Origin: Portibacter lacus
GTDB taxonomy: Bacteria; Bacteroidota; Bacteroidia; Chitinophagales; Saprospiraceae
NCBI RefSeq assembly: GCF_021533215.1
Contig: NZ_JAJNKA010000007.1
Location: 1 to 64,000, forward strand
Direction: 5' to 3'
DNA length: 64,000 nucleotides
Notes under the pieces: generated by a model
What the model was told of the DNA's origin: nothing
Databases searched by the model: none
The model's input: the letters and a program-made list of their open reading frames with translations, nothing else
Program-made: the position numbers and the translations under genes
Shown here: positions 1-64,000 of the stretch, piece by piece
Layout of the letters: each line of letters starts with the position of its first letter
Position numbering within the stretch: the stretch's first letter is position 1

Positions 1-143
1 CTGTCCATTTTAATAAAGCATCATTAAAGTTAAGCTACCATAGGACCTTGGACTTTAGTCCGAGAAAAAAACGAGCATTTTACCAGTCCAATAGCTCTGC
101 AATCCTAGCATACGCTCTCGTCCTTTCTCGGCTTACAGATCTA
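1..143. repeat. Dispersed structured repeat, copy A
   Basis: The first 25 bases recur identically at 306-330, and 93-143 recurs at 410-460 with a single mismatch. The middle part differs between the copies, but each carries a short hairpin: here TTGGAC, a TTTA loop and GTCCGA around 48-63. The same layout (GGACC, hairpin, then a TTTCTCGG segment) recurs in the arrays at 55523-56104 and 62030-62611. The copy may begin outside the window. Function unknown; no protein is encoded here. Confidence 0.6.
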
Positions 144-305
144 ATACAATACAAAAGGTAATGACATAGGACCTCGGTATTTATTCCGCTTTTTTCGAAT
201 TAAAATGGCTAAGTAGTCCCTCCAAATTTCAGGAAAGTGTAAATCAGAAGATTAAAGTGTTGAGATTAGGCTATAGAGAATTGTTTGTTTAGATGTCGGG
301 CTTAC

Positions 306-460
306 CTGTCCATTTTAATAAAGCATCATTGATATCATAGCACCAATGTACCTCGTACTTCGGTGCGAGAAGAATAAATATTTATTGCAGCTCCTTAGCT
401 CAGACCATAAGCTCTGCAATCCTAGCATACGCTCTTGTCCTTTCTCGGCTTACAGATCTA
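306..460. repeat. Dispersed structured repeat, copy B
   Basis: Second copy of the element at 1-143. The conserved ends are 306-330 and 410-460. The central hairpin is CTCGTAC, loop TTCG, GTGCGAG, so the stem sequence differs from copy A while the fold is kept. The CTCGTAC/GTGCGAG stem is the same one found in the 184-bp arrays more than 55 kb away, with loop TTCA or TTTA there. This suggests one family of structured repeats; whether it acts as DNA or RNA cannot be told. Confidence 0.6.
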
Positions 461-512
461 GATTAGGGGAACAATTGAACGCTACATACTGAATTAACTT
501 AAAAAATTTATA

Positions 513-836
513 TTACTTATTTAGGAGTTTGTCAGCCACGGCCTTCGCATCCACGGAATATTTATCCTCCCCTTGCAATTTCCATTCACCACTTTTGTCA
601 ATATAGTACTTAACAGTTTGCTCCACAACAGTTTCGTATCCACCGAAAGATTTAATGATATTTTGTACTTCTATTAAGTAGTCACTTAGTTCTAGTTCAT
701 CCTTTTGGACAAGTCCCCAAAGTCTGTTAACTCGCTTAGATTTTTCCTTGTGTTTCGGGCTAGTAGATTTAAAAGCCATTAAATAAAGGGAAAGGGCTTT
801 AGCTTCCGGACTTGGCTTTTCTGATTTATTAGTCAT
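513..836 (-). CDS. Hypothetical soluble protein
   Basis: I do not recognise this protein. It is about 107 residues from the ATG at 836 (MTNKSEKPSPEAK), highly charged, with no signal peptide or membrane segment, and ends in a likely helix (AVADKLLNK). A longer form starting at 869 adds 11 residues, but that segment contains a TAACATTGACC motif (845-855) that recurs upstream of other genes, so I prefer the shorter start. It stands alone next to structured repeats, so it may be accessory. Composition and codon use look normal for a real gene. Confidence 0.55.
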   Translation of the reverse strand: MTNKSEKPSPEAKALSLYLMAFKSTSPKHKEKSKRVNRLWGLVQKDELELSDYLIEVQNIIKSFGGYETVVEQTVKYYIDKSGEWKLQGEDKYSVDAKAVADKLLNK

Positions 837-978
837 ACTATATTGGTCAATGTTAGATAAGATCCTCAATGTAATTCAATATTTCGAATCAGTGCGCTTT
901 CCACTGGAATTTCACTAGAGATTATAAAATCTACTCAGCTCGGTTACACCTCTTTTATAATGACCGTCAGATAGAAGA

Positions 979-1236
979 TTACCTCTCCAAGTTCCTTTCT
1001 TTCAGTACTTCCTTCAATGCTTCATCACTCTTAGAACCATTTACGATTTTATAGATAAGGAATATAGGAATGAGCGTGAAAAATCCGTAACTATTTTTAG
1101 CAATACTGTAGATGATCACCCCTGCGATTAAGCCGATTAGTCCTGCATTAAGAATGGCAGTAGATTTCATTTTCTTGGCCATGTCTAACAGTTCTTGATC
1201 TGATAATTCAACTAGTTCTTCTTTCGTCATTGTCAT
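979..1236 (-). CDS. Small two-helix membrane protein
   Basis: An 85-residue protein with a charged N-terminal helix (KEELVELSDQELLDMAKKMK), two hydrophobic segments at roughly residues 27-46 and 51-64, and a basic/acidic tail ending KEVLKERNLER. The pattern fits a small inner-membrane protein with both ends in the cytoplasm. Similar short proteins of unknown function occur in Bacteroidota. A start two codons later (second ATG) is equally possible. No partner gene is evident; the next gene is a separately spaced M23 peptidase. Confidence 0.6.
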   Translation of the reverse strand: MTMTKEELVELSDQELLDMAKKMKSTAILNAGLIGLIAGVIIYSIAKNSYGFFTLIPIFLIYKIVNGSKSDEALKEVLKERNLER

Positions 1237-1307
1237 ATTTGTAAGTTAATGCTGAGCTGAAATTAATCATTTCCTGAAATAGAATAGGTCGAACACAATC
1301 AATTGAC

Positions 1308-2162
1308 TTAATTTTCCATCCATTGATTTCGCTTCAAAGTTTTTACTTCGTATTTCCCGATCGAGTCCAATGGATAGGATTTCAGACCACCTCTTTCCTC
1401 GTGCGCCTGGAAAATATTGAAGTGTAAATGTGCTTCTGTCGTTTGTCCTGTTTTACCACTGAGAGCAATTGGTTGACCGACCGTTACATAATCGCCGATT
1501 TTGACTAAGCCACCGTCCTGCTTGATGTGTCCATACATGGCAAACAAGTGCGATGTGGTATCATAAACCAAAACCTGATTTCCAAACGGCTTCCATCTAT
1601 CACTCATCCCCCACCCGCTATATCCATCGATTAGTCCTACCACATAGCCATTTTGAGTAGAAGCGATGGTATCTCCAATTTTTAAGGTGAAATCAAACGC
1701 ATATCTAGAACCAAAAGTATGGTGTGTAGGATTCGAATTATTACCTTGTAAAAGTTTATAACGCTTCCCCTTCGGATAAGGGAGACTCGCTAAGCTATTA
1801 TTAGTGATAGGAAGATTAGAATTTCCCCATTTCATGCCGATCTTTACTTTGCCTTCGAGATCACCTTTACCCTTAATTATAATAGTGGAATCGGCCTTTG
1901 CATCTAGGTAAAGCGGCGAATAATCGCTCAGTATTTCATTCACTTCTTCGTCTGGACTAGTGAGTAGAAATCGCAAAGGACAATGTACCGGATTCTTAAT
2001 GCTTAATTGATATTCATCGTTTTCATACTTTTGGTCAACATCGATTTCGAATGCTGGCAATCTTTCCTTAGGAAGACTATGAAATGAACAGCTCGATAAC
2101 ACCAGACATCCAAAGAAGATGAATAATGATAATAAATTTTGTTTTAAAGTGAAATGACTCAT
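1308..2162 (-). CDS. M23 family metallopeptidase, lipoprotein
   Basis: Predicted outer-membrane or periplasmic lipoprotein of 284 residues. A hydrophobic signal ends in LSSC, making Cys25 the lipidated residue. The C-terminal half (about 145-255) is an M23/LytM peptidase fold: His147/His148, Asp157 in RYAFDF, His212 in MYGH and the HLH pair at 245-247 match the zinc ligands and catalytic His of peptidoglycan endopeptidases. The N-terminal 120 residues are a beta-rich domain I do not recognise. The likely role is cleavage of peptidoglycan cross-links. A TTAACATTGACC motif lies at 2229-2239, about 70 bases upstream of the start. Confidence 0.85.
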   Translation of the reverse strand: MSHFTLKQNLLSLFIFFGCLVLSSCSFHSLPKERLPAFEIDVDQKYENDEYQLSIKNPVHCPLRFLLTSPDEEVNEILSDYSPLYLDAKADSTIIIKGKGDLEGKVKIGMKWGNSNLPITNNSLASLPYPKGKRYKLLQGNNSNPTHHTFGSRYAFDFTLKIGDTIASTQNGYVVGLIDGYSGWGMSDRWKPFGNQVLVYDTTSHLFAMYGHIKQDGGLVKIGDYVTVGQPIALSGKTGQTTEAHLHFNIFQAHEERGGLKSYPLDSIGKYEVKTLKRNQWMEN

Positions 2163-2289
2163 ATATGCATTAAGATAAAGTAAAAATCTGCTTTGATTTG
2201 GTCTTTAAGGTTACTTATAATTTTTAATGGTCAATGTTAAATGCTACCCAAATATATTTAATTTATAGTAAACGGTGATTACGCACTTA

Positions 2290-2640
2290 TTAGATGAATG
2301 TACAAAGGGGACAAACCATCAGAGTATGCAATTGGGAGAGTGGCAGATCAACTCGTAGTAGTGATGAGACTTCTGTAATGGAGGTGGAGCGAAGGGGTTG
2401 ACATGTTCTGAATACTTTCATCTAATCAACCACCAGCTTACTTTTGGATGGGATGAGTTTAGTGGCATATTGATCCGTTAGTCATTGATTCAGAGGATAA
2501 ACATGAAGAGCCGTAGCTCCTAAACTGAAGCTTCGATGTAAGCATATGAGCTGAGAGGTTCACAGCCTGTCACGCTTTAGCGTGATACGGTTCTAAAGCT
2601 AAGGCGTTACAGGTAGTAAGAGGTTTTAAGTCACCTTTAC
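2290..2640 (+). other. Possible decayed group II intron (no ORF)
   Basis: This is the gene-free interval between the M23 peptidase and the defence operon. One frame at about 2356-2400 reads SSDETSVMEVERRG then stop, and the neighbouring frame reads GRVADQLVVVMRLL; both resemble, from memory, sequence just upstream of group II intron reverse-transcriptase genes. At 2508-2518 and 2586-2595 the pair AGAGCCGTA / TACGGTTCT matches the lower helix of intron domain V, but the spacing is too long for an intact domain. A second hairpin TCACGC-TTTA-GCGTGA lies at 2569-2584. No reverse transcriptase remains. This is an inference, not an identification. Confidence 0.35.
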
Positions 2641-2756
2641 CTACTCGATCTTTTCTTCAAACCTGCAAGCGTTGGCAGAAAACATACTCTTTCACAGTTT
2701 TGGTGGCTTTGAGCGGTGGCTATTCCATTCATATGTTCACTATATTAGTTTTTCTT

Positions 2757-4295
2757 TTAACGAGTTTGTTTTTCAGAATTTTCTTTTTCAATTTCAAAAG
2801 GAATTCGTAATAAATTATCTTTTATAAACTTTACTGTGTCGTGATTAATTCCACCAGTTTTGTTCCACGCTTTCCATTCTGAAACGCCATCATAAACGAC
2901 GTGTCTTAAAAATACTAGAACTCCATTATCATCCTTTATTTCTTGCCAATGTGGGTGATTAGGATTGAAAATTACAATGAGTGTATTATCATTTTCCTTT
3001 CTAACTGTATAATCTGTTAACACATATGGGTCATAGGACGACATATCTTCATCAGTATAAAGCTTTACTGTTAGACTACCTAGTTTGATTATTACAGGTT
3101 CGCTTATTCTATTTATTACCGCTTCTAATAAATAGCTATTAGCTTTTTCTAATGCCTTCTCGGGTGGTATTTCGATATTTTCAATTAAATCTGAGGCAAT
3201 TTCACTTTCCATTTCGTGATGTAAATTACCAAGAGCAATTTCTATTGTTTTAACATCCGAAACATCAACAGACTCTCTTACTCTTCTTGTTAATGCTATT
3301 CTAATTAAATCTATAACTTCTGCCTTTAATTTGTTTTCTAGTTCTTCTTCTTGCTCTCCTGACCATAGAATCTGGTCTTTAGTATGGCTAACATCAAAAC
3401 CATCTATAAAAATTTCACCGATTAATCTTTGATTAACTAAATCATTCCGACCGCCATCCTGTTCTCCGAAAATTTCACTTGGTCTATAATTCGTGTTTAT
3501 AACTCTATTTGATTGAACTAAAGCAAAACCAGCTTGACCTCTATCACCTCGATTTAAAACTCCAGCCCAACCTTTAACTGTTTTATCATCAACAACAAAC
3601 TCAAATTCTTTTTTTGTCCTTTCACCTTCAAAATTTTCAACTAATAATTTATCTAGATTTTTCCAAATTAGAAATTTATCCATCCATTTAATTTCAACAC
3701 TTTCGGATAATAAATCATATCTGTAGATAGAAGATAAATACGTCCTAACTTTTGAAAGAGTTCTACCTACAAACCTTCTATGTAAATCCCAAATTTTTAT
3801 TTTAGTGTAATGAGAATTTTCTTCTACATCTCTTTCCTCAATTTCTAATGTTATATTTCCATTTTGTATTTTTTCAATATCTACAAGGATTTTGTATTCT
3901 TTATTGTTTCCTAGACGAGTAGTAGTTACTGACCACTTATCACCAAGCCAAAATGAAGATGTCTTTAAGCCAAGACCATATTTACTTCTTCCAGTATTAA
4001 TTTCAGGTTTTTGACCAGTATTAAATGCTCTCCTTAAAACATCTTCATCCATACCAATAGAATTATCTAGAATTTCAATGAAATCTTCTGATAAGCTATC
4101 ACCTCTAAAATAATTTATATGAACATACAAGTTTTCACCATCTTCTGTCAATTGCTTATTTAAAAGCTCTATATTTTCGTAATAAGCTTGGGTTGAATTA
4201 TCAATGTATTCAGCAAGCGCATACCATAATTTATATGATAATCTTTTGTAGGATTCCGCAATATTGGCTGTAAACGTTAAATCTAGATTGTCCAT
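2757..4295 (-). CDS. GHKL (MORC-like) ATPase of defence operon
   Basis: About 512 residues with a histidine-kinase-like (GHKL/HATPase_c_3) ATPase at the N-terminus. The N box has Glu29 and Asn33 (LAEYIDNSTQ), the G1 box is DNSIGM (77-82) and the G2 box is SKYGLGLKTSSF (104-115). A transducer-like region with several conserved-looking strands follows, then a helical and beta-rich C-terminus. The arrangement resembles prokaryotic MORC/MutL-type ATPases reported in predicted restriction-modification operons. I chose the ATG at 4295 because it follows the upstream stop codon by one base (TAAAATG); an upstream ATG at 4322 would overlap the nuclease gene. It is the last gene of the operon. ATP-driven clamp action on DNA is inferred from the family. 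Confidence 0.82.
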   Translation of the reverse strand: MDNLDLTFTANIAESYKRLSYKLWYALAEYIDNSTQAYYENIELLNKQLTEDGENLYVHINYFRGDSLSEDFIEILDNSIGMDEDVLRRAFNTGQKPEINTGRSKYGLGLKTSSFWLGDKWSVTTTRLGNNKEYKILVDIEKIQNGNITLEIEERDVEENSHYTKIKIWDLHRRFVGRTLSKVRTYLSSIYRYDLLSESVEIKWMDKFLIWKNLDKLLVENFEGERTKKEFEFVVDDKTVKGWAGVLNRGDRGQAGFALVQSNRVINTNYRPSEIFGEQDGGRNDLVNQRLIGEIFIDGFDVSHTKDQILWSGEQEEELENKLKAEVIDLIRIALTRRVRESVDVSDVKTIEIALGNLHHEMESEIASDLIENIEIPPEKALEKANSYLLEAVINRISEPVIIKLGSLTVKLYTDEDMSSYDPYVLTDYTVRKENDNTLIVIFNPNHPHWQEIKDDNGVLVFLRHVVYDGVSEWKAWNKTGGINHDTVKFIKDNLLRIPFEIEKENSEKQTR

Positions 4296-4296
4296 T

Positions 4297-5085
4297 TTAA
4301 TTTTCTTTAATATAAAATTCATTATTCTCAGACTTAATAAGAAAGTACTTCTTATTGATATTGAGTGGATTTTGCCCTTTAGGTATTAAAAATGTTTTAT
4401 TTCCTTCATCAAGCCTTTCCCATTTAGTTTTACGCCCATTATCAATTAGTATAATTTCACAACCATCTTCAATGTTTAATATTTTTGGCGAGGAAACTAT
4501 AAGTGTATTAGCTGGGTATTTTGGGAATTTGCATCTAGAACGGTCAATTTCGATAATAGGATATTCGCCATCTATTCTGTAGGCTTCTATTCCATCTGGA
4601 TGGTCAAACATTCCAAAAACTAATATTCCAGTTCTGGGATAACTTTTAGCTTCTTCTGCCCATTTGGGATATTCATCTACCATTATAATTATTCCTGGTT
4701 CATCTCTAAGTATTAGCTTTCTTAATTCTTCTTGATTTATTTCAGGTTCTTTTGCAGCTAAATACTTTGAAATATCAGTTGAATTATATTTCCCATTTGA
4801 AAACACTCTTATTTGAGTTTCAGTATGACCTTTAAAGGGTTTTTTTGCTAATTCAACTTCTATAACATACCACCTGCTGTAATCTTTTTTAATTAAACAA
4901 AGGTCCGGCTGACTTGATTCGCCATTGTATAAAATCGTTTTTTTTAGTGGTAAGGTGTAATAATCTGGGAAAACGTCCTTAGAACGAGCTATTATTGTTC
5001 TTTCAAGAGTATCCTCGACATATGTACCTGGCTCGAACTCTTCGTACCAATCATCTAGAATTAATAATTTTGATTTACCCTTCAT
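4297..5085 (-). CDS. PD-(D/E)xK-like restriction endonuclease candidate
   Basis: A 262-residue protein. The N-terminal 110 residues carry a nuclease-like core: acidic residues in TLERTI (Glu28), Pro60-Asp61, then Glu76-Val-Glu78 in VIEVELAKK, followed by a helix with Gln91. This is the PD-x14-ExE spacing of PD-(D/E)xK nucleases, but the usual Lys is Glu. The C-terminal part is beta-rich and could bind DNA or a partner. It sits between the methyltransferase (2-base gap) and the MORC-like ATPase (1-base gap), where a restriction enzyme would be expected. No signal peptide or membrane segment. The nuclease call rests on motif and context; an exact family is not recognised. Confidence 0.65.
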   Translation of the reverse strand: MKGKSKLLILDDWYEEFEPGTYVEDTLERTIIARSKDVFPDYYTLPLKKTILYNGESSQPDLCLIKKDYSRWYVIEVELAKKPFKGHTETQIRVFSNGKYNSTDISKYLAAKEPEINQEELRKLILRDEPGIIIMVDEYPKWAEEAKSYPRTGILVFGMFDHPDGIEAYRIDGEYPIIEIDRSRCKFPKYPANTLIVSSPKILNIEDGCEIILIDNGRKTKWERLDEGNKTFLIPKGQNPLNINKKYFLIKSENNEFYIKEN

Positions 5086-5087
5086 AA

Positions 5088-6332
5088 TTACCCTAAAAAA
5101 TGTTTTGTGCTTTCTTGAATTAATTCATAAGTCACGGTTTTTTCTCCGTTTAATCTTTCATTATTAATAAAAGGATTTATATCTGAAACTATTACAATTC
5201 TATCAGTTGCTGTTGCTTTTCCCTTTGTTTCTCCCCAAATTCGTGTTGTTTTATCAACTCCTTGAATATAATCAGAAAAAACCCAAGTATTTTTAAATAA
5301 ATTATTTTCTTTTATCATCATTACAAATTCACGAGCCAAAGGGATAACACTTGTTGAAGAACGTGCAACGTCTCCAATGACGAAAACAGCAACACCATCA
5401 GGTCTTATCATTTCTTTAAATTGGAATGCTGTTTCTTTTGCAAACTTTACCCATTGATTGATGTTTAAATTATCATCTAATTTTTCAGATATTTCAGTTG
5501 GGTCAGATTCTAAAAACCAAGAACGAATCCAATTTTGTTTCGCATAATTTACAATTCCTAGATAAGGAGGCGATGTGAGAAGTAAATCTACTTTTCCTTT
5601 ATATTTAATTACATTCTGTGAGTTTAGTAAATTTTTAGCGTCACACTCAAAAATATTGGATTCAATTTGAGGTGATTTATGTTTTTTAAAAACACGTTCC
5701 ACCTTCTCTCTCAAAATATTGAAAACGTTTCTGTATTCACGACTTAGTTCTTTAGTTTGAACAAATCGTCTAACGTAATCTGGCGACATACTAAATGTGT
5801 TAGGCATACTTATAGAAAGATAACCTGAAGAACCATCCTTTCTAATACCACCGTGCATTATTCCCAAAATTGCACCGATAATAAATTGATCAGTTTTATC
5901 CTCTGAATTTAAAAGTTCAGATTTTAAAAAGCATAGTTCAGCAATGGTTCTTGAATGAAAAATCAAATGTATATCTTCGGATTCTCCTTCTGCCTCTGGA
6001 TGAAAGAGCGCATAATCATAGTAGGATTGTAAATCATTAATTCTATTGATTATATCTTCCTTTCTTATGTAATTACTTTTTGCTTTACTAAGAGCTAGAG
6101 CAATTGGATTTAAATCAGAACCAAAAGATTTTCTACCAAGCATTCTACTTTCCAAAATTGTAGTACCTCGACCAGAAAAAGGGTCAAATACTAAATCGTT
6201 TTTGTCTGTAAAATATTTTATAAAATAATTCGCTAATGAAGGCGGGAAAGCACCTAAATAGGAACAGAGAGAATGTAATGGGTCTGAATTATTCTTTTTA
6301 GCCCAGGGTGTAACATATTCTTCTATCATCAT
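5088..6332 (-). CDS. DNA methyltransferase (N4-cytosine/N6-adenine type)
   Basis: A 414-residue amino-methyltransferase. Motif I, the S-adenosylmethionine site, is DPFSGRGTT (50-58), followed by a motif-II-like GSDLNPIAL (71-79). The catalytic motif IV is TSPPY (253-257). Motif I precedes motif IV with about 190 residues between them, which may hold the target-recognition region (alpha-like order). SPPY is typical of N4-cytosine enzymes, but N6-adenine enzymes cannot be excluded. The start overlaps the stop of the upstream ATPase gene by one base (TAATG), indicating translational coupling. Its likely role is to mark self DNA for the operon's nuclease and ATPases. Confidence 0.88.
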   Translation of the reverse strand: MMIEEYVTPWAKKNNSDPLHSLCSYLGAFPPSLANYFIKYFTDKNDLVFDPFSGRGTTILESRMLGRKSFGSDLNPIALALSKAKSNYIRKEDIINRINDLQSYYDYALFHPEAEGESEDIHLIFHSRTIAELCFLKSELLNSEDKTDQFIIGAILGIMHGGIRKDGSSGYLSISMPNTFSMSPDYVRRFVQTKELSREYRNVFNILREKVERVFKKHKSPQIESNIFECDAKNLLNSQNVIKYKGKVDLLLTSPPYLGIVNYAKQNWIRSWFLESDPTEISEKLDDNLNINQWVKFAKETAFQFKEMIRPDGVAVFVIGDVARSSTSVIPLAREFVMMIKENNLFKNTWVFSDYIQGVDKTTRIWGETKGKATATDRIVIVSDINPFINNERLNGEKTVTYELIQESTKHFLG

Positions 6333-8587
6333 TAATTATCCGTTTCTTCATTAACATTTTCCGTAATTATCATTTCGAAGAAATCTGAAATCATACCACA
6401 AACAGTTTCACTTGCATTCATTAGTTCGTATTCTTTTAATTTTTGATAAGATTCTTCGGGAATTTGTTCATCGTCTTTTGAAAGAATTACATCAGGTCTA
6501 TTTTTATCAAGTATAAACGCATAGAAAGAAATGTGTTCCAAATATTTGTTTTTAATATCTTGAACAGCCGTATCATTTTTTCTTTGTGCTCTAGCAACAA
6601 GTTTAGTCAAGTTTTTATTTTCTACAGAAACCGATATTATCACTTCATCTTGACTGCTATTTACAACCGCAACATTATTTTCATCCCAATCATTTTCTTG
6701 ATAGTATAAATGCTCTTTATCTATAAACTCAACTCGAATATTTGGACTCTTATTTTTACCATCTTTATCAGATTTTGAATTTTCTACACTTTCCACTGCT
6801 ACTACATCTATTGAAGAACTCAACGATTTTTGTCCACTTGGTCTTAATTCTAGAGTTATTATTCCTTTCTCTCCAATTTCAGCATCTTCGTTTGTCTTAA
6901 AATATACAATACCATATCCATCACGAACGTTTGCTGTTCCAGTATAAGATCCAAATGATTGCGATTCAATGAATGCTACAAAAGTTTCAGTTTTTGCAAA
7001 GTAATTAGGATGAGCGTCAGTTTTAAATTTTATCGAAAATGGTTTGTTTGGATAAACTTCTTTAGGTGCTTTAGTAGTAATTTCAAAGAATGTTGGCGGG
7101 TCAGTAAATGGAATTTCAGGAAGTTTATTTGAAGAATCTCCATCATTAGCTGTGGTTGAAGTTGTAACACTTGTTCCATTTCCTGAGCTTTGAAGATATG
7201 TGTTAATTCTTCTTGCTAATCTTTTCTTCAAGCTATCTAGAACTTGTGAATCGTCTTTTGTGAAATACCTTTGTTTTCTGTTTCTATCAAGCTCTTTTAA
7301 CTTATCATCTGCATCTAATGTTGCAATCGTTAACTTTCTTAATTCTTCAAGAATTGAAGTGTCTCGTAATGATTCTCTTGTACTACTAAAAAGTTGTCTT
7401 TTGGAATCATTATCCATATGATCAGCCTCAATTTGAACGATAAGATATCTGTCTAAAAATGGTAGTTTTAGATCATTTTTAATAAGACCATTTAACATTG
7501 TGCCTTGTTTTTGACCGTTAAATGTTATAACTATTGGATGTGAAACTGTAGTGTAATTTTTGATTCTGTTTTTTGGATCTTCTCCTAAAGAATTTAGAAC
7601 CCACCAATAAATGGTTACATTTCCACTTTTGAATGTTTGACTTACTTTATTTTTATATTCTAAATTATCTGTGTATGTTAATAATCTATTATTTCCAGTA
7701 ACCGTTCTGTTTTCCTTACGGTTTTTTCTTCTGTCTGAAATAGTAAAGGGAAGAATAGGGTCAAACATATAGTTATGAGCCAAATACCAAAGTGAATTTG
7801 AAGGTGTCGTAATTTTACCTTTGAATTTCCCCAAATCCATTAAAATATGACGAACTAAAGTACCAGGTTCAAAAATTTCATCGTCAATCTCTATTGTAAA
7901 TGGTTGACCAGTTGATTTTTCAACCATATACTCGTACCATTCGTGTTTATCTTTATCCAAGTCTCCTTGGTTTATTCGAACTATAGTAAATGCTACCTTC
8001 TTTTTCTTTCTGCCGTCTTCGCTAAAAAAAGGTTTTGAAATAATTATAGTGTTGTTATTATAAGAAAGTGCTGTTGAGCCACCTTGACCATATGCACCCA
8101 TTAGATAAAGTTTACCAATTTTATTACTACCATTAAGCGCCAAAATTGTGTCTGAAAATTGCTCAGGTTCTAATCCGATTCCTTTGTCCCGTATTTCAAC
8201 AGTTGGTTTTTCGTCTATTCCTGAATCATAGAGGGTTACGCTAATTAAGTCAGAAAGAGTTTCAATTCTTTTGTCTCTAGCTGATTTAATATTCGATATT
8301 TTACCGTCTTCAATGTCATACCATTTTTCAGATGCTCTGCGCGGCGTCCTAAATCCATCTGGTTCGCCTTGGTTTTTCCATTCTTTTTCTAAAACAGCGT
8401 CTATTGCGTTAGTAATTCGTTCTGTTACTCCAGCTGCTGGGTCAGTTCCTATGTTTATTGTTGCTAAGTTGTTTCTTCTTCCTCCAACATCTTCCCATCG
8501 AATTTTAGAAAGTCCGATTTTTTGGATTAGTTCTCTTACGTCTTTTGGCGTGAATGCTGTAATTAAGTCTTGGTAAATATCTTTCAT
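6332..8587 (-). CDS. Large GHKL ATPase of defence operon
   Basis: A 751-residue protein with an N-terminal GHKL ATPase. The N box is ERITNAIDA (Glu56, Asn60), the G1 box DKGIGL (134-139) and the G2 lid GAYGQGGSTAL (164-174), with an insertion of about 60 residues between N box and G1. A transducer-like region runs to about residue 400 and a charged, probably helical linker to about 480. A Ser/Thr-rich hinge follows, then a beta-sandwich or Ig-like segment (about 490-610) and an alpha/beta C-terminus. Architecture and length differ clearly from the second GHKL ATPase in the operon. It is probably an ATP-gated DNA clamp or sensor. One-base spacings tie it to both neighbours. Confidence 0.82.
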   Translation of the reverse strand: MKDIYQDLITAFTPKDVRELIQKIGLSKIRWEDVGGRRNNLATINIGTDPAAGVTERITNAIDAVLEKEWKNQGEPDGFRTPRRASEKWYDIEDGKISNIKSARDKRIETLSDLISVTLYDSGIDEKPTVEIRDKGIGLEPEQFSDTILALNGSNKIGKLYLMGAYGQGGSTALSYNNNTIIISKPFFSEDGRKKKKVAFTIVRINQGDLDKDKHEWYEYMVEKSTGQPFTIEIDDEIFEPGTLVRHILMDLGKFKGKITTPSNSLWYLAHNYMFDPILPFTISDRRKNRKENRTVTGNNRLLTYTDNLEYKNKVSQTFKSGNVTIYWWVLNSLGEDPKNRIKNYTTVSHPIVITFNGQKQGTMLNGLIKNDLKLPFLDRYLIVQIEADHMDNDSKRQLFSSTRESLRDTSILEELRKLTIATLDADDKLKELDRNRKQRYFTKDDSQVLDSLKKRLARRINTYLQSSGNGTSVTTSTTANDGDSSNKLPEIPFTDPPTFFEITTKAPKEVYPNKPFSIKFKTDAHPNYFAKTETFVAFIESQSFGSYTGTANVRDGYGIVYFKTNEDAEIGEKGIITLELRPSGQKSLSSSIDVVAVESVENSKSDKDGKNKSPNIRVEFIDKEHLYYQENDWDENNVAVVNSSQDEVIISVSVENKNLTKLVARAQRKNDTAVQDIKNKYLEHISFYAFILDKNRPDVILSKDDEQIPEESYQKLKEYELMNASETVCGMISDFFEMIITENVNEETDN

Positions 8588-8588
8588 A

Positions 8589-8819
8589 TTAAAAGTTAAA
8601 AGATTCAGTATTGTTCTTGAGGTTCTTTTTGTATTGAATCTCCATTATTTTTAGTTCTTCCTTTATTGCTTTGACCATTTTATTCAAATCTTCTTCGTTA
8701 TACTCGTAATTATTAATATTTGAGCATTTTGAAAGACTACGAATTCCATTAAGGATGTTTTCAACGCGCCTTGAAGCTACTCGTTTAAATCGGTCTTCTT
8801 TCTTTTCAGAATTATCCAT
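8589..8819 (-). CDS. Small charged protein, first gene of defence operon
   Basis: A 76-residue, mostly helical and lysine-rich protein with no membrane segment. Visible features are FKRVASRRVENILNGIRSL and a central SKCSNINNYEYNEEDL, then a helix KMVKAIKEELKIMEIQYKK. Small proteins of this appearance occur beside methyltransferase and ATPase genes in mobile defence loci, but I cannot assign a domain. It ends one base before the large GHKL ATPase (TAATATG), so it is part of the operon. It could be a regulator, an antitoxin-like control element or a structural subunit. Confidence 0.7.
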   Translation of the reverse strand: MDNSEKKEDRFKRVASRRVENILNGIRSLSKCSNINNYEYNEEDLNKMVKAIKEELKIMEIQYKKNLKNNTESFNF

Positions 8820-8847
8820 ATTTTAGATATTCATTAATTTGTAGTAG

Positions 8848-8855
8848 CAAATATA
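8848..8855 (-). promoter_or_regulatory. Putative -7 box of the defence operon
   Basis: On the minus strand the bases read TATATTTG, an exact match to the Bacteroidota -7 consensus TAnnTTTG, 29 bases upstream of the 76-aa gene's start. No convincing -33 TTTG was found at the usual distance, so the call rests on one box and its position. Confidence 0.4.
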
Positions 8856-8914
8856 AAAATACATACTACATATTATTAAATATAGTTGAATATTTCATCG
8901 CGAAGGCTAAGAAG

Positions 8915-8970
8915 CAGCACTTTTATTTTAGAGAGTTGGCTTTTTGCATTGGCAAAAAATAAATGTGCTG
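8915..8970. repeat. Imperfect palindrome beside the defence operon
   Basis: The arms 8915-8929 and 8956-8970 (CAGCACTTTTATTTT and AAAATAAATGTGCTG) are complementary with one mismatch over 15 bases. A nested hairpin TTTTTGC-ATTG-GCAAAAA lies at 8941-8958. The GTTGGC core recurs a little downstream (about 8979). It lies in the 0.9-kb gap between the defence operon and the TonB receptor, where no supported gene was found. It could be a recombination-site relic, a mobile-element end or a terminator-like structure. Confidence 0.4.
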
Positions 8971-9657
8971 TTTGTTTGTTGGCGTTTTAGCACAATATTC
9001 TATGGTTTGCACGTTTTCTAACATCCCAGGCTCTCTTTATCGTATCAAAAGGATGCACAGCTATGTGTTGTGATTTAACTTTCAAGGGAATGGATCTGCT
9101 ATCCTATGAAGAAGTACGAAGCAAGGACTCTTTTTATGACTCTTATAATGAAATATAAGTTTATATGAATTCCCGAGGATAATATATAGTCATCCATCCA
9201 ACTTATAAATTTCCAAAGTATCTTGCCAGCATTATTCCTTTTAACCACTTCAACTTTGACCTACCTCGAATAATTAAAATCGCATTAACAACTTAATAAC
9301 ATTAAAGGAATCAATACCCTCTAGTCTTCCATCGATGAAGCCAAAAAAAACTAATAATCAACATGAGCGAATCATTCTCAAATTCACATGGGATCAGCCA
9401 TCTAGAGCTAAGCTATCCAGATATAAAAACGTGATACTTGCTCGCCATCACACCAGCATTATTCATAAGTTTTACAATTAATCGCATCCACTATAGCAAG
9501 CTTATTATTTACCATTAGAACTTTTCCTTGATCCACCATAACCCAAAAATTGACCTAAACCGCTATAATCTATATGATTAGCCGAACATTCCATATGCTC
9601 TTAGATTCAATAGTCAATGGGTGATTTTTTTTGACCAAATAATGCTAAATATTGCTG

Positions 9658-9687
9658 TTTGTTAAAATTTTACTATATTAATTTTTG
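9658..9687 (+). promoter_or_regulatory. Putative promoter of the TonB-receptor operon
   Basis: TTTG at 9658-9661 and TAATTTTTG at 9679-9687 are spaced by 17 bases, close to the Bacteroidota -33/-7 arrangement (the -7 element is one base longer than TAnnTTTG). It lies about 48 bases upstream of the receptor's ATG. Confidence 0.35.
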
Positions 9688-9713
9688 ATTATACTTTAAC
9701 ACCAAATTTTTAA

Positions 9714-9725
9714 CCCCATTCGGGG
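9714..9725 (+). promoter_or_regulatory. Leader hairpin before TonB receptor
   Basis: CCCC-ATTC-GGGG forms a perfect four-base-pair, GC-only hairpin in an otherwise AT-rich leader, ending nine bases before the ATG at 9735. Its position at the ribosome-loading site suggests an effect on translation, but this is inference from position alone. Confidence 0.3.
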
Positions 9726-9734
9726 ACATTGCCT

Positions 9735-12700
9735 ATGAAATTCAGATATACATACTCATGTTGTATTAGCTGCCTTGTATTCCTCTTTATGACCTTGACT
9801 GCCAATGTCTATGGTCAAGAAAAGGGTGCTCTTTCAGGTAAGATTATTGATCAAAATAGCCAAGAAGCTCTTGCCTTTTCTACCATTGGAATCCCTAAAC
9901 TGGGAATTGGAACCACTTCTGATATCGATGGGTTTTATCGACTTTTGAATATTCCATATGGAGATCATGAAGTAATTATAGAATATGTTGCTTATGAGAC
10001 AAAATCAGTCACGATTACGATCGATTCGGCGGATAATGTCTATAACGTGGGCTTATTCGAAAGTGGGATAGAAATGGAACAAGTGGTGGTGACCGCTCAA
10101 GCGCTAGGGCAAAGAGCCGCGATCAATCGTCAGATTAATTCGAATACCATCGTGAATGTGGTGTCTAAGCAAAAGCTACAAGAACTACCTGATCAGAATG
10201 CAGCGGAATCTGTAGGAAGACTTGCGGGAGTTTCTGTCTATCGTGATGCAGGGGAAGGTCAGCAAGTTTCTATTCGAGGTATTTCTCCTAGATTTAATAA
10301 TATCACTGTGAATGGGGAAAGACTTCCATCTACGGATCAAGAGACTCGTGCAGTAGACCTCAGTATGATTTCTACTGATGCACTAGAAGGTATAGAAGTG
10401 TTCAAAGCGACTCGACCTGATATGGATGGTGATGCCATCGGTGGAACGGTCAATTTTACCATTCGGAAGGCTGATCCTTACTGGAAATCTTCTCTGAGGA
10501 TCCTCGGTGGATACAATGATCTGAAAAGTGATTTTGGTCAATTTAGAGGTTCTGGTTCTGTGGGGAATCGATTTTTCAAGGACAAACTCGGTATTATCCT
10601 CGCTGGAAATTATCAAAAGGTGAATAGAAGTAATGAATTTCTAAGTTCTACTTATGAAAACTTAGGTGAAGATCCGAACACTGGCGAGCCGATTATTCAA
10701 GTATCTAGCTTAAATCTGGGCGATCGAATAGAAAAGCGGGAACGATACGGTGGTGTGACAACGATAGATTATAAATTTTCTGAAGATCACAAGATAGTGT
10801 TTTCTGGAAGTCTGAGTAAGTTAATCCGAAATGATGAACAGTATAGAAGAAGGTTTCGAGTGGCCGATAATGAGCAACGTTTCACTGCTCGGACGCGTCA
10901 GCGAAATACGAATGTAACGACCAGCAATCTTTCTGGAACACACTTGTTTGGAAGTTTAGAAATGACCTGGAGAGGTTCTTATTCTCGGTCTATCCAGAGA
11001 GAGCCGTATTCACTTCAAGCTCAGTTTTGGGAATTAGCAGCAACGACGGGTGATTTTGTCGATAGGAATGATCTGACTACAGTGCCTTCTATTTTCAAGA
11101 ACAGACTGGAACAAACGACGCTAAGAGATATGTCGCTAGAGTCTGATTTTGTTGATGAAAAAAGAAAGTCGTTTCAGATTGATTTCAAGCAAAACTTGGT
11201 CCGAAATAGCAAGTATAATGCTTATCTGAAATTCGGTGGGAAGTATCGTGATGTAAGCAGAGGTCGAGATGCGAATGCGCATTTTATGAGGACATATCTG
11301 AATGGTGATGAAAATCCTGCAAAAGCTAATCCAGGATTATTTCTGACTAGAGCTGGAAATCAGATTCTATTAGCTAATTTCTTAGGAGATTATCAAAATG
11401 GTAACTTTTATAACGGTCAGTATGATTTATTGCCAGGTACACCAGATCTCAGAAATTCTTTGACGACTCCATTAGATAATGTGAATGTAGATGAATTCAA
11501 TGCTTTATTCGGTACTAATTATGGAGCTGGAGATGGATTGCCGTATACGGGACATATAGACATCGATAAAGTGGTAAGTTTTTATGAAGCTTTCAGAGCG
11601 AAGCACTCGATGGTTAATGGAGTAGTCGATCTGACAGACTACGATGGTAAGGAAGCAATCTATGCTGGGTACTTGATGTCAGAATTCAATTACAATGATT
11701 GGTTCATGCTAATGGGTGGTGTGCGATATGAAAGAACAGACCAGAGTTACACCAGTAGAACAGGTAGTCCGCGTGAAGAAGGTGATGGCGGGACTGGACT
11801 AATCGAAATTACTGATGTGACTGCTGCACAAGGATATGGAGAATTACTCCCGATGGGACATATGCGTATTAAATTAAAGAAATGGTTCGATGTTCGAGCG
11901 GCAGTGACGAAAACACTTGCTCGGCCTAATTTCTTCAATTTGGTGCCGTGGGAAAGTATTAATAATGCTGAGCAAACGATTCAGAGAGGGAAACCAGATC
12001 TGAAGCATACGACGGCGATTAATTATGACTTATTCCTATCTTTCTATGATAAATTTGGACTGTTTACAATAGGTGGTTTTTACAAGGAATTAGATAACAT
12101 CGATTACTTGAAAACCATTGCGATTGTGGAGCCTGGGAACATATATAACGGATATTTGCTAACAGAACCTTCTAATGTAGAGGGTACTTCTACAGTATTT
12201 GGAACAGAATTAGATCTTCAGGTCAATTTTAGATCTCTTAAAGGATTTATGAATGGGTTCTTATTGGGCGCGAATCTGACGTTAGCGAAATCTAATACCT
12301 ACTATCCTTTGTTCGAGGTCAATACTTCGTTTATTCCACAACCACCATTTTTTGTAACAACACTGATCGATACGTTCAGAACTGGGCCGATCGTAGGTCA
12401 GGCGGACCTCATAACGAATCTAACACTAGGATATGAAAAAAGCGGATTCTCCGGAAGGATTTCTGCAGTTTATCAGTCCAGAGCATTGTCTCCTGGTAGT
12501 TCAGATGTGGGAGGCACAAGTTCAGGTGTAGGTCGGATTCCAGAATTAGATTTTTATGATGATGGGTTTTGGCGATTTGATGTTGCACTGAAGCAGAAAC
12601 TTTCGAAAAAAATACCACTTACTTTAATAGCTAATATCAATAATCTCAGTAACACACCAGAAAGAACCTTATTAGGCACTAGAAGCTTGCTGACAGATGA

Positions 12701-12758
12701 GGAATACTTTGGGTTTACAGTCGATTTTGGTATATTATATACATTTGTAAATCAATAA
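9735..12758 (+). CDS. TonB-dependent receptor
   Basis: Outer-membrane receptor of 1007 residues importing a substrate with TonB energy. A signal peptide ends near residue 27 (ANVYG). A carboxypeptidase-regulatory-like beta-sandwich (about 30-115), a plug domain (about 130-245; QQVSIRGIS, TVNGERLPS and RPDMDGDAIGG) and a beta-barrel ending in YTFVNQ follow. RPDMDGDAIGG is characteristic of the subfamily first described in Xanthomonas and Caulobacter, often linked to plant or algal glycans and lacking a SusD partner. Indeed no SusD is present. I use the ATG at 9735; an in-frame TTG at 9729 is less likely. It begins the glycan operon and is followed 14 bases later by a secreted beta-helix protein. 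Confidence 0.93.
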   Translation: MKFRYTYSCCISCLVFLFMTLTANVYGQEKGALSGKIIDQNSQEALAFSTIGIPKLGIGTTSDIDGFYRLLNIPYGDHEVIIEYVAYETKSVTITIDSADNVYNVGLFESGIEMEQVVVTAQALGQRAAINRQINSNTIVNVVSKQKLQELPDQNAAESVGRLAGVSVYRDAGEGQQVSIRGISPRFNNITVNGERLPSTDQETRAVDLSMISTDALEGIEVFKATRPDMDGDAIGGTVNFTIRKADPYWKSSLRILGGYNDLKSDFGQFRGSGSVGNRFFKDKLGIILAGNYQKVNRSNEFLSSTYENLGEDPNTGEPIIQVSSLNLGDRIEKRERYGGVTTIDYKFSEDHKIVFSGSLSKLIRNDEQYRRRFRVADNEQRFTARTRQRNTNVTTSNLSGTHLFGSLEMTWRGSYSRSIQREPYSLQAQFWELAATTGDFVDRNDLTTVPSIFKNRLEQTTLRDMSLESDFVDEKRKSFQIDFKQNLVRNSKYNAYLKFGGKYRDVSRGRDANAHFMRTYLNGDENPAKANPGLFLTRAGNQILLANFLGDYQNGNFYNGQYDLLPGTPDLRNSLTTPLDNVNVDEFNALFGTNYGAGDGLPYTGHIDIDKVVSFYEAFRAKHSMVNGVVDLTDYDGKEAIYAGYLMSEFNYNDWFMLMGGVRYERTDQSYTSRTGSPREEGDGGTGLIEITDVTAAQGYGELLPMGHMRIKLKKWFDVRAAVTKTLARPNFFNLVPWESINNAEQTIQRGKPDLKHTTAINYDLFLSFYDKFGLFTIGGFYKELDNIDYLKTIAIVEPGNIYNGYLLTEPSNVEGTSTVFGTELDLQVNFRSLKGFMNGFLLGANLTLAKSNTYYPLFEVNTSFIPQPPFFVTTLIDTFRTGPIVGQADLITNLTLGYEKSGFSGRISAVYQSRALSPGSSDVGGTSSGVGRIPELDFYDDGFWRFDVALKQKLSKKIPLTLIANINNLSNTPERTLLGTRSLLTDEEYFGFTVDFGILYTFVNQ

Positions 12759-12772
12759 TTAAATTAATCGAT

Positions 12773-14326
12773 ATGAATAAAGTTATTTACACCGTTTTAG
12801 CCATATTCATTTTGTCCATTTCAGCTAATGCACAAAGTGAATTAATCATTGAGCCAGGTGCACCTGGAGTTATCAATTCTGCCATCGAGGGCGACACGAT
12901 GGCCACTGGAGAAAGAGTAGACAGTAATAGAGTCTATATTTTACGAAGAGGTTTTCCTTATATTTTATCCGGAACGATAGAATATAGTGATTACAACTTA
13001 ATTATTAAATCTGAAGATACAGATGGTGAAAAACCGTTTGTCATCATGGACTCTGACGGAGATGCGGCAGACCAAATGATACGAACAAGAGGAGAAGCCA
13101 GCTTAACTTTAGATGGCTTACACATATCTGCCAAGGATATTTTAGGTGGTTATACCCTGAGAGTAATCAGAATTAATTCTGATAATTCTAACATCATTGT
13201 CAAGAATTGTATCATTGATGATGTAGGACAAGCTGCTGTTAGAATTCAAGGAGATAATGGAAATATTCAATTAACGAACAATGTTTTCAGAAACATCGGA
13301 AGACCGTTTGATCCAGCTAATGGAAGAGTTTTTGATAATAGAGGGAATCCAGTCGATACCTTATTAATGGAGAACAATGTTTTCTATAATGTAACGAGTA
13401 GAGTTTACAGAGATGGAGGTTCTTCTTCTCTAGGATACGCGAAAATCAACCAAAATACAATCTGGGGAACTGGAAGACTTGGAATGACGTTCGGAGAAAT
13501 TTCTAGCTTAGAATTTACGAATAACATTTATGCTAATGGAATGTTCCTAGGAGTATTAGAAACAGATCAAGATACAGCTGAAACAGCAGAATTTCAGATT
13601 AGCATAGACACTTTTGATGCTAGCGTAAATACGATCACTGTTAGCAATAACAACTTTTATACAGATCAAGGAATTTCTGATCTTTTTCCATTAACCAATG
13701 TAAATGGTGAAAACGTAGTTTCTGCTGAAACTTACTTGTTTAATCCTGAAGTACAAGCAGCAATTGATGCAGCAGGTAATGGAGACACGAATATTTCAGA
13801 GGAATTAGAATTCACTAAAGCACCATCACTTCCACTTCAGTTTATTAATGCTGTTGCAACGGATACTTCTAGTTCAGGAGTTCCTACTGCTGAAAATTGG
13901 GATTTGTCAGACTTAGAGTCTGATGCTGACCTTACTTCATTAGGTACTGGATCTGATATCAGATATAGAGAAGTACATGATTTCGGTTATCCTACAACTG
14001 CTGTATCTTATACTGCAGGAACGGAAGGCCAGCCGATCGGTTCACTGACAGAAGTTTCATCTAGTACTTCAGACTACTTTGTTGAAAATAATGTGTTGTT
14101 TTATCCAAACCCAGTTTCACAAAGACTGTATGTTCAGAACCTGAGAAATAGTAATCTTCACCAGGTGAATATTTACAATCTGAATGGACAATTAGTGAAG
14201 CAAATTAGAAATATAGACCATAACATTCTAGAAATTAATACGTCTAATTTTGCGAATGGTACTTATATTTTGAGCTTGATCGATACGAGAGGAAACGTAA
14301 GCTCACAAAAATTCATGAAACAATAG
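12773..14326 (+). CDS. Secreted beta-helix protein with T9SS sorting tail
   Basis: A 517-residue extracellular protein. A signal peptide ends after ISANA. Residues about 90-260 are short repeats rich in Asn and Ile (NIIVKNCIIDD, LTNNVFRNI, MENNVFYNV, TNNIYANG), typical of right-handed parallel beta-helices found in polysaccharide lyases and chondroitinase-B-like folds; DUF4957/DUF5123-type proteins look similar. The C-terminal 75 residues begin FYPNPVSQRLYV and contain NGTYIL, a type IX secretion type A sorting domain, so it is exported and anchored or released outside. No catalytic residues could be assigned. It probably binds or cleaves the glycan imported by the adjacent receptor. Confidence 0.85.
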   Translation: MNKVIYTVLAIFILSISANAQSELIIEPGAPGVINSAIEGDTMATGERVDSNRVYILRRGFPYILSGTIEYSDYNLIIKSEDTDGEKPFVIMDSDGDAADQMIRTRGEASLTLDGLHISAKDILGGYTLRVIRINSDNSNIIVKNCIIDDVGQAAVRIQGDNGNIQLTNNVFRNIGRPFDPANGRVFDNRGNPVDTLLMENNVFYNVTSRVYRDGGSSSLGYAKINQNTIWGTGRLGMTFGEISSLEFTNNIYANGMFLGVLETDQDTAETAEFQISIDTFDASVNTITVSNNNFYTDQGISDLFPLTNVNGENVVSAETYLFNPEVQAAIDAAGNGDTNISEELEFTKAPSLPLQFINAVATDTSSSGVPTAENWDLSDLESDADLTSLGTGSDIRYREVHDFGYPTTAVSYTAGTEGQPIGSLTEVSSSTSDYFVENNVLFYPNPVSQRLYVQNLRNSNLHQVNIYNLNGQLVKQIRNIDHNILEINTSNFANGTYILSLIDTRGNVSSQKFMKQ

Positions 14327-14360
14327 TAGCATCGTTTGTATAGCTGCGGAAAAAATATTA

Positions 14361-14399
14361 AAATCCAATCCTAATTTCGACCATTAGGATTGGGTTTTT
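14361..14399 (+). terminator. Rho-independent terminator
   Basis: CCAATCCTAA and TTAGGATTGG pair across a nine-base loop and are followed by GTTTTTA, 35 bases after the beta-helix gene stop. This ends the two-gene transcript, so the GH20-like gene downstream needs its own promoter or readthrough. A second small hairpin, GAATAGC-ATT-GCTATTC, lies at 14492-14508 before that gene; its role is unclear. Confidence 0.8.
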
Positions 14400-14555
14400 A
14401 TTAAAGTCATTCTTGGACTCGATCTTGAGGAATACTTAATCGTAGTGCTTGGACGGTTCAGCAGTATCATAACGTAAGCATAATTCTATTCGAATAGCAT
14501 TGCTATTCTTGAGACATACCTGAAACTCTTTTTTAAATCATTATAAGTCGATAAT

Positions 14556-17009
14556 TTGAAGATATCATATTACAATTTGTTTTTATGTGTTGCGCTGTGC
14601 TTAATGCCCATTGCCGCTCATTTACAAGATTTGCATTTGATTCCTAGCCCACAATCGGTAGAGATCAACGAAGAAATATTTGACGTATCCAAGCGTCTAA
14701 CAACCTATAGTTTATTAAAAGTAGAAAATGAGCATCCAGTTAAAGAACAAATTGACCTGCTTCTAAAAGAATTTAAAGCCAAAGGTAGTAACCAAGGTGG
14801 AAATTTTCTGTGGTATGGTACCGTAGGTGATGATGTACTTTTAAGTAAGTACTGTCAAAAAAATAAAATAACCATTCCAGCGCATCGCGAAGGTTATGCG
14901 CTTCATGTTTCGAATGATACTATTATCGTAGCAGCTGGTAAAAAGGAGGGCGTACTTTATGGACTTTATACACTGGAGCAACTAGTGAACAATACGAATA
15001 ACAATAAATTGCCGAGTGTTTCCATCATCGATTATCCTAATTATGACAACAGGTCAATTATGGATGATATTAGTAGAGGGCCACTTTCGAATATGGACTT
15101 TCTGAAGTCTCAAGTGAAGAGAATGTCTAAGCTAAAGATCAATAATCTTACTTTCTATATAGAACATGTTGTGAAGACAAAAAGTCATCCAGATTTTGCC
15201 CCAGATGATGCAATCACCATTGCAGAATTCGAGGAATTGACTGAATTCGCGAAACCTTTCAATGTAGAAGTAATGGGTGGTTTCCAATCCTTGGGCCATT
15301 TTAGAAATATATTAAGCAGCGAGACTTACCGTCATCTAGGACAGACCGACCGAATGCTAAAGCCTGGTGATCCAGCGTCACTAGATTTTTTGACAAAGGT
15401 ATACGGGGAAATGCTTCCTGCTTTTTCTTCAGAATACTTTAATATTTACGCAGATGAAGCATGGGACTTGGTGAGAATGGACGAAGGGTTAGAGGTAGAT
15501 AGTTCAGCTGCGGCATTGCGTTATATTAATCATGTGAATCCACTTTTGAAATTTTTAACTGATCGAGGAAAGAAGCCTATCATAGCTAGTGATATGCTTT
15601 TATCTTTTCCAGAGACCATCGACTTGTTATCTAAGAAAGCGACAATTCTAAGTTGGGTCTATGATGATTTAGACAACTATGACGCATGGATAGAACCATT
15701 TAGAGAAGTAGGACTCGAATATTGGGTTTGTCCGGGAATTCTTAATTCCTATTCTGTTTTTCCAGATTATGATGTAGCATTTAACAATATTGAGAAGTTT
15801 GTCAATGCAGGACATGAAAAAGATGCCTTAGGCGTAATGACTTCTGTGTGGGATGATGGATCGGCTCACTTTTTTGCTAGAGACTGGCCTGCGGTAGCAT
15901 TTGCTGCTCACCAAAGTTGGAAACCAGTGAGGAATGATCAAGCCAATTTCAATCGAGACTTTTCTTTCTTGATGTTTGGTGATGAAAATAAATCGTTGCG
16001 AGATTGCATTTCAGGAATTAGCGAACTCCAGCATACGAAGACGGTTGAAAATTTAGGAACTACCTTCCTAGATGAGTACTTATTACCTGATGCAGGACAA
16101 GTGCATTACCTGAACACGAATGAGTCAGAAACCATTTCTAAAATTATAAAAGAGGGAAAATCTTGTCTAGATGAAGTTGCGGATGTAGATGACGGTGCAG
16201 CCAATGAATGGACGGATGATCTTGAAGCTTGGCATTTTGCCTTGGATCAGATTTTACTGCAAGTAAAGAGTTATGAGAAGCTAATAGCCTTATCATCCCT
16301 TTATTCTAAAGGAGATTTGGATGCTGTTTCTAGTGAATTGGAAACGTTAGCCACTGAATGGAAAGGACTAAAAGAAAGATTTTCAGCTTTGTGGAAGATC
16401 GAAAACCGTGATTATTGGCTTGATGAAGAATTAAAGATTTACAATCGAAAAATAGAGCGCCTTTTGAAATTGAAAGATAAAATTGACGCATTAGACCAAA
16501 AGAAAACCAAATTACCAACTGCCGGTTCTGTAGGAATCGATATTAGACCATTGGATAAGGAATACTTTACCTATTGGTTGATATCCGAAAGATTTCCAAC
16601 TCAGAATGAATCTGACATTGACAAAGATTATATAGGAAGCTTAGGTGGTGAGAAAGAGGCCATCCCTACCCCATACGATTGGACTAAGTATCAATCGCCA
16701 TATTCATACAAAATAAACTTCGACGAAGTTTCGGAAAAGTCGATCGTTTATTTATATAGCAGAATAGAAGCGCCAGAACAGATTAAAGTTGTTCCAGAAG
16801 TAGGTTTTTCAGGTCAATGGAAGATGATATTAAATGGAGAAGAAACAACTAATAGCAAGGAGAAAGATAACCGAATTGTACTAGAAGAAGGTAATAACCA
16901 CATCATCATGAAGATAGCGTTAGCGCCTGGAATAGATCAAATTCAGTTTAGCTTAAAAGATATAAATACCACTAATAAAAAATACAAATACAAATTAAAA
17001 TCAGAATGA
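14556..17009 (+). CDS. GH20-like beta-N-acetylhexosaminidase
   Basis: An 817-residue periplasmic or secreted enzyme likely removing terminal N-acetylhexosamine from glycans. Residues 1-23 are a signal peptide. An N-terminal GH20b-like domain (about 25-155, including GYALHVSNDTIIVAAG and EGVLYGLYTLEQL) precedes a TIM barrel. The barrel has Asp300-Glu301 in YADEAW, matching the catalytic Asp-Glu pair of GH20 substrate-assisted enzymes, although the surrounding GxDE motif is altered. The C-terminal 250 residues are helical and then a beta-sandwich, perhaps carbohydrate binding. The start is TTG at 14556; the signal peptide supports it. It overlaps the next gene by four bases (ATGA). Confidence 0.8.
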   Translation: MKISYYNLFLCVALCLMPIAAHLQDLHLIPSPQSVEINEEIFDVSKRLTTYSLLKVENEHPVKEQIDLLLKEFKAKGSNQGGNFLWYGTVGDDVLLSKYCQKNKITIPAHREGYALHVSNDTIIVAAGKKEGVLYGLYTLEQLVNNTNNNKLPSVSIIDYPNYDNRSIMDDISRGPLSNMDFLKSQVKRMSKLKINNLTFYIEHVVKTKSHPDFAPDDAITIAEFEELTEFAKPFNVEVMGGFQSLGHFRNILSSETYRHLGQTDRMLKPGDPASLDFLTKVYGEMLPAFSSEYFNIYADEAWDLVRMDEGLEVDSSAAALRYINHVNPLLKFLTDRGKKPIIASDMLLSFPETIDLLSKKATILSWVYDDLDNYDAWIEPFREVGLEYWVCPGILNSYSVFPDYDVAFNNIEKFVNAGHEKDALGVMTSVWDDGSAHFFARDWPAVAFAAHQSWKPVRNDQANFNRDFSFLMFGDENKSLRDCISGISELQHTKTVENLGTTFLDEYLLPDAGQVHYLNTNESETISKIIKEGKSCLDEVADVDDGAANEWTDDLEAWHFALDQILLQVKSYEKLIALSSLYSKGDLDAVSSELETLATEWKGLKERFSALWKIENRDYWLDEELKIYNRKIERLLKLKDKIDALDQKKTKLPTAGSVGIDIRPLDKEYFTYWLISERFPTQNESDIDKDYIGSLGGEKEAIPTPYDWTKYQSPYSYKINFDEVSEKSIVYLYSRIEAPEQIKVVPEVGFSGQWKMILNGEETTNSKEKDNRIVLEEGNNHIIMKIALAPGIDQIQFSLKDINTTNKKYKYKLKSE

Positions 17010-18295
17010 GGAAATCCATGAAAGTTACCAATACTCTAAATTTTAATGCCTTAAGGTTAGTCGTTGTACTTTTCTTTTCGTTTTCAAGTTGCCAGTTTGC
17101 CATAGGGCAAAGTGCGAACAAAGCGGAAATAGCGAAAGTCGAGAAAATACTATCTGAATTAGGGACTTATGCTACAGATGTGCTACTAGATGAAGAAGGA
17201 AAATCTAGATGTGATTATAATATGATAGAAGGAAAATGGTATCCATATGAAGAACCGTGGCACACGGGGCAGATCATTTATGGACTTCTAGAAGCGTACA
17301 GAGTGACAAATGAAGAGCGCTTTCTTACTGCAGCGACAAAAGCTGGAGACTGGTGGACATCACTAGAAATCAAAGATCACCCGAAATTAAAAGGGATGGT
17401 GAATGCTCAGCATGCAGACCATGCTGGAGACGTTATTGTTTTCGCTACGGTTTCTGATGGAAGTGCTGGATTATTCGAATTACACAAAGTGACGAAAGTG
17501 GATAAGTATGCGAGAGTTCCGACCCAAGCTGGAGCTTGGATGCTAGAAAATATGTGTGAGATGGATCTAGGACTTTGTTATGACAGTGCGGATCCAGAAA
17601 CGGGAGAAGTATATAAGGAATACAGTCCATTTCATAGAGACAAGAAAAACCAAACCATTAAAGATGTAGCAAGACCTAATAATGAAGGTTCGATTTTTCT
17701 GGACATGTATCGATATACATCGAACGAAAAATACAAGGATGCTTTCATCAAGCTTTGTAATAGTGTCTTAGAAACTCAGGATGAACACGGATTATGGATG
17801 GATTTCATGCCTAATCATATCGATGTAAATACTTTCCACCCGAGATTTAATCTTTGGTACGCTGAAAGTTTATTGAATGGATATGATTTAACTGGAGATG
17901 AGAAATACCTCGTAGGCGCTAAGAAGACAGTCGATCGATATGTGGAAGCGCAACTAGAAAGTGGCGTGATTTATTATGAGAATTTCTTGGATGGAACGTA
18001 CACTAAAAATTCAATTTGTGGATCTGCAGTTGCCTTTAATGCTTTGCTGATGATCCGACTAGAAGGTTATGGTTACGGAAGTGATCTTTATAAAGAAAGG
18101 ATAAAACTAAGCTCGGATTGGTTGATAAAGAATCAGTTTGCGACGGATCACCCAGATGAGAACTTGAGAGGAGCAATCATGAATATACGGACGAGATATC
18201 GTAAGAACAAGCACTGGATAGTGAATCGAGACGTGGGATCTTCTTTTGGGCTTAGATTTTTTGCAGCTTACCATGATTACCTTCAAGTAAAATAA
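17006..18295 (+). CDS. (alpha/alpha)6-barrel glycan enzyme
   Basis: A 429-residue protein with a signal peptide or lipobox-like segment (FSFSSCQF) near residue 30. The rest is helical hairpins with aromatic-rich turns such as YEEPWHTGQIIYGLLEAY, PNNEGSIFLDMYRYT and FNLWYAESLLNGYDLTGDEKYL, as in six-hairpin glycosidases, unsaturated glucuronyl hydrolases (GH88/GH105) and glucuronyl C5-epimerases. I cannot decide among these. Translationally coupled to the GH20-like gene and three bases before the transporter gene, it likely processes a uronic-acid or related residue of the same glycan. Confidence 0.65.
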   Translation: MRKSMKVTNTLNFNALRLVVVLFFSFSSCQFAIGQSANKAEIAKVEKILSELGTYATDVLLDEEGKSRCDYNMIEGKWYPYEEPWHTGQIIYGLLEAYRVTNEERFLTAATKAGDWWTSLEIKDHPKLKGMVNAQHADHAGDVIVFATVSDGSAGLFELHKVTKVDKYARVPTQAGAWMLENMCEMDLGLCYDSADPETGEVYKEYSPFHRDKKNQTIKDVARPNNEGSIFLDMYRYTSNEKYKDAFIKLCNSVLETQDEHGLWMDFMPNHIDVNTFHPRFNLWYAESLLNGYDLTGDEKYLVGAKKTVDRYVEAQLESGVIYYENFLDGTYTKNSICGSAVAFNALLMIRLEGYGYGSDLYKERIKLSSDWLIKNQFATDHPDENLRGAIMNIRTRYRKNKHWIVNRDVGSSFGLRFFAAYHDYLQVK

Positions 18296-18297
18296 AG

Positions 18298-19518
18298 ATG
18301 AAAAAATTAGGTTTATTTTTAGCTTCGATCAGTCCAGGACTTTTCCTGATCGGATATAATATCGGAACAGGAAGTATTACAACAATGGCTTCTGCTGGAG
18401 CGAGCTATGGGATGGAATTGATTCTGCCTGTATTGCTTTCGTGTATTTTTACTTATTTCTTGATTATTATTTTCGGGCAATACACCATCGTTACTGGCGA
18501 CACGATTCTACATAGTTACCGGAAGTACTTCGGGACTGGATTTTCAGCTATTGTGCTGGTTTCGCTCTTGATTTCAGAATGGGTGGCGTGTATGGGAGTG
18601 ATGGGCGTTATCGTTCAGGTAGTCCAAGAATGGTCGAAACCGCTGACCTCTTCGGGTGAAGGATTCTCACCCATACTGGTAACTGCAATTTTCGGTGGGA
18701 TTATTTATTGGATATTTTGGCAAGGGAAGCATCGATTTTTCGAGCGAGTTCTTGTGGTCTTTGTAGCGATAATGGGTTTCTGTTTTATTGCCACGATGTT
18801 CATGGTCGCTCCATCTGCTGAAACTATACTAGATGGACTAGTTCCTAGAATTCCTCGTGATAAAAGTGAGATGCTGTTGCTCGCAGGAATGGTAGGAACG
18901 ACAATGGGTGGTGTACTCTATGTTGTGCGATCGATACTTGTGCAAGAAAAGAAATGGTCTATAAAAGATATGAAGCTTGAAAATAGAGATGCTGCTATTT
19001 CAGCTGGACTGATGTTTATTCTCAGCTTTGCGATTATGGCAGCAGCTGCAGGTACTTTGCATGTGAATAATCTAAGAATAGACAATGCGATAGATATGGT
19101 CAATTTGTTAGAGCCGCTAATGGGAAGATTTTCAGTGACCATTTTCGTTGTCGGAATTGTGTGTGCTGGATTGTCTTCGTTGTTTCCAATTGTTTTACTG
19201 GCTCCGTGGCTTATTTCAGATTTCAGAAATACAAAAAGGGATTTGACGACAACGAGTTCTAAATTGTTGGTTTTATTCGGTGTATTACTGGGTTTTGTTG
19301 TGCCGATATTCGGCGGAAGACCTGTATTTGTGATGATTGTGTCACAAGCAGCAGCTTCGATTGTAACACCGTTGATACTGATTTTGATGATGATTTTGGT
19401 TAATAAGAAAGCAGTGATGGGAGATTATACTGCCAAACTACCGAGGAACATTTTACTGGCTTTTATTATTCTTTTCACCATTGCAATTGCCATATCAGGT
19501 ATACTTGGAATCTTTTAA
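18298..19518 (+). CDS. Nramp-fold transporter without canonical metal ligands
   Basis: A 406-residue inner-membrane protein with about 11 hydrophobic segments and the overall pattern of the Nramp (SLC11) family. In true Nramp metal transporters helix 1 carries DPGN and helix 6 carries MPH. Here the equivalent segments read YNIGTGSITT (residues about 20-29) and MVGTTMGGVLY (about 198-208), so the metal-binding Asp, Asn and His are absent. Sitting inside a sugar-catabolic operon between the (alpha/alpha)6 enzyme and a sugar isomerase, it may move a sugar, sugar acid or amino sugar instead of a metal ion. The fold is known; the substrate is inference. Confidence 0.75.
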   Translation: MKKLGLFLASISPGLFLIGYNIGTGSITTMASAGASYGMELILPVLLSCIFTYFLIIIFGQYTIVTGDTILHSYRKYFGTGFSAIVLVSLLISEWVACMGVMGVIVQVVQEWSKPLTSSGEGFSPILVTAIFGGIIYWIFWQGKHRFFERVLVVFVAIMGFCFIATMFMVAPSAETILDGLVPRIPRDKSEMLLLAGMVGTTMGGVLYVVRSILVQEKKWSIKDMKLENRDAAISAGLMFILSFAIMAAAAGTLHVNNLRIDNAIDMVNLLEPLMGRFSVTIFVVGIVCAGLSSLFPIVLLAPWLISDFRNTKRDLTTTSSKLLVLFGVLLGFVVPIFGGRPVFVMIVSQAAASIVTPLILILMMILVNKKAVMGDYTAKLPRNILLAFIILFTIAIAISGILGIF

Positions 19519-19528
19519 AAAAATAAAA

Positions 19529-20449
19529 ATGACGGAAACGTTTGATAAAAATATAGTTTGCTGTTTTCTGTATCCGATTAGTAAGTATGGCTATCCGCCG
19601 CCTGCAAAGGATATGGTGAAACATATTAGAGAAATGAGCGAAATGGGATTTCGATCTATTGAGCTGGAGGGAATTCGCAAAGATCACCTCTTAGAGGTTG
19701 TAAGTCGGAAGGATGAGATTAAAAGTGTATTGGAGGAATTGGAATTGGAGGTGCCCTATTTTTGTACGGTATTACCAGGGCTCAGTTCGCCTGATGCATC
19801 TGTAAAACAAGAAAACATAGAACTTTTTAGGAAGGGATGTGAAATGGCGCAAGCGCTAGGTTCTAAAGGTGTTTTGGATAATGGTCCACTTCCGCCTTGG
19901 ATTTTCCCAGATGATATTCCTGTTGCTAGGCATTATGATGCAGAAGTACTCGGCAAGGCTAGAATCTCGGAACATATCGATTGGGATGTTTATTGGAAGG
20001 GATTGGTTGCTACGATGCAAGAGCTATGTGACATCGCTGCTGATCATGGACTTACCTACCAGATTCATCCAGCTGATGGTGTTCTGGCTTCGAACACGGA
20101 TGGGTTTTTATATTTAGCAGAACATGTGAATAGAAGCAATCTTCGTTTCAATTTTGATACCGCTAATTTATTCGTTCGGAAGGAGAATTTGCAATTGGCC
20201 TTACTAAGACTCAGCAAATACATCGATTATATTCATATCTCTGATAATCGAGGTCACAGAACTGAACATTTACCGATAGGGAAAGGAAGTATCGAGTGGG
20301 ATACTTTTTTCAAGACATTGAAGCAGGCCAATTTTGATGGTTTGATTGGTATAGATGTCGGTGGTTCCGAATCAGAAGTTGGCAACCTAGAAGAAGCATA
20401 CATTGACACTTACCATAAAATAAAACACTACCAAGATGAGATTGGATAA
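19529..20449 (+). CDS. Sugar phosphate isomerase/epimerase, TIM barrel
   Basis: A cytoplasmic protein of about 306 residues with the xylose-isomerase-like TIM barrel (AP endonuclease 2 fold). Typical metal-site strands are MGFRSIELEG, TYQIHPADG, LRFNFDTAN, DYIHISDNRG and GLIGIDVGG, with His, Asp and Glu residues expected to bind a divalent metal. It probably isomerises or epimerises a sugar released by the upstream enzymes. I use the ATG at 19529, ten bases after the transporter stop; an in-frame upstream ATG at 19481 would lie within the transporter gene. It overlaps nagB by 14 bases. Confidence 0.82.
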   Translation: MTETFDKNIVCCFLYPISKYGYPPPAKDMVKHIREMSEMGFRSIELEGIRKDHLLEVVSRKDEIKSVLEELELEVPYFCTVLPGLSSPDASVKQENIELFRKGCEMAQALGSKGVLDNGPLPPWIFPDDIPVARHYDAEVLGKARISEHIDWDVYWKGLVATMQELCDIAADHGLTYQIHPADGVLASNTDGFLYLAEHVNRSNLRFNFDTANLFVRKENLQLALLRLSKYIDYIHISDNRGHRTEHLPIGKGSIEWDTFFKTLKQANFDGLIGIDVGGSESEVGNLEEAYIDTYHKIKHYQDEIG

Positions 20450-21215
20450 AGTAGAACAGTTAAACGTAGCAGTATTTGACACCTCATTTGAAATGGGAAA
20501 ACAAGTGGCGATAGATTTTGCTAATGAAGTTAAATCGTTGCTTGAGCAACAAGATGAAGTTCGTTGTGTGTTCGCAGCGGCTCCATCGCAAAATCCATTC
20601 ATCGCATATCTCATCGAAAATTGTGATGTGGACTGGACGAAGGTTGTCGCATTTCATATGGATGAATATATCGGATTGGCTCCTAATTCGGAGTCTTCTT
20701 TTTCGTATTTCCTTCATGAGAAACTCTTTTCTAAAGTTCCGATAAGTGCATTTCATGTGATGGATACTTCTACGATGAGTACTTCAGATCTTAGCGATCA
20801 GTATTCGAAAATGTTGTCAGAGAAAGAGATTGATATCGTGGTTATGGGCATTGGAGAAAATGGGCACATCGCTTTTAATGATCCGCCAGTTGCAGACTTT
20901 AATGATCCACTAAAAGTAAAAGTGGTGGAACTGGATGAGGCTTGTAAAATTCAACAAGTAAATGATGGAGCATTCGAAACGATCAACGACGTACCTACAC
21001 ATGCGGTTACGATGACCGTTCCAGCGCTAATCGATACCAAGAAGATATTCTGTATCGTTCCTGGAGTGAGAAAAGCGGAAGCTGTGCATAACACATTAAC
21101 TGGTCCTATCAAAGAGACATGTCCTGCGAGTATCTTGCGGACTTGTTCTTATGCGACGCTCTATGTAGATTCAGATGCTTTTAGTCAGTGTGATGCTAGT
21201 TTGCTGGAGCTTTAA
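20436..21215 (+). CDS. nagB: Glucosamine-6-phosphate deaminase
   Basis: A 259-residue enzyme converting glucosamine-6-phosphate to fructose-6-phosphate and ammonia. Family signatures are FHMDEYIGL (catalytic Asp), GIGENGHIAFNDPP (general-base Asp and catalytic His region), and a C-terminal IVPGVRKAEAVHNTL with phosphate-binding Lys. The length is close to the usual 240-270 residues. Its position at the end of the operon gives the strongest clue that the glycan contains an amino sugar. The gene's 3' end overlaps the convergent GH28-like gene by 20 bases. Confidence 0.92.
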   Translation: MRLDKVEQLNVAVFDTSFEMGKQVAIDFANEVKSLLEQQDEVRCVFAAAPSQNPFIAYLIENCDVDWTKVVAFHMDEYIGLAPNSESSFSYFLHEKLFSKVPISAFHVMDTSTMSTSDLSDQYSKMLSEKEIDIVVMGIGENGHIAFNDPPVADFNDPLKVKVVELDEACKIQQVNDGAFETINDVPTHAVTMTVPALIDTKKIFCIVPGVRKAEAVHNTLTGPIKETCPASILRTCSYATLYVDSDAFSQCDASLLEL

Positions 21216-22626
21216 TCTTTTCACCATTGACTTTCACATTAGACATTAGGATGTCTGAAGTATGTTCGAATTGACTCTGATCACCAGCTTGCTCAATGGT
21301 GATGTTATTCAAGTAAATTCGTTCGATATCTTGTCCTTCTATTCCTATGATTTTGAATGGTGAGTTCGCAACACCTTTGCATGTTATGTCACTTACATAA
21401 AAGTTATTGAATTTTGTAGGGTAATTATTTCCGCGATAGCCATGATAATCCATACGGAAAATAAACAAGGACTCTTCGATTTCACCGACTTCAATGTTTC
21501 GGAAGTAGATGTTTTGTACTTGTCCTCCCCTATCTAGATTACACTTGAAATTCAGAGCATGGGTTCCACCTGCAATGGTACAATTTTCAATGAATACATT
21601 TTCAACGCCGCCTGACATTTCTGAACCGATACAGAAGGAATTCACGCCAGATTTAAGCAAACAATTCTGTACGATTATATTTTTAGAACCTGGTCTTTCC
21701 CAGGCATCTTGGTCTCTACCTGCTTTTATAGATATGGCATCATCTACCGTTTCTATTTTACAATCGTCAATGAGGACATCTTCGCAACTATCTGGGTCGA
21801 TTCCATCATCATTCAGATATCCACCTTTTATATTTAAACGCCTAATGGTAATGTTCTTACTGAAAACTGGATGGACTGTCCAGAAAGGACTATTTTTCAA
21901 TGTTAAATCTTCCATTAGAATATTCTCACACTGGTAGAATTCAATTAAAGTTGGTCTTAGAAAATGTTCTGTTGAATCATTGTAATCTGGAAATTGCTCG
22001 CTAATTCCATTTCCAAATATACGCTGGTCTTCTGGAACGAGGTCATTACCCATTTGTCTCAGTCTATTCTTGTCTGGTTTCTGCAAAGCTCTCCACTCTT
22101 TAGACCACGAAATTCCACGGCCATCGATGGTTCCTTTCCCAGAAAGCACGATATTCTTCGCATCGATAGCATAGATCAAAGGCGAGTAATTCCAGCAAAC
22201 CGTACCTTCCCATCGAACTTTTACCATCGGCAAGTACTTCTCCGGATTATCACCAAAAAACAAAGTAGCGCCTTCTTCGATATGGAGTTGGATATTCGAA
22301 GTCAAATGCAGCGGTCCGTCCGAGAAGTAATTTCCTTTAGGGAAAAGAATCATTCCGCCACCATCATTTGTGCATTGTTCTATCGCACGCAAGATGGCTG
22401 CTCTACTATCGAACGTCGTATCATTTTTTGCACCGAAATCGACAATGTTATATTGTTTGCCTTCAATTATAGGAGCAATAATTCTACTTAAAATCTTATC
22501 CTTTTCTTTCCAACCCAATGCTTCTTTATCCTGAGCATCCTTAACGGTGAAAGACGAACCTACATTTGTTGAACATGAAATTAAAAATAAACTGAAAGCA
22601 AAAATGGAAAGAAAATATCTGATCAT
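21196..22626 (-). CDS. GH28-family (polygalacturonase-like) lipoprotein
   Basis: A 476-residue lipoprotein (signal ending LISC, Cys18) with an N-terminal pectate-lyase-like entry strand (YNIVDFGAKNDTTFDSRAAI) and a right-handed beta-helix. GH28 hallmarks are SPFWTVHPV, NDDGIDPDSC (about 273-282) with its Asp pair, and DDAISIKAGRD. The canonical GHG near the active site is not obvious; SFCIGSEMSGG occupies that place. GH28 enzymes hydrolyse galacturonic acid or related linkages in the periplasm. It is convergent with nagB and may serve the same glycan, supporting a uronic-acid component, but it has its own promoter. Confidence 0.87.
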   Translation of the reverse strand: MIRYFLSIFAFSLFLISCSTNVGSSFTVKDAQDKEALGWKEKDKILSRIIAPIIEGKQYNIVDFGAKNDTTFDSRAAILRAIEQCTNDGGGMILFPKGNYFSDGPLHLTSNIQLHIEEGATLFFGDNPEKYLPMVKVRWEGTVCWNYSPLIYAIDAKNIVLSGKGTIDGRGISWSKEWRALQKPDKNRLRQMGNDLVPEDQRIFGNGISEQFPDYNDSTEHFLRPTLIEFYQCENILMEDLTLKNSPFWTVHPVFSKNITIRRLNIKGGYLNDDGIDPDSCEDVLIDDCKIETVDDAISIKAGRDQDAWERPGSKNIIVQNCLLKSGVNSFCIGSEMSGGVENVFIENCTIAGGTHALNFKCNLDRGGQVQNIYFRNIEVGEIEESLFIFRMDYHGYRGNNYPTKFNNFYVSDITCKGVANSPFKIIGIEGQDIERIYLNNITIEQAGDQSQFEHTSDILMSNVKVNGEKIKAPAN

Positions 22627-22760
22627 AGTATCGTTCTAAAAAATCAATGGGTGTTAATAATGTAGCTAAAATAGGGAAGTAACTTTGTTAATAGAATATT
22701 CGAAGCATTCAATTGAGAAATATTTTGTCTACAGATTATCATTGATGATTTTGCAATGGC

Positions 22761-23515
22761 TTAATCCCTTATACATCGCACCGATAAACCAAATACTTTA
22801 GTGCTAGGAATCCTTAAAACATCATCATTGGTTTTGGAAAAACTATGATTCCATGAATTACTAGAATCGTCTTCCGAAGCTGTCCAATAAGACCCAATAT
22901 CTCTTATGAATGCGAACGACCCATTACTTGAACGAAAACCACCGGGCATTGCAGCGAATCCACTCAGATTATCAGCCCCTGTATTAGGAGAAGACCAATT
23001 CGCCGTTCCTCGTTCTTTCATAGCACCTCCCGCAGACCCTGCACCTCCGAGACAAGTTACAGTTGTTTGCCATTCGAAGTCAGTTGGAATATGCCATCCT
23101 TCTGGTGCTAAACCTCTAGGGTCATTAACAGCATACCAATTGTACATTTTCCCATACACACGGCAGCGTGCGTGCTCGAGTCATTCATATAATAACAATA
23201 CGCACCTGTAGTCAAATTCTCCCAATCCTCATTATCTGTTACATGAGGGATCGGATCTCCATTTCGATAATGGTCAACACTCAGGTTCTCAGTCATCCAA
23301 CTATTGCAACATATATTTACACTTTGATAATAGATTGATTCATTAGATGCGGTGACAGGCTGCCAGCTGGCTAAACCATCCGCATTAGAAGTAAGCACTT
23401 TGTCTGCACCTTGTGTGCCATCTATAATCTTAAGCGACCCTTGGACTTCTACATTTTGACCGAAAACCAACATTGGTGAAATAAAGAGTAAGTAAATAAA
23501 GTGTGAAATTTTCAT
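22761..23515 (-). pseudogene. FISUMP-domain protein, frameshifted
   Basis: Two overlapping reading frames together encode one secreted protein of about 250 residues. The first (from 23515) has a signal peptide (LVFGQ) and WMTENLSVDHYRNGD. The second continues YGKMYNWYAVNDPRG, EGWHIPTDFEW and ends SVRCIRD, the Fibrobacter succinogenes major paralogous domain. The frames switch near 23155-23165, where GTGTGTATG would restore the frame if one GT pair were lost. The cause may be real inactivation, dinucleotide slippage (phase variation) or a sequencing error. The domain's function is unknown. Confidence 0.8.
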
Positions 23516-23583
23516 AGATTTTGATTTTTTGGTTGGTTATTTAATCAGATCTACCAAAATAAAACATTTCATTAATCCATTTC

Positions 23584-24471
23584 CTAACTTTTAGAATATA
23601 TTTTCATTGATACTTTCCCAATCTTTATATCATTCCAAGTAACCAATTTGATATTGTGCTCTGAAAGTTTTGCGATGTTTTCTGCATTGGTGAAAAAATC
23701 AAAATCGATCTGTCTCCATTCCGAACCAAAATTAGGATGGTTAATCGTTACACCTTGCATTTCGTGGTTATCGTAAGCTGGATGAATAAGAATAATATTT
23801 AACCCTTCTGATAAATGCTCAATAATATTACTGTAATAATCAGCCAGTTTTCCTTGCTCGAAATCCTTATAATCTGCACAGTAAGCGCTATCGACAATGA
23901 AGTCACCTTCTTCTAAGTGCAATTCAGGATCGATGCCTATCATCGTCATTAAGTCTTCACTTACTAAAGTGGGAAGGTTGTATTTCTTACCTAATTCTTT
24001 ATAAATTTTGAAAAACTCTGGATTTGCTCCGACACCGTACATATGGCAATCTATATGCGTTGGCTTTATGCCGAACTTCAGTGCTTTCTCTATCTGAGCT
24101 TCTAGCTCCTTTCTAACATCTTCAGGTTGGCCATTTTTACCCAGATCCTTTCGATTTCGATAAAAATGTCCGTTTTCGTCTACTATGCTTGGTACTTCAG
24201 AAACCGGTAAGACCGGTCCGAATTTATAATTCTCCCATTCACTAGTCAGTGTCAGATGTATTCCATTGTCAATGTGTGGATTGTCTCTAGCAAAGATCGC
24301 TATTTCATAAAACCATGGACATGGAACCATGATACTATATGAATTAACCATTCCGGTCTCTAATGCTTTAATAGTTGCCATATTTTCAGAATGGGACAGT
24401 CCGGCATCATCAGCGTGGATGATAAGCAGTTTTGTCTCTTCTGAAAAGCCTGATTTTTGTGATATATTCAT
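23584..24471 (-). CDS. ChbG/YdjC-family carbohydrate deacetylase
   Basis: A 295-residue cytoplasmic enzyme. HADDAGLS (residues 19-26), [10 protein letters not shown] and THIDCHMYG supply the Asp and His metal ligands of the YdjC/ChbG fold, which removes acetyl groups from chitooligosaccharides or related amino sugars. [13 protein letters not shown] near the C-terminus matches the last conserved motif. It lies upstream of a FISUMP pseudogene and downstream of a YfcC-like carrier, with which it may form a transcript. The amino-sugar link to the nearby nagB locus is suggestive. Confidence 0.88.
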
Positions 24472-24588
24472 GTGTGGTGTTAAATTTTTGTTGAAGTTAA
24501 AATTTTCAGAACGTAGTCAAAAAATATCGCTGTCATATTGTATTCTAAGTTAATCAACAGCTATGTCGTATTCTAAAAAGTTCATTTA

Positions 24589-26082
24589 TTAATAGACAGA
24601 AATGGTCAGAAAGATCATGGTTGTTACGATCAGTATGAGCAGTAGTGGCCAGATAAATTTTAACCATTTGTTAAATCCTATTTTGACAACGGCTAATGCA
24701 GCTAAGATTAAACTAGTTGGATTGATTAGGTAGAAGAGTCCCATCCCATATTGGTAAGTGTCTACGATTACTTCTCGTCCAATATTGACCGTATCCGCTA
24801 AAGGAGACATAATTGGCATTGTTAAAACCGCCATACCCGAAGAAGATGGAATAAAAAATGAAAGACCGCCATAGATGAATAACATGAAATTAGTAAATAG
24901 TCCAGCGTTCATTCCTTCTGTGATCATACTTGAATGATACAATATCGTATCACTTATCAGTCCATCTTCCATAAGAATAGTTACTCCTCTTGCAATTCCA
25001 ACGATGAATGCCACACCTAATAAGTCTCCAGCTCCTTTCACAAATGTTTCAAGAAAAAGACCTTCTTTGATGCGACCTATAACTCCAATGATGATTGCTC
25101 CCACTAAAAAGGTAGCGGTCATTTCTACAAACCACCAATCCAGAGCGGAAACGCCAATGATCATGACTACAAAGCATAGCGTAAAAACAATTAAAATCAG
25201 TCTTAATCTGGTGGTGAATTTAACAGATGTATCCATGTTAGTGATTCCAAATAATTCTTCTAATTCTTCTTTTTGATTATAAACAATGGAATTTCTAGGA
25301 TCTGCTTTTACACGCTTTGCATATCTGAGTATATAAACGATGGTGATGATCAGGCAAATGACCAACATAAATAATCGATTCTCGAGTCCTGTTGTCCAGC
25401 TTATTCCTGCTGCATCTGAAGCAATGATTGTTGAAAATGGATTAATGGTAGAACACATGCTTCCGATCGACGAACCTAGAAAAATACACGCAAGACCCAC
25501 CATTGCATCATATCTCGCTGCGAGAAATACAGGAATTAAAATCGGATAAAAGGCCATGGTTTCTTCTGCTAATCCGAAGGTAGTTCCTCCAGCGGCAATC
25601 AGTGTGGTGACTAAGATAATTAATATGTACTCACGGCCTTGGAGGGCTTTTCCTAACCAGGATATTCCCACATCAAATGCCCCAGTTAGATTCATAATTC
25701 CGATTAATCCACCAATAATAAGAATCAGAAAGATAATATCAGCCGCGGCAATGATGCCCTTTATTGGCGACTTAATCAGTGCAGCGATACCTTGTGGATT
25801 AGACTCGAGTTCCCTATAAGTATTAGGTATGCTAATAGGTTTGTAGATGTCTCCATTGGTAAATTTCTCCACTGGAATATTGATACCTAATTCTGATAAG
25901 GTCTCTTGTGTTCCAGGCATTTCTACTGTTTCTTCGGAGCCTGATTTTACAAATGTATTATTTTCTGATTGATAGGCTAAGTGATCATATTGTCCAGCGG
26001 GTACTAACCAAGTTAACAAGGTGACAAGGGCTGCAATAAGGATCAGGATGGTTTGTGCGGAGGGGAATTTTAGGTTTTTCAT
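24589..26082 (-). CDS. YfcC-family membrane transporter
   Basis: A 497-residue inner-membrane protein with about 12 hydrophobic segments. The first is preceded by KNLKFPSAQTILIL and followed by WLVPAGQYDHLAY, a pattern of the YfcC/ion-transporter family, whose members are thought to carry amino acids, peptides or C4-type acids. GGTTFGLAEETMAFYPILIP and STINPFSTIIASDAAG are re-entrant-loop-like segments. The acidic stretch KEELEELFG is a cytoplasmic loop. It is 118 bases upstream (transcriptionally) of the ChbG-like gene, so a shared substrate is possible but unproven. Confidence 0.85.
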   Translation of the reverse strand: MKNLKFPSAQTILILIAALVTLLTWLVPAGQYDHLAYQSENNTFVKSGSEETVEMPGTQETLSELGINIPVEKFTNGDIYKPISIPNTYRELESNPQGIAALIKSPIKGIIAAADIIFLILIIGGLIGIMNLTGAFDVGISWLGKALQGREYILIILVTTLIAAGGTTFGLAEETMAFYPILIPVFLAARYDAMVGLACIFLGSSIGSMCSTINPFSTIIASDAAGISWTTGLENRLFMLVICLIITIVYILRYAKRVKADPRNSIVYNQKEELEELFGITNMDTSVKFTTRLRLILIVFTLCFVVMIIGVSALDWWFVEMTATFLVGAIIIGVIGRIKEGLFLETFVKGAGDLLGVAFIVGIARGVTILMEDGLISDTILYHSSMITEGMNAGLFTNFMLFIYGGLSFFIPSSSGMAVLTMPIMSPLADTVNIGREVIVDTYQYGMGLFYLINPTSLILAALAVVKIGFNKWLKFIWPLLLILIVTTMIFLTISVY

Positions 26083-26121
26083 ATCAATCGTAAGTATAAG
26101 TTTTTTTGGAGAAATGCTGAG

Positions 26122-26580
26122 TTATTGTGGCTCTGTTTTAGAATATACTTTAGGATTGTGTTTTTCCATATAAATATCTGGCCGTTCGACCTCCGTGAAT
26201 CCATATTTCTTATAAAGCCAAGCTGCAGTATCCGTAAGCAATATCCATCGTCTTAATCCCTGAAGATTAGGATGTTCCATGACTTCTTTCATCAACCATT
26301 TACTTAATCCTTTTCCTCTATATTCTTGGAGAACGAAAACATCACCTAGGTAAGCAATCGTTGCATAATCTGAAATCACTCTTGCAAAGCCTATTTGCTT
26401 CCCGTTATCATAAAGTCCAAAATTAAGGCCGTTTTCGATAGATTTTTGAAGTGTTTCAATAGGAATTCCATTAGCCCATCCAGACTCATTGGATAAAAAT
26501 TGATGGATAAGTTGAATTTCCAATTTCCTGTGATCTGTAGAGATGATGTATCCGTCCCTCCGTTTTTCTATAAATTCCAA
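26122..26580 (-). CDS. GNAT-family N-acetyltransferase
   Basis: A 152-residue cytoplasmic enzyme. The acetyl-CoA site is VLQEYRGKGLSKWLMKEVM (RGKGLS motif A), preceded by the strand YLGDVFV and followed by LLTDTAAWLYKKYGFTEV, the typical motif B. It transfers acetyl groups to an unknown amine substrate. It stands between the YfcC transporter and another acetyltransferase with its own spacing. Confidence 0.88.
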   Translation of the reverse strand: MEFIEKRRDGYIISTDHRKLEIQLIHQFLSNESGWANGIPIETLQKSIENGLNFGLYDNGKQIGFARVISDYATIAYLGDVFVLQEYRGKGLSKWLMKEVMEHPNLQGLRRWILLTDTAAWLYKKYGFTEVERPDIYMEKHNPKVYSKTEPQ

Positions 26581-26694
26581 TTCCTGATAATTAAATGGAA
26601 AACTTAAATATAATAAAGGTTATGCTTATGAAGTGAAAGGAACCTTAGATATATCCTTGGAGAGTTTTTATTTATTGTCAATGTTATCGCGTGG

Positions 26695-27450
26695 CTAGGA
26701 AGAAGCGATCACTTTTTCGAGATGTCTTTCTGATTTCATTTCCAATGTTACCAATTCACCTTTGTAGAAAACGCTATTGATAATCCATGGAATAGGCATG
26801 TTTTGACCATCCATTTTGTTTTTTAATAAATTGATTGTCAATGGAACATTCTTCTCTTCAGCATACGCTCTTAATCGTTGGTTGGTATAAAAATCAGTAA
26901 AAGGACAAGTATTCGAATAATAAGCTGTAATACCTTCTTTGTCTGGACAAGTTCCAGATTTAGCGGTGGGCTTTATTCTCGGATAGGTTGAATCGGGGTT
27001 AAGCTTGAGCCCCCAAAGTTTAAAATAAGGTGGAGCTTCATCTATGATCTCGAAACCTTGATATTTTAGGAACTTTGGATCTGACATAAAGGGTCTTTTC
27101 TTATCACTAGAAATAGCAATGATACCATCCATATTTTTTGCATCAGTAATGCATTGCTGGAGTAACCTTTTTCCATTTCCTTGACCCTTAAATTGACCTG
27201 AAACCCAAAAACAATTGATCACCATAAAGTTCTGACCATCAATCGGTAACCAAGAGTGCTCGATGGGAACATATTCAATAAAAACTTTTCCCCTGACATC
27301 CAGCTTTTTAAAGGTATAGCCATTTTTGAATTCAGTTTTTAACCAGCTTTTTTTCTGTTCATAACCTGCGTTGCATTTCTTATCACTTATTGCACAACAA
27401 ATGTGTTCATCTTCTATATTCGTTTCGGTCAATTTTACAATATCCATCAT
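26695..27450 (-). CDS. GNAT acetyltransferase with YoaP-like C-terminus
   Basis: A 251-residue protein. The N-terminal half is a GNAT domain with FKGQGNGKRLLQQCI as the acetyl-CoA loop. The C-terminal half, containing YYSNTCPFTDFYTN, resembles the YoaP-like domain often fused to such acetyltransferases, with a thioredoxin-like CPFT sequence. The substrate is unknown. The first two codons are both ATG, so the start may be 27450 or 27447. Many cysteines in the N-terminus (ICCAISDKKCNAGY) are a visible oddity. Confidence 0.83.
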   Translation of the reverse strand: MMDIVKLTETNIEDEHICCAISDKKCNAGYEQKKSWLKTEFKNGYTFKKLDVRGKVFIEYVPIEHSWLPIDGQNFMVINCFWVSGQFKGQGNGKRLLQQCITDAKNMDGIIAISSDKKRPFMSDPKFLKYQGFEIIDEAPPYFKLWGLKLNPDSTYPRIKPTAKSGTCPDKEGITAYYSNTCPFTDFYTNQRLRAYAEEKNVPLTINLLKNKMDGQNMPIPWIINSVFYKGELVTLEMKSERHLEKVIASS

Positions 27451-27517
27451 GGTCTGTAAGTTACGTCATGGCTGAATTTAACTACCTGATCTAGATCACT
27501 GAGAGCAATGTTTAGAA

Positions 27518-27705
27518 TCAATTTTTGCTTGGTGCATTGAATTGAATAATCTCAAATTCGCTAGGAAAATAATCCATTCCTTTTCTTATGATTTCGGCTT
27601 TTTCATTTGTGATGATCTTTAAGTCAAATGCAAGCTCTTATATCGACAGAAGATGTAAGAGATTCTGTGATTTTGGAGTTGTTATTATCTACAATTCGGA
27701 TGTAG
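27518..27705 (-). pseudogene. Short decayed coding fragment
   Basis: Two fragments in different minus-strand frames give protein-like text: IVDNNNSKITESLTSSVDI, then after a frame change ELAFDLKIITNEKAEIIRKG and FPSEFEIIQFNAPSKN before a stop at 27518. The second stretch has the composition of a genuine C-terminus. It overlaps the 3' end of the CPBP gene and I recognise no family. It may equally be chance. Confidence 0.25.
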
Positions 27706-28462
27706 TTATCGCTACATTTTCCTTCTCCCACTTCTTGACAATGATATACCATAATACTACAGATACACCTAGAATGATTAATTTTTCAGTGCTCGTTATT
27801 CCATTCTTTATCAAGGCATTAAACATCATGATCTGAATAATTAAATGAAAACAAGCTCCGGCAATAATTGACTTGGTCGATTCCACCACTTGTCCGATTC
27901 CCCAGCTGCCTAAGATCATCATCGCTAGAAAGAATAGATTGTCGCCTAAGCTAGCTTTTGTTAAGAAAGTTAAATGCCACAGATACCAGACAGTACCGAT
28001 GATTAGATATTTTTGCCAAGAGCTTAATGAATTTAGTTCTTGCTGTAGATATCCTCGCCAACCATATTCCTCCATTATGCAGTAAAGCAAGGTGCTGATT
28101 ATTGCTATGAATCCATAGATATGTGAATTTAGACCATATTCGTTTCGCACGCCTATAATTGTCAAAATGATTATAGGAATGATTAACATGACCAAACTCT
28201 TAGATATAGACGTTCCGAAAAGCGTTATTTCTGATCTATTGCTTTTACGATAAAGCGACAATGCAATAACAGCACCAATGAAGACACCGCTGCCTTCGAG
28301 TAGAACCTTGATCATGATAGAAATCCAAGTTGGTAAGTTATCCAGTGAAGTTTCTATATTAAAAATATCAAATCGAAAAATATTCGAAATAATGGTTGCG
28401 ATGGTGAAGAAGATTAGGACTCTAATACATTTAACTTTATTTGGGACTTTTGTTTCTTGCAT
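27689..28462 (-). CDS. CPBP-family intramembrane protease
   Basis: A 257-residue polytopic membrane protein of the CAAX-prenyl-protease-like/bacteriocin-processing (CPBP, Abi) family. EEYGWRGYL provides the Glu-Glu-x3-Arg motif, and WHLTF plus HLIIQ provide the His residues that build the metal-free or metal-type intramembrane active site. Eight or so hydrophobic segments are visible. Such proteins can act in immunity to peptides or in membrane-protein processing; which applies is unknown. Confidence 0.87.
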   Translation of the reverse strand: MQETKVPNKVKCIRVLIFFTIATIISNIFRFDIFNIETSLDNLPTWISIMIKVLLEGSGVFIGAVIALSLYRKSNRSEITLFGTSISKSLVMLIIPIIILTIIGVRNEYGLNSHIYGFIAIISTLLYCIMEEYGWRGYLQQELNSLSSWQKYLIIGTVWYLWHLTFLTKASLGDNLFFLAMMILGSWGIGQVVESTKSIIAGACFHLIIQIMMFNALIKNGITSTEKLIILGVSVVLWYIIVKKWEKENVAITTSEL

Positions 28463-28635
28463 ATTATTAATAACGCAAAGAAAATGCTATGGTGCGGAAA
28501 AACACCTCCTTTATCTAATTAATCGACTAAGGGTATGCAAAAAAAGATAAATCGAAATGCAAAAGCTATAAGCATTGTGAAATAGCAATAGGAATCTATA
28601 AGTTTAAAAGATCGGACGACATTGAGATTGGTAAA

Positions 28636-30285
28636 TTAAATGATCTCCTTACTAAGTTGAATGGCATCTTTAATGTCGAAAAAGATGGAGTCTTTATTTA
28701 TTAAATCGAAGACGCCATTTTTCTCAAAATCTACTAATAAGTTACTGTTCACTCCTGATAGGATAATGTGAACTTTTCTTGCTTTATATGCGGCAATTAT
28801 TTCTTTTAAACTTTGATATCCTGTTGCATCGATCAAGGGAACATAACGCATTCTAATGATGATTGCTTTCGGTTTAATATTGGTATTCATCAAAGTTTCT
28901 TGAAATTGTCTAGCAGCGCCAAAAAATAGCGGTCCATTAATTTCATATAGTGTAACTCCTTTAGGTAGGTCGCTTATTTCTTCATCAAATAGGTTATCCT
29001 CATTTAAGTCTTCGATGGTATGAGTCTCCACATTCAGAGATTCGCTCATTCGCTTCATAAACATAAAACTAGAAAGAACGATGCCCACTTCTATCGCAAT
29101 CACTAGATCAAAGAATACCGTAAGAAAAAAAGTAGTTAAAAGGATAATGATATCCATTCTATTTCCCTTGAGCAAGGACTTGAACTGGCGCCATTCGCTC
29201 ATATTATAGGCCACAACCACTAAGATTCCAGCAAGGCAAGACATCGGAATCAGCTTAGCATACGGAGCAAATAAAAGCATAATAGAAACTAAAACGATGG
29301 CATGCACAATACCAGCAATCGGTGTTCTACCTCCATTTTTCACATTAGTTGCTGTTCTAGCAATAGCACCAGTTGCTGGAATTCCGCCGAAAAGTGCAGA
29401 TGCAATATTAGCTCCACCTTGAGCAATGAGTTCTATATTAGAACGGTGTTTTCCACCGATCATTCCATCAGAAACAACAGCTGAAAGCAATGATTCTATC
29501 GAGCCAAGTAAGGCGATGGCTAGCGCTGGACCCATTAATGACTTTATGGTTTCGAAATCAAAGGTAGGAAGTGATGGAAGACTTAGCTTATTTGGGATTT
29601 CTCCAAAGTTGGTTTCTATAGTATCCACAGGTATATCAAAGAAGTAAACTGCGAGTGTAGCCAGCAAAATGGCAACGATGGATCCAGGTAATTTTTTGGT
29701 GATTTTCTGAAAGTATATGGTCGTTATGACTGTCAAGACACTGATAATTATGGCATACCAATTCACATTGGCCGCTGACTCAAAGTATAACTTCCACTTT
29801 TCTACAAACTCGGCTGGTACATTTTTAATCTGAAGTCCTAAGAAATCATTGACCTGAGAGGAAAAGATAATGAGTGCGATTCCACTCGTGAAACCCACAA
29901 TCAAAGAATAGGGAATAAATTTTAACAAGTTTCCTAATCGCGCAAGACCAAAACCGATGATGATAAAACCTGCCATAAAAGTAGCAAGGGTTAATCCATT
30001 AACTCCGTATTCTTGCACAATACCATAAACGATCACAATAAACGCTCCTGTAGGTCCGCCGATCTGTACTCTACTACCTCCAAAAACAGAAATAACGACA
30101 CCCGCTATAATTGCTGTAATTAATCCTTTTTCTGGAGAAACACCAGAGGCAATTGCGAATGCTATCGCTAAAGGAAGTGCGACGATTCCTACGATTACTC
30201 CTGAAGATATGTCTTTTGAAATTTGCTTTTTGCTTATCCCTGCTTTTAGTAACGTAAAAAGTTTTGGGATGAACTCTTTATTCAT
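28636..30285 (-). CDS. SulP-family anion transporter with STAS domain
   Basis: A 549-residue inner-membrane transporter. The core has about 12-14 hydrophobic segments, with SGVIVGIVALPLAIAFAIAS and GGSRVQIGGPTGAFIVIV being signature sequences of the SLC26/SulP fold. Residues about 435-545 form a cytoplasmic STAS domain (YEINGPLFFGAARQF, RMRYVPLIDATG). Members carry sulfate, bicarbonate or dicarboxylates; the substrate here is not set by sequence. It is monocistronic, with its own promoter-like site. Confidence 0.92.
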   Translation of the reverse strand: MNKEFIPKLFTLLKAGISKKQISKDISSGVIVGIVALPLAIAFAIASGVSPEKGLITAIIAGVVISVFGGSRVQIGGPTGAFIVIVYGIVQEYGVNGLTLATFMAGFIIIGFGLARLGNLLKFIPYSLIVGFTSGIALIIFSSQVNDFLGLQIKNVPAEFVEKWKLYFESAANVNWYAIIISVLTVITTIYFQKITKKLPGSIVAILLATLAVYFFDIPVDTIETNFGEIPNKLSLPSLPTFDFETIKSLMGPALAIALLGSIESLLSAVVSDGMIGGKHRSNIELIAQGGANIASALFGGIPATGAIARTATNVKNGGRTPIAGIVHAIVLVSIMLLFAPYAKLIPMSCLAGILVVVAYNMSEWRQFKSLLKGNRMDIIILLTTFFLTVFFDLVIAIEVGIVLSSFMFMKRMSESLNVETHTIEDLNEDNLFDEEISDLPKGVTLYEINGPLFFGAARQFQETLMNTNIKPKAIIIRMRYVPLIDATGYQSLKEIIAAYKARKVHIILSGVNSNLLVDFEKNGVFDLINKDSIFFDIKDAIQLSKEII

Positions 30286-30320
30286 TATCAGTTTTTAAGA
30301 TGCAATGGCATTCATGGTGT

Positions 30321-30362
30321 TAGTGATCACTAGTTTTCTATTGATCGATAATTGCAAAATTA
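30321..30362 (-). promoter_or_regulatory. SulP promoter and possible operator
   Basis: On the minus strand TAATTTTG (30355-30362) matches the TAnnTTTG -7 box, and a perfect 12-base palindrome TAGTGATCACTA (30321-30332) lies downstream in the expected leader of the SulP gene, a good place for a repressor. No clear -33 TTTG is visible. Confidence 0.35.
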
Positions 30363-30452
30363 GTATTTTAATTGAGTAGATAGCTTATATCTCTTATTAA
30401 TAATTGAAATTATTTATTCAACTGAAATGTGAGATTATACATTCTAAAAACA

Positions 30453-31895
30453 TTAAGGAACAACCGTGATGATTACTCTTTGATACCTGGTTAATTGTGG
30501 TAAGCCATTATCTTTTACTTCACAAATAATATGAATCGTTGTTTCTTTATTAATTTCTGTGGGAAGTAAAAGAGATGCGTTAATCGAATCAGCTTGAGAA
30601 AGCTTAATGTCGCCATCATAATGATCTGCTTCATGATATCTCCACCAAGTGTAAGTCAGAGCATCTCCATCTGGATCAAAACTACCTTCAGCGCTTAATT
30701 CTATTTTGCTTCCTGGCTTAGCGGTTATATTTGAGGCATTGTTAAGTCTAACCACAGGCGGATGATTGGCTTCTTCGTAGGATAGGATACACCAGTCGGC
30801 TCTAGATGCGAAATCATTTTGCAGGACATCTGCCCATCTTGTAATTTGTCTGAAATATTCATTCATTAATGGAGTTTGGTCTGGATAGGTATTACGCATA
30901 TAGTTTCTCCCCCAGGCTGTTCCTGTGTACCAACGACCGGGTGGATATTTATAATTTGCTTTTGGAACGGGATCAAGGTAAGTGTTCTCTCGAACATGGA
31001 CATAACGACCACCCCACCCGCCATAATCAGGTGATTCATTGCTTCGAAGTCCCGTATTGATTAAGTGGATAAATGCGGGAGAATCTCCTTCTGATCTGAA
31101 ATCACCTTTGTTTTTATATTCACCTTTATTAAATCCTCTATTGTCATCTTTTTCATGAGCTTTGTAAAGTGCACCTAATGCGCCATGATTTTCTAAGATA
31201 TTCGATTTCATCCAGTCACTTCTAAAGTAATTTACTTTGTCTTCAGGCATCACTTTGTCCCATTGGTAGGCGATGGCCCAGAATTGGTCGCAGACGATGG
31301 TTGGAATATTATACTTTCCCCAATGTGGTCGAATATAGGACTGATATGTAGAATCTTGCTCCCAGATAAAGAAAAAACGAAGTTTGCTAGCTACGTTTTC
31401 CATCTTTTCTGGATGTGTTTCTTGTATCGTTTTTAATGCTCGTGCAATGGTATTCGTACCTCCCCAAGCTTGTAGCCAGATCGGTCTGCTGTCGGATTCA
31501 TCCATCAGGACTTTAGCAATGTGCTGTGAGCCAGGAGTGATCGAATCCATTTCTCCTTCAGTGGCAACATTCCCCAGAAAGGAAACCGATGCTAGGTATT
31601 CTGGCGATGGATATTCTTTACTATGTTTGATTAGATTCGGATAAACTTCAGCATAAGCATCTAACCAATCATCACCTGCCCATCGGTGTCCGTGCCAATG
31701 GTATTGTGAACTGGAGGTTACGATGCCTTCTATATCCCATTCATTGGCATATAATAAAAAGCGAACCATAGAACATTCATCGTCTATTTCTCCATCAGAA
31801 GTAACAATTACGCGTGTTTTCGATACCTCGGTCTGTGTAAAGGATCTTCCTGCAAAAACGAGGAATACGATGAAAAGGATAAATTGTTTTTGCAT
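30453..31895 (-). CDS. DUF1593 (nucleoside-hydrolase-like) secreted protein 1
   Basis: A 480-residue protein with a signal peptide (FAGRSFTQ). The N-terminal 330 residues are the nucleoside-hydrolase-like domain of the Sde182/DUF1593 family. Its metal site region reads TSDGEIDDECS instead of the DxDxGxDPDD seen in its neighbours, and later motifs are WLQAWGGTNTIARAL and GDSPAFIHLINTG. The C-terminal 100 residues are an Ig/PKD-like domain (SFDPDGDALTYTWWRY). It is one of three tandem paralogues, probably periplasmic or extracellular, acting on a carbohydrate; the reaction is not established. Confidence 0.85.
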   Translation of the reverse strand: MQKQFILFIVFLVFAGRSFTQTEVSKTRVIVTSDGEIDDECSMVRFLLYANEWDIEGIVTSSSQYHWHGHRWAGDDWLDAYAEVYPNLIKHSKEYPSPEYLASVSFLGNVATEGEMDSITPGSQHIAKVLMDESDSRPIWLQAWGGTNTIARALKTIQETHPEKMENVASKLRFFFIWEQDSTYQSYIRPHWGKYNIPTIVCDQFWAIAYQWDKVMPEDKVNYFRSDWMKSNILENHGALGALYKAHEKDDNRGFNKGEYKNKGDFRSEGDSPAFIHLINTGLRSNESPDYGGWGGRYVHVRENTYLDPVPKANYKYPPGRWYTGTAWGRNYMRNTYPDQTPLMNEYFRQITRWADVLQNDFASRADWCILSYEEANHPPVVRLNNASNITAKPGSKIELSAEGSFDPDGDALTYTWWRYHEADHYDGDIKLSQADSINASLLLPTEINKETTIHIICEVKDNGLPQLTRYQRVIITVVP

Positions 31896-31936
31896 TTTAA
31901 TAGGTTGTCTGTTATTTAATTTTTTTTAGGTCAATG

Positions 31937-33226
31937 TTAGAGCCATGTCCAACGAATTGCCCAATCCAATAATATTGCATTTCTCCATTTTAAGACGGTC
32001 TTTGCACCTTGCCATCCATTGTCAAATAATGATGGGTCAGTTAGATCAGAATACCAATTAGGTCCTAGGTGATAGTCTGAATCTTTTGATTCTCCTGGCC
32101 AAGTATTTTCTACTATTAATTGACCACTTGTTTCTGGAAAGCCTTCTATTTCTGAGGTTATCTCATAAGTGAGTGTTTCTGCTTTCTTGGGAGCATACCT
32201 AATGCCATATTTTCCATTTCCTAGATAAAATCCTGGCCATATTTGTTTACCTACACCAGCGTGCACTGTCATCCTAAAGCAAGCAGAATCAGGTGAAATA
32301 TTAATCTCCGGTCCAGATAGATGGTATTCTACGATTGAATAAACGGAGACGGTATCGGATAGCGTGGTTTTTTCGTTAAAAATATAGCGAGGGCTTTGAT
32401 GAATTTGTTCAAAGCTTCCGCCCCAGCTCTCACTTAATGGATTATCCAATTCTCCATTCATTACATACAATAGAGATGGCGTATCTCCCATTTTAATATG
32501 ACCTTTGTAATAGTTTTTAAATGCCTTTCCCATGTTTCCGGCCTCATTCACAAAATGGTCGTAGTAGTTCTCATTTTTTAGGCTATCTGGTGCTATGGAA
32601 TTAGAAAAGAATCCGCGATAAGTTGCATTGGCTTCAATCATCCAGAGGTCGGGAAAGTTTTCGACTAAATAGGCATAACTGTTGGTGCTCCATTTTTTAT
32701 TGGGACCTCCTATCCAATAAACTTTAATAGCATCTTTTATTTCTGGTGCATCATGAAGTGCTTGAGCAAGATCATCTAGCCCGCCCCAAACCAGAACCCA
32801 AAGTGGTTGTGAACTTTCTTTTTTAGCACATTGTATAATCCACTCAGAACCTTCGGTTTTAGACTGGTAGCCTCGATATGATGCAGTCCCTCTTCTACCC
32901 TGTTTACTAATTGATCTTAGGTATTCAGGTGTTGGAAAATCGGATGCATGTTTTCGTAAACTTGGTAAATCCTTTTCATATAAATCTATCATTTCTATTA
33001 TATCTTCCTTTGCGCCCTTGCCGTAGGACGGTGAAGAAATAAGCCCTTCTGTTTCGAAAATGTTACTGTACATTAAAAAATGAATCAAAGACTGATTGTC
33101 ATCTGGATCTGTTCCACCAATGTCAGTGCTGATTAGGATTCTTGGCTTTAAGTTGAGTGAGTTCTTATCGTTCTGAATACAAGACATGATAATAAATATG
33201 AACCCAACTAGTATTAATCTAGTCAT
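31937..33226 (-). CDS. DUF1593 (nucleoside-hydrolase-like) lipoprotein 2
   Basis: A 429-residue predicted lipoprotein (IIMSC, Cys16). The nucleoside-hydrolase-like domain carries ISTDIGGTDPDDNQSLIHFL (calcium-site Asp cluster), WVLVWGGLDDLAQAL and GDTPSLLYVMNGELDNP. Its C-terminal beta-rich region differs from the PKD-like tails of the two flanking paralogues and contains KIWPGFYLGNGKYG-like sequence. It lies 17 bases downstream of the third paralogue's stop, so the genes are probably co-transcribed. A TAACATTGACC motif follows its stop, ahead of paralogue 1. Confidence 0.85.
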   Translation of the reverse strand: MTRLILVGFIFIIMSCIQNDKNSLNLKPRILISTDIGGTDPDDNQSLIHFLMYSNIFETEGLISSPSYGKGAKEDIIEMIDLYEKDLPSLRKHASDFPTPEYLRSISKQGRRGTASYRGYQSKTEGSEWIIQCAKKESSQPLWVLVWGGLDDLAQALHDAPEIKDAIKVYWIGGPNKKWSTNSYAYLVENFPDLWMIEANATYRGFFSNSIAPDSLKNENYYDHFVNEAGNMGKAFKNYYKGHIKMGDTPSLLYVMNGELDNPLSESWGGSFEQIHQSPRYIFNEKTTLSDTVSVYSIVEYHLSGPEINISPDSACFRMTVHAGVGKQIWPGFYLGNGKYGIRYAPKKAETLTYEITSEIEGFPETSGQLIVENTWPGESKDSDYHLGPNWYSDLTDPSLFDNGWQGAKTVLKWRNAILLDWAIRWTWL

Positions 33227-33243
33227 ATTAGGAAGCGTATTTA

Positions 33244-34764
33244 TTAAGGCAATATGGTTACAATAACTCTTTTATATCTTGTTAATCGCGGTTGACCTCG
33301 ATCTGTTATTTTTACTATAAAGTGAGCCGTTTCTTTCTGATCTACTTTAGGAGCAGTGAAATATGCCATATGAACATTTTCAGCACCATTAACTTTGATT
33401 TCGTTTTTATAGGTACCTGCTTCAGGATAGTTAAACCAAAGAAAACTAAAACTATCACCATCAGGATCAGTGGTGTTAAACGCGTCTAACGTGAAGCCTT
33501 TTCCCGATTTAACGGTGAGATGATCATCGTGCATTAATGCTGGAACGGGAGGATGATTCGCTTCTTCAAAAGATTTAAAACACCAATCGATTCGTGCGGC
33601 GAAATCGTTTTGGAAATCGTCTCTCCATCGCCACAATGTTACTTTATCATTTTCAAATGTTATAGAATCGCGTTTGAAGTTTCTACCATAATCACTATGC
33701 ACATAAGGTGTATATTTATCTGTAGCATTCGTCCAAATTGCTCTTGTTTCTGGTGCAATATTTACTCTAGAATTACCGCTTTTAGTTTTCGAGAAGTCGG
33801 GTTTGTATAATTCATATCGACCGCCCCATCCTCCCCATTCTGGGTGTTCTGATGCGTTCAGTCCATTCGGAATTAACGATAGAAATGCAGGAGTATCACC
33901 TTCGACTCCCCAAGCCACATCTGGGTAAATGGCTCCAAGTGGACCGTGATTCTGCTGAATATTTTCTGCGATCCATGTGTTGCTAATCGTGGTATTGTCT
34001 ATGTTTTTCACATAAGTATTAATACCCGTCCAGGTGGCACTTCCGTAGTGATCTCCAGGACTTACGATGTAAAAAAGGTTTGGAAAATTATCTCTAATCC
34101 AAATTCCACTATCATCTTGGTCAGATATCGTGTATACTCTAATTTTAGAAATCAGCCTGCTTGCTTCGCTTGCTGATTTACTTGCCTTGATTTTATGTAA
34201 GGCTTGTGCAAGCGTGTTAACTCCTCCCCAGGTAGAAATCCATAATGGGCGTTCATCTTCCTCTTCTAGTACTTTTATAATCCAATCTGATCCTTCAGAA
34301 TCCATACCCTCTCCCACTCCAGACATACCGTATTTAGGAAGCCCAACTTTGATTAGACTTGATAAAGTTTTCGCATCAGGAAAACCGGATTCATGTTTAA
34401 GTAGATTGGGTTGGATCTCAGCATAGGCATCGATAACTTTTTCTATGGATTCAGGATGGACATCAGAAGTAAGCCAACAAGAAGTTGTTGCAATTATTCC
34501 CTTAATATCGATCTGGTTCGAATACAATAATAATCTAACTAATGATTGGGTATCGTCAGGATCTGCTTCTATATCTGTAAGAATGATTACCCTGTCTTTA
34601 GAAAAGGGTTGAGCAATAATTGCTTGAGTATAAAAAGTAAGTACCAACGTTAGACCTAATAAAAAATTTCTAGTGTTGACTGTGAATACTGAATGTTTCC
34701 AATTCTTAATAACGAGAATTGTGTTTAGTCTTTCTGTGATCATGTTTGTTTTGTAATATTTCAC
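33244..34764 (-). CDS. DUF1593 (nucleoside-hydrolase-like) secreted protein 3
   Basis: A 506-residue protein, first in transcription order of the tandem trio. About 30 residues precede a signal-like segment (FLLGLTLVLTFYTQAIIAQ), so the true start may be at the second Met (34743) or later. ILTDIEADPDDTQSLVRLLL is the metal-site motif, with WISTWGGVNTLAQALHKI and GDTPAFLSLIPNGLNASE after it. An Ig/PKD-like C-terminus (NTTDPDGDSFSFLWFNYP) matches paralogue 1. It probably hydrolyses a glycosidic bond outside the cytoplasm. Confidence 0.85.
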   Translation of the reverse strand: MKYYKTNMITERLNTILVIKNWKHSVFTVNTRNFLLGLTLVLTFYTQAIIAQPFSKDRVIILTDIEADPDDTQSLVRLLLYSNQIDIKGIIATTSCWLTSDVHPESIEKVIDAYAEIQPNLLKHESGFPDAKTLSSLIKVGLPKYGMSGVGEGMDSEGSDWIIKVLEEEDERPLWISTWGGVNTLAQALHKIKASKSASEASRLISKIRVYTISDQDDSGIWIRDNFPNLFYIVSPGDHYGSATWTGINTYVKNIDNTTISNTWIAENIQQNHGPLGAIYPDVAWGVEGDTPAFLSLIPNGLNASEHPEWGGWGGRYELYKPDFSKTKSGNSRVNIAPETRAIWTNATDKYTPYVHSDYGRNFKRDSITFENDKVTLWRWRDDFQNDFAARIDWCFKSFEEANHPPVPALMHDDHLTVKSGKGFTLDAFNTTDPDGDSFSFLWFNYPEAGTYKNEIKVNGAENVHMAYFTAPKVDQKETAHFIVKITDRGQPRLTRYKRVIVTILP

Positions 34765-35278
34765 GTAATAATTTATCCATATAAAATATAGACTTTAATA
34801 AAAGTGAAGTAAGTGACATTCAGTTATCGGAAAGATAGTTAATTGTTTTAGAGGTTGCAAGTCTTTTTTTAGGTGAGTTCGAAAGCTAAGTTGCATTAGA
34901 ATAGAGTAAGCAATGGAAATTCTAAATCTGGATCGATAAAAATGAATGTTCTATGTGGCTGACCATTAAAACATTGACCTAGAAAAATGAAAGAATCTTC
35001 GTCAAGGAAATTGCTGTCATTCAAAGTTTAAAGATTTATCCGCATGGTTAAAGTCTTGTATGTGTAATTTGATGAGTACATTAAGAAACAACCGTGATCG
35101 TAGGTTTAATAATATGCTTTATGTGATTTTTAAGAAAACGTAAACAGAGGTTTTTGACCAGATAAACCAAGGACTATTTAAACTTCATCTTATTAGAAAT
35201 CAATGAATTTCAGAAGTAGAATGTGGAATCAAGCTTATATTTTATATCTTAACTAAACTAATGGATATATTTATAGAA
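34765..35278. other. Intergenic, nothing recognised
   Basis: This divergent gap between the DUF1593 trio and the GH32 side has no supported gene. The only pattern noticed is AAAACATTGACCTA at 34968-34981, one of the recurring ACATTGACC motifs. Promoters for both sides are expected here, but no convincing -7/-33 pair was seen. Confidence 0.5.
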
Positions 35279-35548
35279 ATGAGGAAGATTAATAATCTCT
35301 TTATAATAGTTATAGTTGGACTTTGCTTATTTTCTTGTTCGAAGGGTCGTGAAAATATGATGTTTCGTCAACATAAATATTTAATCCCTGCTATTTCTTG
35401 GGCAACTGATATAATAAAACGCTTCGCTTTTAATAGAACGGAAAATTTGAATGCTCTCTTTCTAGATTGTAAGACAACAATATTCAAAAAAGCAATAATT
35501 GATGTAGGCTTTTTGGCACAAAAAAAATATGGACGCTCAACAACTTGA
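35279..35548 (+). CDS. Possible short or broken lipoprotein
   Basis: The N-terminus from the ATG at 35279 is a good lipoprotein signal (NLFIIVIVGLCLFSCSKG). The remaining 65 residues resemble no family and look less protein-like (FNRTENLNALFLDCKTTIF), so this may be the 5' end of a gene that lost its body by frameshift or deletion. It is 63 bases upstream of the GH32 gene and may share its transcript. Confidence 0.3.
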   Translation: MRKINNLFIIVIVGLCLFSCSKGRENMMFRQHKYLIPAISWATDIIKRFAFNRTENLNALFLDCKTTIFKKAIIDVGFLAQKKYGRSTT

Positions 35549-35611
35549 CTGCTAGCTAGTGAAATTGAGAATGATCTAAAATTATAATGAGAAATATAAA
35601 AAAAATAAATA

Positions 35612-37618
35612 ATGAAATACAACATTTTAAAAATAGTAGTTTGTTCACTTGTTATTTCGTTGTGGAGCTGTAAAGATAATACTAAAGACTTAACTACAAG
35701 CGAAAAATATTACACCGAACAACATCGTCCTCAATTTCATTTTTCTCCAGAAGAAAATTGGATGAATGATCCGAATGGAATGGTATATTATGAAGGCGAA
35801 TACCACCTTTTCTATCAATATTATCCTGATTCTACTGTATGGGGCCCAATGCATTGGGGGCACGCTATTAGTGAGGATTTAGTGCATTGGGAACATCTGC
35901 CAATTGCTCTTTTTCCAGATGAGCATGGACTAATATTTAGCGGAAGTGCAGTGGTGGATTGGGATAATACCACTGGATTTGGAGTGGAAGGTAATCCTCC
36001 ACTAGTTGCTATTTTTAGTTATCACGATATGGAAGGTGAGCGTTCAGGAAGAGATGACTATCAAACACAAGGTATTGCTTATAGCAATGATAAAGGAAGG
36101 TCTTGGACAAAATACGAAGGTAATCCAGTAATAGGAAATCCTGGAGTTAGAGATTTCAGAGACCCAAAAGTGATCTGGCATAAGGATAGCAAACAATGGA
36201 TAATGGCTGTTGCGGCTTTAGATCATCTAAAATTTTATGGCTCACCAAATTTAAAGGACTGGACATATTTAAGTGAGTTTGGAAAAGAGCTGGGCAGCCA
36301 CGATGGTGTTTGGGAATGTCCAGATTTATTTCCAATGAAATCAGATAATGGAAAGGAATACTGGGTATTAATTGAGAATATGAACCCAGGAAATCCGAAT
36401 GGTGGGTCTGGAACTCAATATTTTATTGGACAATTTGATGGTGTTCAATTTACGGTAGATGAACAGTTTATGAAGTTGTTGGCACACGAAGATGCTATTG
36501 TACCAGAAGGAGTTGTGTTTGAATCATTTGAAAATGGTTACGAAAATTGGACTATCGAAGGAGATGCATTTGGCGAAAGCACAGCAAATGGAAGTTTGGG
36601 AAGTCAGATGGAAGTTAGTGGATTTACTGGAAAAAGATTGGCTAATTCGTTTGTTGGAGGTGATCAAGCCACAGGTAAAATTAAATCAAAGCCATTCACC
36701 GTTTCGAATAAAGCCATTAATTTTTTAATAGGTGGTGGTAATCATCGAGGAAGAACTTATATCAGTTTGTTAATCGATGGAAACGTTGTTAGACAAACAG
36801 AGGGCAAGAATAGTGAACAATTGTTATGGACTGGATGGGATGTAACAGCTTATATAGGCCAGGAAGCCCAGATTGAAATAGTTGATCAGTATGAAGGCAG
36901 CTGGGGACATATCCTAATTGATGAAATCACATTTGCAGATCAAGTCGCCTCAGCCGCGAGATCAGGTTCAGTTTGGCTAGATGCAGGGAGAGACAATTAC
37001 GCAGGAGTTACATGGTCAGATGTTCCAGAATCAGATGGACGTAGAATATTTTTAGGATGGTTAAGCAATTGGTCATATGCGCAAGTTGTGCCTACTGAGA
37101 AATGGAGAAGTGCCATGACCATACCTTGGAGTTTGTCTATCAATCATGTTGATGGAATTCCTCGACTTGTAGGTGAACCAATTAAAGAATTAGAGCGACT
37201 TGCTGCGGATGAATGGAAAATTGTAGAAGATATTGCTAAGGTTCCTGAAAGTGGTATATATGAAATTAAGGGCACTTCAGCCCAGTTGGATGGATTTTCA
37301 ATTTCGTTAAGCAATAGTGTGGATGAGCAAGTAGTATTTTCTTATAAAGACGGTAACTTTTCATTTGATAGAAGCAAATCAGGGGACACAAGTTTTTCGC
37401 CAGATTTTGCTGGTATACCAACAACCGAAAGGATATCGAAGAATGACGTGGTATCTATGCATGCATATATTGATCATTCATCTATAGAGATTTTCTTGGA
37501 TAATGGACAAAATGTATTTACAGAGCTATTCTTTCCTTCTTCTTTATATACAGAGATAGAAATAAAAGGTTTAAGTGAATTAAAAATTAGAGAGCTAAAC
37601 AATATATGGAGACAATAA
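35612..37618 (+). CDS. GH32 fructan/sucrose hydrolase with inserted domain
   Basis: A 668-residue lipoprotein (LWSC, Cys20). The GH32 five-blade propeller is marked by WMNDPNG (nucleophile Asp), FRDPKV (transition-state Asp) and ECPDLF (acid/base Glu), and family features such as HWGHAISEDLVHWEHLP and FSGSAV. Such enzymes hydrolyse levan, inulin or sucrose. An extra beta-sandwich of about 150 residues (SFENGYENWTIEG to GHILIDEITFAD) interrupts the enzyme after the acid/base region, before the propeller resumes at LDAGRDNYAGVTW. A C-terminal beta-sandwich ends the protein. No SusC/SusD pair is adjacent, which is unusual for a fructan locus. Confidence 0.93.
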   Translation: MKYNILKIVVCSLVISLWSCKDNTKDLTTSEKYYTEQHRPQFHFSPEENWMNDPNGMVYYEGEYHLFYQYYPDSTVWGPMHWGHAISEDLVHWEHLPIALFPDEHGLIFSGSAVVDWDNTTGFGVEGNPPLVAIFSYHDMEGERSGRDDYQTQGIAYSNDKGRSWTKYEGNPVIGNPGVRDFRDPKVIWHKDSKQWIMAVAALDHLKFYGSPNLKDWTYLSEFGKELGSHDGVWECPDLFPMKSDNGKEYWVLIENMNPGNPNGGSGTQYFIGQFDGVQFTVDEQFMKLLAHEDAIVPEGVVFESFENGYENWTIEGDAFGESTANGSLGSQMEVSGFTGKRLANSFVGGDQATGKIKSKPFTVSNKAINFLIGGGNHRGRTYISLLIDGNVVRQTEGKNSEQLLWTGWDVTAYIGQEAQIEIVDQYEGSWGHILIDEITFADQVASAARSGSVWLDAGRDNYAGVTWSDVPESDGRRIFLGWLSNWSYAQVVPTEKWRSAMTIPWSLSINHVDGIPRLVGEPIKELERLAADEWKIVEDIAKVPESGIYEIKGTSAQLDGFSISLSNSVDEQVVFSYKDGNFSFDRSKSGDTSFSPDFAGIPTTERISKNDVVSMHAYIDHSSIEIFLDNGQNVFTELFFPSSLYTEIEIKGLSELKIRELNNIWRQ

Positions 37619-37811
37619 AAAAATAATAAGCAGTTCTAGGGTGTTCTCCTTTTCATTTCAACTACATTTTTTGTTTTTAACGATCTGTTCTTTACTTAAA
37701 GGGACAAATCGATTTTTTTAAACGGATATAATATAGTTTTGTAAAGTTGATTTTAATCAAAAGATGAAGATTATAACTTAAAACAGGAATGATTTAATGA
37801 GCCTAGAAATT

Positions 37812-38777
37812 TCAGGTTAGGAATATTTTATTACCGGTAGGATCTTTTAACCAATATCCATCGTCTTGCTTGTCAAATTCCGTAAGATGCGCTATAGATT
37901 TATCAAGTCTATCACGATCTTTAAATTCAATTTGGTAAAATCTTAGGCCTGCACTATCAGCAGGAGCGATTGGTCTATTCTGACCATGCCATGAATTCAT
38001 GACGATACGATGTTGGTAATCTCCTCCAGCGCCCAGGTCTGCGTACATGAATTGCGGATAATGGTTGAATTGAATAAATCCTAATCGAAGGTAGAAAGCA
38101 TTGGATTGCTGCACATTATTCGCATAGAGATGAATATGGCCTATGTAGGATCCATCAGATATGGATTCTGGTAAAACGTCATTTTCCAACCCACTTAATA
38201 TTTCGGAAACATCAAGTCTTTCAGATGCAGAGCGAATAATTCCATCACTGCCTTCTATTCTAAGTCCTCTGTCACTCACTACCCTTTTAAAGCGTTCTGG
38301 AGTTTCTAAAGTAAACTCAATGTTGATTCCATCGGGATCATCTAAATACACGGACTTAGACATGGTGTGATCCACCGGTGAGTAGGGATATTTGTGTTTA
38401 TGTAATCTCTGAATCATACTTGCGAATGCTTCGATGTTGGGCGCGTGAATAGCAAAGTGGTAGAGCCCGCTATATCCTTTTATATATGGCCTATTAGCGG
38501 ATTGGTGAACGACGACAAGTGTTTTGCTTTCTGTTCCGAATTCAGCGAGATGCTCCGAGGAGTAGCGCAACTTCATGCCGACGACTTCCGTCCAGAATAA
38601 GGTAGATTTTTGAATACTTGTATTATTCAGGTGAATTGCACCGAAAGAGGCAAATTCGCTTGACTTGTTTTTCATATTATTATTTGTGTTCATCGCATTA
38701 GCTAAGGTAGAAAATCCATCCATTGTTATAATTGTTGAGGCTGCTATAATGTTTTTTATAAATGATTTTCGTTTCAT
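37812..38777 (-). CDS. VOC-family protein, exported
   Basis: A 321-residue protein with a leader (RKSFIKNIIAASTI) that may be a Tat-type or simple signal. Two vicinal-oxygen-chelate modules follow (about 40-165 and 205-320), with metal-ligand candidates such as FGAIHLNNTS, YHFAIHAPN, DGINIEFTLE and GHIHLYANNV. The whole is like extradiol (catechol 2,3) dioxygenases or glyoxalase relatives. Its substrate is unknown; the cluster with ferredoxin, DoxX and YceI suggests a redox or stress role. It is 11 bases from the ferredoxin gene. Confidence 0.85.
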   Translation of the reverse strand: MKRKSFIKNIIAASTIITMDGFSTLANAMNTNNNMKNKSSEFASFGAIHLNNTSIQKSTLFWTEVVGMKLRYSSEHLAEFGTESKTLVVVHQSANRPYIKGYSGLYHFAIHAPNIEAFASMIQRLHKHKYPYSPVDHTMSKSVYLDDPDGINIEFTLETPERFKRVVSDRGLRIEGSDGIIRSASERLDVSEILSGLENDVLPESISDGSYIGHIHLYANNVQQSNAFYLRLGFIQFNHYPQFMYADLGAGGDYQHRIVMNSWHGQNRPIAPADSAGLRFYQIEFKDRDRLDKSIAHLTEFDKQDDGYWLKDPTGNKIFLT

Positions 38778-38788
38778 AATCTGGTGAT

Positions 38789-39091
38789 TTAAGGTATGAA
38801 TTTGCCAAGTTTGATCGCATTTTCAGGACATGCCTGAACGCATAGACCGCAAGCATGACATAATGCGGGATCTGTGAGATATGCTTTATTTTTAAAAAAG
38901 AAGGTCTTGATTTTTCCTTTTAAGTTCAATTTGGATTTATCATCATCAGTTATCGGACGCATTTCGAATACATCGTATGGACATATTGCGACACAATCTT
39001 CTTTTGCTCCGCAACTATTAAAATTGACCAAAGGCATTAATTTTCCACCTTCATCGTCACAATTACTTTTAAACTCTTTTTTGCTTGCCAT
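38789..39091 (-). CDS. Dicluster ferredoxin
   Basis: A 100-residue electron-transfer protein. The first cysteine group is C-x5-C-x3-CP (NSCGAKEDCVAICP), and the second is CxxCxxCxxxCP (CHACGLCVQACP). Seven cysteines mean one cluster may be 3Fe-4S or have an unusual ligand, as in seven-iron ferredoxins. It probably shuttles electrons for a neighbouring oxidoreductase. It shares a transcript with the VOC gene downstream (11 bases). Confidence 0.87.
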   Translation of the reverse strand: MASKKEFKSNCDDEGGKLMPLVNFNSCGAKEDCVAICPYDVFEMRPITDDDKSKLNLKGKIKTFFFKNKAYLTDPALCHACGLCVQACPENAIKLGKFIP

Positions 39092-39195
39092 TGACCTTTA
39101 TTTAGATATTAGATTACAAGTGGTAGTTTCTTTTAAGCATAATACAAATGAAACAGTTAGTGAACTATTTCATTTGTATTTGCTTAAGCATCTCA

Positions 39196-39603
39196 TTATT
39201 TAGCTTGAATAACAACTTTTTTACTTCTACCCCAAGCTACGAATATAGCAATCGCCATAAATAGGAAATTCATTCCGATGACTGAATATTCACCTTCCAT
39301 AATGTGAAAAATAGCTGCTAAAACCATAATTAGTGCTAATCCTAGGGCAGCCCATACTGTTAAGAAAGGCTTTATCCTAAGTAATGCAGGGAGTATTAAC
39401 CCTAAGCCGCCTAGCAATTCACTTACACCGATAAATCGGACTAAAGCTGCTGGAGTAGATAATACCCATGGCAAAGACTCTGCTAGAACTTCTATAGGTT
39501 GAGAGGATTTCATAACTCCCGCCATGATGAACATGATTGCGAGTAAAACTTGTGCAACCCACAGTGAAATATGAATTATTTTATTGCTGTTTTGATTTGT
39601 CAT
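39196..39603 (-). CDS. DoxX-family membrane protein
   Basis: A 135-residue protein with four hydrophobic helices and the DoxX/SURF4-like pattern (LAIMFIMAGVMKSSQP, ELLGGLGLILPALLR). Family members appear in thiosulfate-quinone or thiol-redox complexes. It ends with a basic tail, is seven bases from a small membrane protein and is part of a five-gene redox cluster (YceI to VOC). Confidence 0.88.
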   Translation of the reverse strand: MTNQNSNKIIHISLWVAQVLLAIMFIMAGVMKSSQPIEVLAESLPWVLSTPAALVRFIGVSELLGGLGLILPALLRIKPFLTVWAALGLALIMVLAAIFHIMEGEYSVIGMNFLFMAIAIFVAWGRSKKVVIQAK

Positions 39604-39609
39604 TATATA

Positions 39610-40005
39610 TTAATTTTTAATGTTAGTTGAAAAAAATGGGTAAATGCTCAGAAATGCCAATGCTGGAAAAAAGTGCATGGGTACAACTAAACCTGGGAAA
39701 AGTTCCGGAAATTCAATACTCAGTGGCAAACTCATTCCGATAGGACTAATGATGCTGGCAAATGAAGCAACAGCGATCAGGATATTTAGCCATCCTCGCC
39801 ATTTAAGTTTATTGAATTTAATTAAGGCCGCATATCCTAGTGTCATCAGCATACAGCCGATAATGCTAGCGCCTATGATAGATCCGATGTTGATTACTTG
39901 ACTATAATTAACTCCGAAAGCACCTTGGTAAATATTTAGATATATAATACCCGCAATACCTGATAGCAGTCCAGCTACTAATCCGTGAATAAGTAATTGT
40001 TTCAT
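39610..40005 (-). CDS. Small polytopic membrane protein
   Basis: A 131-residue protein with four hydrophobic segments (GLVAGLLSGIAGIIYL, IGSIIGASIIGCMLM, LNILIAVASFASIISP, MHFFPALAFLSIYPF). The family is not recognised; DUF6069-like membrane proteins look similar. It lies seven bases upstream of DoxX and 22 downstream of YceI, so it belongs to the same transcript. Confidence 0.7.
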   Translation of the reverse strand: MKQLLIHGLVAGLLSGIAGIIYLNIYQGAFGVNYSQVINIGSIIGASIIGCMLMTLGYAALIKFNKLKWRGWLNILIAVASFASIISPIGMSLPLSIEFPELFPGLVVPMHFFPALAFLSIYPFFSTNIKN

Positions 40006-40027
40006 AATACTAAATTTTTCTAAGTGA

Positions 40028-40558
40028 TTACTTGGTAACGGGTACAGCTATATCTAATTGGATTTCAGCTGGAACTTTCTTAGACATTCCTTTCATTGTG
40101 CCAATGTTAAAATCCATTCTATTGACTAAGAAACTACTTTCGAAAACATTATTATTAAAGGTGAATGGCATGGTAAATTCCTTTTGAACGCCATGCATTT
40201 CTAGTGTTCCTGTCACTTCATATCCAGAGTCTGTCTTTGTAAATTTCTCTGATGTGAAATTGATCGTAGGATATTGATCTGCATCAAACCATTTTTTGCT
40301 AACAGCGTGCTTGTTCTTCATACCGTTTCCAGTGTTTATAGAAGCGACATCTATTTTAACATCAAATTTTGCAGCTGATAAATCATTTTCATCAAATTGA
40401 ATATCACCAGTAAGTTTTGTGAAAGCACCCGTCGGATCTTTGCTACTGAATTTTATAGAAAAGTCGTCCGCTATTTTCCAAGAGACCGTGCTGCTGATTG
40501 TAAATGCAGATAGAAAGATAACAGCTGATATCATTCCTAAAAATTTAACTTTCGTCAT
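40028..40558 (-). CDS. YceI-family protein
   Basis: A 176-residue periplasmic lipocalin-like protein with a signal peptide (FLSAFTISSTVSW). Family motifs include FDENDLSAAKFDVKI, NKHAVSKKWFDADQYPTI and VTGTLEMHGVQKEFTMPFTF. YceI proteins bind isoprenoid quinones or other lipids and are often next to cytochromes or DoxX. It is first in the cluster that reads on through DoxX to VOC. The Crp/Fnr gene 90 bases upstream may control it. Confidence 0.92.
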   Translation of the reverse strand: MTKVKFLGMISAVIFLSAFTISSTVSWKIADDFSIKFSSKDPTGAFTKLTGDIQFDENDLSAAKFDVKIDVASINTGNGMKNKHAVSKKWFDADQYPTINFTSEKFTKTDSGYEVTGTLEMHGVQKEFTMPFTFNNNVFESSFLVNRMDFNIGTMKGMSKKVPAEIQLDIAVPVTK

Positions 40559-40647
40559 TTGTAAATATTTAATTGTTTATAATGACACAAAGCTACAGTC
40601 AGGAAAGCGCTTAAAAATTAAGATACCTTAAGAAATGCATGGGTAGT

Positions 40648-41166
40648 CTATTTTTTTGCGATTTTTCGTCTTAGGTCGCTTAGGTATTCAGGTGTAATTC
40701 CAATGTAGGAGGCGATCAGTTTAAGTGGAAGTCGCTGTACAAGCGTTGGGTAAGTCTCTGTAAATTCGACATAGCGTTCCTCTGCAGTAGCACTTAGTAA
40801 AGCAATTATTCGTTTATGTGTCGCAATCATATTATTGCGATATTTTTTACTCATTTCAATAAGGACATCTTTATCCAATCTAGAAAAATCTCTGTAATCC
40901 TCTTGGCCAATGAAAGAAACCTCACTATTTTCTATGGCTTCTATAAATATAACAGTGGGTTTGTTATTGGTAAAACTGTCCACATCTGAAATCAACCATC
41001 CTTCAGGGGCAAACTGAAGAATATGTTCTTTTCCCGAATTATCGATTACATAACTTTTCAAACATCCACTTTCCACTCTATAGGCATAAGTTGCAATATC
41101 TCCATGGCTTAAAAGCGTCTCTCCTTTCGCTACTTGCTTTCTCTTTCGTATTTTAATATTATCCAT
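40648..41166 (-). CDS. Crp/Fnr-family regulator
   Basis: A 172-residue protein. A cyclic-nucleotide-binding-like beta-roll (about 10-110; KGETLLSHGDIATYAYRVES, FAPEGWLISD) is followed by a helix and a short winged HTH (PLKLIASYIGITPEYLSDLR). No Fnr cysteines are seen, so it is not an iron-sulfur oxygen sensor. It lies directly upstream of YceI-DoxX, which it may control, a common arrangement in Bacteroidota. Confidence 0.87.
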   Translation of the reverse strand: MDNIKIRKRKQVAKGETLLSHGDIATYAYRVESGCLKSYVIDNSGKEHILQFAPEGWLISDVDSFTNNKPTVIFIEAIENSEVSFIGQEDYRDFSRLDKDVLIEMSKKYRNNMIATHKRIIALLSATAEERYVEFTETYPTLVQRLPLKLIASYIGITPEYLSDLRRKIAKK

Positions 41167-41269
41167 TCTTCTTTAATTCAGTTATTGCTAAAATCTAATT
41201 GATTGCGAAAAAATCAGTTTTTCATTTACAAGATATAGGTATACCATAAATTTTCTATTTCTGACCGCG

Positions 41270-42355
41270 TCATTCATTCCCATACCTGTCCCAGCGCATT
41301 TTCCAGTCTGTCATTATATCTAGTCGCCATTTCCCAATGGTCATCTGACAAGCTTCTGGAGATTTGTCCAGATCGATATAATAATTAGGGTATTTTATAC
41401 TGTCCAACGGCATAAATTGTCCTCCCCAATTTTCCATCGTTGGATCATCGACATTCCCCACTCCACCGATCACGGGTGAGATCAAATATAATAAGGAAGG
41501 ACTGTCCCCTTCTTTCAGACTGTTCTTTGGATAATTAGCTAGCGGAAACACATCACCACACTTTTCTTTAAATAGACCATTGTGATATGAGCCATGATTT
41601 CGAATATTGGCAGATGTGAATTCGGTATATGACCATTCACCTTTTTGAACTCCTGATTGATAAACGCCACGAAAAGTTTCATGGCTCCCCTTCGGTAAAG
41701 TTCCATTTTCTATCCACCATAATTCGGGATAATCGTTTTTCATAAAATTAAAAACAAAATCTCTGCTAGGAATATCGTGTAAAGTATTAGAAGATCCGAT
41801 CACATAAATTCTGATTTTATCTGCTATATCTGGTGCATCATAGAGTGCTTGTGCTGTTGTGGTTAAACTTCCCCAAACAAGGATCCAGATTGGCTTTTCT
41901 TTTGTGTATTTCCTTGCAGTTTTAATGATCCAGTTAGAACCTTCTGTAGCTCCATTAGCCACAGGTGGATGAGGAAGGTTAGCACCAGGTTTAATGATGG
42001 AAAGCAAATCTTCTTCTTGCATTAATTCTGGGAATCCCTTGTCACGTAAATGGTTGACGTCAATTCGTTTAATCCAATGATTGATGAGTTCCGTGTTTTT
42101 TATTGTATCCCAAGTATGATGATCTTTATCTGAGTTGGGAGTAGATATAATTCCTTTAATTTTTAAAATATCTGAATAGTGCACAGCTCTAAATAAGGAT
42201 TGGATATCATCTGGATCTCCGCCAAGATCTGTGTCGATGATCACGTCGTAGGTTTGGTTTTTATCTATTTTTTGATCTAAGAAAAATAGCAAAGGAAGAA
42301 GAATGATGACTCCGTAAATTTTGAAATTCTGCCAATTTTCTCTGTTTCTCTTCAT
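41270..42355 (-). CDS. Nucleoside-hydrolase-like protein (DUF1593 relative)
   Basis: A 361-residue protein with an N-terminal membrane anchor or signal (IYGVIILLPLLFFLDQ). VIIDTDLGGDPDDIQSLFRA is the canonical nucleoside-hydrolase metal motif, better conserved than in the three paralogues at 30453-34764. Other shared motifs are WILVWGSLTTTAQAL and GDSPSLLYLISPVIGG. It lacks the Ig/PKD-like tail. This is the fourth member of the family within 12 kb, separated by the GH32 and redox genes. Confidence 0.85.
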   Translation of the reverse strand: MKRNRENWQNFKIYGVIILLPLLFFLDQKIDKNQTYDVIIDTDLGGDPDDIQSLFRAVHYSDILKIKGIISTPNSDKDHHTWDTIKNTELINHWIKRIDVNHLRDKGFPELMQEEDLLSIIKPGANLPHPPVANGATEGSNWIIKTARKYTKEKPIWILVWGSLTTTAQALYDAPDIADKIRIYVIGSSNTLHDIPSRDFVFNFMKNDYPELWWIENGTLPKGSHETFRGVYQSGVQKGEWSYTEFTSANIRNHGSYHNGLFKEKCGDVFPLANYPKNSLKEGDSPSLLYLISPVIGGVGNVDDPTMENWGGQFMPLDSIKYPNYYIDLDKSPEACQMTIGKWRLDIMTDWKMRWDRYGNE

Positions 42356-42500
42356 TTTGTAAAATTTCTATTAGCTGTTTTCGATTAACTTGCGCTAGTA
42401 AAGTAATGAAAATTAATAAAAAGTGGCTGGTTGGTTATCGAGTAAAAGTTTTGTCATTACTTAATGTGCTGCAATCAGAATAATGCTGGCATCAGGAGAG

Positions 42501-43205
42501 TTAGACATTGAATCTTATTCTTCTGAGGAGTCTATCGGAGTTTTCGGAAAATTCGGTTCTGCCATGTAGGAATTTGTCATTCCTGATGATAAGTAGTTCA
42601 TTTGATTTTAGCTTAAAATTGATGGCTTTTAAGTTGAGGACTTCATCGAATTTATTCAGAAATGCTAGCTCTGAAGAGGTCAATTTCGCATAAGATTCCA
42701 TCGTGATTCGATTATAACATACGCTATATCCAGTATTTGTTTTGCTTAAAATGGGTCTCCAAATTTTTCGAAACAACCATTTCTTCTCCAATAAAAATGC
42801 AACTTCCTCTGCTGAAAATTGAGAAATAACATCATCAATGTAGACCAAAATACTATCACCTCCATTCGTCGCTGGTGTGACACATAGCATGGCTAAAGCA
42901 TTAGGAACTGCTATCAGATCCGAGCAGTCAGTATGCAGCGGGAAGTGATAATTCGAGGTGGCGTAAGAGGTAAATAGCTTATCTTTCTTGGTAACGCTGA
43001 CTTCGAAAGTAATATCACTATGCGGATTTCTGTTTTCTTCAATTGGACGACCTATTTCCCAAATGAAATTTTCAAGAATTCTATCGTCACTTGGAAAACT
43101 TTCAATGATATAAATCTCATCAGCTGAATCCTTTAATAGCAATGCAAATTGTAAAGGATCTGTGCTTTTATAGTTAAGCCTAATCAACTTTTCCTCCACC
43201 TCCAA
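42501..43205 (-). CDS. TauD/TfdA-like Fe(II)/2-oxoglutarate dioxygenase
   Basis: A 234-residue cytoplasmic oxygenase. The facial triad is HTD in FPLHTDCSDL and the distal His in NDKFLHGRTEF, and the 2-oxoglutarate-binding Arg is likely in RLLRRIRF. The whole resembles gamma-butyrobetaine- or clavaminate-synthase-like hydroxylases but is short. Its start overlaps the 3' end of the upstream small gene by 26 bases in another frame, so the two are co-translated. Its substrate is unknown and could be the small upstream protein or a metabolite. Confidence 0.83.
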   Translation of the reverse strand: MEVEEKLIRLNYKSTDPLQFALLLKDSADEIYIIESFPSDDRILENFIWEIGRPIEENRNPHSDITFEVSVTKKDKLFTSYATSNYHFPLHTDCSDLIAVPNALAMLCVTPATNGGDSILVYIDDVISQFSAEEVAFLLEKKWLFRKIWRPILSKTNTGYSVCYNRITMESYAKLTSSELAFLNKFDEVLNLKAINFKLKSNELLIIRNDKFLHGRTEFSENSDRLLRRIRFNV

Positions 43206-43482
43206 CGACTAATTTTACGGAATCTCCATCGGTAATTCCTAGGCTAGAAATGTAGTCAGAAGAATGCCTATCATATCCGCCACGTCTATTAATCTGATAG
43301 TTATAAGTAACCGTCATTGCCCTTCTATTCGGCGGAGCTCCTCCGTGGATCGTGTAGGTGTCTCGAACATTAATAGCTTCATGAAATGATCTAATTAAAT
43401 CACTTAAAAGTGCGTCATTTTCTAATGTTATTATTATTTCTCCAGCCCCAATGTCTCCTGTATAGTTTATGGTAAGTGTCAT
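43180..43482 (-). CDS. Small beta-grasp-like protein with Gly-rich tail
   Basis: A 100-residue protein I cannot assign. The predicted strand-strand-helix-strand order (TLTINYTGD, GEIIITLE, ALLSDLIRSFHEAI) and the end SSLGITDGDSVKLVVGGGGKVD resemble a ubiquitin-like (beta-grasp) fold, whose last strand often reads LGIxDGDxxxL. The tail GGGGKVD holds a glycine run three residues from the end. No E1-, JAB- or protease-like partner is present nearby, so the likeness may be structural only. It is co-translated with the dioxygenase. Confidence 0.6.
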   Translation of the reverse strand: MTLTINYTGDIGAGEIIITLENDALLSDLIRSFHEAINVRDTYTIHGGAPPNRRAMTVTYNYQINRRGGYDRHSSDYISSLGITDGDSVKLVVGGGGKVD

Positions 43483-43625
43483 CTTTTTTCTTGAAAATAT
43501 TTAATGATCTTCTATTACAAATGACAAGTTATAAGATTTTAATTAAATGCTCGGAGGGATACGAATACTTGTTCTCCATCTTCAGCCATAATCAGTAGTA
43601 TGTTTTTAAATGATAACCTTCTAAC

Positions 43626-44417
43626 CTATTGCTCACCTTCGTATTCTGTTAGTGCTTCTAGATATAGTTCGTTAAATGATTGACTTGAATAAGGATTTTG
43701 GCTGGTCACTAGATTCCTGTCCTTAACAGCGAAGTCGGCTTTAGGTAATTTTTGCTTGTACTTTATTCCCATTTTTCTCAATTGCCTAGCTATTTTTCTA
43801 TTCTCAGGTATTCCCTTCATAATAAATCGTTCGATTACAAACTCTTCAAAAGGCGAAACAGAATTTACCTTAAAACCAATATATGGATTCTTATCCTTCG
43901 GAATAGTAGAAATTAAACTAGGCGCATGGCAGATAAGTCCTGTTGGTTTCTTTTCTGAAGCAAAATACTTCAAGAGCACAGGAATATAGAGATCATGAAT
44001 TAAATCAATCATCAATCCTTGTCCACCAGGAATAACTAGGCCTGAATATTTCTCTTTTTGCTGAAAAGCTTCCTGCAGTGAAAGTGGATGATGATAGGAA
44101 GAATTTTCTTCTACAAACTCAATGGCTTCCTTTTTTAGCGTTAAGTTATTTTTCCAATAATTATCGTTTAAACTCTCATTGTCTATGGTTGCTACCACGC
44201 CGTCAGGTGTTGCGAAATCAACCGAGTATCCCGCATTTGTAACAGCATGGTAGGCTAGATAAAATTCATTAAGAAAGACTCCAGTTTGTCTTAGTTTTTT
44301 TCCCTGATTAAGTTCTAAAGTGTCAGCAGCACTCATCACGAAAAGAATACTTTTTTGTTGTGCGGAGAGAGCAGTTGCTGAGATATTTAAAATAGTTAGC
44401 ATGATCATTTGTTTCAT
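43626..44417 (-). CDS. DJ-1/PfpI-family protein, exported
   Basis: A 263-residue member of the class I glutamine amidotransferase-like superfamily. The nucleophile elbow is GLICHAPSLI, with SGLVIPGGQGLMID before it; a signal peptide (ISATALSA) suggests a periplasmic location. Relatives are glyoxalase III, chaperone or protease-like proteins; the function is not fixed. It is seven bases from RidA, with which it is co-transcribed, pointing to detoxification of reactive carbonyls or imines. Confidence 0.86.
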   Translation of the reverse strand: MKQMIMLTILNISATALSAQQKSILFVMSAADTLELNQGKKLRQTGVFLNEFYLAYHAVTNAGYSVDFATPDGVVATIDNESLNDNYWKNNLTLKKEAIEFVEENSSYHHPLSLQEAFQQKEKYSGLVIPGGQGLMIDLIHDLYIPVLLKYFASEKKPTGLICHAPSLISTIPKDKNPYIGFKVNSVSPFEEFVIERFIMKGIPENRKIARQLRKMGIKYKQKLPKADFAVKDRNLVTSQNPYSSQSFNELYLEALTEYEGEQ

Positions 44418-44424
44418 ATAGAGA

Positions 44425-44838
44425 TTATTTAGCAGCTATGATTTCTATTTCAATTAAACAGTTTGGTGTTGTAGCCATAACCGGAACAGGAATAATAGAA
44501 CTGGCAGGGAAGTTTTTGGCTTTCCACTCTTCAGCTGCAACAGCAACAAGAATTTGCTTTTTCTCTGGAGTGAAATCCGCAATATAGACTGTTTGCTTAA
44601 CCACATCATCTATGCTCAGGCCAACAGCACTTAGCGTTTCTTTAATATTAGATGCCGTGCGTCTCACTTGTTCTTCGAAATCTTCGGAAACGAGTTGGGC
44701 ATTTTCGTCTGAAGCCCATTGACCTGAAAAATAGAATAGTTCTTTATGTGCTGAGATTTTAGCAACATGAGAGAAACCGTAATTCTGTGGATTAAATAAA
44801 TTACTAGGATTGATGAAAGTGGTTTTTTCATTATTCAT
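44425..44838 (-). CDS. RidA-family imine/enamine deaminase
   Basis: A 137-residue cytoplasmic protein with the YjgF/RidA fold: SGQWASDENAQLVSEDFEEQ, VVKQTVYIADFTPEK and PASSIIPVPVMATTPNCLIE. The last segment gives the carboxylate-binding region, although the usual Arg is not evident (AxxxxIPVPVMATT), which may shift substrate choice. It removes reactive enamines made by PLP enzymes. Upstream of the DJ-1-like gene in the same transcript. Confidence 0.88.
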   Translation of the reverse strand: MNNEKTTFINPSNLFNPQNYGFSHVAKISAHKELFYFSGQWASDENAQLVSEDFEEQVRRTASNIKETLSAVGLSIDDVVKQTVYIADFTPEKKQILVAVAAEEWKAKNFPASSIIPVPVMATTPNCLIEIEIIAAK

Positions 44839-44978
44839 TACATTATGTTTTTAGTGTTTTACAATTAATCAATGTGAAGAAAGCATCTTCCTTCAGTATG
44901 ATTATCTTCTTTGTTTTTGATGATAGAACAAAGATGTTGCTTGTAAGTGTAGAAAACATTTACATATGTAAAGAAATA

Positions 44979-45554
44979 CTAGGCCTTTCTATTTTTGCTT
45001 CTAATTCTGCTGAGTTGGGTTGCAGTGATACCTAAGTAGGAAGCAATATGGTATTGCGGAATAATTTGTTCAAGATTAGGATATTCATCTTGGAAAATGG
45101 CATATCGTTTACTTGCGTCCAAGAGTACAATTTCTACTTCGCGCTTTTCTTTATCAACGAAGTATTGTTCTGATATTTTGCGGAGCAGTCTTTCCAGATC
45201 TTGATGATCATCTAGTTTATCAATGAGCGATTTATAATTCCCGACAAGCATGTTACAATCCGTTAATGCTTGCTGGTTTATCTGACTCGGCAGTTGAGAA
45301 ATCAAAGAGGAGAATCCGCCAATCATATTGTTTTCTGTAAAGAAATGCTTGTTGTATTCTTGACCGTCTTCACTTCTATAAAATGCCCTGATTACTCCAG
45401 ATGTAAGAAATCCAAATTTTTTAGCCACTCTACCCTCTTCTATAAAATATTCACCTTTTTTTAAGGTAGTTATGGAAAATATGGGTTCCAGAATTTCCCA
45501 AGTTCGTTGTTGAATTGGGGAGATGGCATTGAAAAAATGATAAAGATCTTTCAC
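44979..45554 (-). CDS. Crp/Fnr-family regulator
   Basis: A 191-residue protein with a cNMP-binding beta-roll (KKGEYFIEEGRVAKKFGFLT) and a C-terminal HTH (HIASYLGITATQLSRIRSK). No iron-sulfur cysteines are seen. It lies upstream of RidA/DJ-1 (140 bases) and may control them. It is a distant paralogue of the regulator at 40648-41166, sharing the same truncated-wing C-terminus. Confidence 0.88.
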   Translation of the reverse strand: MKDLYHFFNAISPIQQRTWEILEPIFSITTLKKGEYFIEEGRVAKKFGFLTSGVIRAFYRSEDGQEYNKHFFTENNMIGGFSSLISQLPSQINQQALTDCNMLVGNYKSLIDKLDDHQDLERLLRKISEQYFVDKEKREVEIVLLDASKRYAIFQDEYPNLEQIIPQYHIASYLGITATQLSRIRSKNRKA

Positions 45555-45625
45555 GTTATTTTATTTAAAATTCTAATTAGGTTGGATGGTCATGTCTAGA
45601 AGACTAAGTTTGGATGCATGTCAAT

Positions 45626-47311
45626 TTAAAACTTTTCTATATCCTGCAAGCCTAATTCAATTGTACTAATTTCACGCATTTCCACTTTTCTAATTTTACC
45701 AGTCACAGTCATCGGGAAATCATCGGTAAATTTAAAATATTTTGGAACTTTGAAATGTGCGATTTGACCTTTACAAAAAAGGGTTAATTCTTCGGAGGTG
45801 ATTTCGACACCATCTTTTGCTTTGATCCAAGCCATTACTTCTTCTCCATATTTGATACTCGGAACACCGATTACTTGAACGTCACTGACTTTAGGATAAG
45901 CATATAGAAATTCCTCTATTTCTCTTGGGTAAATGTTTTCCCCGCCTCTAATAATCATGTCCTTTATTCGACCTACGATGCTGATGAAGCCTTCGTCATC
46001 CATGACAGCGATATCACCAGTATGCATCCATCTCGCGGCATCAATTGCATCTTTGGTTTTATCAGGATCATTCCAATAGCCTAACATTACACTATAACCT
46101 CGTGTACACAATTCTCCAGGTACGCCTACTGGAACGAGTAAACCCGTCGTTTCATCTATGATTTTTACTTCTATGTGTGGAGAAACTTGACCGACTGTGC
46201 TTACCTGTTTCTCGAGGGAAGTGCCCATTTTAGTCTGAGTGCTTACAGGACTGGTTTCAGTCATGCCGTAAGCAATCTGTACCTCACTCATATGCATAAC
46301 AGATTGTACTTTTTTCATAACTTCTATAGGACATGGAGAACCAGCCATGATGCCAGTTCGTAGACTTTTCAAATTGAAGTTTGCAAATTCTGGATGTTCT
46401 AATTCTGATATAAACATTGTCGGTACTCCGAAAAGTGCCGTAGCTTTTTCTTGCTCAACAGTTCGCAACACGGCTAATGGTTCGAAGCCTTCGCTCGGAT
46501 ATATCATAGTCGCTCCATGCGTCATACAACCTAAATTGCCCATAACCATTCCAAAACAATGGTATAAAGGAACAGGGATTATCAATCGATCTTTAGAAGA
46601 GAAATTCATTGTTCTGGCCACGAAATACCCGTTATTCAAGATGTTGTGATGACTCAAAGTCGCACCTTTCGGATATCCAGTTGTACCACTGGTATATTGA
46701 ATATTGATCGGGTCGTCGAAGGATAGACTATTCTGCCTTTCCTTCATTTTTTCTACTTCAATTTCTGAAGACTTAGACATGAAATTATTCCAAGATAAAA
46801 AACCATGTGGCGGATGATCTGTTAATGCAACCGCCAATTTCAATGCTGGTAATTCCTTAGATTGTAAATGCCCAATCGGGCTTTTAGTTATTTCAGGTGC
46901 TAGACCTTGAATGATTTGAGTATAGAATGATGATTTAAATTTTTCTGCAAGCACAAGTAATTTGCATTCAGATTGATTGAGCGCATATTTTACTTCATGC
47001 ATTCGGTAAGATGGGTTGATATTGACCATGATAACCCCAACTTTTGCTGTTGCAAACTGAAGAACAGTCCACTCAGAACGGTTAGGCGCCCATATTCCTA
47101 CACGATCTCCTTTTTCTATTCCACAAGCCATCAGAGCTTTCGCACATTCATTAACTTGATGCAGTAAGTCCTGGTAAGTCCATCTAATGTTTTGGTGGGT
47201 AACGATTAGCGCCTCATTTTCAGGATATCGAGCTGCAATTTCATCAAATTTATCACCAATGGTTACTCCTAACAAAGGGATGGTGCTAGGACCAGAACTA
47301 TAACTTTTCAT
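45626..47311 (-). CDS. AMP-binding acyl-CoA ligase
   Basis: A 561-residue adenylate-forming enzyme that activates a fatty or aromatic acid with ATP to the acyl-CoA. Motifs: [16 protein letters not shown] (phosphate loop), YGMTETSPV (A5), [18 protein letters not shown] (A7/A8), [15 protein letters not shown] and the catalytic Lys in MTVTGKIRK. It is similar to FadD/acyl-CoA synthetases of about 540-560 residues. It stands alone, with 71 bases to the regulator downstream. Confidence 0.92.
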
Positions 47312-47470
47312 TCCTACTTAATTTAGGTCAGTTAAATTAAAGGAAAATTCTGAAAGGTTATCATTTTCGATTGCTGATCTAATATTTTCTTGGAAAGGTA
47401 GATTACTTTTTTAGTAGTTACATTGGCAATTTAAAAACTTATAATTGAAAGCTATTATCAAACATAATGC

Positions 47471-48919
47471 TTAAACATCCTTATTTTTCAAGCATTTACC
47501 TCTTGGTTCATCACCTTCATGGAGTACAATTTCTGAATGAAGAAAACGTGCTGCTTCTGCCGAATCTTTCACTTTGGTAGCACTTCGAGCTAGCATCTTC
47601 GTTTCAAATGCTTTTAACACACTTTCTCTAATTCCAACTTCCCTCCACTGAGAAAATGGGTGGCAACCTTTAGCAATTGCCCGTGCTAGTGATAAAGCAT
47701 CAAGTAGTGCTTGGTTGGCGCCTTGTCCCTTGAAAGGGCTCATCGGATGTGCTGCATCTCCGATCAATGTTAGATGCTCACCTTGATCTAACAAATCTGA
47801 AGTGAGTAAGGCTCTATCATATACTGGATAACCTGAAATATCTGTAGGTTTGGTAGCTTCTAGAATCTGTGGTATAGGGTCGTGCCATTGAGTTCTTATA
47901 CATGCCTCTGCCATAAGTGCTTCAGGACCTTTCGCACTTAAATGTTTTGCATCAGCTTCATTCATCGGAAAGCTGAGTTGCCACATGACCGTATCTTTCG
48001 TAAATGGCATCATGTAGATTCGTTCATTCCCATTCGCAGTTTGAAATACCGTTGCTGAATCTAATAAGGAATGATCAGTGTTTTCAAGGTTTATCAATGG
48101 GCAAATACCTAAGATTACAATACATCCCAAATAACGTAATGGTGTGATTTCTTCACCAATTAATAATCTTCTCACCGTGCTTCGGATACCATCGGCACCA
48201 ACTACGAGATCAGCTTTGACTTCTTTTACTTCTTCGCCAACTTTAAAAGTGAGATGGACACCTTGCCCTTTTACTTCCTTATAATTTAGTAATTGATGTC
48301 CCCACTGGACTTTTTCATGACTACCGAGTTGATCTAACAAAGCTAAGCGTAATGACTGTCGTGCAATATGAATATTGGTGCGTTTGGGTGATTTTTGCGA
48401 GCCTGCTTCGATCCATTTCCTCATGCCCCATTCCCCGATTATTTTTCCGTCGGTTGTATGCACCACATGCCTTGTAGAAACGACTCCTTCTGCTAATGAA
48501 ACGATACCTAATCCTTGAATCGCTTTACTAGCTTGTTGCAAGGTAAGACCATATCCTTGAGATCGTTCATCAAAGCTGTTATCTCGTTCATATAATGTGA
48601 ATGGAATTCCACGATGAAGGCAAGCCACGGCAAGGGCAACTCCGCCTATTCCTCCGCCGATAATCGCTACATGTGGATATTGTTTTTTATCTGGTATAGG
48701 AAATTGATGTGAGGCAGATAAACCACTTCCTTTGCATGCTAAACATAATACCAAGTTTCTTTTAGGCCGAATGGGAGCTGGTCCTTCTTTATTGGATTTT
48801 TCAAATTCTTCTAATGCTTTTTGATAGCGAAGACGCACTTTCTTTTTGAGCTTTCTACTTATTTTACCGCGCCCTTTGCATTCCGTACAAGTAGTCCAAT
48901 ATGTTTCTTCCTTTTCCAA
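47471..48919 (-). CDS. FAD monooxygenase with N-terminal DnaJ-type zinc finger
   Basis: A 482-residue protein. Residues 1-70 hold two CxxCxGxG-type knuckles (CTECKGRGK and CLACKGSG) separated by a basic stretch, as in DnaJ zinc fingers. Residues 80-470 are a PHBH-class flavin monooxygenase: GGGIGGVALAVAC (FAD Rossmann), VVGADGIRS (DG motif) and GDAAHPMSPFKGQGANQAL (GD motif). It hydroxylates an aromatic or polyene substrate using NAD(P)H; the substrate is unknown. The zinc-finger fusion is uncommon and may aid protein binding. Confidence 0.88.
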   Translation of the reverse strand: MEKEETYWTTCTECKGRGKISRKLKKKVRLRYQKALEEFEKSNKEGPAPIRPKRNLVLCLACKGSGLSASHQFPIPDKKQYPHVAIIGGGIGGVALAVACLHRGIPFTLYERDNSFDERSQGYGLTLQQASKAIQGLGIVSLAEGVVSTRHVVHTTDGKIIGEWGMRKWIEAGSQKSPKRTNIHIARQSLRLALLDQLGSHEKVQWGHQLLNYKEVKGQGVHLTFKVGEEVKEVKADLVVGADGIRSTVRRLLIGEEITPLRYLGCIVILGICPLINLENTDHSLLDSATVFQTANGNERIYMMPFTKDTVMWQLSFPMNEADAKHLSAKGPEALMAEACIRTQWHDPIPQILEATKPTDISGYPVYDRALLTSDLLDQGEHLTLIGDAAHPMSPFKGQGANQALLDALSLARAIAKGCHPFSQWREVGIRESVLKAFETKMLARSATKVKDSAEAARFLHSEIVLHEGDEPRGKCLKNKDV

Positions 48920-49097
48920 TTTGCTTACTTCTTCCTTATTTCATTAGAACAATTTACAGAAGTAAATTAACTCTCTCCAAGATGGAATGATAAAATATTG
49001 TTTTGAACTGAATTCTATTAGGAATTTGGACTTTTTGATATACTCGTTGTTGAAAATGAACTTTGCTGTTAGGTAGAGCAATTCATTGATCTAAATG

Positions 49098-49138
49098 AAA
49101 AAGCTATGCAGAACAGGCTTTGTTGTGCATAGCTTTTT
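49098..49138. terminator. Bidirectional Rho-independent terminator
   Basis: AAAAAGCTATGCA and TGCATAGCTTTTT pair perfectly over 13 bases with a 15-base loop. Runs of A on one side and T on the other let it end transcription of the 32-aa gene (minus strand), and possibly any plus-strand transcript. Confidence 0.8.
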
Positions 49139-49154
49139 TAATATTCCGTAAAAT

Positions 49155-49253
49155 TTATCTGGCTTTTTTAAGTTTCTTTTCTGCTTTTTTCTCTTTAGCA
49201 GTTTTAAGTGGCTCCTTTTTTACGTTCTTCTTTGCATCTTGACCTTTGCCCAT
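49155..49253 (-). CDS. Small lysine-rich protein (32 aa)
   Basis: A short gene starting ATG at 49253 and ending TAA at 49155, encoding a 32-residue protein that begins MGKGQDAKKNVKKEP and ends KKLKKAR. Very similar short Lys-rich proteins beginning MGKGxDAKK occur in several phyla with no assigned function; the basic composition suggests nucleic-acid or ribosome contact. A terminator lies 17 bases after its stop, supporting a real transcript. Conservation and placement, not a known domain, support the call. Confidence 0.7.
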   Translation of the reverse strand: MGKGQDAKKNVKKEPLKTAKEKKAEKKLKKAR

Positions 49254-49371
49254 AATATTTGCTTTTAATGATTAATTATTATCGGACTAAGATATGATAT
49301 TGTATTGACATAATTTTTTCGAAAATTAAAAAGGGAGAAATGTGTAAGATTATCATGTACAACACAAAGCC

Positions 49372-49433
49372 GGTGCGCTGCACCTCAGCGTTATCTCTAT
49401 CTGTAGTTACAGACAAATTCGGTCCTCTGGACC
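49372..49433. other. Cluster of three short hairpins
   Basis: Three perfect stem-loops lie within 62 bases: GGTGC-GCT-GCACC (49372-49384), TCTGTA-GT-TACAGA (49400-49413) and GGTCC-TCT-GGACC (49421-49433). They immediately precede the long repeat array. This packing suggests a structured RNA or recombination site; no known family is recognised. Confidence 0.45.
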
Positions 49434-49449
49434 TTGCACCATCAGATCA

Positions 49450-50654
49450 CCTTATGTGAAACCATGAGTTTTTCTCTGGCTTTGTAGCTTCTATGTTAAT
49501 GGACCAGTAAGCTTGGAGTGCAACGGAAAGACTGCTGAGCCATAGTCTGTAGCTTAAGTCTTAAGATAAGTTCAACAAGTAGATCAACATATCACTTTCA
49601 TCAAAAACTTTCATAGCATCCGCTGGTAATCGGACAAGTTCCGCTGGTTATCGGACAAGTAACCTTATGTGAAACCATGAGTTTTTCTCTGGCTTTGTAG
49701 CTTATATGTTAATGGACCAGTAAGCTTGGAGTGCAACGGAAAGACTGCTGAGCCATAGTCCGTAGCTTAAGTCTTAAGATAAGTTCAGCAAGTAGATCAA
49801 CATATCACTTTCATCAAAAACTTTCATAGCATCCGCTGGTAATCGGACAAGTTCCGCTGGTTATCGGACAAGTAACCTTATGTGAAACCATGAGTTTTTC
49901 TCTGTCTTTGTAGCTTATATGTTAATGGACCAGTAAGCTTGGAGTGCAACGGAAAGACTGCTGAACCATAGTCCGTAGCTTAAGTCTTAAGATAAGTTCA
50001 GCAAGTAGATTAGCAAATCACTTTCATCAAAAAATATTCATAGCATCCGCTGGTTATCGGACAAGTTCCGCTGGTTATCGGACAAGTAACTTTATGTGAT
50101 ACCATGAGTTTTTCTCTGGCTTTGTAGTTTAAATGTTAATGGACCAGTAAGCTTGGAGTGCAACGGAAAGACTGCTGAACCATAGTCCGTAGCTTAAGTC
50201 TTAAGATAAGTTCAGCAAGTAGATTAGCAAATCACTTTCATCAAAAAATATTCATAGCATCACTTTATGTGATACTATGAGTTTTTCTCTGGCTTTGTAG
50301 CTTATATGTTAATGGACCAGTAAGCTTGGAGTGCAACGGAAAGACTGCTGAACCATAGTCCGTAGCTTAAGTCTTAAGATAAGTTCAGCAAGTAGATTAG
50401 CAAATCACTTTCATCAAAAAATATTCATAGCATCACTTTATGTGATACTATGAGTTTTTCTCTGGCTTTGTAGCTTATATGTTAATGGACCAGTAAGCTT
50501 GGAGTGCAACGGAAAGACTGCTGAACCATAGTCCGTAGCTTAAGTCTTAAGATAAGTTCAGCAAGTAGATTAGCAAATCACTTTCATCAAAAAATATTCA
50601 TAGCATCCGCTGGTTATCGGACAAGAAACTTTATGTGATACCATGAGTTTTTTT
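49450..50654. repeat. Tandem array of 173-214-bp structured units
   Basis: Six full units and a partial seventh start at 49450, 49663, 49876, 50090, 50263, 50436 and 50629. Each begins C[C/T]TTATGTGA and carries a conserved core of about 150 bases. The length varies because a 20-base module (TCCGCTGGTTATCGGACAAG, itself a hairpin) is present twice in units 1-3, absent in units 4-5 and once in unit 6. The core can fold: TGCTGA[A/G]C pairs with GTTCAGCA and encloses CTTAAG-T-CTTAAG. No ORF or spacer-like sequence is present, so it is not a CRISPR. Confidence 0.9.
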
Positions 50655-50688
50655 CAAGCGACCTTGTTAGTTTCCTGATTTAAAGTTA

Positions 50689-51822
50689 TCAGCCTCCATA
50701 CCGGTACATTTTCAAGCTAGAAGGTGCTTTTAGCCCAGATTTAGTCCCTATTTTAGTAAGCATACCAGTTTCCATATTCCTCCTGAAAACTACTATTTGA
50801 TCAGAAGATTGATTGGCTACCAATAAAAATTTTCCACTTGGATCGATTACAAAACTACGTGGAGTCTCCCCATGTGTCGATTGATGACCGACCATAGTTA
50901 ATTCTCCATTCTCAGTATCGATTTCGAAAATAGCGATGGAATGTTCTTCTTGCCGATTAGAAGCATAGAGGAATCTCCCATCTGGAGAAATATGAATGTC
51001 CGCAGAAGCATACTTGTCTTGTTCAGTTTTATAAAGTGGATAGGTATTAGAAAGCTTTAATCGTCCATCGTTATAAGTGTAAAAAGCTACCGTTCCACTT
51101 AACTCTTCTACGCAGTATCCATAACGTCTATTGGGATGGAAGACGAAATGTCGAGGGCCAACACCTTTATTAGTTTGGACTGTCAATTTTTCATCTAGCG
51201 TTAAAAATCGGTTTATGCTAAAGTCAAAAGCATGAATTTTATCACTTCCTAAATCTGGCGCAAATAGGAAATTGTTATCAGGACTAAAAACTACGGAATG
51301 CATGTGAGCTACATCTTGATTTCCTTTTATGATACTATTTCCTTCGAATTCGAAAGATTGAGAAGACTGTTGAAGGCTTCCATCTGGATTACAAATGAAA
51401 AAATCAACTACAGCATCGGTATAGTTTGCTGAAACAACGAAGGAGCCCGTGTGGTCCACAGTAACATAAACTGGATTTTTACCAGCTGTTTTCTGTTTGT
51501 TGATAAAGGCGATTTTACCAGATAACGAATCTATTGAGAATGCAGATACTGATCCGCTCTGCTTCATTTTCGTTTCAGTGCATGCATATAGGAATTTGCC
51601 ATTTGGTGAGATGGTTAAAAAAGATGGATTAACTAAATCATCTTCTCTTTCTACTTCATTTAAAGCTCCTGTTTCAGGATTAAAGTTATAGACAATAATG
51701 CCTTCCGCTTTTTCACCTGAAGTGTAAGAACCAGCAAATAAATAAGTCTTATTGTTATCTTGACTTATGAGTAGATTAGTTGTACAAATTAAGAAAATGC
51801 TTAAGTAAAGTTTGATTTTCAT
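50689..51822 (-). CDS. Lactonase-family (6-phosphogluconolactonase-like) protein
   Basis: A 377-residue seven-bladed propeller with a signal peptide (TNLLISQDNN). Repeated blade motifs occur: NPSFLTISPNGKFLYACTE, NPVYVTVDHTGSFVVSANY, HMHSVVFSPDNNFLFAPDLG, ADIHISPDGRFLYASNR and RSFVIDPSGKFLLVANQ. This matches the Pgl/YbhE lactonase family, although the signal peptide argues for a periplasmic lactone rather than cytoplasmic 6-phosphogluconolactone. An AACATTGACCT motif ends directly before the ATG (51824-51834). Confidence 0.9.
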   Translation of the reverse strand: MKIKLYLSIFLICTTNLLISQDNNKTYLFAGSYTSGEKAEGIIVYNFNPETGALNEVEREDDLVNPSFLTISPNGKFLYACTETKMKQSGSVSAFSIDSLSGKIAFINKQKTAGKNPVYVTVDHTGSFVVSANYTDAVVDFFICNPDGSLQQSSQSFEFEGNSIIKGNQDVAHMHSVVFSPDNNFLFAPDLGSDKIHAFDFSINRFLTLDEKLTVQTNKGVGPRHFVFHPNRRYGYCVEELSGTVAFYTYNDGRLKLSNTYPLYKTEQDKYASADIHISPDGRFLYASNRQEEHSIAIFEIDTENGELTMVGHQSTHGETPRSFVIDPSGKFLLVANQSSDQIVVFRRNMETGMLTKIGTKSGLKAPSSLKMYRYGG

Positions 51823-52091
51823 AGGTCAATGTTTTAAACAGGGCTTAGTGATTATATGTCTAAAAAGTAATGTGGACTTCCTAAATGTACATTGCAAACC
51901 TTTAGCTTCCAAATGTCTTCATGTCTTTTCTTGAGAATTGGAAGTTTTTTTGAATGTCAATTTTAACACATTTTATATATTATTCATCTTTGAAGAGCAG
52001 AGTTACGCTCCTATATTTTTTAGTTGTAATATTACACTTCAATTTTTTGGACAATAGTCCATTAAGCATCATTTTCAAAACAAGCTTATTT

Positions 52092-53234
52092 ATGTCTTTC
52101 GCAAATCTAAATCTACATCCTTCCTTACTTGATAACATTGAATCAAAAGGTTACAAATCCCCTACTCCCATCCAAGTTCAAACTATCCCAGAAGTTATGG
52201 AGGGAAGAGATCTATTAGGAATCGCAAGAACAGGATCAGGAAAGACAGCTAGTTTTGTATTACCGATATTGAATATATTGGTCAATAGGAAAAGTGGTGA
52301 GCGAAACAGACAACCTAGAATCTTAGTCTTATTACCCACACGAGAGTTAGCTGTCCAAGTGGCCGATGTATTTAAAGAACTATCATTTAATTTTCCTCAG
52401 CCAGTTAAGACTCTAGCGGTTTATGGCGGTGTCTCTATTAATCCACAAATGAAAGCAATATTTGGTGTAGATATTTTGGTTGCTACTCCAGGACGATTAC
52501 TAGATCTAAAACGTTCGAATGCGGTCGATCTTTCAAGAGTAAACATACTTGTGTTAGATGAGGCGGATAAGATGTTAAATCTTGGTTTCCAGGAAGAAAT
52601 GAAAGAGATATTCAAACTACTTCCTAAAAAAAGACAAAATTTGCTGTTTTCAGCCACATTAAACGATCAGTTAGAAGGACTAAAGAATGTGGTACTCCAA
52701 GATCCAATAGTCATTGAAATCGAAGACAAAGAGGAGGATGTTGAATTAATCAATCTAGGCGGCTATTTTGTAGAAAACGAAAGAAAAGGTCCATTACTTA
52801 GGCATATCATACGAGAGCAGGAGATGAAGCAAGTCTTAGTATTTACTTCATCAGGAATTAAGGCTGATAAAGTTGCTGGGAAATTGAGTAAAAACGGAAT
52901 TCCAGCTGTTTCGATACACGGAAAGAAAAGCCAGTCCGCTAGAATGAGCGCATTAGAAAACTTTAAGTCTGGGAAAGTGCAAGTCTTAGTTGCGACGGAT
53001 TTAATCTCAAGAGGGATTGATATTAATGAACTTCCATATGTCATTAATTATGAATTACCAAGATCGCCGAAAGATTTTGTTCACCGTGTAGGTAGAACAG
53101 GAAGAGCGAAATCAGCTGGATTAGCGATTACATTTGTATCCAAAGAAGAAACACACCACTTCAAAGTTATTCTAAAGAAAATGAAGCGGTATGTTGATAT
53201 GGTAGACAGTGAGACTTTAGAATTTAATCCATAA
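52092..53234 (+). CDS. DEAD-box RNA helicase (RhlE-like)
   Basis: A helicase of about 380 residues. Q motif (SPTPIQVQTIP), Walker A ARTGSGKT, DEAD (VLDEADKML), SAT (FSATLN) and HRVGRTGR are all present. The reading frame extends 46 codons upstream to 51954, but that part is low-complexity and hydrophobic, and MSFANLNLHPSL is the usual start of this family, so I use 52092. It unwinds RNA in ribosome assembly or cold adaptation. The untranslated leader would be long and AT-rich, as in many cold-shock-controlled helicase genes. Confidence 0.9.
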   Translation: MSFANLNLHPSLLDNIESKGYKSPTPIQVQTIPEVMEGRDLLGIARTGSGKTASFVLPILNILVNRKSGERNRQPRILVLLPTRELAVQVADVFKELSFNFPQPVKTLAVYGGVSINPQMKAIFGVDILVATPGRLLDLKRSNAVDLSRVNILVLDEADKMLNLGFQEEMKEIFKLLPKKRQNLLFSATLNDQLEGLKNVVLQDPIVIEIEDKEEDVELINLGGYFVENERKGPLLRHIIREQEMKQVLVFTSSGIKADKVAGKLSKNGIPAVSIHGKKSQSARMSALENFKSGKVQVLVATDLISRGIDINELPYVINYELPRSPKDFVHRVGRTGRAKSAGLAITFVSKEETHHFKVILKKMKRYVDMVDSETLEFNP

Positions 53235-53277
53235 GCTAGCAGTCCTTATAGCTGATTAAATTTTATCCGAGTAAATC

Positions 53278-54105
53278 TTACGCCTTACTCTTACTCACAA
53301 GAACACTATTATATTCTCCGGATTCTACCCAAGTGATTAATTCTTGAGCTCTTGCTATTGCCCACAAATTATTTCCATATAGAAAACGCATAAATTTATC
53401 AAACGTTTTTTCTTTAAAACCCTCGAAAGCACGTGCTTGAGTTTCTAACTCTTCTACTTCAAATGTTGCCCAATACTTTTCAGGAAGTCCTGCTAACTTG
53501 GTAAACATTTTCTTTGTTCCATAAACATTTTGGCAAACCAAAAGTCCACCACGATCCGCAGTATATTCAGCCATTTGCGCCCAGTGAAAGAGTGTGTATT
53601 TAAGTCCAGAAGAAAGTACTCCACTTAAGCCAAGGGTAATTCCAGAAAATGCATCCATTAATTCAGGAAAGATAAACCCAATCTCTTGGTAGAGAATGTG
53701 CTGACATTTGATATGTGCAATTTCACGTCCGATCATAAAGAGGAGTTCTTCATTGGTCAATTTATCAAGGCATTCCGTTGAAATTGCGATCATCGGTTTG
53801 TCCACTCCAAGTGTTGTGGCAGTGAATTGGTCAGATCGATGAACATATAAATCTGGAACATCATTAACATCCAGAATTTCGCAAGCTCTTTCTGTCAGTT
53901 TATACAAATCTGGAAACGATTTATAAGATAATTTCAGACTACTACCAGTATATTGTAGCTTGATAATATTCTCAATTCCCATATCATAAAACTTCTTCAC
54001 GACCTTCTCGATACCACTTGTATTTTTAAGTGTCATCATAGAACTTGCCTCTTTAGGATGCTGAAAATCTGCTGGTATTATATGATATAATTTCTGGTAG
54101 TTCAT
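53278..54105 (-). CDS. M48-like metallopeptidase with altered HExxH
   Basis: A 275-residue protein of the M48 family (Ste24/HtpX-like). The zinc motif that should read HExxH is R127-E-I-A-H131 (GREIAHIKCQH), so the first His is Arg; the later Glu180-x3-Asp184 (AEYTADRGG) is kept. A hydrophobic stretch (FSGITLGLSGVLSSGL) could be one membrane helix. The loss of a zinc ligand suggests either a pseudo-peptidase or an alternative ligand. No signal peptide. It converges with the helicase gene. Confidence 0.8.
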   Translation of the reverse strand: MNYQKLYHIIPADFQHPKEASSMMTLKNTSGIEKVVKKFYDMGIENIIKLQYTGSSLKLSYKSFPDLYKLTERACEILDVNDVPDLYVHRSDQFTATTLGVDKPMIAISTECLDKLTNEELLFMIGREIAHIKCQHILYQEIGFIFPELMDAFSGITLGLSGVLSSGLKYTLFHWAQMAEYTADRGGLLVCQNVYGTKKMFTKLAGLPEKYWATFEVEELETQARAFEGFKEKTFDKFMRFLYGNNLWAIARAQELITWVESGEYNSVLVSKSKA

Positions 54106-54428
54106 TATTCAATTGATGATTAGTAAGGTAAGGTATAAAAATCGAAAGCGGTGAACTAGTATATTCTACTAAATAGGTTAAAGGATCGGCAAGGAATTGA
54201 GCAATGAATACCTATTGTGATTCCCGAAGATAGACAAAAGTAAAATACTCGAGACCTTTTTGTACCTATTTGATCACAAGAGTAAAAATTCAAATTATCT
54301 AGTTTACTCCTAGATTTAATGAATAATTGTTTTTTGTTGCTGGATAATCTATTGGTGTTGCATGGAAACCGTACTTTAGGGTATGGAATTACTCGAAATC
54401 ACAATTCCATTGTATTTTAAATTTAGTA
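54106..54428. other. Intergenic, nothing recognised
   Basis: This 323-base divergent gap between the M48-like gene and the Rieske oxygenase has no supported coding region, hairpin or repeat. It is AT-rich and presumably holds both promoters; no clear consensus pair was found. Confidence 0.5.
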
Positions 54429-55523
54429 ATGAAAAGATATAAGATAAACCCAGATATCACCAAAGCAGAAACCTTACCTGCATCCTTCTATCAAAGCCAA
54501 GAAGTCTTAGATATATTGGTGAATAATGTATTTGATAAATGCTGGCATTGGCTGGGAAGTTCACTAGATCTACTACCGCTTTCAGGCTATACTTATCCCT
54601 TAGACTTATATGGAGAACAAGTGGTATTGGTAAAGAATAGTGAAGGTGAAATTAAATGTCTTTCTAATGTTTGCACCCATCGAGGAAACATCATTGTTCA
54701 TCATCCTGGCAAGGAAAAGCACTTAATATGCAAGTACCATGGAAGGCGGTTCGACATGGATGGGAAGTTTAGATTTATGCCGGAATTTAAGGAAGCTCTG
54801 AATTTTCCTAGACCGTGTGATCATTTACATCAGTTTCAACTTAGTCATTGGTTTTCGCATCTTTTTGTTTCGTTAGATCCATCATTTGACTTAAAAGAGA
54901 CTTTGGATACGCTTAATGAGCGCGTCGGTTTTTTACCCATTGACCAATATAAACTAGACCTGAGTCATGGAAAGGAATACATCGTTAACTGTCACTGGGC
55001 ATTATATTGTGATAATTATTTGGAAGGTTTTCACATTCCCTTTGTTCACGAAGATCTGAATGAAGCGCTTGATTATGGTCAATATGAGACTAAACTTTAT
55101 GATCATATGACTTTGCAAATTGGTTATACTGATCAAGCAGAAGATGTATTTACGTTACCAGAAGGACATCCAGATTTTGGAAGAAATGTTTCTGCATATT
55201 ACTATTGGATTTTTCCGAATGTGATGCTTAATTTTTATCCTTGGGGTTTATCTGTCAATGTTGTGAAACCGATTTCATTGAACAAAACCAAGGTGAGTTT
55301 TATCTCCTACATTTATGATGAATCAAAACTTGCTCAAGGTTCAGGCGCGCTTTTGGACAAAGTAGAACGAGAGGATGAGTTTGTTGTGGAGGGCGTTCAC
55401 AAAGGATTGAAATCAAAATTTTATGAGTCGGGCAGATTTTCTCCGAAGAGGGAAAAAGGAGTTCACCATTTCCATTGGTTGTTAGCAGAGTATTTAAGTA
55501 AAGAAGTAGATTCACGAGGTTAG
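54429..55523 (+). CDS. Rieske non-haem iron oxygenase, alpha-subunit type
   Basis: A 364-residue enzyme of the aromatic ring-hydroxylating/Rieske oxygenase family. The [2Fe-2S] site is C82-x-H84 and C101-x2-H104 (VCTHRGN, CKYHGRRF). The mononuclear iron site is DNYLEGFHIPFVH, with His202 and His207. It is shorter than two-component alpha subunits (about 450), like those acting on quaternary amines or sterols. No reductase is nearby; the ferredoxin at 38789 could donate electrons. The stop codon's last base is the first base of the 184-bp repeat array. Confidence 0.9.
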   Translation: MKRYKINPDITKAETLPASFYQSQEVLDILVNNVFDKCWHWLGSSLDLLPLSGYTYPLDLYGEQVVLVKNSEGEIKCLSNVCTHRGNIIVHHPGKEKHLICKYHGRRFDMDGKFRFMPEFKEALNFPRPCDHLHQFQLSHWFSHLFVSLDPSFDLKETLDTLNERVGFLPIDQYKLDLSHGKEYIVNCHWALYCDNYLEGFHIPFVHEDLNEALDYGQYETKLYDHMTLQIGYTDQAEDVFTLPEGHPDFGRNVSAYYYWIFPNVMLNFYPWGLSVNVVKPISLNKTKVSFISYIYDESKLAQGSGALLDKVEREDEFVVEGVHKGLKSKFYESGRFSPKREKGVHHFHWLLAEYLSKEVDSRG

Positions 55524-56104
55524 TACTTCAGAACAAGAATTAAAATTGATGTCATCACTAGAAGTGCTAACATCAAGACCTGAAATCTGAATTCCTGAAG
55601 TTGGATTAACATTAAAGATTGAGTCTCACAGGACCTCGTACTTCAGTGCGAGATTTTCTGAATAAAATGATATGCATTTCTCGGGTTGAAACCCAAGGTC
55701 CATTGGGTACTTCAGAACAAGAATTAAAATTGATGTCATCACTAGAAGTGCTAACATCAAGACCTGAAATTTGAATTTCTAAAGTTAGATTAACATTAAA
55801 GATTGAGTCTCACAGGACCTCGTACTTCAGTGCGAGATTTTCTGAATAAAATGATATGCATTTCTCGGGTTGAAACCCAAGGTCCTTTGGGCACTTCAGA
55901 ACAAGAATTAAAATTGGTTTCATCACTAGAAGTGCTAACATCAAGACCTGAAATTTGAATTTCTAAAGTTAGATTAACATTAAAGATTGAGTCTCACAGG
56001 ACCTCGTACTTTAGTGCGAGATTTCTCTACAAACACGGCGAACTTTTTATCTTTAGAATTGAAATCTAAAAATAAATTGATGTCATGCCTTAAAGCGTGC
56101 TAAC
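55523..56104. repeat. 184-bp structured tandem array 1
   Basis: Three units start at 55523, 55707 and 55891, exactly 184 bases apart. Each contains GATGTCATCACTAGAAGTG / CTAACATC (a stem with internal loops) and then GGACC...GGTCC enclosing the hairpins CTCGTAC-TTCA-GTGCGAG and GGGT-TGAA-ACCC, a possible three-way junction. The last unit diverges and ends CATGCCTTAAAGCGTGCTAACAT, retaining a stem with different bases. The array fills the whole gap between the Rieske gene and the sensor kinase. A homologous array lies at 62030-62611. Confidence 0.9.
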
Positions 56105-56108
56105 ATAA

Positions 56109-59081
56109 TTAAACAATTAAACAAACCTCCCAACCGTCCTCATCACTTATAGTCAGTTTCCCTCCGATCTGTTCCGCTCTCATTTCCATATTAGACAAGC
56201 CCTGTCCATCTGATTTCGATGCTTGAGTTGCTTTAGTCCCATTATCTTTGATGCTTAATTCTAAGCCTGAAATTGTTTTTGAGAATTTGATGATTACTTC
56301 TGTGGCATCGGAGTGTTTATGTATATTGTTGATTGCCTCCTTGAAGATAAGGTAAACGTTTTGTCTGTTTTTAGGGTCAATTTTCTGAGAATCTGAAAAA
56401 CCACTAAGTACAAATTCAAAATTAAGTCCTGCTAAGCCCAAAGATTGTTCGGCATGATTTTGCATACGAGAAATCAGATTTTCATAACGATCTTTTCTAG
56501 AGTCTATTGCCCAAACGGTATCTCGCAAGTTTTCAATGACCAACCTACTTGTTTCACTAATCTCATCAAGCTGCTCTTTTTGCTCTTCATCTTTAGGGCT
56601 GTAAGACATCACTTCAGCTTGCATAGCAAGACCAGAAAGAAGACTTCCTACATCATCATGGATATCACTAGATATTTTGGTTCGTAGATGCTGATATTTG
56701 ATCAGTTGGTTTATTCTAAATCTATAAAATGCATAGGCAATACTAGAAATGAATAGTGCATATAGCACATAAGCCCACCATCGCATGTAGTATGGTGTTT
56801 CAATCTCAAAATTAATCACTGCATTTTCCTTTGCCCATTTCCCACCACCACTTTGCGCTTTTACTTCAAAGCGATATTTACCTGGGTCTAGATTTGTAAA
56901 ATGAATGGTTCTTTCTTCACCGGATTGTTGCCATTCTGAGTTATAGCCTTGTAGCCGATAGAAATACTTTGTATTGAGTTTTTTTCCATGAGGAGAAACA
57001 AATGAAAAGCCAATGTCTCGATTTTTATATTTTACTTCAAAACTATTTTGTAGCAGAATTGACGAATCCAATATTCCTGTACTATCCTTCGGATAAACTC
57101 TATTTCTTGATAAATATAAATCCGTGAATAAAATATTAGCAGGAGCGGTCTGAGCTTCTAATGCTTTTGGATCAAGTTTGACCAATCCATTTACCCCAGC
57201 ATAATATATCATCCCATTGGAATCAATCACAGCATCTGTAGGTTCAACATAGTTAATTCCATAACCCTCCGGTATATTATAATAAAAAAGTTCTCGTGTT
57301 TCCAGATCAAGTCGGCCAATTTTTTCTTTGGTCAAAATCCAAACCATTTCATTTTCATCCTGGACCATTCCCTTTATGTCTTGGAGATTCAGATCTACAC
57401 TCTGCAAGTAGAAAAAGTTAGGATTATTTGGATAGAGTATGTTTATGCCTTTATCCGTGCAGACTAGAATTTCGCTATTATTTGTTTCAAATGCATAATA
57501 AGGATTATTGCTATTTAACTTTCCATTGCCTAAAGGGTCAATAGGTAAGAATTCATACTTCGAAGCGTTATCAAAAATACGCAGAATCCCGGAAGCAAAA
57601 GTTAAGAGCCAAATTTCTCCATTTTGTAATTCTTTAAAATACTTAGTCCTGTAATTAGGATATTTCTTTCCACTGATTTCCTCATAATATTCTCCAATGA
57701 ATTTCACTTGATAATTCCGATCAAAATCATCGAATGTTTTACATCCTATCACAAGATTTCCGTCTGAAAGTTGTTCTATTTGTGGAAAAAAATGCCCTGT
57801 AATACCTTGACTTTGCAAATCTCCCTTGCGATTGAACTCATTAAATTGAAATTTTACATCATCTGTATATTGTACCCAAAAATGCCCTTTCTGATCTATG
57901 ATAAATCCCCAAATGTCATTTTTTGATGGACTTTTTAAAGGTAACGTCTTTACATCATTCCTATCTAAAAAGTTGATATGATTTCCTGCAGAATAAAACA
58001 AAGTATCGTTGTACAGTTGAATATTGCCAATGCTCCCTTTTTCTAGATAAGAAAAACCAGAATTCGTGATTTGAAAACTCCCGGCTCCTGAAGAATAGCT
58101 AGAATAAAACATTTCTCCTTCTATTTCTTCATTCATGGATAGCATACTAATGCCTTCTTCCTTCCCGTTAATTTCCGTTTCCAAAAAAAAGGAGATGATG
58201 GTATCTGAATCGAAGGGTTCGAGCGTCAATGTGCCTTCAGTAAAACTTGTCCATATATTATTGTCATTATCCAAGAATGCACTACTGACCAATAAATCGT
58301 TGTAGGTTGTCAGAGTATCAATAGTACCCTTTAGTGGATCGAGGTTTAAATATTTTCCGTAACGCTGACAATATAATCGAATGGTTTCATCTGGTAATTC
58401 TAGCGCAGAGTGAAAATAATACCATTGTGGTAATTCGAACATTTTGAAACCTTCTTCTACATTACCATAATGTGCTCCCTTAAATGCAAGAATTAACAAA
58501 TTCCCATTATCTAACAGGTATACGGTATTAACAAGTCTATTTTCGTCTTTATCTTTTGAATAAGTAACTCTGATCAACGAATCCTTATCAATTACATATT
58601 TATACATCCCCTCAAAAGGAGCAGATATCAACAAATTGCCATCCCTATCGGCTATGATTGAATTAATTTGGGTAAGTTTAATACTGTCAGATACTCCAGG
58701 TGTATTGGGCCAAGGCTGAAAAGATTCTTTGATGAAATCATATTTAAAGAGACCTTCCTCTTCAGAACCTAGCCAAAGATGCCCAAAATCATCTTCTATA
58801 ATTGCGGTAATCTTATTATTAGGAATGTCTAAGGTTCCGGTATTACTTCCTTTGAAAGTTTTAATTTCATATCCGTCGAAACGATTCAAGCCTCCCTGCG
58901 TTCCTATCCACACAAAGCCATATTTGTCGACGCACAAATTCGAACGTGACCATGTTTCATTACTGGTAAGCCCTTCGTTCTGTCTTAGAACTTGAAGTGG
59001 CAGTTCTTGTGCTTGTAGCTCCCCTATGCATCCAAAAAATACAAGTGCAGAAAGTAGATATTTCAAATAATTGCAGCTCAA
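56109..59081 (-). CDS. Two-component propeller sensor histidine kinase
   Basis: A 990-residue membrane sensor. A signal peptide (FFGCIGELQAQ) precedes periplasmic propeller repeats (about 30-690; GFVWIGTQGGLNRFDGYE and FGHLWLGSEEEGLFKYD are regulator-propeller units), a Y_Y_Y domain (FRLQGYNSEWQ-type; about 700-765) and one membrane segment (about 772-792). The cytoplasmic part has the HisKA_3 phosphorylation box with His808 (HDDVGSLLSG) and an HATPase (KEAINNIHKHS, DNGT, GQGLSNMEMRAEQIGG). It lacks the AraC/response-regulator tail of hybrid HTCS proteins, so it should pass its signal to a separate NarL-type regulator, most likely the one at 61331-61990. Confidence 0.92.
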   Translation of the reverse strand: MSCNYLKYLLSALVFFGCIGELQAQELPLQVLRQNEGLTSNETWSRSNLCVDKYGFVWIGTQGGLNRFDGYEIKTFKGSNTGTLDIPNNKITAIIEDDFGHLWLGSEEEGLFKYDFIKESFQPWPNTPGVSDSIKLTQINSIIADRDGNLLISAPFEGMYKYVIDKDSLIRVTYSKDKDENRLVNTVYLLDNGNLLILAFKGAHYGNVEEGFKMFELPQWYYFHSALELPDETIRLYCQRYGKYLNLDPLKGTIDTLTTYNDLLVSSAFLDNDNNIWTSFTEGTLTLEPFDSDTIISFFLETEINGKEEGISMLSMNEEIEGEMFYSSYSSGAGSFQITNSGFSYLEKGSIGNIQLYNDTLFYSAGNHINFLDRNDVKTLPLKSPSKNDIWGFIIDQKGHFWVQYTDDVKFQFNEFNRKGDLQSQGITGHFFPQIEQLSDGNLVIGCKTFDDFDRNYQVKFIGEYYEEISGKKYPNYRTKYFKELQNGEIWLLTFASGILRIFDNASKYEFLPIDPLGNGKLNSNNPYYAFETNNSEILVCTDKGINILYPNNPNFFYLQSVDLNLQDIKGMVQDENEMVWILTKEKIGRLDLETRELFYYNIPEGYGINYVEPTDAVIDSNGMIYYAGVNGLVKLDPKALEAQTAPANILFTDLYLSRNRVYPKDSTGILDSSILLQNSFEVKYKNRDIGFSFVSPHGKKLNTKYFYRLQGYNSEWQQSGEERTIHFTNLDPGKYRFEVKAQSGGGKWAKENAVINFEIETPYYMRWWAYVLYALFISSIAYAFYRFRINQLIKYQHLRTKISSDIHDDVGSLLSGLAMQAEVMSYSPKDEEQKEQLDEISETSRLVIENLRDTVWAIDSRKDRYENLISRMQNHAEQSLGLAGLNFEFVLSGFSDSQKIDPKNRQNVYLIFKEAINNIHKHSDATEVIIKFSKTISGLELSIKDNGTKATQASKSDGQGLSNMEMRAEQIGGKLTISDEDGWEVCLIV

Positions 59082-59239
59082 GGTTTGAATCTTTTATTCT
59101 TGATAAAGATATCTCGTATTCTAGCGTCAATTTTTATTTGAAGCAGAATGAAAACCACTAAGGTGATTAATATATAGATGAAATATACGATTGCTTGATT
59201 GTTTAATGTAAAGATGGGCGGATTATTTGAGTAATTAAC

Positions 59240-59255
59240 TCACCCTCTAGGGTGA
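59240..59255. promoter_or_regulatory. Perfect palindrome between kinase and adhesin genes
   Basis: TCACCC-TCTA-GGGTGA is a perfect inverted repeat, followed by a third GGGTGA half-site (59262-59267). It lies 56 bases before the ATG of the tail-fibre-like gene, in the divergent gap with the sensor kinase, a plausible operator for the NarL-type regulator encoded downstream. Confidence 0.4.
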
Positions 59256-59310
59256 TAGAATGGGTGATAATCATAGACTACCTTTAGTCTGTATAAAAAA
59301 AATAATTATT

Positions 59311-61287
59311 ATGAGATCATTTCGCCTATTTATAATAATTCTACTTCTGTCACTAGCAGGGCAAGTCTATTCTCAGAATGTTGGAATTGGAACATCTACT
59401 CCAGAACCCAGTGCTATCTTAGAAATTAAAAGTACAGACAAAGGGCTGTTGATTCCGCGGCTAGAAACAAGTGCTGTTAACAACCCAGCTGAAGGACTTA
59501 TGATTTTCCAACCTTCAACTAGCAATTTCATGTACTTTAATGGAAGTGCTTGGGAAGCAGTTGGGGGAAAAGTTGTTGATGCAGATGGGGATACAAGAAT
59601 AGAAGCGGTGGAAAATGGCTTTCGGGATACGATAAGGATTTTTGTAGATGGTGATGAAGAGCTGAATATAAGTCGCAATTTCAATGGCGATCTCAATGTT
59701 GAGCCTTTATTTAATTCTCCTGGAAATACTTTTTATGGATGGCGAGCTGGACGAACAAATTTTGGTACCAACAATACAGTTTTCGGTAATAATGCATTAG
59801 CTAAAAATACATCCGGCAGCTTAAATACTTCTATTGGTGCAAGAGCTTTAGGCAACAATACGTCAGGCGAGCAAAATGTTGCAATAGGATTTGAGTCATT
59901 AAATACCAATACAGAAGGAAGTAATAATGTTGTCATTGGCTTACAATCGCTAATTTTTAATGATCTCGGAAGTCATAATACTGCAATTGGCTGGTGTTCT
60001 GGATTCAATAATTTTGGTAGCAATAATATATTTATCGGAAGTGAATCTGGCAAAAATGAAGCTGGCTCGAATAAATTGTACATAGAGAATAGCGATGGGG
60101 ACAAGGATAATGCTTTAATCTATGGAGAATTTGATAATAAATATTTACAGATCAATGGAAGGCAGGAAGTCAAGTTAATTGATGGAGATGAAAATTCTGC
60201 AATAAAAGGAATTGTAGAATTCACAAGTGAAAGTAACGCACATGATATACCAGCAATATTAGGAGAAAATATATCTATAGATGAAAAGGGAACTGGAGTG
60301 CAAGGAAGAGGTGGAAAGGTTGGTGTTAGAGGAGAGGTTTCTGGAAATGGGGGAAGTGTATATTCTGGAACGATTGGACATTCAAATGGAGTAAATCAAG
60401 GTATAAATAGTGGCATTTACGGTTTTGCAGCAAACGGAGCAACCAATATTGGTGTCTATGGAAAAACTCTATTCACTTCAGGTGAAAACTGGGCTGGTTA
60501 CTTTTTCGGTAAGGCATATATAGATGATTCATTAAAAGTAAATGGGATAGGACATTTTAAAAACGAATTGGAAGTAGCTGGTTTAAGTACTTTTGAAGAT
60601 GATATATTAGTAAATGGGCTAGTCACAATAGGAGGAGCTCCAAGCACTTTATTCCCACTTACTGTAAAAACAAATGGTGGCGGTGGAGCAGATAATGTTT
60701 TAAAAATATATGATTCATCAGGCGGTGAAACATGGCACTTGAGATTACAAAACGGCGGCAACATCGGATATACTGAAACAGGTGTTGCAGACAATGTTTT
60801 TGTGCTAGAAAAGGGAGGGAATATTGGGATTGGTATTTCTGATCCAGCGCATCCATTGCACCTCGGAACGACTCTAGCTAATGGAGCACATTGCACCGCT
60901 GCAGGTGTCTGGACCAATGGATCTGACCGCCGTTTGAAAAAACAAATACAAGAAATAAGCTACGGATTGAATGAAATTATGAAACTCCGCCCTGTCGCTT
61001 ATAAAATGAAATCTAATGACGAAGACCAAATAGGCTTTATTGCTCAAGAAGTACGAGAAATTCTTCCTGAATTAATCTCTGGAAAAGAAGGAGATATCGA
61101 AGAAGGAGAAACGTTGGGAATGGGATATGGACAGCTAACTTCTGTTATCGTCAAAGCGATGCAGGAACAACAGAATATTATTGAAAATCTTAAAAGTGAA
61201 CTCGCTAATCAATCCTCAGAGCTCGAATTGTTAAAAGCAGGAATGGCAGAATTGAAAGCGGCTATTGAAAAGAAGAATCAAGATTAA
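59311..61287 (+). CDS. Secreted tail-fibre/S74-type protein
   Basis: About 658 residues. A signal peptide (LSLAGQVYSQ) precedes the Bacteroidota start-up motif NVGIGTSTPEPSAILEIKST. Residues 130-260 are repeats of 16-20 residues (NNTVFGNNALAKNTSG, NTSIGARALGNNTSG, NNVVIGLQSL), like trimeric beta-roll adhesins. The C-terminus has the peptidase S74 chaperone (SDRRLKKQIQEI, DQIGFIAQEVREILPELI) and a coiled coil. S74 self-cleaves to release a trimeric fibre in phage; in bacteria it accompanies surface proteins. I use the ATG at 59311; an upstream in-frame ATG at 59260 would extend through the palindrome region. Confidence 0.85.
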   Translation: MRSFRLFIIILLLSLAGQVYSQNVGIGTSTPEPSAILEIKSTDKGLLIPRLETSAVNNPAEGLMIFQPSTSNFMYFNGSAWEAVGGKVVDADGDTRIEAVENGFRDTIRIFVDGDEELNISRNFNGDLNVEPLFNSPGNTFYGWRAGRTNFGTNNTVFGNNALAKNTSGSLNTSIGARALGNNTSGEQNVAIGFESLNTNTEGSNNVVIGLQSLIFNDLGSHNTAIGWCSGFNNFGSNNIFIGSESGKNEAGSNKLYIENSDGDKDNALIYGEFDNKYLQINGRQEVKLIDGDENSAIKGIVEFTSESNAHDIPAILGENISIDEKGTGVQGRGGKVGVRGEVSGNGGSVYSGTIGHSNGVNQGINSGIYGFAANGATNIGVYGKTLFTSGENWAGYFFGKAYIDDSLKVNGIGHFKNELEVAGLSTFEDDILVNGLVTIGGAPSTLFPLTVKTNGGGGADNVLKIYDSSGGETWHLRLQNGGNIGYTETGVADNVFVLEKGGNIGIGISDPAHPLHLGTTLANGAHCTAAGVWTNGSDRRLKKQIQEISYGLNEIMKLRPVAYKMKSNDEDQIGFIAQEVREILPELISGKEGDIEEGETLGMGYGQLTSVIVKAMQEQQNIIENLKSELANQSSELELLKAGMAELKAAIEKKNQD

Positions 61288-61330
61288 TTAATCTACTAAA
61301 TAAAAGCATAATTTTAAATAACTTAGACAT

Positions 61331-61990
61331 GTGAAAGTGGAAGCAAAACCCAAGAAACCCAGGATCGATATTATAGAAGACAATATGAAGATCAGTCAGA
61401 ATGTGATGAAATTCATCAGCTTTCACGACGACTTCGAAGTAGGTGAAAGCTTCGGTTCTGCCGAAGCTTTCCTCTACAAATTAGAACATCATCCCAAATA
61501 CCAACCCGATATTCTCTTGCTCGATATTGGCTTGCCGGGTCTCTCAGGACTTGAAGCACTTCCTAAATTCCGAGAAAAACTTCCGGAGATTGACATCATC
61601 ATGTTGACCACCTATGAGGAAGAAGAAAAGATCCTAAAAGCCATGTGCTCTGGGGCCTGCTCCTACATATCAAAAAAAGAAAGCCTAAAAACCATCGTGG
61701 AAGCCATTCGAATTGTAGTCGATGGCGGCTCCTATATGTCTCCAAATGTAGCTCGCGAAATTGTGAAATATTTCATGGGTGGAGGAAAGAGCAAGGCCAC
61801 TATCCTTACTAGTCGACAGCGTGAGATCCTTCAGCTTTTAGTCAAAGCTAATTCATACAAGAAAGTTGCTGAAAAGCTTAATATCTCGGTGGAGACCGTT
61901 CGATCTCACATTAAAAATATGTATCGCACGCTGGAAGTGAATAACAAGACAGAGGCTATTGCGATGTATATACGTGGAGAGATTAAATAA
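61331..61990 (+). CDS. NarL/LuxR-family response regulator
   Basis: A 219-residue regulator. The receiver (about 10-130) has Asp65 in DILLLDIGLPG, Thr93 (MLTTYEE) and Lys115 (SYISKK) of the phosphorylation switch. The C-terminal LuxR HTH is LTSRQREILQLLVKANSYKK and LNISVETVRSHIKNMYRTLE. The start is GTG at 61331. It follows the adhesin gene by 43 bases on the same strand and is the likely partner of the HisKA_3 kinase at 56109-59081, controlling adhesin genes in the locus. Confidence 0.92.
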   Translation: MKVEAKPKKPRIDIIEDNMKISQNVMKFISFHDDFEVGESFGSAEAFLYKLEHHPKYQPDILLLDIGLPGLSGLEALPKFREKLPEIDIIMLTTYEEEEKILKAMCSGACSYISKKESLKTIVEAIRIVVDGGSYMSPNVAREIVKYFMGGGKSKATILTSRQREILQLLVKANSYKKVAEKLNISVETVRSHIKNMYRTLEVNNKTEAIAMYIRGEIK

Positions 61991-62029
61991 TAGATATTAT
62001 CTATTTAATGTTTCTTAAACAGACTCATC

Positions 62030-62611
62030 ATAATATCACTAAAAGTGCTAACATCAAGACCTAAATTCTGACTACCTAAAGTTGGATTAATATTAAAAAA
62101 TGAGTTACACAGGACCTCGTTGTTCAGTGCGAGATTTTCTGAATAAAATAGTATACCTTTCTCGATTTAAAACCCAAGGTCCATTGGACACTTCAGAACA
62201 AGAACTAAAATTGATGTCATCACTAAAAGTGCTAACATCAAGACCTAAATTCTGACTACCTAAAGTTGGATTAATATTAAAAAATGAGTTACACAGGACC
62301 TCGTAGTTCAGTGCGAGATTTTCTGAATAAAATAGTATACCTTTCTCGGGTTGAAACCCAAGGTCCATTGGACACTTCAGAACAAGAACTAAAATTGATG
62401 TCATCACTAAAAATGATAACATCAAAACCTAAATTCTGACTACCTAAAGTTGGATTAACATTAAAATATGAGTATCACAGGACCTCGTACTTCAGTGCGA
62501 GATTTTCTGAATAAAATAGTATACCTTTCTCGGGTTAAAACCCAAGGTCCATTGGACACTTCAGAACAAGAACTAAAATTGATGTCATCACTAAAAGTGC
62601 TAACATCAAGC
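62030..62611. repeat. 184-bp structured tandem array 2
   Basis: Homologous to the array at 55523-56104 and in the same orientation. Equivalent points at 62187, 62371 and 62555 are exactly 184 bases apart. Shared blocks are ATCACTAAAAGTGCTAACATC, CACAGGACCTCG and TTCAGTGCGAGATTTTC, and GGTCC ends the junction. The third repeat of GGGT-TGAA-ACCC is damaged (GATTTAAAACCC) in the first unit and intact in the second. It fills the gap between the response-regulator and ABC-2 permease genes. Confidence 0.9.
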
Positions 62612-62616
62612 AAAGG

Positions 62617-63318
62617 CTAAATATACTTCTCTCGATTCTGTAAATTCAACAACGCTCCCAAAATAAATACAATCGATCCCACACTTAGGAAAACTCTATT
62701 CTTCCAAATGATTTGCTGAAATGCTAACTGTGTATACTGTCTAGGGCTTTCGAAAGGATTCAAGAAAATATCCCAAATGGTATTCTCCACAATTTCACTA
62801 AATATACTGATAAAGAACCCAAGAATAACCATCACCACCGCTGTTGCATTTCCATTCTTTATTTTCGTGGATAGTAAGAATGCCAGACTTCCGAGAAAAC
62901 ATACAGGATAAGCTAACTGAGCTGCTAGTTTTACTGGATTTATAGGATACAACAAATAGGATCCCAAAGCTGAGAAAAGAATAAGCATCAGGAACACCAA
63001 GAAAAAAGTCAGTACCAATCTTACAAGCCATACTTTGTATCTGTAATCCGGAATCCCAAATAAAATCTCTAACATTCGTGCATCATCGTCTCGCTGAATT
63101 CCGAAAACCATCGGATAGAAAATCAAAAGCAATGCTGGAAAAAAAGTAATATCATATAGAAAAGCAATATTTATCTCCACATTGTCAAATACACTAATCG
63201 TCATAAAGAAAATGTAGAATGCAAGTGCAGCCAACAGGAACAGTAAAAAACGCCCTGCAAATACAACTTTTAAGTTGTAGCGGATAATTCTGCTGATAAG
63301 GACAAGAGAGCTAATCAT
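62617..63318 (-). CDS. ABC-2-type transporter permease
   Basis: A 233-residue inner-membrane protein with six hydrophobic segments (FLLFLLAALAFYIFFM, FFPALLLIFYPMVFG, LTFFLVFLMLILFSAL and others), the ABC-2/NatB permease pattern. It overlaps the ATP-binding subunit by eight bases and so forms a two-gene exporter. The substrate (drug, lipid, sodium or a gliding-related factor) is unknown. Confidence 0.83.
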   Translation of the reverse strand: MISSLVLISRIIRYNLKVVFAGRFLLFLLAALAFYIFFMTISVFDNVEINIAFLYDITFFPALLLIFYPMVFGIQRDDDARMLEILFGIPDYRYKVWLVRLVLTFFLVFLMLILFSALGSYLLYPINPVKLAAQLAYPVCFLGSLAFLLSTKIKNGNATAVVMVILGFFISIFSEIVENTIWDIFLNPFESPRQYTQLAFQQIIWKNRVFLSVGSIVFILGALLNLQNREKYI

Positions 63319-64000
63319 TGGCTTCCGTTTTAATATTTTTCAATAAGCACAAATAAGCATCTTCTAAGACAGGTTCCACTAAGTAGGCTGTTTCTGATGG
63401 CTTCTTTTGAGAGATACACCGAACTCTTATTTGCTCCCCTTCTTTGATGTGATTGACAATAATATGTTGATCACTTACATGACTAAATTCTTCTGTTGGA
63501 ATGAGATATTCCCAGATTAATCCATCTGCTAGATGTACCATTTCTAAGGGAGAGCCTTGGTATTTTAATTCCCCTTTGTCGATCACCGCTAATTGATTAC
63601 AGGAACTGGCAATATCTTCGATGATGTGCGTAGAAAACAAAACAATTCTTTCTCTACTTAATTGGACTAGCAGATTTCTAAAGCGTATACGTTCTCTAGG
63701 ATCTAATCCAGCTGTCGGTTCATCAACGATGAGAATTCGCGGAAGATGCAGCAGTATCTGCGCTATACCAATACGTTGTTTCATTCCGCCTGAAAAAGAA
63801 CCAATCTTTTCATTCTTTCGGTCTAACATATTGACCGCATCCATTACATATTCTAGTCTTTCCTTTCGTACTTCATTATTAGTAATACCTTTTAGAATAG
63901 CTTGGTAATCAAGATAATTCCATGCAGACATATTCTCATAAGTACCAAATGCCTGAGGAAGATAACCGATCAAACCTTGTAATTCCTCTCTCTTTTCTTG
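63311..64000 (-). CDS. ABC transporter ATP-binding subunit (partial)
   Basis: The gene runs off the window's right end, so its 5' part with Walker A is missing. From the visible part: Q-loop (LIGYLPQAF), signature SFSGGMKQRIGIAQ, Walker B ILIVDEPTAGLD and the His switch (FSTHIIE) are intact. The frame is open through the edge (QEKREELQG precedes LIGY), confirming truncation rather than a start here. It powers the permease encoded downstream. Confidence 0.92.
   Translation of the reverse strand, partial: QEKREELQGLIGYLPQAFGTYENMSAWNYLDYQAILKGITNNEVRKERLEYVMDAVNMLDRKNEKIGSFSGGMKQRIGIAQILLHLPRILIVDEPTAGLDPRERIRFRNLLVQLSRERIVLFSTHIIEDIASSCNQLAVIDKGELKYQGSPLEMVHLADGLIWEYLIPTEEFSHVSDQHIIVNHIKEGEQIRVRCISQKKPSETAYLVEPVLEDAYLCLLKNIKTEAND

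What the first reader, a model, noticed from the sequence alone, without database searches (positions are those of the whole stretch)
2757..8819. Five-gene defence operon with two different GHKL ATPases
The genes are a 76-aa protein, a 751-aa GHKL ATPase, an SPPY methyltransferase, a PD-(D/E)xK-like nuclease and a MORC-like GHKL ATPase, spaced by -1 to +2 bases. MORC/MutL-like ATPases in restriction-modification operons were predicted by Iyer, Abhiman and Aravind (2008). This set lacks the helicase of many such systems and pairs two unlike ATPases with a nuclease, so it may be a distinct or poorly described subtype.
Basis: partly seen in the sequence, partly recalled or inferred. Interest (0 to 1): 0.82.

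Follow-up and report, generated by a model that had tools for sequence, protein, structure and literature searches.

The report
Swappable two-ATPase DNA-modification defence operon
This is a probably acquired bacterial operon that most likely marks the cell's own DNA by methylation and attacks unmarked DNA with a nuclease and two different MutL-like ATPases; its marking half and its attacking half have been exchanged independently between bacteria.

Summary
Five packed minus-strand genes encode a 76-aa protein, a GHKL ATPase (GHKL_A), an N6/N4-family DNA methyltransferase, a nuclease-like protein and a MORC ATPase. The same five genes in the same order occur in 8 of the 80 loci returned by a scan with the MORC protein, all Bacteroidota. 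Gene 5 carries the MORC S5 motif; gene 2 does not. PADLOC has no model for genes 2, 4 and 5. The kind was predicted in 2008: helicase-less MORC operons, some with a second GHKL, paraMORC1. So it is a new variant, not a new kind. The surprise is modularity. Genes 1-3 are 93-96% identical to Galbibacter orientalis, whose genes 4-5 are only 35-48% identical; genes 4-5 are 85-86% identical to a Cytophagales genome, whose genes 1-3 are 73-88% identical. Trees of the two halves conflict, and nucleotide similarity breaks at the gene 3/4 border. Best reading: R-M-like defence in which genes 1-3 recognise and mark DNA and genes 4-5 are an exchangeable effector. Function is untested; the nuclease call rests on conserved residues alone.

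The parts
8820..9017 (-). Conserved leader upstream of gene 1 (probable promoter region)
   Evidence: 78.7% identical to the same place in L051 and 72.2% (169 columns) in L048; no promoter was shown, consensus hits are at the shuffled level
8589..8819 (-). Gene 1: 76-aa protein of unknown function
   Evidence: Relatives in the 8 five-gene loci at 43-96% identity, also next to GHKL_A in L014 (E=4e-18) and in viral contigs L137/L138; database hits only weak (PADLOC CARF model E=0.016; Pfam sub-threshold)
6332..8587 (-). Gene 2: GHKL_A, remote GHKL ATPase with about 300-residue C-terminal extension, candidate paraMORC1
   Evidence: MORC motif absent in 0 of 16 cluster members having it
5088..6332 (-). 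Gene 3: DNA methyltransferase, N6/N4 family, motif I FDPFSGRGTT at 49-58 before TSPPY at 253-257
   Evidence: Pfam N6_N4_Mtase E=1e-20; PADLOC MTase_II E=8.5e-37; residues 22-98 resemble N4-cytosine MTases of known structure
4297..5085 (-). Gene 4: probable PD-(D/E)xK-type nuclease, E-x-E variant
   Evidence: Near-invariant acidic and H/Q residues in 51 aligned members; no fold or family match
2757..4295 (-). Gene 5: prokaryotic MORC ATPase (longest ORF starts at 4322; relatives support 4295)
   Evidence: HATPase_c_3 E=3.9e-18; exact MORC motif GFALVQSNRVI at 265-275 of the 521-aa ORF
5062..5087 (-). Border of the two halves: nucleotide match to Galbibacter orientalis (L051) stops here
   Evidence: 87.9% identity over 9017-5062, then only 64.6% and 66.0% pieces in gene 5
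2650..2707 (-). Downstream flank shared again with L051
   Evidence: 82.8% identity over 58 bases beginning 50 bases after gene 5

Best explanation
A helicase-less, MORC-type, restriction-modification-like defence made of two exchangeable halves. Genes 1-3 (76-aa protein, GHKL_A, methyltransferase) recognise a DNA site and methylate it in the host. Genes 4-5 (nuclease and MORC) are the effector. The MORC dimer probably closes on DNA when it binds ATP, as MutL-like proteins do, and licenses the nuclease where the genes 1-3 complex finds its site unmethylated. Shown: gene content, motifs, conserved order, independent exchange of the two halves. Inferred: the defence role, that the nuclease takes its specificity from genes 1-3, the clamp mechanism, and the methylated base (SPPY suggests N4-cytosine; a recalled rule).
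For: Five genes in one order in 8 other genomes. MTase and MORC identified; nuclease-like conserved residues. The MTase is 93% identical to that of L051 while the nuclease beside it is 35% and the MORC 48% identical; trees conflict with AU p of 7.3e-05 and 1.3e-05. The nuclease-MORC pair also sits beside an unrelated, shorter MTase type, with or without a helicase. GHKL_A is found next to MTases without genes 4-5 (L012, L151, L136, L143). Low G+C (29.4-32.4% against 37.8-38.5% either side) fits acquired DNA.
Against: No functional data. Gene 4 has no detectable relation to a known nuclease family, and none to the DUF4420 nucleases of MZA-like loci; no structure could be predicted. A nuclease at 35% identity could still cut the same site. 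Two or more exchanges in nine loci are few. A good number of GHKL_A relatives (10 of 15 genomes) have no MTase or second GHKL directly beside them, so GHKL_A is not tied to this context.
Confidence: 0.5

Rival explanations
1. An ordinary Type II-like R-M system: gene 4 recognises and cuts its own site, gene 3 protects the same site, and the two ATPases only assist. The site stayed the same while nuclease and MORC were replaced.
For: MTase plus nuclease in one operon; the MTase is similar along its whole length in the nine loci, with no swapped recognition segment visible, as expected if the site never changed.
Against: The same nuclease family works beside an unrelated MTase type and with helicases; classical Type II enzymes do not need two GHKL ATPases (recalled).
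Confidence: 0.27
2. Two separate defences lie side by side: a GHKL_A-MTase unit (genes 1-3) and a nuclease-MORC unit (genes 4-5) that happen to share a promoter.
For: GHKL_A with an MTase occurs without genes 4-5; the two halves have different histories.
Against: Spacings of -4 to +9 bases and a fixed order in nine loci. Most of the nuclease-MORC loci also have an MTase beside them, so the second unit would lack its usual MTase here.
Confidence: 0.12
3. The mosaic is only a difference in evolutionary speed between the halves.
For: In most pairs of the nine loci genes 4-5 are less alike than genes 1-3.
Against: The order reverses: L048 is nearer than L051 in genes 4-5 and farther in genes 1-3. 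Identity drops at 5062 and returns at 2707. Each tree is rejected on the other data.
Confidence: 0.03
4. Not defence but an epigenetic or repair module (for example MTase-guided DNA remodelling by the two ATPases).
For: Nothing here tests defence; MORCs in eukaryotes remodel chromatin (recalled); GHKL_A pairs with an MTase alone in some loci.
Against: Patchy distribution (10 of 395 and 9 of 395 genomes with any GHKL_A match), low G+C, exchange of halves, and relatives in predicted R-M operons.
Confidence: 0.08

Closest known systems
Prokaryotic MORC / paraMORC operons of Iyer, Abhiman and Aravind 2008 (PMC2292703; text parts 1-3 of 4 read)
   Same: MORC with MTase and endonuclease, no helicase, and a second GHKL with C-terminal extension is described in words.
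   Different: The predicted set is described only in outline; no experiment, no mention in the text read of the 76-aa protein, of this nuclease family, or of exchange between the halves. Direct sequence comparison with their paraMORC1 was not possible.
MZA system (seen as passages in PMC9523054; PADLOC and NCBIfam models)
   Same: MORC/MutL-like ATPase beside an MTase and a nuclease-like gene in the MZA-like relatives (L036, L037, L108). Gene 5 matches MzaB far below cut-off.
MTase-nuclease-MORC and MTase-helicase-nuclease-MORC loci found here (11 and 33 of 79 classified genome loci)
   Same: Homologous nuclease and MORC.
   Different: Shorter MTase of another type; an SF2 helicase in 33 loci; no GHKL_A and no 76-aa protein.
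Shedu with GHKL domain, VcSduA / paraMORC3 (PMC12137116, passages)
   Same: GHKL ATPase controlling a nuclease; there both were needed for phage defence.
   Different: Single protein with DUF4263 nuclease; no MTase. No DUF4263 match in the window operon.
Dnd-PbeABCD (PMC6459918 and PMC10853773, passages)
   Same: A modification module paired with a separable restriction module; the authors report weak co-variation of the two (rho 0.107). The helicase of the related locus L061 matches the SF2 part of PbeA (E=1.7e-76).
   Different: Phosphorothioation and an ABC ATPase instead of methylation and GHKL; no Pbe model matched the five window proteins.

Membership tests
Prokaryotic MORC (gene 5) | GHKL motifs intact | tested here: met
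   E38, N42, D86, G90, G116, G118, T173 and K315 the same in 38 of 38 aligned relatives
Prokaryotic MORC (gene 5) | S5 motif GhXhhpXXRhl (Iyer 2008) | tested here: met
   GFALVQSNRVI at 265-275; my pattern is found in 64 of 85 members of its cluster, so 21 deviate from the strict pattern, while G265 and R273 are kept in 38 of 38 aligned
paraMORC1 (gene 2) | GHKL motifs intact, MORC motif absent | tested here: met
   (22 of 22 for nine positions); MORC motif in 0 of 16
paraMORC1 (gene 2) | Occurs in helicase-less MORC operons with MTase or endonuclease | tested here: met
   Window and 8 relatives
[quoted passage not shown]
   Residues after about 450 are conserved with invariant P498, T523, D524, G557, P615 in 22 rows
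paraMORC1 (gene 2) | Sequence kinship with the published paraMORC1 rows | not testable with these tools
   The 2008 figures and supplement are not held
Classical R-M system | Linked DNA MTase | tested here: met
   Gene 3
Classical R-M system | Linked restriction endonuclease | tested here: inconclusive
   Conserved residues fit PD-(D/E)xK; no family or structure match; structure prediction off
Classical R-M system | Methylation protects host DNA from the linked nuclease | not testable with these tools
   Needs methylome and phage assays
Shedu / paraMORC3 | C-terminal DUF4263 nuclease fused to GHKL | tested here: not met
   No such Pfam match in genes 2 or 5

The most novel reading that the evidence does not exclude
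A plug-in defence: the methyltransferase and GHKL_A half alone decides which DNA is self, and it accepts interchangeable, sequence-non-specific nuclease-MORC effector cassettes, which bacteria swap by recombination at the gene 3/4 border to outrun phage inhibitors.
Probability: 0.35. Interest if true: 0.72.

Novelty: new variant of a known kind. Interest (0 to 1): 0.52.

Why it matters
Bacterial MORC proteins are the proposed ancestors of the eukaryotic MORC chromatin ATPases. In the eight literature searches made here (most entries seen only as listings) I saw no experiment on an operon of this layout. Natural chimeras of this operon separate marking from attacking and show where to cut and swap, so the open question of what MORC ATPases do in bacterial DNA defence becomes directly testable in a compact five-gene unit.

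Tried and rejected

Limits and dropped rows. The genome scan returned the best 80 of 149 relatives and was seeded with gene 5, so proportions are not population frequencies. L098 is missing from the architecture count because a longer antisense ORF displaced its MORC in my ORF pruning. A5 holds 50 of the 60 members of the gene 4 cluster (240-300 aa) plus the window. A8 holds 37 of the 82 MORCs of 480-570 aa (every second one, four of those left out) plus the window. A6 leaves out L138, L141, L143 and L020 among others. The clades for the AU tests were chosen after seeing the identities. The cluster C4 genes are called cytosine-5 MTases by analogy with L036, not scanned one by one.

Full report
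Observation. Five ORFs on the minus strand run from 8819 down to 2757. Spacings are +1, -1, +2 and, with the start of gene 5 that relatives support (ATG at 4295), +1; the longest ORF of gene 5 would overlap gene 4 by 26 bases. The genes are poorer in G+C (29.4-32.4%) than the DNA before (37.8%) and after (38.5%) them, as expected of acquired DNA.

What the proteins are. Gene 3 is a DNA methyltransferase of the N6/N4 family, with motif I before TSPPY. Gene 5 is an HATPase_c_3 protein with the exact S5 motif by which Iyer et al. unify MORCs; a strict pattern for that motif fits 64 of 85 members of its cluster. Gene 2 is a second, remote GHKL protein: sub-threshold in Pfam by itself, but 12 of 22 family members match HATPase_c_3 at E<=0.1, and nine key positions are the same in 22 of 22. 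The MORC motif is in 0 of 16 members of its cluster. Gene 4 has no significant database relative. Across 51 members D61 and W72 are invariant, and E24, E28, E76, E78, H87 and Q91 are kept in 46-50. That looks like a PD-(D/E)xK active site with an E-x-E ending, as recalled for BamHI. Gene 1 has only weak matches.

Co-occurrence. A scan of the genome collection with gene 5 and one relative gave 149 relatives; the best 80 were kept. Eight hold all five genes in the same order: a Cytophagales MAG (L048), Flagellimonas beolgyonensis (L049), Polaribacter aestuariivivens (L050), Galbibacter orientalis (L051), Leeuwenhoekiella blandensis (L053), an Aquimarina (L054), a Bacteroidetes MAG (L055) and another Galbibacter (L096). 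Of 79 classified genome loci (L098 dropped) the rest are: 11 MTase-nuclease-MORC, 18 with a helicase before the nuclease, 15 with the helicase between MORC and nuclease, 17 MZA-like, 2 with the gene 3 type of MTase beside nuclease and MORC, 4 nuclease-MORC with other neighbours, 4 other. Helicases from two such loci (L035, L061) are SF2 proteins by Pfam. In the MORC tree (quick method) the nine five-gene rows lie with 11 three-gene and 2 other helicase-less rows in a starred group of 22; the five-gene label needs 3 changes, of which starred branches force 2.

GHKL_A outside the operon. In 15 other genomes found with gene 2, one has the five genes (probably the L055 record again). L014 has the 76-aa relative, GHKL_A, a calcineurin-like phosphoesterase and another HATPase_c_3 protein, with a MutH-type nuclease gene upstream. 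L017 has GHKL_A next to an HATPase_c_3 protein. L012 and L151 have GHKL_A next to a different N6/N4-type MTase. The other 10 have none of these directly beside GHKL_A. Among 8 viral contigs none has genes 4-5; L136 and L143 have an MTase in tandem, L140 and L142 one on the opposite strand, L137 and L138 the 76-aa relative. So pairing of GHKL_A with an MTase, with the small protein, or with another GHKL recurs but is not universal.

Mosaic. Identities of the window to L051 are 96, 95, 93, 35 and 48% for genes 1-5; to L048 they are 88, 73, 78, 86 and 85%. At nucleotide level the 87.9% match to L051 runs from 9017 to 5062 and stops 24 bases into gene 4; a 58-base match at 82.8% returns at 2707-2650, just after gene 5. 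Trees of genes 1-3 join the window to L051 (100/100) and reject window+L048 (p-AU 7.3e-05). Trees of genes 4-5 join it to L048 (100/100) and reject window+L051 (p-AU 1.3e-05). The group L050, L051, L053, L096 is a clade for genes 4-5 and is rejected for genes 1-3 (p-AU 3.5e-45). The clades were chosen after seeing the identities, and L055 and L054 have long branches, but log-likelihood differences of 594 and 854 leave little room. Genes 4-5 have thus been exchanged as a block, between flanks that stayed alike.

Mechanism. Most likely genes 1-3 carry the self/non-self decision and genes 4-5 are the effector. The argument is an MTase almost unchanged beside a nuclease only 35% identical, and the same nuclease-MORC pair serving an unrelated MTase type. 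If the nuclease had its own site, such a swap should be dangerous unless the site stayed the same; that remains a real rival, since the MTase shows no swapped recognition segment. ATP-driven clamping of DNA by the MORC is inferred from MutL-like proteins in general; Iyer et al. proposed DNA looping.

Known or new. Iyer et al. 2008 (PMC2292703, parts 1-3 of 4 of the text read) describe MORC neighbourhoods with MTases or endonucleases but no helicase, a subset of them with paraMORC1. Their species list includes L. blandensis. That genome has 17 HATPase_c_3 matches, two of them equally strong: the MORC of this operon and one other protein, so their entry may or may not be this one. A search for 'paraMORC' gave 7 papers, one an obvious false match. 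Besides the 2008 text I saw the outline and abstract of PMC8011034 and passages of PMC12137116, PMC9523054, PMC10853773, PMC6459918 and PMC13092281. In those and in the listings I saw no experiment on this five-gene layout; the library lacks preprints and most subscription journals. I therefore rate it a new variant of a known kind.

Noticed in passing
window 2331-2471: A 141-base element downstream of the operon recurs in the one same-genus genome searched (two copies at 93-94%, two shorter pieces at 92% and 81%), and part of it matches, inverted, the upstream flank of the L051 operon at 78%. It is single in the window's own genome and matches no Rfam family.
   Followed up: partly
L014:3518-13705: A larger relative: probable cytosine-5 MTase, MutH-type nuclease, 239-aa gene, 76-aa relative, GHKL_A, calcineurin-like phosphoesterase and an HATPase_c_3 protein in one row on one strand. 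It may be another two-GHKL system with different nucleases.
   Followed up: partly
L136:1254-4510, L012:8459-11853, L151:7093-10387: A two-gene unit of an N6/N4-type MTase and GHKL_A with no nuclease-MORC pair beside it; in L136 it follows a phage-type integrase gene in a viral contig. What such a pair does is unclear.
   Followed up: no
window 9729-20446: Next to the operon, on the plus strand, lies what looks like a carbohydrate-use cluster: a long outer-membrane-receptor-like ORF (judged by eye, not scanned), a secreted beta-helix protein with a Por secretion tail, a GH20-like protein and a xylose-isomerase-like protein.
   Followed up: no
window 1308-2162: An M23-family peptidase with a lipoprotein-like start lies downstream of the operon.
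   Followed up: no
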